A model generated the notes under the pieces. That model was not told the DNA's origin. It did not search any database and saw only the letters and a program-made list of their open reading frames with translations. A program made the position numbers and the translations under genes. This document shows, one piece after another, positions 1-31,421 of a stretch of DNA of 31,421 bases; the stretch's first letter is position 1; each line of letters starts with the position of its first letter. Origin of the DNA: a virus; IMG/VR virus record IMGVR_UViG_3300017731_000019, positions 1 to 31,421 of that record, one strand, 5' to 3'.

Positions 1-1
1 A

Positions 2-214
2 GGTGTAGGAATTACCAAATCACCAGTTAAACACAACTCAGCTTCTGGTAGAAGTCATATACATAGTAAATATCACACTTCTTATGAAGGAGATGCTACT
101 TTTCCTAAAGATAAAAAGAAAGGTGGACCAGTTGTAAAAGGAGATCACGGACCAAGTAGATTTAAAAAACAAAAACAAGAAGCAGAAGCTAATAAAGAAA
201 ATAAAGAAAAATAA
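2..214 (+). CDS. Lys/Ser-rich small protein, 5' end missing
   Basis: This open frame enters from the left edge and stops at TAA 212-214, leaving 70 visible residues. The visible part is basic and hydrophilic, rich in Lys, Gly and Ser. It has a His/Ser/Tyr-containing stretch (SGRSHIHSKYHTSYEG) and a Lys/Glu-rich tail ending NKENKEK. No membrane segment, signal peptide or catalytic motif is visible. It precedes another small basic gene by 16 bases and probably belongs to the same late transcription unit. I do not recognise the family. The real start lies upstream of the window, so the full length is unknown. Confidence 0.6.
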   Translation, partial: GVGITKSPVKHNSASGRSHIHSKYHTSYEGDATFPKDKKKGGPVVKGDHGPSRFKKQKQEAEANKENKEK

Positions 215-230
215 CTAAAATAACTAAGCA

Positions 231-380
231 ATGAACTCACCATTAAAAAATCAAAATAAGGGATACGAATCCCCAAAACAAGAAAAAGCAAACTTGATGC
301 ATGATAATCCAATAGCAAAAGACGCTAGTGGAGGAAGAGATAAATCTTTTATGTCTAAGCATTCAAAATCAAGAATGTAA
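231..380 (+). CDS. Small hydrophilic phage protein (49 aa)
   Basis: ATG at 231 opens a 49-residue frame ending at TAA 378-380. It follows the upstream gene by 16 bases in the same direction. The product is basic and hydrophilic, with Lys, Asn and Ser prominent and the C-terminus SKHSKSRM. No membrane segment or enzyme motif is visible. The pattern (a SPLKNxxKGYESPKQEKxNLMHDNP-like core) looks like a short conserved virion-region protein rather than chance coding, but I cannot name it. Chance coding is possible at this length; tight packing and co-orientation favour a real gene. Confidence 0.5.
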   Translation: MNSPLKNQNKGYESPKQEKANLMHDNPIAKDASGGRDKSFMSKHSKSRM

Positions 381-410
381 CAGTACGAGAACTGTTTAAA
401 ACTCGAGTCA

Positions 411-445
411 AACAATAACAATAACAATAACAAAAACATAACAAA
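411..445 (+). promoter_or_regulatory. A-rich leader with (AACAAT)n repeat before structural gene
   Basis: Three and a half copies of the hexamer AACAAT (411-431) run into an A-rich tract that ends at the ATG at 446. No Shine-Dalgarno sequence is present. Unstructured A-rich leaders of this sort are typical of Bacteroidota translation starts, so the tract probably supports strong initiation of the downstream gene. That role is inferred. Confidence 0.45.
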
Positions 446-892
446 ATGGCAAAATTTGTAAAATTTAAAATTTCTAACGGTACTACTTTAGCTGCTGGTG
501 GAAACTACGCAAGAGACGTACTCGTTAATATTGACGATATTGAAAACGTAGCTGATGCTGTAAATGGTGGTGTTTATACTGCAATTGTAACACTAAAAGG
601 TATTGTAGGATTAGAAGCTGGTCATGCTAATGGCGCTACTGTTCCTGCTGGTACTATTGGTGGTAGAATACTTACTTTAACTGTATCTACTTCTGCTACT
701 GCTGCTGTAAATCCAACAGCTATTACAGTTAGTGGAAACATGCCTTCGCAAGCAATTATGAGAGCTATGACTGCAAACCCAGGTGGTGTTGCTGCAAGTG
801 CTCAACTAGGCTTAGATGGTGGTGGTGTAAGACCAGCTGATGACCAAATGTATTGGTCAAGTGCGGTATTCAGTTCTGATAACACTTTATAA
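446..892 (+). CDS. Probable virion structural protein (148 aa, beta-rich)
   Basis: This 148-residue protein is rich in Gly, Ala, Val and Thr and poor in charge after its basic N-terminus (MAKFVKFKIS). Short alternating hydrophobic/Thr stretches suggest an all-beta fold, as in head decoration or tail-associated proteins. A segment VPAGTIGGR near residue 66 resembles IPAGTVGVQ in the protein at 1831-2391, so the two may be related. The Asn/Ala-rich middle and acidic C-terminal part carry no enzyme motif. It sits in a run of late genes, and its A-rich repeat leader suggests high expression. No specific family is recognised; decoration or minor structural protein is the best guess. Confidence 0.65.
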   Translation: MAKFVKFKISNGTTLAAGGNYARDVLVNIDDIENVADAVNGGVYTAIVTLKGIVGLEAGHANGATVPAGTIGGRILTLTVSTSATAAVNPTAITVSGNMPSQAIMRAMTANPGGVAASAQLGLDGGGVRPADDQMYWSSAVFSSDNTL

Positions 893-900
893 ACTAAATT

Positions 901-1056
901 ATGAAATCTAGAGGCTTAGGTGACAACATAGAGAAGTTTACAAAAGCTTCAGGTATCAAAAAGTTAGTTGATAATGTATCAAAAGGTTTAAACATTCCCT
1001 GCGGCTGTTCAGGTCGTAGGGATGCTTTAAACAAAATGTTTCCTTCAAAAAAATAA
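901..1056 (+). CDS. Small CGC-motif phage protein (51 aa)
   Basis: ATG at 901 lies 8 bases after the previous stop; the frame ends at TAA 1054-1056. The 51-residue product has a helical, charged N-terminal half (LGDNIEKFTKASGIKKLV) followed by a Cys-Gly-Cys motif in PCGCSGRRDALNKMFP. I have seen this general pattern, a short protein with a CxC/CGC element followed by R-x-A-L-N-x-x-F-P, in phages of marine and Bacteroidota hosts, always without an assigned function. Two cysteines alone could be half of a metal site completed by dimerisation, but this is speculation. Its conservation-like pattern makes it a credible gene despite its size. Confidence 0.7.
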   Translation: MKSRGLGDNIEKFTKASGIKKLVDNVSKGLNIPCGCSGRRDALNKMFPSKK

Positions 1057-1058
1057 TT

Positions 1059-1367
1059 ATGGCTTTTAAACTAAACAATCCTCCGTATACTAAAAAAACT
1101 CCGGTATATCATGTACCTATGGAAGATGGTGTAATGGGTAAAGCTAATAATAATGGAACTATTATTATAAATAAAGATGTAGATCCTGAGCAAGCAGAAA
1201 AAGTAGTAGCTCATGAAGAGGTTCACATTGATCAAATGAAAAGAGGTGATTTAAATTATGATGATGAAAACGTGTACTGGAAAGGAAAGACATATCCAAG
1301 AAGCGAAATGAATGAAGGTGATTCTGCTTTACCTTGGGAAGATGAAGCATATAAAAAAGTAGTATGA
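1059..1367 (+). CDS. Mini HExxH metallopeptidase-like protein (102 aa)
   Basis: This 102-residue protein carries a zincin-type HExxH motif, H52-E-E-V-H56, inside a helix-like stretch (QAEKVVAHEEVHIDQM). Acidic residues near the C-terminus (E94/E96 in LPWEDEAYKK) could supply the third zinc ligand, as in gluzincin or IrrE/ImmA-like arrangements. No signal peptide or membrane segment is present. The gene overlaps the holin gene by 4 bases (ATGA), which suggests translational coupling and perhaps a lysis or virion-processing role. The substrate is unknown. At about 100 residues it is shorter than typical M15, M23 or SprT peptidases, so it may be a minimal zincin or a catalytically silent relative. 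Confidence 0.7.
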   Translation: MAFKLNNPPYTKKTPVYHVPMEDGVMGKANNNGTIIINKDVDPEQAEKVVAHEEVHIDQMKRGDLNYDDENVYWKGKTYPRSEMNEGDSALPWEDEAYKKVV

Positions 1368-1822
1368 GTAAAAAGAAATTCAAAGACACAACCGTTGGAC
1401 AATTATTGTTTGGAGCAGCTTCTGTAATAAATCCTACTTTAGGAAATATATTACAAGGCGTAACTTCACCAAAAGAGGCTATTGAAGCTATTACTAAAGC
1501 CGATGCTCCTGCAGAGGATAAGGTAAAACTACAACAAATAATATACGAACAACAAACAAAAGAAATAGAAGCTATCACATCTAGATGGAAAGCGGATTCT
1601 ATGTCTGATTCATGGCTAAGTAAAAATGTACGTCCACTAGTATTAGTGTGGTGTATAGTTATATTTTCAATGGCAGGAATTTTAGACAGTATAGAGACGC
1701 TACCATTTCATATAAATGAATTATGGAATGATACTTTCGAGAAAATAATGATGTCAGTCGTCTTAGCCTATTTCGGTGGACGAACGACGGAAAAAGCAAG
1801 TAATATATTTAAACAAAAATAA
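1364..1822 (+). CDS. Holin of the three-TM GTA-release type
   Basis: The 152-residue product matches the architecture of the holin family known as 'Holin of 3TMs, for gene-transfer release'. A hydrophobic segment lies near residues 9-33, then a charged helical region (residues about 38-80), then the family-typical stretch RWKADSMSDSWLSKNVRP leading into a membrane segment (about 90-107). A second hydrophobic helix ends in YFGGRTTEK (about 125-142). In this family the protein forms the inner-membrane lesion for phage or gene-transfer-agent release. It is coupled by ATGA to the mini-metallopeptidase gene. No endolysin is recognised nearby, so the wall-degrading partner is either that peptidase or encoded elsewhere. 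Confidence 0.8.
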   Translation: MSKKKFKDTTVGQLLFGAASVINPTLGNILQGVTSPKEAIEAITKADAPAEDKVKLQQIIYEQQTKEIEAITSRWKADSMSDSWLSKNVRPLVLVWCIVIFSMAGILDSIETLPFHINELWNDTFEKIMMSVVLAYFGGRTTEKASNIFKQK

Positions 1823-1830
1823 AAATTAAA

Positions 1831-2391
1831 ATGGGATATTTTAGCAAAGCAATAGCTATAACAAAAAGCGATACAATAAATACTCTTCCAGCATGGGAAT
1901 TTATGAATCAAACTGGAACTCTAGGTACTTACTTAGCAGGTTCTTTAATTTATGTTGGAGGTGCAGGAGATGTTAATGTTATCCCTGCAGGAACAGTAGG
2001 TGTACAAAACACAGTAATATCTTTAAGTATGATTAACGATCAAAGAGGTACTAACTATACAGCTGCTAATAACGTTGCCACAACATCAACTGGTAGTGGA
2101 TCAGGTTTAACAGTTAATACTACCGTTGCCTTTCAATTAGTAACTGCTGTTGCTGTAGGTAATAGTGCTGGTAGTGAATACAAAGTAGGTGATATAATAA
2201 CAATTACTGGTGGTGACGCTAATGCTAAAGCTACAATAACAGAAATAAAAAGTTTATTACCTGTTGTAGGAGATGGAGTTGAATTTTCTGGATTAGACGC
2301 GGGAGATATTGTACCTATATATGTTGATTACGTATTAAGTACAAATACTAGCGCTACATTGTTAGTAGCTGGTAGAGAATCATCTATGTAA
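1831..2391 (+). CDS. Probable virion structural protein (186 aa)
   Basis: This 186-residue Gly/Thr/Val-rich protein has no enzyme motif and looks all-beta. Two stretches stand out. One is a Ser/Gly/Thr-rich segment (TSTGSGSGLTVNTT) and the other is YKVGDIITITGG with following DANAKATIT, which resembles the 'GY.vGD.lti.GG' beta modules found in phage tail and decoration proteins. IPAGTVGVQ near residue 51 parallels VPAGTIGGR in the protein at 446-892. The start follows the holin gene by 8 bases with an A-rich leader. I infer a head-decoration or tail-surface role; the exact function is unknown. Confidence 0.6.
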   Translation: MGYFSKAIAITKSDTINTLPAWEFMNQTGTLGTYLAGSLIYVGGAGDVNVIPAGTVGVQNTVISLSMINDQRGTNYTAANNVATTSTGSGSGLTVNTTVAFQLVTAVAVGNSAGSEYKVGDIITITGGDANAKATITEIKSLLPVVGDGVEFSGLDAGDIVPIYVDYVLSTNTSATLLVAGRESSM

Positions 2392-2432
2392 ATAATTAAT
2401 ATACGGGTGACTATATAAATAAGAATAATAAC

Positions 2433-2453
2433 AAATTAAATTAAATTAAAATT
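2433..2453 (+). promoter_or_regulatory. AAATTAAATTAAATTAAA-type translation leader
   Basis: An ATTAA-repeat leader runs directly into the ATG at 2454, with no purine-rich Shine-Dalgarno element. Near-identical short leaders precede the ATGs at 19685 and 21919, and a related one precedes 9621. This recurrence suggests a preferred initiation context in this phage. Confidence 0.4.
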
Positions 2454-2705
2454 ATGAGTAAAGAAATTAAAAAAATTACTGACGAGCAATTAGAAAAAGT
2501 AAATAAACAGCAAAATGAACTTAGTGAATTACTAAGATCATTAGGTGTATTAGATGTTCAAAAACAAAATTTACATCAAAAAATTAGTGATCTTTCTAAA
2601 GTTATTGAAGAAACTAAAAAAGAATTAGAGGAAGAATATGGTTCTGTTAATATCGATTTAAAAGACGGATCATATACTGACATCGAAAAAGAAGATGCAA
2701 AGTAA
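2454..2705 (+). CDS. Coiled-coil small protein (83 aa)
   Basis: The 83-residue product is strongly charged and helical. Residues 5-62 show heptad-like spacing of Leu/Ile/Val with Lys, Glu and Gln (NELSELLRSLGVLDVQ, then SDLSKVIEETKKELEEEYG), which indicates a coiled coil. A short C-terminal element, SVNIDLKDGSYTDI, looks like a beta hairpin, giving a coiled-coil-plus-tail architecture seen in small phage assembly factors. Its last 11 bases overlap the next gene. It sits just upstream of the co-chaperonin-like and terminase genes, but no function is assigned. Confidence 0.7.
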   Translation: MSKEIKKITDEQLEKVNKQQNELSELLRSLGVLDVQKQNLHQKISDLSKVIEETKKELEEEYGSVNIDLKDGSYTDIEKEDAK

Positions 2706-2922
2706 TATTAGAAAAATCAGTATTGGATCTGATTATAAAAATGATGCCATGCATTACGCGATTGGACAACAGGTCTATGGTGGACATGATATAGCTTATA
2801 TCGTATATGATGAATCCGATAATTCTTATAATATTTATATAAAGAAAAACAATGAGGTGTTGCCTTGGAAGAAGTTTAATTCTAACATGGCAATATCTGT
2901 TGAGTATGATTTAGAATACTAA
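2695..2922 (+). CDS. Conserved-looking phage protein (75 aa)
   Basis: This 75-residue protein starts inside the previous gene (11-base overlap) and ends in a TAATG overlap with the next, so it is probably translated in a coupled chain. It opens with SNIRKISIGSDYKNDAMHY and continues with a small beta-rich body of alternating aromatic/hydrophobic and polar residues (AYIVYDESDNSYNIYIKK). The N-terminal signature is one I associate with small conserved phage proteins encoded next to terminase genes. No catalytic motif, cysteine pair or membrane segment is present. Function unknown. Confidence 0.7.
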   Translation: MQSNIRKISIGSDYKNDAMHYAIGQQVYGGHDIAYIVYDESDNSYNIYIKKNNEVLPWKKFNSNMAISVEYDLEY

Positions 2923-3527
2923 TGAAAAGTTTATATGATTTTATTATACAACCTTTAGGTGATAAATATAGTAACACGGTAAAGATTGGAAACAAAAATA
3001 TTGTTGTTAATACTAAAATTGAAAACTGGAAGTTTGTAAATAGATTAGCAATAGTAAAACAAACTCCTTTAGCTTTTAATACTAAAATAAAAGTAGGAGA
3101 TATTGTAGTAATTCATCAAAATGTTTTTAGAACCTTTTATGATATGAGAGGTGAAAAAAAGAAAAGTAGATCTTACTTTAAAGATGATTTGTATTTTTGT
3201 GCTATTGATCAGGTATATTTATATAAAAATAAAGAAGGTTGGCATAGTTTTGGCGATAGATGTTTTATAAAACCTATTAAAGATACTGATGATCTAACGT
3301 TAGATAAAGAGAAAAAGTTAATTGGCATATTAAAATATGGTAATAACTCATTAAACGCACTTAATATTAACCCAGAAGACTTGGTAGGTTATACGCCGAA
3401 TGGAGAATGGGAGTTTTTAGTAGAAGGAGAGCGTTTATATTGTATGAAATCAAATGATATTGTTATAAAGTATGAGCGTAAAGGAAACGAAAAAGAATAT
3501 AATCCAAGCTGGGCGAGTAGCAGTTAA
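2922..3527 (+). CDS. Probable tandem GroES-like co-chaperonin (201 aa)
   Basis: The 201-residue protein appears to hold two GroES-like beta-barrel repeats. In repeat 1, LYDFIIQPL (4-12) leads to KVGDIVVIHQ (57-66) and then DLYFCAIDQVYLY (89-101). In repeat 2, FIKPI (115-119) leads to LIGILKYG (133-140), DLVGYTP (153-159) and EGERLYCMKSNDIVIKY (168-184). GroES shows the same order: an N-terminal 'PL.D.vivk' strand, 'kvGDiVif', then '.eyliv.e.dIlaiv' at the end. Such a protein could act with host GroEL to fold the capsid protein, as T4 gp31 does. Its place directly upstream of the terminases fits an assembly role. The call rests on pattern recognition, and a non-chaperonin barrel is possible. 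The last 56 bases overlap the next gene. Confidence 0.5.
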   Translation: MKSLYDFIIQPLGDKYSNTVKIGNKNIVVNTKIENWKFVNRLAIVKQTPLAFNTKIKVGDIVVIHQNVFRTFYDMRGEKKKSRSYFKDDLYFCAIDQVYLYKNKEGWHSFGDRCFIKPIKDTDDLTLDKEKKLIGILKYGNNSLNALNINPEDLVGYTPNGEWEFLVEGERLYCMKSNDIVIKYERKGNEKEYNPSWASSS

Positions 3528-3747
3528 AGAATTAATTAAAGTTGCTAAAGAACCCATTATAGATTTTGGACCAGATATTTCCGCAGATAGATTAAAGAAT
3601 GCTGCAGCTACTAAAAAATTAGCAATATTTGATGCTTTTGAGATTTTGAATAGAATACAAGAAGAGCAAGATATGTTAGAAAATAAACCTAAAGAAGTGA
3701 AAAAAGAAACTACTTTTAAAGGTTTTGCAGAAGGGAGATCTAAGTAA
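3472..3747 (+). CDS. Probable small terminase subunit (91 aa)
   Basis: The 91-residue product is basic at the N-terminus and helical throughout. Its core, ISADRLKNAAATKKLAIFDA followed by FEILNRIQEEQDM, is the strongest clue. A short helical protein immediately upstream of the large terminase, joined to it by a TAATG overlap, is most simply the DNA-recognition subunit. No clear helix-turn-helix is visible, so the role comes mainly from position and pattern. The ATG at 3472 lies 56 bases inside the preceding gene in another frame. The next in-frame Met is near residue 68, so the early start is needed to keep the conserved-looking core. Confidence 0.55.
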   Translation: MSVKETKKNIIQAGRVAVKELIKVAKEPIIDFGPDISADRLKNAAATKKLAIFDAFEILNRIQEEQDMLENKPKEVKKETTFKGFAEGRSK

Positions 3748-5957
3748 TGTACGAGCAAACTTTATATAAAGTATTACCTAATTATATTAAACCTAAAACT
3801 CTTAAAAAACAAAATAAATTTAAGAAGTGGGAGTATGGATATAATGAAGATCACGATATGGTGATTATATCTAAAACAGGTGAAATAGGTGAGGTATATG
3901 AAATTCAAAATTTAAAAATAGCTTTACCTAAAAAAGAAAAGGTTCATAAATTTGAAAATGATAGATGGAGTAAAACTGAATATCCTAAAGCTTTAAGTAA
4001 AATTAAAACGGTTTTTGATTGGAAACAATATCCTCAAGACTTTAAAGAAAAGTGGTTTGAATATATTGATGAAGAATTTAAAAAACGTGAAGAAGGTTAT
4101 TGGTTTTATAACAATGGAAAAGCTACTTATATTACAGGTACTCATTACATGTATCTACAATGGTCTAAAATTGATGTTGGAGCACCAGATTATAGAGAAG
4201 CAAATAGATTATTCTTTTTATTTTGGGAAGCTTGTAAAGCTGATATAAGAGCATATGGAATGTGTTATCTTAAGAATAGACGTTCTGGATTTTCTTTTAT
4301 GGCTTCAGGAGAAGTTGTAAACTTAGCTACAATATCTAGTGATTCAAGATATGGAATACTATCTAAAACAGGTCCTGATGCTAAAAAAATGTTTACCGAC
4401 AAAGTAGTTCCAATATCAGTTAACTATCCTTTCTTTTTTAAACCGATTCAAGATGGTATGGATCGACCTAAAACAGAATTAGCATATAGAGTACCTGCTT
4501 CTAAATTTACTAGAAAAAGTATAGAATCAGGAAGTGAGGATTTAGAGCTACAAGGTCTTGATACAACGATTGACTGGAAAAATACAGGGGACAATAGTTA
4601 TGATGGTGAAAAACTAAAACTATTAGTACATGATGAATCTGGTAAATGGGAAAGACCAAACAATATTTTAAATAACTGGAGGGTTACAAAAACCACTCTA
4701 AGACTTGGTAGTAGGATTATTGGTAAATGTATGATGGGATCAACATCTAACGCATTAGATAAAGGAGGTAGAAATTTTAAAAAACTATATGATGATTCAG
4801 ATGTTACGAAAAGAAACAGCAATGGACAGACTCGCTCAGGACTATATTCTTTGTTCATTCCTATGGAATGGAATTACGAAGGATACATTGATTCTTACGG
4901 GATGCCTGTATTCGACACTCCACAAAGAAAAGTGCATGGACCTCATGGAGTACCAATTAAACTCGGAGTTGTTAAATATTGGGAGAATGAGGTAGAAGGA
5001 TTAAAAGAAGATCAAGATGGTTTAAATGAATTCTATAGACAATTCCCAAGAACCACTAAGCACGCTTTTAGAGATGAATCTAAATCATCTTTATTTAATC
5101 TTACAAAAATATATCAACAGATAGATTTTAATGAAGATTTAAAAAACACATTAGGGGTTTCAAAAGGTAGTTTTCAATGGGAAAATGGTCATAAAGATAC
5201 AAAAGTTATATTTGTTCCAAACAATCAAGGAAGATTTTTAGTAACGTGGGTTCCACCTACGCATCTTCAAAACAAAAGATATTTAAAAAATGGAGTTAAT
5301 TATCCTAGTAATGAGCATTGTGGTGCTTTTGGATGTGACCCATATGATATATCTGGAACTGTAGACAAAAGAGGATCTAATGGATCTTTACACGGTTTAA
5401 CAAAATTTAGCATGGAAGAAGTTCCACCTAATCATTTTTTCTTAGAATATATAGCGCGTCCACAAACTGCTGAAATATTTTTTGAAGATGTACTTATGGC
5501 TTGTGTATTTTACGGCATGCCAATATTAGCAGAAAACAATAAACCAAGATTACTTTATTATTTTAAACGTAGAGGTTATAGAGGTTTTGCTATGAACAGA
5601 CCAGATAAAAAAAGAAATAAATTATCTGTTACAGAAAGAGAAATAGGTGGTATACCTAATTCAAGTGAAGACATTAAACAAGCTCACGCATCTGCTATTG
5701 AAACCTACATAGAACATTTTGTAGGTTTAAAAGAAGTAGGTTATGGAGATATGTATTTTCAAAGAACATTAGAAGATTGGTCTAGATTTAATATAAATAA
5801 TAGAACAACTCATGATGCTTCAATTAGTTCAGGTTTAGCTTTAATGGCTTGTAACAAACACAGGTATTCACCTGTTAACAAGAGAGAATTAAAAGCTGTT
5901 GATCTAGGTATAAAAAAATACAACAATAAAGGAACTTTATCAAAAATTATAAATTAA
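3747..5957 (+). CDS. terL: Terminase large subunit (736 aa)
   Basis: This is the packaging ATPase and nuclease. The Walker-A-like loop is KNRRSGFS (176-183), which has Phe at the usual Lys position of GK[S/T], as in other R-x-x-G-F-S terminases. Walker B is LLVHDE (292-297), with E297 the likely catalytic glutamate. The RNase-H-like nuclease domain shows D531 in FGCDPYD, E596 in PILAEN and D690 in THDAS, a plausible metal-binding triad. Length 736 is on the long side for the family, with an N-terminal region of about 150 residues before the ATPase core. It is coupled by TAATG overlaps to the probable small subunit upstream and to the portal downstream. Confidence 0.9.
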   Translation: MYEQTLYKVLPNYIKPKTLKKQNKFKKWEYGYNEDHDMVIISKTGEIGEVYEIQNLKIALPKKEKVHKFENDRWSKTEYPKALSKIKTVFDWKQYPQDFKEKWFEYIDEEFKKREEGYWFYNNGKATYITGTHYMYLQWSKIDVGAPDYREANRLFFLFWEACKADIRAYGMCYLKNRRSGFSFMASGEVVNLATISSDSRYGILSKTGPDAKKMFTDKVVPISVNYPFFFKPIQDGMDRPKTELAYRVPASKFTRKSIESGSEDLELQGLDTTIDWKNTGDNSYDGEKLKLLVHDESGKWERPNNILNNWRVTKTTLRLGSRIIGKCMMGSTSNALDKGGRNFKKLYDDSDVTKRNSNGQTRSGLYSLFIPMEWNYEGYIDSYGMPVFDTPQRKVHGPHGVPIKLGVVKYWENEVEGLKEDQDGLNEFYRQFPRTTKHAFRDESKSSLFNLTKIYQQIDFNEDLKNTLGVSKGSFQWENGHKDTKVIFVPNNQGRFLVTWVPPTHLQNKRYLKNGVNYPSNEHCGAFGCDPYDISGTVDKRGSNGSLHGLTKFSMEEVPPNHFFLEYIARPQTAEIFFEDVLMACVFYGMPILAENNKPRLLYYFKRRGYRGFAMNRPDKKRNKLSVTEREIGGIPNSSEDIKQAHASAIETYIEHFVGLKEVGYGDMYFQRTLEDWSRFNINNRTTHDASISSGLALMACNKHRYSPVNKRELKAVDLGIKKYNNKGTLSKIIN

Positions 5958-8362
5958 TGAATATATATACTAATACCAATAGTGCTTTCCCTAGTCAAGT
6001 AGTGAGTGATGCTGAAAAAGCAAGTATTGAATATGGGAGTCAAGTTGCTATGGCCATAGAATATGAATGGTTTAAGACAGGAAGAACTAATGGAAATAGG
6101 TATTTAACTAATTGGAATCAATTCCACCAATTAAGATTATATGCTCGTGGAGAACAAAGCATACAAAAATACAAAGATGAATTATCTATTAATGGTGATT
6201 TGTCTTATCTTAATTTAGATTGGCAACCAGTTCCTATATTATCTAAATTTGTAGATATAGTTGTAAACGGTATATCAGCTAAAACATATGATATTAAAGC
6301 TTATGCTCAAGATCCAGAGTCTATAAAGCAAAGAACTAAGTACGCTGCTAAAATACAAGAGGATATGCTTGCTAGAGAATATCTTAATTCTTTAAAGCAA
6401 TCTTTAGGTATAAATTTATACCAAAGCTCTTCACCTGAAATACTACCTGAAACTCCTGAAGAACTTGAACTTCACATGCAACTATCTTATAAGCAAAGTA
6501 TAGAGATAGCTGAAGAAGAAGCTATATCTTCTGTTATGGATCATAACAAATACGATTTAACAAAGCGAAGATTAAACATGGACTTAGCTGTTTGTGGTAT
6601 TGCAGCTTGTAAAACAAACTTTAATACAGCTGAGGGTATAACAGTAGATTATGTAGATCCAGCTTATATGGTTTATTCATATACTGAAGATCCTAATTTT
6701 GAAGATATATATTATGTAGGAGAAATAAAGTCTATTACAATTCCTGAACTTAAAAAAGAATTTCCTGATATATCTAATGAAGAATTAGAAAGAATACAGA
6801 AAATGCCTGGAAATAGAAATTATATTACAGGTTGGGGAGGTTATGATGAAAATACTGTTCAAATAATGTATTTTGATTATAAAACATATCATAACCAAGT
6901 ATTTAAAATAAAACAAACAGATCAAGGTTTAGAAAAAGCCTTAGAAAAAGATGATACTTTTAATCCTCCACAAAATGATGGTTTTGAAAAAGTAAGTAGA
7001 AGTATAGAGGTTTTATATAGTGGTGCTAAAGTGCTAGGAACTGATACTATGTTAAAGTGGGAACTTGCTGAAAACATGTCTAGACCTATGTCAGATACTA
7101 CAAAAGTAGAAATGAATTACGCGATATGCGCGCCACGTATGTATAAAGGTAGAATAGAATCACTTGTAAGTAAGTGTATTGGTTTTGCTGATATGATACA
7201 ATTAACCCACTTAAAACTACAACAAGTGTTAGCTAAAATGGTACCAGACGGTGTTTATTTAGACATGGACGGTCTTGCTGAAGTTGATTTAGGTAACGGA
7301 ACTAACTATAATCCAGCAGAAGCATTAAATATGTATTTCCAAACTGGTAGTATTGTTGGTAGATCTCTTACTCAAGATGGTGATATGAATCCTGGAAAAG
7401 TTCCTATTCAAGAATTAACAGCTAGTTCTGGCCAAGGTAAGATACAAAGTTTAATTTCTACATATCAATATTATTTACAAATGATAAGAGATGTGACGGG
7501 ATTAAATGAAGCGAGAGATGGTAGTACACCAGATAAACAAACATTAGTTGGTTTACAAAAAATGGCAGCTAACGCGTCTAACGTAGCTACTAGACACATC
7601 AAACAAGCTGGTTTATATATAACATTAAGGATAGCAGAAAATATTGCTTTAAAAATAGCAGACGCATTAGAATTTCCATTAACAGCTGAGTCTTTAGTTA
7701 ATAATATTTCTAATTACAATGTAAATACTTTGATTGAGGTTCAAAACCTTAATCTTCATGATTTTGGTATATATTTAGAATTAGAACCAGACGAGGAACA
7801 GCAAGCTCAATTAGAGCAAAATATTCAAATGGCTTTACAGCAAGGTGGGATTGATTTAGAAGATGCTATAGATTTAAGACAAATAAAAAACCTTAAATTA
7901 GCTAATCAGTTATTAAAAGTAAAACGTAAAGCTAAAGGTAAGCAAGATCAAGAAAACTCTATGGCTCAAGCTAGAGCTCAATCTGAAGCTCAAGCTGATG
8001 CAGCTGAAAAAATAGGTTTAGCAGAAGTTCAAAAACAAGAAGCTATTTCTGGATCTAAAGTTCAATATGAACAAGCAAGATCTCAGATGGAGATTCAACG
8101 TATGCAAACCGCTGCACAATTAGAACAAGAAAAAATGCAGGCTCAATTCCAGTATGATATGCAATTAAAGCAGATGGATATGCAGTCAATGCAAGATAAA
8201 GAACAAAGAATAGAAGATCGTAAAGATAAGCGTATAAAAATGGAAGGTACGCAACAAAGTCAGATGATAGATCAAAGAAAAAATGATTTAATGCCAATTG
8301 ATTTTGAAAAAGAAGGTGCAAATCCACAAGCTGATGGAATGCCGCAAGGACCAACAGCTTAA
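5957..8362 (+). CDS. Portal protein (801 aa)
   Basis: An 801-residue protein directly after the large terminase has the portal pattern. The N-terminal half has many Tyr/Trp and acidic residues (NWNQFHQLRLYARGEQ, then DWQPVPILSKFVD). The hallmark stem/clip segment YYLQMIRDVTGLNEARDG (505-522) is followed by a long helix (LVGLQKMAANASN). From about residue 669 to 775 the C-terminus becomes Gln/Ala/Met-rich and strongly coiled-coil. Portals form the dodecameric ring at the head vertex through which DNA enters. The Gln-rich tail may form the barrel inside the capsid, as in other podoviral portals; this is inferred. The gene starts in a TAATG overlap with the terminase stop. Confidence 0.88.
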   Translation: MNIYTNTNSAFPSQVVSDAEKASIEYGSQVAMAIEYEWFKTGRTNGNRYLTNWNQFHQLRLYARGEQSIQKYKDELSINGDLSYLNLDWQPVPILSKFVDIVVNGISAKTYDIKAYAQDPESIKQRTKYAAKIQEDMLAREYLNSLKQSLGINLYQSSSPEILPETPEELELHMQLSYKQSIEIAEEEAISSVMDHNKYDLTKRRLNMDLAVCGIAACKTNFNTAEGITVDYVDPAYMVYSYTEDPNFEDIYYVGEIKSITIPELKKEFPDISNEELERIQKMPGNRNYITGWGGYDENTVQIMYFDYKTYHNQVFKIKQTDQGLEKALEKDDTFNPPQNDGFEKVSRSIEVLYSGAKVLGTDTMLKWELAENMSRPMSDTTKVEMNYAICAPRMYKGRIESLVSKCIGFADMIQLTHLKLQQVLAKMVPDGVYLDMDGLAEVDLGNGTNYNPAEALNMYFQTGSIVGRSLTQDGDMNPGKVPIQELTASSGQGKIQSLISTYQYYLQMIRDVTGLNEARDGSTPDKQTLVGLQKMAANASNVATRHIKQAGLYITLRIAENIALKIADALEFPLTAESLVNNISNYNVNTLIEVQNLNLHDFGIYLELEPDEEQQAQLEQNIQMALQQGGIDLEDAIDLRQIKNLKLANQLLKVKRKAKGKQDQENSMAQARAQSEAQADAAEKIGLAEVQKQEAISGSKVQYEQARSQMEIQRMQTAAQLEQEKMQAQFQYDMQLKQMDMQSMQDKEQRIEDRKDKRIKMEGTQQSQMIDQRKNDLMPIDFEKEGANPQADGMPQGPTA

Positions 8363-8395
8363 TTATTAATTATTTAATTATATTATATTATGTCA
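8362..8395 (+). repeat. 34-base AT-only leader repeat, copy 1 (before scaffold gene)
   Basis: The leader ending in TTAATTATATTATATTATG is repeated at 11121-11154 with one mismatch in 34 bases, and both copies run through the ATG into GTCA. No ribosome-binding purine tract is present. It may be a late promoter, an mRNA processing site or a translation enhancer; the sequence alone does not decide. Confidence 0.7.
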
Positions 8396-9604
8396 GAATT
8401 AAAAACAAATGAACCTGTTAAACAGGAAGGTGACTTTAAAATAAAGTCTAAGCCTAAAAAACCTAAACAATTAGGTAATAGTGAACAGGAAGTAAAGAAA
8501 GTAAATTTAAAAGAACCGTTAGTAGAAATACCTAACGATGTTACCAAGGTTACAATACCTAAGGAAGCACTTAAAGAAGAAAACAATGCCATTCAAATCG
8601 GAGAAACAAAGGAAGTACCTGTGGAAAAACCATCCGGAGATAGCGCAGAGGTGGGAGAACCTATACAAGAGTCCAACGAGACTACTGAAGGGTTTTCTCC
8701 AATCAAAGAAGTAACGGAAGAAGTTAAAAAAGTAGAAGCAGAAATAAAAGAAGCTATTAGAGATGAAAAAGTATTAGGTAAACAATTACCTGAGAATATC
8801 GAAAAACTAGTTAATTTTATGGAAGAAACTGGTGGGACAATAGAAGATTACACTAGATTAAATGCTGATTATACTACTGTAGATGATACTACTTTATTAA
8901 AAGAATATTATAAGCAGACTAAACCACATTTAGATGCTGAAGAAATAGACTTTATCATGGAAGATAAATTCGATTTCGATACAGAAATTGACGAAGAGCG
9001 TGACGTCAAAAAGAAAAAACTCGCTAAAAAAGAGGAGATTGCAAAAGCTAAAAGCTTTTTAGAAGAAACTAAGAATAAATATTACGACGAAATCAAGTTG
9101 AGAACCGGCGTAACTCAGGATCAACAAAAAGCTATGGACTTTTTCAATCGATACAATAAGCAGCAAGAAATAGCTGAGCAACAACATCAAACATTCCAGG
9201 AAAATACAAAACAACTTTTCAATGAAAATTTCGAAGGTTTCGATATATCGGTGGGAGATAAAAAATATAAGTACAATATAAAGGATGTAGATAAAGTTGC
9301 TGAAAACCAATCAAACATTAACAATTTAGTTAAGAAGTTCTTAGACAATGAAGGTAATGTTACTGATGCGGCTGGTTATCACAAAGCAATTTATGCGGCT
9401 GAAAATGTAGATAGAATCGCGTCTCATTTTTATGAGCAAGGAAAAGCAGATGCAGTTAAAGACGTGGTGAATAAATCTAAAAATTTATCACCTATAAAAG
9501 CTAGAACCCAACAAGGTGAAGTTTTTGTAAATGGCTTTAAAGTTAAATCTGTTTCTGGAGCTGATTCTTCTAAATTAAAAATCAAAAGAAGAAAATTTAA
9601 CTAA
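8390..9604 (+). CDS. Scaffold-like head assembly protein (404 aa)
   Basis: This 404-residue protein lies between portal and major capsid genes, the usual scaffold position. It is highly charged. The first 110 residues are Lys/Glu/Pro-rich and look disordered. A helical, strongly acidic middle follows (LDAEEIDFIMEDKFDFD, then Lys/Glu runs near residues 200-225), with a further coiled-coil-prone stretch (FNRYNKQQEIAEQQHQTFQE). The last 20 residues are basic (SSKLKIKRRKFN), like the capsid-binding tail of many scaffolds. There is no protease motif. The call rests on position and composition. Confidence 0.72.
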   Translation: MSELKTNEPVKQEGDFKIKSKPKKPKQLGNSEQEVKKVNLKEPLVEIPNDVTKVTIPKEALKEENNAIQIGETKEVPVEKPSGDSAEVGEPIQESNETTEGFSPIKEVTEEVKKVEAEIKEAIRDEKVLGKQLPENIEKLVNFMEETGGTIEDYTRLNADYTTVDDTTLLKEYYKQTKPHLDAEEIDFIMEDKFDFDTEIDEERDVKKKKLAKKEEIAKAKSFLEETKNKYYDEIKLRTGVTQDQQKAMDFFNRYNKQQEIAEQQHQTFQENTKQLFNENFEGFDISVGDKKYKYNIKDVDKVAENQSNINNLVKKFLDNEGNVTDAAGYHKAIYAAENVDRIASHFYEQGKADAVKDVVNKSKNLSPIKARTQQGEVFVNGFKVKSVSGADSSKLKIKRRKFN

Positions 9605-9620
9605 TTAAAAATTTAAAATT

Positions 9621-11075
9621 ATGAGTTTATCTCCACAATTTGGTAGTATTATTCCAAGTCCGATTCAAACTCCATCACCTTCAGCTTATTTAGCTTTTAA
9701 CGGTGGAGCGAATGACTTTGCGCAACAATATTTACCAGAAATTTACGAACAAGAAGTAGAGCGTTATGGAAACAGAACGTTATCTGGCTTTTTGAGAATG
9801 GTTGGGGCAGAAATGCCAATGACCTCAGATCAAGTAATCTGGTCTGAACAAAATAGATTACATATATCCTATGACAACTGTAGCGTAGCTGCAGGAGGAG
9901 GAGCTGGTGCTGGTTTAGCATCTGTTGTTACAATTCCAGTTGGTGCAGGTGTAACTAACGTTATATCTATTAACGATACTGTTGTACTTTTAGACCCTAA
10001 CGGTCAAGAAGCTAAAGGTATTGTTACAGCAAGAGCTGCTGGTAACGTAACAGTTCAACCATTTGCTAACGCAACATTTGATGCACAGGGAATTAGTATT
10101 GCTGCTGCAACAATTAAAATGTTTGTTTATGGTTCTGACTACACTAAAGGAACTAGCTTAGCTGCTGGTGGTGTAGGTAATTCAAACGCTAGAATAAGCG
10201 TTGACCCTTCATTCACACAGTTTTCTAACTCACCAGTGATCATAAGAGATCAGTACGTTGTTACTGGATCTGATATGGCACAGATTGGTTGGGTTGAAGT
10301 TGCTACTGAAGATGGTGCTTCTGGATACCTTTGGTATTTAAAAGCTGAATCTGAAACTAGATTAAGATTCGAAGATTACTTAGAAATGGCAATGGTAGAA
10401 GGTGAATTAAACGCTAACGTTAATGGTGCTGCAGGAAGTTATGCTACTGCTGTTTTACCAGGTACGCAAGGTTTATTTGCTGCTATTAGAGCTAGAGGTA
10501 ATGTAAACGTTGGTTTTACAGCGGCTGCAGGACTTGATGAGTTTGATGCTATTCTTAAAAACCTAGATACTCAAGGAGCTATTGAAGAAAACATGTTATT
10601 CTTACAGAGACAAACATCTCTTGATTTTGATGATATGTTAGCTTCTATCTCTGGTGGTTTCGCTGGTGGTACTGCTTTCGGTTTATTCGAAAATTCAGAA
10701 GAAATGGCACTTAACTTAGGTTTCTCTGGTTTTAGAAGAGGTTCTTATGACTTCTATAAAACTGATTGGAAATACTTAAACGACGCTTCTACAAGAGGTG
10801 CTATCGTTGGTGTTAATTCAATTGAAGGTGTATTAGTTCCTGCTGGAACAAGCACAGTTTATGATCAAATCTTAGGTACTAACATTAGAAGACCTTTCTT
10901 ACATGTAAGATATAGAGCTTCTCAAGGTGACGACAGAAGAATGAAATCATGGTTAACTGGTGCTGCTGGTGGTGCATTTACTTCAACTCTTGATGCTATG
11001 GAAGTTAACTTCCTATCTGAAAGATGTTTAGTAACTCAAGCTGCTAACAACTTCGTTTTATTCCAAGGATTATAG
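9621..11075 (+). CDS. Major capsid protein (484 aa)
   Basis: This 484-residue protein follows the scaffold-like gene and precedes a strong hairpin, the classic place for the major capsid gene. Composition fits an abundant shell protein: Gly/Ala-rich, balanced charge and a single Trp-poor body. An N-terminal arm (residues 1-35) is followed by EIYEQEVERYGNRTLSGFLR and MPMTSDQVIWSEQNR, the segment type seen at the start of HK97-fold phage capsids. A region around 80-180 is beta-rich and may be an inserted domain (AAGGGAGAGLASVVTIPVGA). The HK97 fold itself is inferred from role. The codons for Gly, Ala and Asn look more uniform than in neighbours (many GGT, GCT and AAC), consistent with high expression. 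Confidence 0.85.
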   Translation: MSLSPQFGSIIPSPIQTPSPSAYLAFNGGANDFAQQYLPEIYEQEVERYGNRTLSGFLRMVGAEMPMTSDQVIWSEQNRLHISYDNCSVAAGGGAGAGLASVVTIPVGAGVTNVISINDTVVLLDPNGQEAKGIVTARAAGNVTVQPFANATFDAQGISIAAATIKMFVYGSDYTKGTSLAAGGVGNSNARISVDPSFTQFSNSPVIIRDQYVVTGSDMAQIGWVEVATEDGASGYLWYLKAESETRLRFEDYLEMAMVEGELNANVNGAAGSYATAVLPGTQGLFAAIRARGNVNVGFTAAAGLDEFDAILKNLDTQGAIEENMLFLQRQTSLDFDDMLASISGGFAGGTAFGLFENSEEMALNLGFSGFRRGSYDFYKTDWKYLNDASTRGAIVGVNSIEGVLVPAGTSTVYDQILGTNIRRPFLHVRYRASQGDDRRMKSWLTGAAGGAFTSTLDAMEVNFLSERCLVTQAANNFVLFQGL

Positions 11076-11088
11076 TAATCCAAATTTA

Positions 11089-11123
11089 AATAATTATCCC
11101 CGTCTTCGGGCGGGGTAATTATT
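11089..11123 (+). terminator. UUCG-tetraloop hairpin after major capsid gene
   Basis: An inverted repeat 13 bases after the capsid stop forms a stem of 15 pairs with one bulged T (11097), one G-U pair (11103/11110) and a C(UUCG)G tetraloop at 11104-11109. The stable loop strongly suggests a functional RNA hairpin. There is no clear downstream U-run (ATTATTAACTATTT follows), so it may act as a partial terminator or as a 3'-end stabiliser that raises capsid mRNA. Confidence 0.8.
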
Positions 11124-11154
11124 ATTAACTATTTAATTATATTATATTATGTCA
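11121..11154 (+). repeat. 34-base AT-only leader repeat, copy 2
   Basis: This is the second copy of the leader at 8362-8395, identical in 33 of 34 positions and also ending in ATGTCA. It begins just as the UUCG hairpin ends, so a transcript that stops at the hairpin could be followed by a new start or processing site here. Confidence 0.7.
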
Positions 11155-11931
11155 AAAAATGAAAAAAAAGTAGAGGTTAAAAAACCTCAAGGCCCAAAAT
11201 GGGAAGTAAGAGATAGAGTTTATTATTTAAAAGGAGATAAGTCTCCTTTAACTTTAACAATACCAGGTAAGCATTCAAAAAAGCATGCGTTACTCTGGTT
11301 TGACGAGACTACAGGAAAACAAAGAGAAATAAGATATGCAACCAATCAAGATTCACCATTAGTCGATGAGCAAAAAGGTGAAGCAACGATGGGTCATATA
11401 ATTTTTAGAGACGGTTTTTTAAAAGTTCCTAAACATAAACAGAATTTACAAAAACTACTTTCACTATATCACCCTTTAAAAAATAAAACATATGAAGAGT
11501 ATAGTGCTGTAGCAGAAGCTAAAGATGAACTATATGATTTAGAAATGGAAATAGAAGCATTAAATGCAGCTAGAAACATAGACATAGATCATGCTGAAGC
11601 TATATTAAGAGTTGAAAAAGGTTCTGAAGTAAATAATATGAGCTCTAAAGAAATTAAAAGAGATTTATTATTGTTTGCGAAAAATAACTCAAAGTTATTT
11701 ATTGCATTAGCTAATGATGAGAATGTGCAGTTGAGAAATTTTGCTATTAAAGCTAGGGAACTAGGTATAATAAAGCTATCTCAAGATCAAAGAACGTTCT
11801 CTTGGGGATCAAATGACAGGAAATTAATGAATGTTCCTTTTGATGAAAACCCTTATTCAGCTTTTGCTGCTTTCTTGAAAACAGATGAGGGAGTAGAAAT
11901 TTATAAATCTATAGATAAAAAGCTCAATTAA
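11149..11931 (+). CDS. Conserved-type head/virion region protein, function unknown (260 aa)
   Basis: The 260-residue product starts with a charged Lys-rich arm, then a beta-rich N-terminal domain (WEVRDRVYYLKGDKSPLTLT). A helical middle follows (YEEYSAVAEAKDELYDLEME), then a helical C-terminal region ending in FAAFLKTDEGVEIYKSIDKK. There is no catalytic motif, membrane segment or signal peptide. It is the only gene between two strong hairpins, with its own copy of the repeated AT leader, so its dosage may be controlled separately from capsid and tail genes. Position after the capsid gene suggests a head completion or assembly role. I do not recognise a named family. Confidence 0.75.
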   Translation: MSKNEKKVEVKKPQGPKWEVRDRVYYLKGDKSPLTLTIPGKHSKKHALLWFDETTGKQREIRYATNQDSPLVDEQKGEATMGHIIFRDGFLKVPKHKQNLQKLLSLYHPLKNKTYEEYSAVAEAKDELYDLEMEIEALNAARNIDIDHAEAILRVEKGSEVNNMSSKEIKRDLLLFAKNNSKLFIALANDENVQLRNFAIKARELGIIKLSQDQRTFSWGSNDRKLMNVPFDENPYSAFAAFLKTDEGVEIYKSIDKKLN

Positions 11932-11940
11932 CAAGTGATA

Positions 11941-11977
11941 ATAATAGAGGGGTGACACTTTGTCACCTCTGTATTAT
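11941..11977 (+). terminator. Strong hairpin before connector gene
   Basis: A 10-pair stem (11948-11957 with 11961-11970, one G-U pair, CTT loop) is extended by six A-T pairs after a single G/G mismatch (11941-11946 with 11972-11977). It lies between the stop at 11931 and the ATG at 11993. An A-run, not a T-run, follows on the + strand; reading the other way, a T-run precedes the stem. It may be an intrinsic terminator of low efficiency or an mRNA-stability or processing hairpin. Confidence 0.7.
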
Positions 11978-11992
11978 AATAAAAAAAATATA

Positions 11993-12742
11993 ATGGCAGT
12001 AAATATAAATACAGTATACACAACAGTCTTGTACATATTAAACAAAGAACAAAGAGGATATGTTACTCCATCAGAGTTTAATAGTATTTCTGCTCAAGTA
12101 CAAAACGAAATATTTCAAGCTTATTTTCCAGACGGAAATCAAGTTAATAGATACAATCAAAACAATCAACAGAATGACACAGAGTTCTTTAACATGTTTA
12201 AAGACACTGCTTATAAGTTATATCCATTTGAACAAGATATAGCTTTTACTTATGTCGGTGGTAATACAGCTTGGCAAAACAACACCGCAAACGTTATCTA
12301 CAAATTAGGTCAAATAATGTCTACATACAATACAACAAACGTAAACAATCCAGTACGTAATTCAATAACTCAATTAACTAGTAAAAAAGATTTTGAATTA
12401 ATTACAAGATCTAATTTAACTAGTCCTACCAATCAATATCCTATATGTTACACTACTAATAATGCTGGTTCATTAATAATAAGAGTATCTCCTAATCCAG
12501 ATGTTTTAAGTATAAATTGCTTAACTGTTCCTACAGCTCCTATTTGGGGTTTTACTACTGGTAATTTAGGTCAATATATATACAATGCTGGTACTTCTAC
12601 GGATTTTGAATTAGATATTTCAGAACAAACTAATATTATAACACAAGTCTTAAAATATTGTGGTATAATAATAAACGATCCTACAATAATACAAACTGCG
12701 GAACAAGAAGCAATGTCAGTTTCACAAAATGAAAAATCATAA
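11993..12742 (+). CDS. Head-tail connector/adaptor-type structural protein (249 aa)
   Basis: The ATG at 11993 gives 249 residues beginning MAVNINTVYTTVLYILNKEQ. An in-frame TTG further upstream falls inside a hairpin and is unlikely as a start. The N-terminal segment (NKEQRGYVTPSEFNSISAQV then QNEIFQAYF) resembles proteins encoded just after the capsid gene in marine short-tailed phages. The body is Asn/Thr-rich and beta-like. The C-terminal part (ISEQTNIITQVLKYCGIIIN) is helical and ends in a Gln/Glu-rich tail, as in proteins that bind the portal ring. It overlaps the next gene by TAATG. The connector role is inferred from position and style. Confidence 0.65.
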   Translation: MAVNINTVYTTVLYILNKEQRGYVTPSEFNSISAQVQNEIFQAYFPDGNQVNRYNQNNQQNDTEFFNMFKDTAYKLYPFEQDIAFTYVGGNTAWQNNTANVIYKLGQIMSTYNTTNVNNPVRNSITQLTSKKDFELITRSNLTSPTNQYPICYTTNNAGSLIIRVSPNPDVLSINCLTVPTAPIWGFTTGNLGQYIYNAGTSTDFELDISEQTNIITQVLKYCGIIINDPTIIQTAEQEAMSVSQNEKS

Positions 12743-13968
12743 TGGCGCAAATAACAGAAACTAACCAACAATATTATCAAGGCTCACAAGGCTTTAGAGG
12801 AACAGGAGGTGCACTAACTATAACAACTACGTTTAATACTGATCTTTTGTATGGTAGTTGGAATCCAGCAGTAGCTGAATATGCTTTAAATAATTTTAAA
12901 ATATATACTAGTACTACAGGTTTTCCAGGTAGTTGGACTGAGTATGTGTTACAATATTCTGTAACTGGAAACGCTATAACATTTGCTGCTAACCCTGCTA
13001 ATAATTTATATATAGTTGTACAATTAAAAATATTAACTGGTGGTCAGTATGCTAATACTCCAGCAGAAGAAGCCGTAGGAGATGCAGTAGAAGAAAACTA
13101 TGGGAGCTATCAATATATAAAACTAGGAGATATAATAGATAATTATATGGTTGGTTATGTAGGTGATGGAAAAATACTTCAAACTGCTAAAAAATCAGAT
13201 GTATTATTTTTTGCTAAACGATCTTTACAAGAATTTAGTTATGATACTTTAAAAAGTATTAAATCTCAAGAATTAACTGTACCAGATAATTTATCTTTAA
13301 TTATGCCACAAGATTATGTTAATTATGTGGCATTGTCTTGGATAGATCATTATGGGGTAAAAAGACCTTTATATCCTAACAATAATTTAACTATAAACCC
13401 TTACACTAAATTATTACAAGATGAATCAGGAATACCAACTCAAGATAATTTTGGTGAAGATTTAGAAGGAACGTCAATAACTGTAGAAAGATGGCAAGAT
13501 ACTAACCCTAATAGATTATTAAATGAAGAAGCTTTATATCTTCAAGATGAATGGGCTTATGGATGGTACTCTAATGATTTTGGTTCCGGACCATGGAATT
13601 GGGGAAGATTATATGGAATAGATCCTCAATATTCTAACACTAATGGATGGTTTGGGATAAATGAAAGAGAAGGTAAGTTTACTTTTTCTAGTAACTTAAG
13701 AGATAGATTAATTGTGTTAGAGTATATATCTGATGGACTTGCTTATGATTTAGATACTAGAGTACCTAAAATGGCTGAAGAAGCAATGTATATGAGTATA
13801 TCATATAATTTATTAGCTGGTAGAGCAGGTGTTCCTGAAGGTCTAGTAGCAAGATTTAAAAAAGATAGAAGAGCAGCGTTGAGAAATGCTAAGATAAGAT
13901 TATCAAATATTAAACTTGAAGAAATAGTTCAAGTAATGAGGGGTCAATCTAAATGGATTAAACACTAA
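12742..13968 (+). CDS. Tail adaptor-like structural protein (408 aa)
   Basis: The 408-residue product has a Thr/Gly/Tyr-rich beta N-terminal part (about 1-125). Its central segment (DVLFFAKRSLQEFSYDTLKS, then LTVPDNLSLIMPQDYVNYV) is characteristic of tail-tube or adaptor proteins next to the nozzle gene in related podovirus-like genomes. The C-terminal 70 residues are basic and helical (ARFKKDRRAALRNAKIRLSN), suitable for docking to the portal. By gene order it corresponds best to the T7 gp11 position. It starts in a TAATG overlap with the preceding gene and ends 6 bases before the next. Assignment is by position and family style; I see no enzyme motif. Confidence 0.65.
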   Translation: MAQITETNQQYYQGSQGFRGTGGALTITTTFNTDLLYGSWNPAVAEYALNNFKIYTSTTGFPGSWTEYVLQYSVTGNAITFAANPANNLYIVVQLKILTGGQYANTPAEEAVGDAVEENYGSYQYIKLGDIIDNYMVGYVGDGKILQTAKKSDVLFFAKRSLQEFSYDTLKSIKSQELTVPDNLSLIMPQDYVNYVALSWIDHYGVKRPLYPNNNLTINPYTKLLQDESGIPTQDNFGEDLEGTSITVERWQDTNPNRLLNEEALYLQDEWAYGWYSNDFGSGPWNWGRLYGIDPQYSNTNGWFGINEREGKFTFSSNLRDRLIVLEYISDGLAYDLDTRVPKMAEEAMYMSISYNLLAGRAGVPEGLVARFKKDRRAALRNAKIRLSNIKLEEIVQVMRGQSKWIKH

Positions 13969-13974
13969 AATTTA

Positions 13975-16900
13975 ATGGCAAAAGTAACCAATAATTTCAT
14001 TAAAGGTAGAATGAATAAAGATCTTGATGATCGATTATTACCTAGAGATGAATATAGAAATGCAGTAAATGCTCAGGTAAGTAGATCTGAAGGTCCTAAT
14101 GTTGGAGCATTAGAAAATGTTTTAGGAAATATTTTATCTTTTGATTTTAGAGAATTATGTAATAATGATAATTTATTTTCTATAGGTTATTGCACTGACG
14201 AAATAAATAATAGAGTTTTTTTATTTTTAACAGATAACACAGGTGATGCTTATAAAGTTTCTTCTGGATCAGGTAAGACTTCTTACATAGTAATGTATAA
14301 TGCGATTACCGAAGCAGGTTCTATATTAGTTAATGGTGATTTTTTAAATTTTTCTACAATGTTCCCAATAACTGGTGTAAATATATTAGAAGATTTATTG
14401 TTTTGGACAGATAATAGAAACCAACCAAGAGTAATAAATATATCTCTAGCTAATCCAAACAACGGTAGTAATCCCGCCTACTATACAACTGAAGATCAAA
14501 TATCTGTTGCTAAATACAACCCTTATCAACCAATAGAATTATATAGACCAGCTTCTAATACAGCAACTGATTACGAAACATCTATGTATGATGTTGTAAG
14601 TAGGTATTATCCTGATGGTGGTGAAGGTGTTACAACCCAACAATATCAAAGTAGTGGTACAACAATGAGAATTGCTAGAGCAGGCTATCAAGGTGATTTA
14701 CCTTATGGTGCTACTATAGCTTATATTAAAGATGGTGAGTTTTTTGAAACAGGTCAAACGGTAACTGCTGTATCAGGTGCAAACAACACTTATTTTCAAC
14801 TAACTGTTCCAACAGAATCCCCTACATACACTATAGACACTGGCACAACCGTTATATTTAATTACAACCCTTATTATCAAATTGATTACAATGGTGATTC
14901 AGATTATTTAGAAGAATTATTTGTAAGATTTGCTTATAGATATAAGTTTGAAAATGGTGAATACTCTATAATGTCACCGTTTACTCAAGAATGTTTTATA
15001 CCAAAACAAGATGGTTATTTTAGATATAAGGTAAATGAAGAAAGTGCTACAGCAGGTGTGGGTGCTAAAAATAATAGTCCTATACTGGATATTCAAGATG
15101 AAGAAGATACCTATAGAAGTACTGTTGTTGAATTTATGGAAAATAAAGTTAATAAAATAACATTAAGAATACCATTACCGGCAACTTCTAGTAATTTAAA
15201 TAAAACTTTTAAAATAACAGATATAGATATATTGTATAAAGAATCTAATTCAAACAATATAAATGTTATTGAAACAGTTCCAATATCTAGGGTAAAAAAT
15301 GGATATGGTAGAGCGGATGTAAACGGCGCAACAACTACTACTACATCTGTAGCTATAGACAATGTATCAGGTTCTATTAAAGTAGGTGCTTTAGTTAGTG
15401 GAGATGGTATAGTTAACAACCCTACTGTAGTAAGTTATGACGGTGGAAGTGCTCTTGTTTTATCTACTCCTCAAAGTTTAGCAAATAACGCTGGTTTAAC
15501 GTTTGGTGATTCTAGTGTTTTTGAATATGAATATCAATCTACAAAACCCTATAAAGTTTTACCTTCTAGTGAAACAACAAGAACATATGACAAAATACCT
15601 GTAAGAGCTTTGTCTCAAGAAATTATAAGTAATAGAGTAGTGTATGGAAATTTCTTAGATAAACACACTCCTCCAAATACTATAGATTATAATGTTGCGG
15701 TAAGCGCAAAATCTGATTTTAATTTAGGTACAGCAACAACTACAAACACTGCTTTAGAACCTCAAGGAGAAACTGTTATTGCTATAAATACACCAACTGG
15801 TTCATGGGCAAATGGATATGTAGTAACATCTAATGTTGCTGGAGCAATTCCAGGTAATACTGTTATTGCTTCAAATACTGGTACTACAATTACATTATCT
15901 GCCGCGTTAGGTGGTGCTTTAGCCGCGAATTCAACGCTTACTTTTACCGCGCCTAACAATGTAAGATACACAACAAGTAAAATAGAATATCCTAACCACT
16001 CGTTAAAACAAAATAGAAATTATCAAGTAGGTATAGTATTATCAGATAAGTTTGGTAGACAATCTACAGTAATATTATCTGAGGGAGATAGCTCTGTTAA
16101 ATTTAATAATGAATCTTATTTAGGTTCTACTGTTTTTTCAAGATACATAGCTTCAAGTGTAGAAGCTTTATCTTTTCCTGGAAATTCTTTAAAAGTTTTA
16201 TTTAATAATCCTATATCAGGTGGAACAACAGGTGTATATAATGGTGATCCTACTAGTGTAGATTATAATCCATTAGGTTGGTACTCTTATAAAGTAGTTG
16301 TAAAACAAACAGAACAAGAATATTACAATGTTTATTTACCTGGTGTAATGGCTGCTTATCCTACAGATCCAACTAAAGAATTAGGTAAAACATCTCACGC
16401 TGTATTATTTAATGATAATATTAATAAAGTCCCTAGAGATTTAATAGAAGTAGGACCAGAACAAAAACAATTTAGAAGTAGTGTTGTATTACACGGAAGA
16501 GTAGAAAATGTAAACAGTACTGATGTTTGGCAGAATAATGCTCAATATTATCCTGGAAGTATTGCTCCTATAGTGAGTGTTATAGCTACTGATGATGATA
16601 TGTTTAACGGTATATCTCAAACTGGCTACGTTGGAAGTCCAGATTTTTATAATGTTATTTCAAATCCTTTAATAGGAAGAATTAATACACCTTCTGGAAA
16701 ATTTGGTGTGGCGTCGGTTATAACAACGGCAGATGCTTTAGCTGCTACAGCTACAACACCAGCCGCAACTTTAAGTGAAATAAATATAGACATAAGTACT
16801 ATTGATCCTATATTTACCTCTGGTGGAAATCCAGTGCCTGGAAACAGTATAAGAGTTGGTCAAACAATAACTGGACCTGGTATAGCTGATGGAACAACTA

Positions 16901-18171
16901 TAATACAAGCTCAAAACGACAATCCAGCTTGGCAAATAACATTAAGTCAACCACATTCAGGTGTTAACGCGGGAGATACTTTCACCTTTACACCAACAAA
17001 TGATTCTCCATTTATGGGTTGGGTTACAATGCCTCAGTTAGCTGTTATGGAAACAGATCCTGTAGAATCTAATTTAGATATATTTTGGGAAACAAGCACA
17101 GCTGGTTTGATAACTGATTTAAATCAAGCAATATCAGGTGGTACTGCTGAAGGTGTTTCGTTTGGTTTTAATACTAATGACTTTGATGAAGGAATAAATA
17201 CACAAGTAGGAAACAATGAAATGTGTTCATCAGATTTTTCTATACTAGATCAATTTGGTAACACAATAGTTTACGCGGCAACTAATCCACCTCAATTTCA
17301 ATTAGTAGAGGTTAGAGATTTTAATAACAATGTAATTACTAGTACTAATGAAGGAGTTAGTAATACAGCGGTGTTTAATTTAGTAAGAGATGGTAATAAC
17401 TATAATGTAAAGGTTCAAGATACTTTTTACTATAGCAATCAGCACGCTACTAATGATACTTATTCTTTTAAATTTGAAATTAACCACGCTGGTATTCAGA
17501 CGTTTATTACAAAACAACCTGTGTCTTTGATAAATTTAGCTCCTGTAGTTTTAGCCAGTACATGTGGTAATCCTCCTATTTATGTTCCAGGAACCGGTAA
17601 TGGTTCAAATGCTTTAGGAACTTTTAAAGTTCTTCAAGCAACAAATGGAGCTGCTTTTGGACTAGGAGTAACAAATCCTCAAGCTTGGAAAGATTTAACA
17701 TGGAGACTTACAGTTACTAAAGGTGGTGTAGATTATGGTCCTCAAGGAAGCGGCGCGGTACAATTGATTCAATCACGGGTTAATAATTATTGGAGTGTTA
17801 ACTGTAATTTTACTGGAGGTGATACTCCTAATAGTATGGTAGATGGACAATATGCTTGTGTAGCTACCGTGGAAGATGCCGGTGCTTTAACTGCTACGTG
17901 TAATTTTACTTTAGATATACAAAGAACACCTTGTTATACTTGGAAATATACATGGACTGATAGTGGTGATTTTATATCACTTAACTATACTGATTGTGAG
18001 GGTGAACAAAGAAACATAGGATTTTTTGACACCAATCCGGGAGGACTTGGTAATACTGGTAACTACGTATGTGCTCAAGACACTACTTATACACAAAATA
18101 GTTTAGGTACTAAGTTTACTAAACTAGCATTAAATAATCCTGATCCATTCAACACTTGTAATGGGTTGTAA
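13975..18171 (+). CDS. Tail nozzle-like protein with three inserted beta modules (1,398 aa)
   Basis: The N-terminus (NNFIKGRMNKDLDDRLLPRD, then EYRNAVNAQVSRSEGPNVGA) is a signature I associate with large tail proteins of marine phages, in the position of T7 gp12. The rest is long and beta-rich with many Asn, Thr, Gly and Tyr residues. Three related inserts occur at residues about 452-511, 587-658 and 923-1006. Each has a Thr/Ala-rich entry, a 'G-x-x-I/V-x-G/N' turn, 'GTTI', 'ITLS' or similar strands and an 'AG.TFTFT'-type end. The C-terminal 200 residues contain Cys-rich Ig-like stretches (TATCNFTLDIQRTPCYTWKY). Likely role: tail tube or nozzle and host contact. Length well exceeds T7 gp12 (about 794). 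Confidence 0.7.
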   Translation: MAKVTNNFIKGRMNKDLDDRLLPRDEYRNAVNAQVSRSEGPNVGALENVLGNILSFDFRELCNNDNLFSIGYCTDEINNRVFLFLTDNTGDAYKVSSGSGKTSYIVMYNAITEAGSILVNGDFLNFSTMFPITGVNILEDLLFWTDNRNQPRVINISLANPNNGSNPAYYTTEDQISVAKYNPYQPIELYRPASNTATDYETSMYDVVSRYYPDGGEGVTTQQYQSSGTTMRIARAGYQGDLPYGATIAYIKDGEFFETGQTVTAVSGANNTYFQLTVPTESPTYTIDTGTTVIFNYNPYYQIDYNGDSDYLEELFVRFAYRYKFENGEYSIMSPFTQECFIPKQDGYFRYKVNEESATAGVGAKNNSPILDIQDEEDTYRSTVVEFMENKVNKITLRIPLPATSSNLNKTFKITDIDILYKESNSNNINVIETVPISRVKNGYGRADVNGATTTTTSVAIDNVSGSIKVGALVSGDGIVNNPTVVSYDGGSALVLSTPQSLANNAGLTFGDSSVFEYEYQSTKPYKVLPSSETTRTYDKIPVRALSQEIISNRVVYGNFLDKHTPPNTIDYNVAVSAKSDFNLGTATTTNTALEPQGETVIAINTPTGSWANGYVVTSNVAGAIPGNTVIASNTGTTITLSAALGGALAANSTLTFTAPNNVRYTTSKIEYPNHSLKQNRNYQVGIVLSDKFGRQSTVILSEGDSSVKFNNESYLGSTVFSRYIASSVEALSFPGNSLKVLFNNPISGGTTGVYNGDPTSVDYNPLGWYSYKVVVKQTEQEYYNVYLPGVMAAYPTDPTKELGKTSHAVLFNDNINKVPRDLIEVGPEQKQFRSSVVLHGRVENVNSTDVWQNNAQYYPGSIAPIVSVIATDDDMFNGISQTGYVGSPDFYNVISNPLIGRINTPSGKFGVASVITTADALAATATTPAATLSEINIDISTIDPIFTSGGNPVPGNSIRVGQTITGPGIADGTTIIQAQNDNPAWQITLSQPHSGVNAGDTFTFTPTNDSPFMGWVTMPQLAVMETDPVESNLDIFWETSTAGLITDLNQAISGGTAEGVSFGFNTNDFDEGINTQVGNNEMCSSDFSILDQFGNTIVYAATNPPQFQLVEVRDFNNNVITSTNEGVSNTAVFNLVRDGNNYNVKVQDTFYYSNQHATNDTYSFKFEINHAGIQTFITKQPVSLINLAPVVLASTCGNPPIYVPGTGNGSNALGTFKVLQATNGAAFGLGVTNPQAWKDLTWRLTVTKGGVDYGPQGSGAVQLIQSRVNNYWSVNCNFTGGDTPNSMVDGQYACVATVEDAGALTATCNFTLDIQRTPCYTWKYTWTDSGDFISLNYTDCEGEQRNIGFFDTNPGGLGNTGNYVCAQDTTYTQNSLGTKFTKLALNNPDPFNTCNGL
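15328..15507 (+). other. Beta module insert A in nozzle-like protein
   Basis: Residues about 452-511 form the first copy of a repeated module: a Thr-rich start, GALVSGDGIVNNPTVVSYDG, and an end NNAGLTFG. It matches the pattern of inserts B (15733-15948) and C (16741-16992). Confidence 0.6.
15733..15948 (+). other. Beta module insert B in nozzle-like protein
   Basis: Residues about 587-658: a Thr-rich entry (ATTTNTALEPQGETV), then GAIPGNTVIASNTGTTITLS and the end ANSTLTFT. It is the clearest copy of the module and lies inside a stretch that otherwise reads continuously from DYNVAVSAKSDFNLG to NVRYTTSKIEYPNHS. Confidence 0.6.
16741..16992 (+). other. Beta module insert C in nozzle-like protein
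   Basis: Residues about 923-1006: entry AATATTPAATLSEINIDIS, then GQTITGPGIADGTTIIQAQN, ITLSQPHSGVNAGDTFTFTP. It shares the 'G-x-x-I-x-G-x-G-I-x-x-G-T-x-I' core typical of beta modules found in many phage tail proteins. Confidence 0.6.
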
Positions 18172-18201
18172 TAATGGATAAAAACAAGTAATACTAATAA
18201 T

Positions 18202-19674
18202 ATGGCTGCTATAATAGAAGTTAAATACTTCAATACATTTCTTCTAAAGAAAGTAAACCAAACAATTTCAACTCCTAGTTATGGAAACATACCTTCTTGG
18301 AATGGTTCTATGGGTATACCCGCCGCTAAAGGAGGTTATCCTATATCTGCTGCAGATGTTCCTAAAAATTGGGTTATAGAAGAATCTAGAATTAATGGTG
18401 GTTATAATAATACTTCAGTTTCTTTTGGTGCTAAAGCTTATTTAGTAGAAGAAGAACCTAATGGGTCTATACGTGGAAACTCTTTAATATATTCAGGTAT
18501 ATTTAATTCTAGAACAGGTATAAATAACACCAACGTGTTTTCAGTTGGTGATAACATAGTTAAATCTGTAGACCCAGCAAATGGATCTATACAAAAACTT
18601 TATGCTGAAGACACTAATTTAAATATATTTCAAGAATTAAAAATTAGTAGAGCTTTAATTGATAAAGACGCTATATATTCTGCTGAAGGCGGTGGAACTG
18701 TTACTAGTGCTAATCTTGTTATTGGTGCTATTCAACCTTACGCGGGTAAATACGGTATTAGTAACGATCCTACAAGCTTTGCGGTATACGGTACAGATAA
18801 GTATTTTACTGATAGAAACAATGGAACTGTTTTAAAATTATCTGGAGGTTTAGTTGAGATATCTAGAGCTAATATGATAGATTATTTTAGAGATAGATTA
18901 GGATCAGGTATTACAGTAGGTGGAGCAACAGGAAGAATTATAGGTGGTTGGGATATACATAATAAACAATATTTAGTATCTACACAAGAACCTGGAGCAC
19001 AAGCTGATACTTTAGAGGGAGGATATGAAACAGTAGCTTTTGATAACCTTGTTCAAGGTTGGACTAGTTTCTTTACATATAAACCAGAATTAATGTTTAG
19101 TTTAAACAATAAATTTTATAGTACAAAATTTGGTAGTTTATATCAGCATTATTCTCAAGGTGTAAATAGAAACTTGTTTTATTCTAATGAAGGTCAAACT
19201 ATAAAACCTACTTCTATAACTTTTGTTTTTAATGCTAACCCAAGTTCATCAAAAACATTTAAAACAGTAGAATATGAAGGAACAAATGGTTGGCAAGTTA
19301 ATTCTTTTACTTCTGATTTAACAGGAGAAAACACGGTAACAACAAATTCAAACTGGATAAATTTTCAAGATACAACCGCTCAAGTATATAGTTATACTCA
19401 GGGTCAATATGATTCAGCAGGTAATGAATATCCAAACGCAACTGTTCCACCATTTTTCTATGCTGGATTTAATAGGAAGGAAAACAAGTATGTAGCTAAT
19501 CTTATTAATAATAGTAGTGCTGCTCCTGGTGAAATAAACTTTGGTAGTTCTATATCTGGTATTAAAGGTTTTGTAGGTACAGTTACAATAGCTACTGATA
19601 CAGTTACAAATAATGGAGGAGAAAAAGAATTATTTAATGTTAGTAGTGATTTTATAGCTAACAATGGATATTAA
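18202..19674 (+). CDS. Tail structural protein, propeller-like (490 aa)
   Basis: This 490-residue protein follows the nozzle-like gene. It is rich in Gly, Asn, Tyr and Ser, with many short beta-type blocks. Recognisable segments include KLYAEDTNLNIFQELKISRA, the Gly-rich AIQPYAGKYGISNDPTSFAV (about 174-193) followed by GTDKYFTDRNNGTVLKLSGG, and NLVQGWTSFFTYKPELMFSL. The repeating 'Y-x-D-x-x-N/R-G-x-V' blocks look like blades of a propeller-type tail protein that sits beside the nozzle. No receptor-binding or enzymatic domain can be identified. It begins 30 bases after the previous stop and ends 10 bases before the cupin-like gene. Role by context: tail tip or tail-tube component. Confidence 0.65.
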   Translation: MAAIIEVKYFNTFLLKKVNQTISTPSYGNIPSWNGSMGIPAAKGGYPISAADVPKNWVIEESRINGGYNNTSVSFGAKAYLVEEEPNGSIRGNSLIYSGIFNSRTGINNTNVFSVGDNIVKSVDPANGSIQKLYAEDTNLNIFQELKISRALIDKDAIYSAEGGGTVTSANLVIGAIQPYAGKYGISNDPTSFAVYGTDKYFTDRNNGTVLKLSGGLVEISRANMIDYFRDRLGSGITVGGATGRIIGGWDIHNKQYLVSTQEPGAQADTLEGGYETVAFDNLVQGWTSFFTYKPELMFSLNNKFYSTKFGSLYQHYSQGVNRNLFYSNEGQTIKPTSITFVFNANPSSSKTFKTVEYEGTNGWQVNSFTSDLTGENTVTTNSNWINFQDTTAQVYSYTQGQYDSAGNEYPNATVPPFFYAGFNRKENKYVANLINNSSAAPGEINFGSSISGIKGFVGTVTIATDTVTNNGGEKELFNVSSDFIANNGY

Positions 19675-19684
19675 ATTAAATTAA
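19672..19684 (+). promoter_or_regulatory. TAAATTAAATTAA leader before cupin-like gene
   Basis: The stop codon of the tail gene forms the first bases of an ATTAA-repeat leader that runs into the ATG at 19685. A nearly identical leader precedes the giant gene at 21919, and a longer version precedes 2454. No Shine-Dalgarno sequence is present. Confidence 0.4.
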
Positions 19685-20128
19685 ATGAAATTAAAAAAAG
19701 CAACAGCTGTAGAAGCTTTGCAGAAATTAATGTTTGAAGGTAAAGAAGAAGATGGGTTTTATGGAGATGGTAAAGCAATAGCAACAGTACCTGATATACC
19801 AATAATACATAATTTTGCAGATCAACTCTACATAAGACAAATGAATTTAAAAAAAGGACACGTTATTCTAGGTGCAGTTCATAATCACCTACATGTTTGG
19901 TTTTTATTAACAGGTTCAGTTATTATAAATAATAATGGTGAAAAGATAGAGCACGTAGCTCCTTGCTATACTGTATCAGAACCTGGTTCACAAAGAATTA
20001 TTTTAGCTTTAGAAGATTCTATATTTGTAAATGTTCATAAGAACCCTACAAATACAAAAGATATAGCTGAATTAGAAAAAGAAATAGTCTCTATGACAAA
20101 GGAAGAATACAATAATAAATATAAATAA
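19685..20128 (+). CDS. Cupin-like small protein (147 aa)
   Basis: The 147-residue product has the look of a single-domain cupin. Residues 63-77 (GAVHNHLHVWFLLTG) resemble cupin motif 1, with H66, H68 and H70 as possible metal ligands. The usual downstream Glu of the motif is not obvious. The second half (PGSQRIILALEDSIFVNVHK) would be motif 2, with H118 near its end. It is therefore a cupin-fold candidate with an altered metal site. Placed between tail and internal-virion genes, it may be a minor tail or assembly protein rather than a metabolic enzyme. The ATG lies right after the ATTAA-type leader; 1 base separates its stop from the next start. Confidence 0.55.
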   Translation: MKLKKATAVEALQKLMFEGKEEDGFYGDGKAIATVPDIPIIHNFADQLYIRQMNLKKGHVILGAVHNHLHVWFLLTGSVIINNNGEKIEHVAPCYTVSEPGSQRIILALEDSIFVNVHKNPTNTKDIAELEKEIVSMTKEEYNNKYK

Positions 20129-20129
20129 T

Positions 20130-20810
20130 ATGAGTTTTTTATTAGGATCCGCAGCAATAAGCGCGGGTACAAGCATACTCGGTGGTATCATTGGTGGTGG
20201 TAAAGCTAGAAGAGCAAGGCGAAGAGCTGCTAAGAAATTAAAAGCGATGAATGCTAAAATGGCACAATTAGAAGCTAATAGACAAGAAATCATAAATCCT
20301 TATGAGGATTCTACTAATTTAAGTAGTATGATGAGTAATCCTATGGCTAATCTTGCTGTAGCTACTCAAGCTACTGAAATGCAGATGGAAGAAACTGATC
20401 AAGCATTGGCCAACACATTAGACACTATAAGACAAACAGGTGGTGGAGCAGGTAGCGCAACAGCTTTAGCTCAAGCTGCTTTACAATCTAAGAAAGGTAT
20501 TGCTGCTAATATTGAGGCACAAGAAAAATCTAATGAAATGGCAAAACAGCAAGGAGAACAAAGACTTCAAGACGCTAAAATAGCTGAAGAAAAAAGAATG
20601 CAGGGTCTTGATGCTGCAGGAAAACAATTTGTATTTGGCCAAAGAGAAGCAAGAGAAATGGGTCAATTAAATAGACTACAATCCCAAATAGATAACATGC
20701 AAGGAGTTAAAGCTAGAGCTGAAGCTGATCAAACAGCTGCTCTTACTGGTGCTATCTCTGGAGTAGCGGGTGCTGCTAGTTCATATTTTGGAGCAAAATC
20801 AGGAAGTTAA
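20130..20810 (+). CDS. Internal virion protein, T7 gp14-like (226 aa)
   Basis: The 226-residue protein has two hydrophobic, Gly/Ala-rich ends and a long helical charged middle. The N-terminus is SAAISAGTSILGGIIGGG (7-24), followed by a very basic patch (KARRARRRAAKKLKA). The C-terminus is AALTGAISGVAGAASSYFGA. The middle is Gln/Met/Ala-rich and coiled-coil-like. This architecture, glycine-zipper membrane segments flanking a helical core, is that of podoviral ejection proteins of the T7 gp14 type, which form a pore in the outer membrane after injection. Upstream of two larger virion-type genes, it completes a gp14-gp15-gp16-like order. Sequence identity to gp14 cannot be judged here. Confidence 0.7.
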   Translation: MSFLLGSAAISAGTSILGGIIGGGKARRARRRAAKKLKAMNAKMAQLEANRQEIINPYEDSTNLSSMMSNPMANLAVATQATEMQMEETDQALANTLDTIRQTGGGAGSATALAQAALQSKKGIAANIEAQEKSNEMAKQQGEQRLQDAKIAEEKRMQGLDAAGKQFVFGQREAREMGQLNRLQSQIDNMQGVKARAEADQTAALTGAISGVAGAASSYFGAKSGS

Positions 20811-20821
20811 AAATATAGGAA

Positions 20822-21907
20822 ATGGAAAATCAAAATATACACATAAATTTATTAATAAAGCAAATGTTACAAAGTGATAACATGGCTTATGTTCCTGGTT
20901 ATCTAAGCTCTAAAGTAAATATTGATTACGGTGTTTTAAATAAAGCATATCAAGACACGGGTAGAATATACGCTAAATTAAAAGCTAGTCTAGAAAAAGG
21001 TAGTTGTGGAGATTGTATCAAAGAACAAAAAATGTTAACATATTTAGAAAGTGCTCCTAAATTATCATTAGATTTTTTAAGTAATGTTATGGGTGAATTA
21101 CAAATAGTAGAAACATCAAACTATGATCCTAACAATTACTTTGGATTCATGGTTGCTAATTGTATTATTACTAAAAAACCAGGTTTTTCTAAAACTGATG
21201 GATATGATATTGGTTTAAAATTATTAAACAATGGTACACAAGAATTAACTTTTAGTGGTCCTTTATTAAAAGAATCTTTAATTATTAATAGTGCTGCTTT
21301 ACAAAGTTTATTAGACGCAGATACATCTATGGTAGTTGAAACTCCAGATATTAATAAAAATATGACAGAACTACTAGTTCAATCTGGATTATTTATGCCA
21401 GAAGATGTTGGTGAAGATGGTCAATTATCTGCTAGTGCTAAAATATCAGAAGAATTTATTTTAAAATTTAATGGTGAACCTGATTACGAAATAATTGATA
21501 TTGGTGGTGGTAAAGGAAGAAATGTATTAAAATTTGATATGGATAAGATTGAAAGGAAAATACAACCTTTTATAAACGCTGAAGTTGCTGGGATTCTTTC
21601 AGCAGAACAAGAAGCCGTAGCAGCTTGGAATGTTTATTTAGCTAAACTAAGTAGTCCAGAAGAAGACGATCAAATGGTTCAAAACGCTAACGCTGGTGGT
21701 GAGTCTTGGTCTTATGAAAAAGATTTACCATTACATCAAGATAAAAAAATATTATTTGGAAAACAATATAAAGAATTTTTTATAAAAAATTATTTAGTAC
21801 AATTCTTAACTAATAAACTACCAAGTGTAGAAGAAGATGCTGCTGTGTTTGATTTACAAGAAGGTATAGATGCTAAGGCTCAAAAAATAATGGGTGATAA
21901 CCAATAA
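20822..21907 (+). CDS. Internal virion-region protein, gp15 position (361 aa)
   Basis: This 361-residue, acidic, mixed alpha/beta protein lies between the gp14-like and giant genes, where T7 has gp15. The N-terminal half has a CxxC pair (C62 and C65 in GSCGDCIKEQK) and helices (MLTYLESAPKLSLDFLSNVM). The centre is beta-rich around ILKFNGEPDYEIIDIGGGKG. No membrane segment or catalytic motif is evident. The C-terminal part is helical and acidic. The function is assigned only by position; it could also be a cargo or assembly protein. The start ATG follows ATATAGGA, the nearest thing to a Shine-Dalgarno-like tract in the window. Confidence 0.6.
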   Translation: MENQNIHINLLIKQMLQSDNMAYVPGYLSSKVNIDYGVLNKAYQDTGRIYAKLKASLEKGSCGDCIKEQKMLTYLESAPKLSLDFLSNVMGELQIVETSNYDPNNYFGFMVANCIITKKPGFSKTDGYDIGLKLLNNGTQELTFSGPLLKESLIINSAALQSLLDADTSMVVETPDINKNMTELLVQSGLFMPEDVGEDGQLSASAKISEEFILKFNGEPDYEIIDIGGGKGRNVLKFDMDKIERKIQPFINAEVAGILSAEQEAVAAWNVYLAKLSSPEEDDQMVQNANAGGESWSYEKDLPLHQDKKILFGKQYKEFFIKNYLVQFLTNKLPSVEEDAAVFDLQEGIDAKAQKIMGDNQ

Positions 21908-21918
21908 AATTAAATTAA

Positions 21919-24900
21919 ATGACTAAACAAGAATACGTAGCAAGTTTAATAAGACAAGGCAACCTAAGTAGTCAAAAAATGTATGAGATGACTAAGGCTT
22001 GGGAAGCTGAAAATGCTGAACCAGAAGTAGAAGTAGAAGAGGTAAAGACAAACGATCCTGCTGTAAATGCGGAGACCAATGCAGGATCGAAAAAGAAATC
22101 GGTCTCAAAATCGGAAGATACTTCATCGGAATTATCAGAAGAAGAAAAAGCAGAAATAGCCGCTAAAGCTAAAGAAAGAACAAAAAGAATAAACTCTTTG
22201 TATCTTAAGTATAATGAAGACGGTAATCAAGCTGTTTCTGAAGAAGAAAAAACTAAATGGTTAGATAATAACACTAAACTACATAGTAACGAAGAAGTAC
22301 AAGCAATTCATGATGAATCTAGTTGGACAGATTGGTCTTTAGGATTACTTCCGTTTTACGACTCTCAAGCAGAAATAGCTGAAGAAATGCAACAAGATGA
22401 AGAACTGCAGAAGTTTAAATATAATCAAGCAAATAAAAATTATATACAACAATCACAAGAAATAACTGCAGATAAAAACTTGTCTCAAGAGGAGAAAGAG
22501 AAAAAACTAGAAGAAATTAAACCTCCACCTTTAGTAGAAGATGTTGAGCAAGAAGTGGAAGTACAGGATACAGGTGATCAATGGAAAGATGCTTCAACTA
22601 CTTTAAGTACAAAGACAGATGAAGAATTAAAAACATCTCCACTTTTTCAAACAGACGGTAAATTTGATCCTAAAAAATTAGAAGATTACAAAAATTTTAT
22701 AGAGTTAAATGATTATAGAGAGCAGTTAAGTAATACTCCTATGAAAATAAGAGGAAAAGACAATACAGCTTTTAACATGCTTTATAAAAAGCTAACAGAC
22801 AAATACGGTGAACCTACTACAGATGAGCATGGAAATGAGTTACCACCTAATATGCGTCCAGCTTATCTTGGTAAACATTTAGATAGTCTTAAAGTAGATA
22901 TAACTAAAGATTACGATAAACTACTTGATGAAGATAAAGAATTAAAAAAAGAAGAAGGTTTTTTTGACAAAGAATATTATTTACAAAAAATATCAACAAA
23001 ACAAGCTAATCCTGAAGCTGTAACAACAGCTCTTTCTTATTTACCTCAAGATTTTGCTGGAATTGAAAGTGGAGAAGAGTTGGATAAGATAATGAAAGAA
23101 TCTTATGCTAATTTTGTTAAAGATGATCCAATTTTAAAAGCTGAATGGAATTCAATACAAAAAGCAGCTCAAGGAAGAATAAAAGCTTATCAAGATGAAA
23201 TATTAAAAACAGCTGACTTAACAACTGAAGAAGGTGTTGCTGCGGCTAACTCTAAGCTTGAAGCTTATGCTAAAAAAATTACACTAGATATTTTTGAAAA
23301 TTCAGACGGATACAATAAGAGAATAGCTGACTTAGGCTTGGTAATGGATAACGCAATGGCCAAGGTAAACACTGCTTATGAAAGAGACCAACGTCCTTGG
23401 TACGATGTTTTATCAATTTCTGATGCGTTAAGAGGTGGGAACACTGGCATTGAGGGTGATGATGGTATACCTTTTAATAATACTTTAGCAAATTTAATTG
23501 AAAGTATTGGTAAAGGTGGTGTGAATTTAGTTAGTTCAGGTAAAAAAGCTTGGGCAAGTGTAGAAGCGAAAGGTGTTAGACAGGTTCAACGTGAAATAGA
23601 TGACATTAATGAAAGGTATGAAAAAGGCGAAATAGACGAAAAAACCAGAGATCAATTATTAAATAGTAAAAGAGGAGGAAAAGGTCAATTTAATTCTTTA
23701 ATAGAAGAATTAATGGAAGATAAAAAAGATGTAGAAAAATTATTTGATAGTATTCAAGATGACGAAGCTTATACTAATTTATTTAATACAGCTGATTTAT
23801 CGGATGGTATTAGTTTTCAAGAAGCTATATTTACAACAGGAGAAGCATTACCACAAATTGGTTTAGCTGTTGCTGGTACTCTTACAGGTAATCCAGTTAT
23901 GGCTGGTTTAGGAACTGCTGCAATGTTTACTCAAATGTATGGAGATAATTATTGGTCAGCTTATCAAGAGGGTATTCAAATGGATGCTAAAGCTATGGGT
24001 ATTGACTTAAACGCTTTGTCTCCTGAAGAAAGAAGAGAGTTTGAATTAAATGCTCTTAATGAAGGTAAGCATGCTAACATGGCTACTTCCGCAGCGTTTG
24101 CTGCTGTTATGACAGCTGCTGAACAATTTGGTGCTAATAAAATTTTAAAGCAAACAGAAAAAGCTTTAGGATTAGGAACTGGAGGATTAGTATCTTTTTA
24201 TAAAGGATCTTGGAGAGAAGGTGGTGAGGCATTATTAAGAGGAGCTTTGAATAAAGCAGAAGCTGGTGCTACAGAATTTGCTACAGAATGGGCTCAAGAA
24301 GTATTAGGTCAAATAGGTACAGGTTTACAAACAACAGGTAGAATCGGAGATCAATTAGATTGGGGAGCTTCATTAGAAGCTGGTAAAGCTGGTGGTGTAG
24401 TTGGTGTTATGATACCGTTTGCTAAAGCTGTTAGTCAACAATCAGCTGTAGAAATAAGAAACGTATCAAGAGATGTAGCTATAAAATTTGCTCCAAACTC
24501 TAAATACGGTAAGTTTGCTATTGAATCAGAAAAATATTTTGAAGCTGCTCAAACAAATTTAAATAACAAACTAAAAAATAATCAGCTAACAAAACAACAG
24601 TATCAAGAAGAATCTCAAAACCTATCAGATGTTAGAAATTCTCGTTTAAAAATAGATCCAAACGCTGGTCCAGATATTAGAGCTAGACAATTAGATTTAA
24701 TGGTTGAGCGTAATCAGTTAACGCGTGAGATTAAAAAGATGGACGATCCTGATTTAACAGTTGAACAACAGGAAAGATTAAACCAAGTTAAAACTCAATT
24801 AAGAGAAGTTGTAGCTGAGCAAAACCTATATAATAAATCTGGACAAGTTAGAAAAATGATTCAGAACGCTGGGAAGAAAGATGCTCAAGGTAACCCAATG

Positions 24901-27900
24901 ATTGAGTTTAGAGATGTTCAGACAGCTAAAGAAACTCAAGAAGTTGCTGATCAATTAGAAAAAGAAGGATATACTAAAGCCGCAACAAGTGCTGCTCATG
25001 GCGTGCAAATGATAAATGAAAAAACTGGGAAAGAAGTTTTACTTATAAATAATGAAGTAGCTTCTGGTAAAGGTGGTTTTGTAGGTAATGTTAATGTAGG
25101 AGCTCATGAATTTCTACATAGTGTTTTAAAGAAAACTTTACAAAATAATCCAGACGCAGCGATAGAAATGTCTAATGAAATGCGTGGTCATTTTAAGAAA
25201 TTATTAGACAGTGGAAAATTAGACATGAACTCTGAGTATGCTTTAAATCTACAGCAATACATGGATAAACCTCCAGCTGAGTTTGCAGAAGAAGCTATGA
25301 CATTATTTGCAGATGGTTTAGCAAATGGAGATATAGTTTTAAATGAAAGTAATTTACAAAAAATTAAAGATGTTTTAAGAAGGTTAATGCAATCGTTAGG
25401 TATTAAAAATGTAGAGTTTAATACAGGTAAAGATGTAGTTAACTTTTTAAAAGATTATAATAAAAGCGTTGAAAGAGGTAAACTAAACAGAGCTCAAAAG
25501 AAATTATTAGATAAATCTGCTAAAGGAAAATTATTAACAAAAGAATCTAAAGATACAAAAGAATCTAAAGATACAAAACCTAAGAAATCTAAAGCTGCTC
25601 CTAAAAAACCTAGAAAAGCTCAAAGAGAAGATCCATACCGTGATGCAAAAACTAAAAAGGAAGCAAAAGCTATAGAGAGAAGAAGAAGAAAAAAATTAAA
25701 AGAATGGATTGATGGAGATCCAAAACTAGAAGCAACATTTGCAGATTGGATTGGAGGAACTAAATATTCAAAAGCTCGTGAAACAGCTGGAATACCTCAA
25801 GCAGAATTAGATGCTATGACACCTAATCAAAGACGAGCATTAGAAGGATATTTACCTTATGAGTATAGAAAAATACCAGGCCAAGGTATGGAAGTAGTCT
25901 CTCAATTTGTGGGTAAAGGAGAAGCAGTGGCAGCGTTAAAGAAAATGATGGGGCAGACTAGAGATGGTTGGATGGGTATGACAAAAGAAAAATATTCTAT
26001 AGCTAGAACTAAACAAACACCACTTGAGGCTATAAATGATTTAATACCATCTGAGATAAAGACTAAAGATCAATTTGATACTTTCATGCGGGATAATAAA
26101 TCAGCTAAAGCAATTGCAGACGCGTTAATGCCTGGTGGAGTTATAAATAATCTTATAAGATCTCAAGAAACTAGTAGAGAGCAAGGTGATAAAATGATTG
26201 ATGAGATGTATGAACGTATATTCAACTTCAATCCTGAGGCGAAAAGAACTGATGGCACTACTGTAGGACCAAAAGGATTTGGTGAAGCAATATTTGCTAA
26301 TAGCAGATTTGCTAAAATGGTGGCAAATAAAGCGTTGTTCCAAGAAAGCGAAAAGAAAAAGCAAGAAAAGAGACAAGATGACACTACTAAACAAATAGTA
26401 GATAAAGGCGAAGTTTTAGATCTTGGTCCTGCTAATGAAGGTTATGTGTTGGCTCAAAAACCTAGTAAAACTACAGGTTTAGATTCAAAAACTGAAGATG
26501 CTATTACTAAAGCTGTAAATAAGACTTTTAAAGGAGAAGACATTAGATTTGCAGATACTAGAAACATACCTCAAGAAGTAGCTGACATTTATGGTAAAAT
26601 GTTTGGAATAAATCCAGAAACAATAGTTAATAAGAAAAGAAATTTTCAAACAACTGATGCAGAAGGTTTAACTAAAGCTAAACAATTCTTACTTAAAAAC
26701 GCAAAGAATGATTTTGATAGATTGCCAAAAGTTCAAGATGATACTGGTAGAGGTACATTTGTTCCTAAAAATGTAAAAGATGCTTTATATACTGATGGCA
26801 AATTAACCGGTAGTTTAAAAGATTACATGGATCTTATTAGAGAAAAACCAGTTAAACCTATATATAGAGATCGTGTTGGTCAAACTATTAGAGGATTATT
26901 AGGATTACATATTAGAAATCGTGTACTTGAAACAGCACAACCCGTTCAAGGTAAAAGAATACAATCAGGTGCTAAGTTTAGTATTGCTAGAAAAAAATTA
27001 ACAGGTACAAAAGCTATTAACGCTTTGTTAGAAGAAAAAGGTAATGTTGAAACTAATCTAGAAAGAAGAGTTATTAACAATAAAGATTTTGTTGAGGATT
27101 TTGAAAATAAATCAGGATTACCAATTTTTATAACTCAAAAATCTAGTAATTTTACCAATGGTAAAAAAGCTGGAGGTAAAGGTAACGACTTAGTTATAAC
27201 GGAAGAGCAGCATAACAAACCTGCGCAACAAAAAGCTAATAAGCTAGCTATTGCTAAAGGTACTAGTTATAGTCTTCGTGATGCTAGTAAAAAAGCAGCA
27301 GCAAAGTCTGATTTTGAGAAAAAAGATCAAAAATATAAAGACGAAAAAGGTAAAACTAAAACTAGAAAAGTTTATGTTACTAGTCAAATAAATGTAGTTA
27401 CAGGTAAACCATTTACATCTCAAGAATTAAAAGATATTGAACTTGTTATGGGAGGTAAAAACCTTGCTAACATTGAAAAAAATCTTGAAAATGAAGCTGC
27501 TTTAAAAAGAGGTCAAGCTTTGATTATTAATATCATGGCTGCCCAGTATAAAAAATTAAAATCAAATCCCAAAACAGCAGCAGAAGCAGATGTTCTATTA
27601 CAAAACTATAAAGAATTACTTTATAATAGTAATTTAAATAGTAATATGGGTAGAAACATGGCTGCTACTATAGGTAAAGAAAAAGGAATTGGAAAAGGTA
27701 ATAAAACAGAAGAGCATACTTATCAAGCTATTAATTTTGCTTATAGAACTTTAGAGGCTATAAGTGATATAACAAACCCTCATTACGAAGCAAATTTAAA
27801 GGGTTGGACTAAATGGGCTGGTAATAATTATTATCAAATAATTTTAACTAAAAAAACTGATAAAACATTAGATCAAACATATGACAAAGATATATTTGAT

Positions 27901-30900
27901 GCGGGTAAAGATTTAACTAAATATAATCCTAAATCCAAAGAATATCCTTTGTTAAAAGAAGCACTAGATAACGCTTTTGAAACCGGTGATTGGAGTAGCA
28001 TACCTGATTCGGATGTTAGATATTTTAACCCATATGTAAGTATTAATCCTAATACAAATTACCGTAATGATGTAACCTACGCAAAATATTATGATGTAGA
28101 AGTACCAAAGAAATTACTGAAAAATGCTAACGCTGTACTAGCTCAAAAACAAGCTTTATATAGAATAACATCTAAGACTATGCGTCCGGCTAGTGCAAAA
28201 GCTCAATTAACATTAAAACTTAAAATTGCTACAGCTAAAGAGTCTAGAGCTAGGGTTAATAGTAAAGTAGCTAGTCAAATTTTAAAACCAAATCAAACTA
28301 CTCAAGATCAAAAAAGAATAATGTTAACTTCTCTTGACACAAAAGTTAATGCTTTTAAAATAGATCCAGAACCTAAAGGTATAAGTGTTTTTGATTTTGA
28401 TGATACATTAGCTAAAACAAAAGAAAAAGTTATAGTTATTGATAAAAATGGTAAACGTAGTAAAATATCTGCTAGTCAATTTGCTGTTGACGCTGTCACA
28501 CTTGAAAAACAAGGTGCTGAATTTGATTTTAGTAACTTTGAAGGAGTATCTAAAGGAACTAAAAAAGGTCCATTAGCAGATCTTGCTTTAAAAAGACAAG
28601 ATAAGTTTGGTAGTAGTAATATATTTGTATTAACCGCTAGACCTCAAGTTGCTGCTACATCAATAAAAACATTTTTAGATGGTATAGGATTAAATATACC
28701 TTTAGATAATATAACTGGTTTAGAAGATGGATCTGCTCAAGCTAAAGCAGATTGGGTTTTAAATAAAACAGCAGAAGGATTTAATGATTTTTATTTTGCT
28801 GATGATTCTTTTGCTAATGTTGCTGGTGTTAAAGCTGTGTTGGATGGAGTTGATGTTAAAAACAAAGTACATTTAGCTAAACAAAGTAAAGCTCGTAAAT
28901 TAAATAAAGATTTTAATAAAATATTAGAAGAAGTAACTGGAACTAAAGCATATAAAAAATATTCTACAGTTAGAGCTAGATTAGAAGGAAAGAAAAAAGA
29001 TGGAGGACTTGGTAAAAGAGTTGCAAGACAATTTACGATAACCCCATCAGCTGATGATTTTGCTGGTTTAACATATGCTTTTAGAGGAGTAGGTGAACAA
29101 GGTAATAGACATCAAGCATGGATAGAGAAAAATCTTATAAAACCTTATAATAAAGCAGAACTTGAATTAATGACTGCTAAAATAACTCTTGCTAACGATT
29201 TTGCTGCTCTTAAAAAACAATTTCCTAGTCTAAAAACTAAAAGAAACATGGCTGGGATTAAAAGAAATCCTTTATTAGATCAAATAGGTGTTGGACCATA
29301 TACTAAATCACAAGCAGTAAGAGTATATATGTGGGCAAAGCAAGGTATGGATATTGAAGGTATGTCTAAAAGAGATGTTAATGCTTTGGTTAAAGCTGTT
29401 AAAGCAGATAATGAATTACAAGTGTTTGCAGATGAGGTTATATTAATTATGAAAGACGGTAAATACCCACCACCATCAAAAAATTGGTTGGCTGGAGATA
29501 TGAAGTCTGACATATTAAACGTTTTAGACAAAGGATTTAGACAAAAACTGATGGCTGAGTTTAATGAAAACGCAGATATTGTATTTAGTCCAGAAAATTT
29601 AAACAAACTAGAAGCTTTATACGGTAGTACATATGTAGAGGCTTTACGTGATTCTTTAAGAAGAATGAAATCTGGTAGTAATAGACCAGTTTATCAAGGT
29701 GGAGGATCACGTATGGTTAATGATATGCTTGACTGGCTTAACGCATCGGTTGGTGTTACAATGTTTATAAATCAAAAATCTGGATTACTTCAAACACTGT
29801 CTGCGGTAAATTTCATAAATTGGGGTGATAATAATATATATGCAGCTGCCAAAGCTTTTGCAAGTAAAGATTATTTCCCAACAGTATTAAAACTATTAAA
29901 CTCTGATTACTTAGTAAATAGACGTGATGGTTTAAAAATCAACGTAAATGAGGCTGAGTTAGTTGATGCTGGTAGACAAGGTGGTTTCCAAGGTATGGTA
30001 AGCTACTTGCTTGATAAAGGTTTTATTATTACTAGAATAATGGATAGTTTAGCTATCGCAAGTGGTGGAGCTACATTTTTTATAAATAGGAAAGCTGCAA
30101 TGCAGAAAAGAGTTAATCCAGAAACTGGGAAATTATATACAGAATCAGAAGCTGACGCAAAAGCTTTTGAGGATTTTTATGCAATTGCAGAAGAAACTCA
30201 ACAATCTAGTAATCCAAGTAAAATATCACAACAACAAGCTAGTATAGCTGGACGTGTTTTATTATCTTTCCAAAACGTTACAATGCAGTTTAATAGAAAG
30301 ACTAAAAAATCTATATTAGATTTTGTTAAAAGACGTAGAAAACCAGGTATGACTCAACGTGAAAGTGATATGAGTAACCTTTCAAGCGTAATGTATTACG
30401 TTGGTATGCAGAACTTAATATTCCACTCTTTACAACAAGCTTTATTTGGAATGTTATTTGAGGGAGATGAAGAAGAAGAGAAAGGAAGAGTAGCAAGTGT
30501 GGCAAATAGCATGTTAGATTCTTTATTATATGGTCTTGGATTTGGTGGCGCAGGTATTGCTACAATTAAAAATCTTGTAATGAGAATGTACGATGAAACG
30601 CAAAAGAAATCTCCAGATTATGAAGATCCACTTTGGGATATATTTGATGTATCTCCAGTTATAGATAGTAAAATTAGAAAACTTAGACAAGCTGCTAAAT
30701 CTTTTAGTTGGAACATGAAAGAAATAAAAAGAAGAGGTTGGAGTTTAGATAATCCTGCATATTTAGCTATTTCACAAATTATATCTGCGGCTTTTAATTT
30801 ACCTATGGATCGTGTAATGACTCTAACAAACAATATGCGTAATGCAATGGATGAAAACACTAGAATGTGGCAAAAAATAGCTTTAGTTTTAGGTTGGTCT

Positions 30901-31140
30901 CCTTATATTTTAGGTTTACCTTACTGGGGAAGACAAAGCACAATAGATCAAGAAGCAAAAGAAGACGAAAAATTAAAAGAAAATTATAAAAAATCAATTC
31001 AAGTAGTAAAAAAGAAAGGATTTACTAAAAAAATCCCATTATCAGGACCAAATCATTATAAGCCGACAGGGGTATATGGTGTTGATTATATGCAAGTAGA
31101 AAAACCTGACGGCACAATTCAATATTATGTAAAACCATGA
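21919..31140 (+). CDS. Giant multidomain internal virion protein (3,073 aa)
   Basis: At 3,073 residues this is more than twice T7 gp16 and sits last in the gp14-gp15-gp16-like series, so it is probably ejected with DNA. The N-terminus (1-120) is acidic and helical. Hydrophobic, Gly/Ala-rich stretches at about 645-675, 721-737 and 822-836 could be membrane-active. Residues about 1005-1175 hold a zincin-like HEFLH motif (1063-1067), followed by a Lys/Arg-rich linker (1205-1260). Residues about 2155-2320 are a HAD-type phosphatase domain. The C-terminal 700 residues contain GNRHQAW, INWGDNNIY and EETQQSSNPSKISQQQ (2758-2773), typical of large marine-phage virion proteins. Motifs K[FY]SxxR at 1282, 1358, 1686 and 2347 may be processing sites. 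No transglycosylase motif was found. It overlaps the next gene by ATGA. Confidence 0.8.
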   Translation: MTKQEYVASLIRQGNLSSQKMYEMTKAWEAENAEPEVEVEEVKTNDPAVNAETNAGSKKKSVSKSEDTSSELSEEEKAEIAAKAKERTKRINSLYLKYNEDGNQAVSEEEKTKWLDNNTKLHSNEEVQAIHDESSWTDWSLGLLPFYDSQAEIAEEMQQDEELQKFKYNQANKNYIQQSQEITADKNLSQEEKEKKLEEIKPPPLVEDVEQEVEVQDTGDQWKDASTTLSTKTDEELKTSPLFQTDGKFDPKKLEDYKNFIELNDYREQLSNTPMKIRGKDNTAFNMLYKKLTDKYGEPTTDEHGNELPPNMRPAYLGKHLDSLKVDITKDYDKLLDEDKELKKEEGFFDKEYYLQKISTKQANPEAVTTALSYLPQDFAGIESGEELDKIMKESYANFVKDDPILKAEWNSIQKAAQGRIKAYQDEILKTADLTTEEGVAAANSKLEAYAKKITLDIFENSDGYNKRIADLGLVMDNAMAKVNTAYERDQRPWYDVLSISDALRGGNTGIEGDDGIPFNNTLANLIESIGKGGVNLVSSGKKAWASVEAKGVRQVQREIDDINERYEKGEIDEKTRDQLLNSKRGGKGQFNSLIEELMEDKKDVEKLFDSIQDDEAYTNLFNTADLSDGISFQEAIFTTGEALPQIGLAVAGTLTGNPVMAGLGTAAMFTQMYGDNYWSAYQEGIQMDAKAMGIDLNALSPEERREFELNALNEGKHANMATSAAFAAVMTAAEQFGANKILKQTEKALGLGTGGLVSFYKGSWREGGEALLRGALNKAEAGATEFATEWAQEVLGQIGTGLQTTGRIGDQLDWGASLEAGKAGGVVGVMIPFAKAVSQQSAVEIRNVSRDVAIKFAPNSKYGKFAIESEKYFEAAQTNLNNKLKNNQLTKQQYQEESQNLSDVRNSRLKIDPNAGPDIRARQLDLMVERNQLTREIKKMDDPDLTVEQQERLNQVKTQLREVVAEQNLYNKSGQVRKMIQNAGKKDAQGNPMIEFRDVQTAKETQEVADQLEKEGYTKAATSAAHGVQMINEKTGKEVLLINNEVASGKGGFVGNVNVGAHEFLHSVLKKTLQNNPDAAIEMSNEMRGHFKKLLDSGKLDMNSEYALNLQQYMDKPPAEFAEEAMTLFADGLANGDIVLNESNLQKIKDVLRRLMQSLGIKNVEFNTGKDVVNFLKDYNKSVERGKLNRAQKKLLDKSAKGKLLTKESKDTKESKDTKPKKSKAAPKKPRKAQREDPYRDAKTKKEAKAIERRRRKKLKEWIDGDPKLEATFADWIGGTKYSKARETAGIPQAELDAMTPNQRRALEGYLPYEYRKIPGQGMEVVSQFVGKGEAVAALKKMMGQTRDGWMGMTKEKYSIARTKQTPLEAINDLIPSEIKTKDQFDTFMRDNKSAKAIADALMPGGVINNLIRSQETSREQGDKMIDEMYERIFNFNPEAKRTDGTTVGPKGFGEAIFANSRFAKMVANKALFQESEKKKQEKRQDDTTKQIVDKGEVLDLGPANEGYVLAQKPSKTTGLDSKTEDAITKAVNKTFKGEDIRFADTRNIPQEVADIYGKMFGINPETIVNKKRNFQTTDAEGLTKAKQFLLKNAKNDFDRLPKVQDDTGRGTFVPKNVKDALYTDGKLTGSLKDYMDLIREKPVKPIYRDRVGQTIRGLLGLHIRNRVLETAQPVQGKRIQSGAKFSIARKKLTGTKAINALLEEKGNVETNLERRVINNKDFVEDFENKSGLPIFITQKSSNFTNGKKAGGKGNDLVITEEQHNKPAQQKANKLAIAKGTSYSLRDASKKAAAKSDFEKKDQKYKDEKGKTKTRKVYVTSQINVVTGKPFTSQELKDIELVMGGKNLANIEKNLENEAALKRGQALIINIMAAQYKKLKSNPKTAAEADVLLQNYKELLYNSNLNSNMGRNMAATIGKEKGIGKGNKTEEHTYQAINFAYRTLEAISDITNPHYEANLKGWTKWAGNNYYQIILTKKTDKTLDQTYDKDIFDAGKDLTKYNPKSKEYPLLKEALDNAFETGDWSSIPDSDVRYFNPYVSINPNTNYRNDVTYAKYYDVEVPKKLLKNANAVLAQKQALYRITSKTMRPASAKAQLTLKLKIATAKESRARVNSKVASQILKPNQTTQDQKRIMLTSLDTKVNAFKIDPEPKGISVFDFDDTLAKTKEKVIVIDKNGKRSKISASQFAVDAVTLEKQGAEFDFSNFEGVSKGTKKGPLADLALKRQDKFGSSNIFVLTARPQVAATSIKTFLDGIGLNIPLDNITGLEDGSAQAKADWVLNKTAEGFNDFYFADDSFANVAGVKAVLDGVDVKNKVHLAKQSKARKLNKDFNKILEEVTGTKAYKKYSTVRARLEGKKKDGGLGKRVARQFTITPSADDFAGLTYAFRGVGEQGNRHQAWIEKNLIKPYNKAELELMTAKITLANDFAALKKQFPSLKTKRNMAGIKRNPLLDQIGVGPYTKSQAVRVYMWAKQGMDIEGMSKRDVNALVKAVKADNELQVFADEVILIMKDGKYPPPSKNWLAGDMKSDILNVLDKGFRQKLMAEFNENADIVFSPENLNKLEALYGSTYVEALRDSLRRMKSGSNRPVYQGGGSRMVNDMLDWLNASVGVTMFINQKSGLLQTLSAVNFINWGDNNIYAAAKAFASKDYFPTVLKLLNSDYLVNRRDGLKINVNEAELVDAGRQGGFQGMVSYLLDKGFIITRIMDSLAIASGGATFFINRKAAMQKRVNPETGKLYTESEADAKAFEDFYAIAEETQQSSNPSKISQQQASIAGRVLLSFQNVTMQFNRKTKKSILDFVKRRRKPGMTQRESDMSNLSSVMYYVGMQNLIFHSLQQALFGMLFEGDEEEEKGRVASVANSMLDSLLYGLGFGGAGIATIKNLVMRMYDETQKKSPDYEDPLWDIFDVSPVIDSKIRKLRQAAKSFSWNMKEIKRRGWSLDNPAYLAISQIISAAFNLPMDRVMTLTNNMRNAMDENTRMWQKIALVLGWSPYILGLPYWGRQSTIDQEAKEDEKLKENYKKSIQVVKKKGFTKKIPLSGPNHYKPTGVYGVDYMQVEKPDGTIQYYVKP
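24931..25443 (+). other. Zincin-like (HExxH) domain in giant protein
   Basis: Residues about 1005-1175 of the giant protein form an alpha/beta region around GAHEFLHSVLKK, with H1063, E1064 and H1067 as the catalytic triad of an HExxH site. Acidic residues in AEFAEEAMTLFADG (E1121, E1124 or E1125) are candidate third zinc ligands. Such peptidase domains occur in large polyvalent phage proteins; the substrate (self or host) is not known. Confidence 0.65.
25543..25578 (+). repeat. 18-base tandem duplication in the Lys-rich linker
   Basis: The 18-base unit GAATCTAAAGATACAAAA occurs twice in a row, encoding the repeated ESKDTK in the linker that follows the zincin-like domain. It suggests a flexible, length-variable hinge. 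Confidence 0.8.
28381..28878 (+). other. HAD phosphatase-like domain in giant protein
   Basis: Residues about 2155-2320 hold all recognisable HAD motifs in order. Motif I is VFDFDDTLA (nucleophile D2159, acid/base D2161), motif II is IFVLTARPQ (T2239) and motif III is probably K2276 in AQAKADW. Motif IV is DFYFADDSF (D2295, D2296). The motif II-IV style resembles nucleotidase or polynucleotide 3'-phosphatase-type HADs. The substrate cannot be read from the sequence. Confidence 0.8.
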
Positions 31141-31352
31141 AAAATTTAATTACAATATTATTTCTATCACTATGTTTAACAGCTAACTCGCAAGAAAGAT
31201 GTGTAACGGTTAAAGTAGAAAAAATCGAGGACTACCGAGTAAGAATTACTAAAACTGATACATGTAAAAATGTTGTTACAGTAACTACTATGTTAGAAAA
31301 AGACTGGAGATCTCGTAAAAAGAAAAGAAAAAACCGTAAAAAGAAAAACTAA
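31137..31352 (+). CDS. Small secreted basic protein (71 aa)
   Basis: The ATG overlaps the stop of the giant gene by 4 bases (ATGA). The first 19 residues (MKNLITILFLSLCLTANSQ) are a classic Sec signal peptide, with cleavage expected near NSQ-ER, a pattern frequent in Bacteroidota. The mature part is short, with two Cys (C22 and C42) in a possible disulfide, and ends in a strongly basic tail (RSRKKKRKNRKKKN). There is no lipobox. Candidate roles are a periplasmic lysis accessory or a superinfection-exclusion protein; none is proven. A second signal-peptide gene follows at once. Confidence 0.65.
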   Translation: MKNLITILFLSLCLTANSQERCVTVKVEKIEDYRVRITKTDTCKNVVTVTTMLEKDWRSRKKKRKNRKKKN

Positions 31353-31421
31353 ATGAAACAAATTTTACTTACTCTTTGTTTACTTATCACGTTTAATATA
31401 AGTGGACAAGAAAAGAAAAAG
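31353..31421 (+). CDS. Secreted protein, 3' end missing (23 aa visible)
   Basis: The ATG follows the previous stop directly, with no bases between. The visible 23 residues (MKQILLTLCLLITFNISGQ followed by EKKK) are a Sec signal peptide with probable cleavage at SGQ-E, again Bacteroidota-like, and the frame is open at the window end. It resembles the N-terminus of the preceding protein in layout (MK, Leu/Ile-rich core, polar -Q-E). Together they may be a pair such as a two-component lysis or surface system, but only the signal peptide can be seen. Confidence 0.55.
   Translation, partial: MKQILLTLCLLITFNISGQEKKK

What the first reader, a model, noticed from the sequence alone, without database searches (positions are those of the whole stretch)
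21919..31140. Giant 3,073-residue virion protein fusing an HExxH peptidase, a HAD phosphatase and a conserved virion domain
The sequence shows HEFLH at residues 1063-1067 and a full set of HAD motifs (D2159/D2161, T2239, K2276, D2295/D2296) in one frame of 9.2 kb. It is the last gene of a gp14-gp15-gp16-like series. Large polyvalent phage proteins with peptidase domains are known, but a HAD phosphatase built into an ejected protein would deliver an enzyme into the host at the moment of infection. Possible jobs are end-repair of injected DNA, counter-defence, or nucleotide manipulation; these are inferences.
Basis: partly seen in the sequence, partly recalled or inferred. Interest (0 to 1): 0.8.

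Follow-up and report, generated by a model that had tools for sequence, protein, structure and literature searches.

The report
Giant ejected phage protein carrying phosphatase
A marine bacterial virus makes a cysteine-free protein of 3,073 residues, very probably injected into the host with its DNA, that combines a predicted protein-cutting domain with a phosphatase domain kept in more than 160 related viruses, probably to mend damaged DNA or RNA ends at the start of infection.

Summary
One intact 3,073-codon ORF (21919-31140) carries HEFLH at 1063-1067 and all HAD motifs (D2159, D2161, T2239, K2276, D2295, D2296).

About 160 homologous giants turned up, nearly all in viral contigs. In 48 aligned zincin domains the only invariant residues are the HExxH ligands plus a downstream Glu. 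In 75 aligned HAD domains all six motif residues are invariant. In a sample picked by an upstream gene rather than by the HAD, 43 of 43 giants carry the HAD. AlphaFold2 plus Foldseek confirms a HAD fold. The zincin model has the expected topology but no significant PDB match.

Best reading: an ejected polyvalent protein of Bacteroidetes podoviruses, with a probably self-processing zincin and a nucleic-acid end-healing HAD. Ejection is well supported; the substrate is inferred. The T7 gp14-15-16 likeness is positional only.

The parts
21919..31140 (+). giant virion/ejection protein, 3,073 aa, 0 cysteines
   Evidence: homologues
23716..24618 (+). N-terminal module, residues 600-900, with glycine-rich hydrophobic stretches; shared with Elemovirus gp18
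   Evidence: profile match to gp18 residues 550-695, E 3.2e-4 at Z=10,000
24916..25473 (+). zincin-type metallopeptidase domain, residues 1000-1185
   Evidence: HExxH + downstream Glu invariant in 48; AF2 pLDDT 82, helix-3 strands-HExxH helix-Glu helix
25105..25119 (+). HEFLH, residues 1063-1067; third ligand E1125 at 25291-25293
27469..28338 (+). uncharacterised module, residues 1851-2140, with a near-invariant Glu-His pair (1932-1933)
   Evidence: E 97%, H 95% in 119 homologues
28336..28923 (+). HAD phosphatase domain, residues 2140-2335 (D2159, D2161, T2239, R2241, K2276, D2295, D2296)
   Evidence: motifs invariant in 75 homologues; HAD fold
28924..31137 (+). conserved C-terminal region, residues 2336-3073, present after the HAD in nearly all complete giants
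   Evidence: C-terminal length 650-850 aa in most of 138 complete giants
20822..21907 (+). 361-aa late gene directly upstream, used as an unbiased anchor
20130..20810 (+). 226-aa late gene, 0 Cys, upstream of most giants
18202..19674 (+). 490-aa virion gene (phrog_14478 match), 0 Cys
13975..18171 (+). 1,398-aa virion structural protein (phrog_14478)
9621..11075 (+). major capsid protein candidate (phrog_13704; weak Crass_capsid)
5957..8362 (+). portal protein
   Evidence: phrog_6547, E 1e-141
3747..5957 (+). terminase large subunit; 44% identical to Elemovirus, 63% to MW202828

Best explanation
This is a giant 'polyvalent' cargo protein of a lineage of marine Bacteroidetes podoviruses related to Elemovirus and the Cellulophaga phi18:3 group. 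It is packaged in the virion and extruded into the cell with the DNA (well supported, not shown for this protein). The zincin probably cuts the polypeptide itself, in the head or after entry, to free its parts (inferred from precedent). The HAD domain is an active aspartyl-phosphate phosphatase (motifs and fold shown, activity inferred). It most likely removes 3'-phosphate or cyclic-phosphate groups from damaged nucleic-acid ends in the first minutes of infection, so that incoming DNA cut by host nucleases can be extended or sealed. In some sister phages a 5'-kinase is built into the same domain, giving a complete polynucleotide kinase/phosphatase. Approximate confidence per step: virion protein ejected 0.85; HAD catalytically competent 0.85; zincin active 0.75 and self-processing 0.45; nucleic-acid end healing 0.45.
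For: Conservation: catalytic residues of both domains are the invariant ones. HAD present in 43/43 giants sampled through the upstream gene, HExxH in 32 of the 39 complete ones. Purifying selection: HAD dN 0.18-0.21 against dS 0.5-0.8. Fold: HAD matches PDB MDP-1 at E 2e-4 and the Legionella HAD phosphatases Ceg4 and Lem4; viral library lists PNKP-phosphatase proteins. PNK link: relatives' HAD match phrog_415 'polynucleotide kinase' over the whole domain (1.8e-5, 9.8e-6; stand-alone relatives 7.7e-15, 1.1e-11). In 31 giants a ~195-aa P-loop domain sits between HAD motifs I and II, matching AAA_33 (1.4e-16), phrog_505 'polynucleotide kinase' in 31/31, 'Metallophosphoesterase' chains that I recognise as Clostridium Pnkp kinase (4.3e-7) and T4 PNK structures (8.5e-4). 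PNK + HAD is a known nucleic-acid repair pair (PMC7824862). DNA ligase in 17/29 long HAD-bearing records, RNA ligase above cut-off in 0/29, DNA ligase in 0/3 HAD-less relatives. Ejection: counterpart phi18:3 gp123 annotated from virion MS/MS; Elemovirus gp18 shares two modules; 0 Cys against 34 expected from codon-position composition; 146/163 homologues have none; T7 gp15/gp16 and N4 gp50-52 have none.
Against: The window's own HAD gives no Pfam or PHROG hit by itself; only relatives do. A direct profile match to the T4 PseT phosphatase is not significant. The window protein has no kinase insertion. The best solved-structure neighbours are not PNKP, and TM-scores are modest (about 0.45). The P-loop insertion also resembles zeta-toxin kinases. 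DNA ligases are common in phages, and the ligase control is three genomes. The zincin model has no significant PDB match, and 21 of 150 giants lack the HExxH. No sequence link to phi18:3 gp123 was found. Lack of cysteine is not exclusive to ejected proteins: several other late genes of the window, T7 gp9 and the N4 capsid protein also have none.
Confidence: 0.45

Rival explanations
1. The HAD is an injected phosphatase of nucleotides or nucleotide signals (for example a counter-defence enzyme that destroys alarm molecules), not of nucleic-acid ends.
For: Weak matches to nucleotidase-type HAD families in stand-alone relatives (phrog_2643 0.021, phrog_8630 0.034); published proposals that injected polyvalent proteins degrade nucleotide signals (PMC7824862); invariance of the domain suits an essential early job.
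Against: Stronger matches go to polynucleotide kinase families, and the kinase inserted in 31 relatives is of the polynucleotide-kinase type.
Confidence: 0.2
2. The HAD dephosphorylates host proteins after injection.
For: Best PDB neighbours are MDP-1, described as a putative phosphotyrosine phosphatase, and the Legionella effectors Ceg4 and Lem4.
Against: These are fold-level matches at 15-16% identity, expected for any small-capped HAD; the kinase insertion and ligase association are not explained.
Confidence: 0.13
3. The HAD and zincin are assembly or packaging parts: they work, or serve as scaffolds, inside the producing cell or head, and are not effectors in the new host.
For: Both sit in a late-operon structural gene; the MPTase region of N4 vRNAP is needed for encapsidation (PMC5512222).
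Against: Invariant catalytic residues with variable surroundings; HAD absent from sister lineages with the same gene order, so it is not needed to build such virions.
Confidence: 0.12
4. The HAD, with or without the kinase, repairs RNA such as cleaved host tRNA, as T4 PseT does.
For: T4 PseT works with an RNA ligase in tRNA repair (annotation); the inserted kinase resembles bacterial Pnkp.
Against: No RNA ligase above cut-off in 29 long records, whereas 17 have a DNA ligase.
Confidence: 0.1

Closest known systems
Polyvalent proteins of phages (Iyer et al. 2017, PMC5512222)
   Same: Very large phage protein of several unrelated domains with a zincin MPTase hub; HExxH helix plus Glu helix; predicted injection with the DNA.
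   Different: The paper's main text has no mention of HAD or phosphatase domains; here a HAD is the most constant domain.
N4-type virion RNA polymerase (gp50)
   Same: About 3,500 aa, ejected, cysteine-free, with a HExxH domain followed by a large helical C-terminal region.
   Different: No sequence match in any module; here a HAD and no sign of an RNA polymerase.
Elemovirus gp18 (3,694 aa) and Cellulophaga phi18:3 gp123 (1,935 aa)
   Same: Last giant gene of the same late operon, virion/structural annotation, 0 Cys; gp18 shares the N-terminal module and zincin.
   Different: Neither has the HAD; gp123 has no HExxH and no detectable sequence match.
T4 PseT and phage PNK-HAD proteins
   Same: HAD phosphatase linked with a P-loop polynucleotide kinase; phrog_415 and phrog_505 matches in relatives.
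   Different: T4 PseT is a small two-domain enzyme with the kinase N-terminal. Here the HAD is buried in a giant virion protein and, where present, the kinase is inserted between HAD motifs I and II.

Membership tests
HAD superfamily phosphatase | Motif I DxDx[TV], motif II S/T, motif III K, motif IV DD in order | tested here: met
   All invariant in 75 homologues
HAD superfamily phosphatase | Rossmannoid HAD fold | tested here: met
   AF2 pLDDT 79; Foldseek probability 1.00 to HAD structures, best E 2e-4, TM about 0.45
HAD superfamily phosphatase | Phosphatase activity | not testable with these tools
   needs an assay
Polyvalent-protein zincin MPTase | HExxH helix and downstream Glu helix after a three-stranded sheet | tested here: met
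   Invariant H, E, H, E in 48; predicted topology
Polyvalent-protein zincin MPTase | Structural similarity to a solved zincin | tested here: inconclusive
   No PDB match with E <= 0.001
Polyvalent proteins | Injected with the DNA | not testable with these tools
   Indirect support only: no cysteine, virion MS/MS of a positional counterpart
Polynucleotide kinase/phosphatase (PNKP) | HAD domain matches the PNK 3'-phosphatase family | tested here: inconclusive
   Relatives match phrog_415; the window domain alone does not; direct T4 PseT match not significant
Polynucleotide kinase/phosphatase (PNKP) | P-loop kinase in the same polypeptide | tested here: not met
   Absent in the window protein; present in 31 relatives. 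So the window protein is not filed as a PNKP
T7 gp14-gp15-gp16 core proteins | Sequence homology | tested here: not met
   No profile match
N4-like vRNAP | Sequence homology | tested here: not met
   No profile match to gp50
Elemovirus / Pachyviridae relatives | Homologous terminase and shared late gene order | tested here: met
   TerL 44% to Elemovirus over 96%, 63% to MW202828; same order. Whether same family or a sister was not tested

The most novel reading that the evidence does not exclude
A widespread lineage of marine phages injects, inside a single cysteine-free giant protein, a nucleic-acid end-healing enzyme (a 3'-phosphatase, with a 5'-kinase inserted in the phosphatase in some members) that repairs incoming DNA before any phage gene is expressed, with a built-in peptidase releasing it.
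Probability: 0.33. Interest if true: 0.85.

Novelty: new variant of a known kind. Interest (0 to 1): 0.66.

Why it matters
Phage DNA is most vulnerable at entry. A repair enzyme carried in the particle would be a countermeasure working before gene expression, in a common but uncultured group of marine phages. The family gives a clean natural series (HAD alone, HAD with kinase, no HAD) for testing which jobs ejected proteins do. The complete absence of cysteine in these giants, shared with T7 gp15/gp16 and N4 gp50-52, suggests a simple sequence marker for ejected proteins that could be tested across phages.

Tried and rejected
tblastn of the zincin-to-HAD part against 50,697 phage records gave no match, and of the HAD-plus-C-terminus one weak hit to an uncultured phage: no isolate in the collection was found to carry the family. 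Pfam on the whole protein and on 16 diverse giants found no meaningful domain. The PDB profile hits of the HAD (dihydroxyacetone kinase DhaM, E 0.02-0.3) and zincin (penicillinase repressor, 0.24) were dismissed as chance. Profile comparisons of the C-terminal region with the three isolate giants were not significant. Genome-collection hits (13 loci) are mostly short contigs in metagenome bins of unrelated taxa (Woesearchaeota, Aliivibrio, Clostridiales), read as binned phage contigs, so they give no host. The idea that the kinase was inserted once was rejected: parsimony needs about 10 changes on the HAD tree, so the insertion comes and goes. A first regular expression for the HAD motifs missed the real protein and was corrected. 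In one search, five of the 44 'complete' genes are tiny spurious ORFs near contig ends and were left out.

Full report
Observation. The ORF at 21919-31140 encodes 3,073 residues without interruption. It follows a late operon with GroES-like, terminase, portal, capsid and virion genes. HEFLH is at 1063-1067 and the HAD motifs are at the stated residues. Shuffling the protein's own residues gave an HExxH in 0.65% of cases and the ordered HAD pattern in none of 3,000.

Relatives. A scan of IMG/VR with the whole protein gave 14 loci. A scan with the HAD alignment filled its limit: 471 of 598 candidate stretches were confirmed and the best 80 kept. A scan with a kinase-bearing relative gave 79 more loci. 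After removal of duplicates there are 161 giants of more than 1,000 aa. Among those with a complete start, 129 of 150 have an HExxH 600-1,400 residues before the HAD. Among those with a complete end, the stretch after the HAD is about 650-850 residues in 129 of 138. Because these samples were chosen by the HAD, I sampled again through the 361-aa gene just upstream: all 39 complete giants and 4 of 4 long cut ones carry the HAD, and 32 of the 39 have an HExxH (five tiny spurious ORFs left out). The order is thus variable N-terminus, zincin, variable middle, HAD, conserved C-terminal region, with the HAD the most constant enzyme domain.

Active sites. In 48 zincin domains with only 26% mean column identity, the invariant columns are H, E, H of HExxH and one Glu 58 residues after the second His. 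This is the ligand set described for polyvalent-protein MPTases (PMC5512222). The AlphaFold2 model (pLDDT 82) has helix, three strands, HExxH helix and Glu helix, but Foldseek found no significant PDB match, so the zincin assignment rests on motif, topology and profile. In 75 HAD domains all six motif residues are invariant. The model (pLDDT 79) matches HAD phosphatases: MDP-1 2e-4, Ceg4 7e-4, Lem4 3.5e-3. In the viral library it matches uncultured-virus proteins at up to 48% identity, and PNKP-phosphatase proteins more weakly. Substitution rates show constraint (HAD dN 0.18-0.21, dS 0.52-0.77).

Which phosphatase? The window's own HAD has no database hit, but relatives match phrog_415 'polynucleotide kinase' across the whole domain: L003 1.8e-5, L104 9.8e-6, stand-alone relatives L111 1.1e-11 and L112 7.7e-15. 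The T4 PseT phosphatase aligns by motif but not significantly. In 31 giants a domain of about 195 residues is inserted in the HAD between motif I and motif II. It has an invariant Walker A Lys, an N-x-D, a DGTG and an R-N-x-x-R lid. It matches Pfam AAA_33 (1.4e-16), phrog_505 'polynucleotide kinase' in 31 of 31, chains titled 'Metallophosphoesterase' (4gp7 and others, 4.3e-7) that from my own knowledge are the kinase domain of Clostridium thermocellum Pnkp, zeta toxins (2e-5) and T4 PNK (8.5e-4). A HAD phosphatase joined to a polynucleotide kinase is a known nucleic-acid repair pair in phages (PMC7824862). Of 29 long records with the HAD, 17 have an ATP-dependent DNA ligase of 276-314 aa, none has an RNA ligase above the cut-off (two sub-threshold hits overlap the DNA ligases), and AAA_33 occurs in them only inside the giants. 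Three HAD-less relatives have no DNA ligase. I therefore favour DNA-end healing over RNA repair, at moderate confidence.

Is it ejected? The terminase is 44% identical to Elemovirus and 63% to MW202828, and the gene order is shared with Cellulophaga phi18:3. In phi18:3 the last giant gene is annotated from MS/MS of virions. The counterpart in Elemovirus, gp18, matches the window family in two modules in the same order: the N-terminal module (3.2e-4) and the zincin (4.5e-5), both at a search space of 10,000. None of these isolates has the HAD. Independent support comes from composition. The giant has 0 cysteines in 3,073 residues, against 34 expected from codon-position base composition; the other late genes of the window listed average about 5.7 per 1,000 by my sum. 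Of 163 homologous giants, 146 have none. The ejected proteins T7 gp15 and gp16 and N4 gp50, gp51 and gp52 also have none, while most other T7 and N4 proteins checked have some; T7 gp14 has one, and T7 gp9 (scaffold) and the N4 capsid protein have none. Giant ejected proteins are thought to unfold while passing the tail (PMC12633501; PMC10172136). A lack of cysteine would fit such a passage; this is inference.

Mechanism. The most likely sequence of events is packaging in the head, extrusion with the DNA, peptidase release of parts, and action of the HAD on nucleic-acid ends in the new host. Shown here: conserved active sites, HAD fold, universal retention in the lineage sampled, kinase coupling in relatives, shared modules with a structural protein. 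Inferred: ejection of this protein, self-processing, substrate.

Novelty. The class (polyvalent injected proteins with a zincin hub) is known. A HAD, and a kinase inserted in a HAD, as a fixed part of it is not mentioned in the two papers read for it, nor did the literature searches made here turn one up; these cover only an open-licence library. I rate it a new variant of a known kind.

Limits. E-values for some comparisons use search spaces I set. Viral contigs are fragments and partly redundant. Host assignment to Bacteroidetes rests on kinship to cultured relatives. No experiment on this protein was found in what I could search.

Noticed in passing
window 21919-31140 and 163 related giants: Cysteine is almost absent: 0 of 3,073 residues here, none in 146 of 163 homologues; the same holds for T7 gp15/gp16 and N4 gp50-gp52. 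Possibly a general mark of ejected proteins.
   Followed up: partly
window 27469-28338 (residues 1851-2140): A module just before the HAD has a near-invariant Glu-His pair (often EEHxxP) in 119 homologues; no family found for it, perhaps a metal or nuclease site.
   Followed up: partly
L106, L107, L113-L133, L135, L136, L138-L141, L170, L172: P-loop polynucleotide-kinase-type domain inserted within the HAD; about 10 gains or losses on the HAD tree, so it behaves as a movable module.
   Followed up: yes
L110:2436-2957, L111:9998-10561, L112:1744-2250: Stand-alone HAD proteins of 168-187 aa related to the giant's HAD; L111 lies on a 306-kb contig near a UV-endonuclease gene.
   Followed up: partly
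L155, L157, L122, L124, L143, L096: Giants whose reading frame ends soon after the HAD, or a short 916-aa form; possible splits or frameshifts separating the C-terminal region.
   Followed up: no
L027, L033, L035, L042, L071, L080 and about 15 others: Giants that keep the HAD but have no HExxH in the expected place; most have no recognisable zincin at all.
   Followed up: partly
L108: HAD with a ~140-aa insertion of another kind near its C-terminal end.
   Followed up: no
window 31137-31351: A small ORF with a signal-peptide-like start overlaps the giant's stop codon (ATGA).
   Followed up: no
window 2922-3527: GroES-like co-chaperonin gene next to the terminase, as in Elemovirus and phi18:3.
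   Followed up: no
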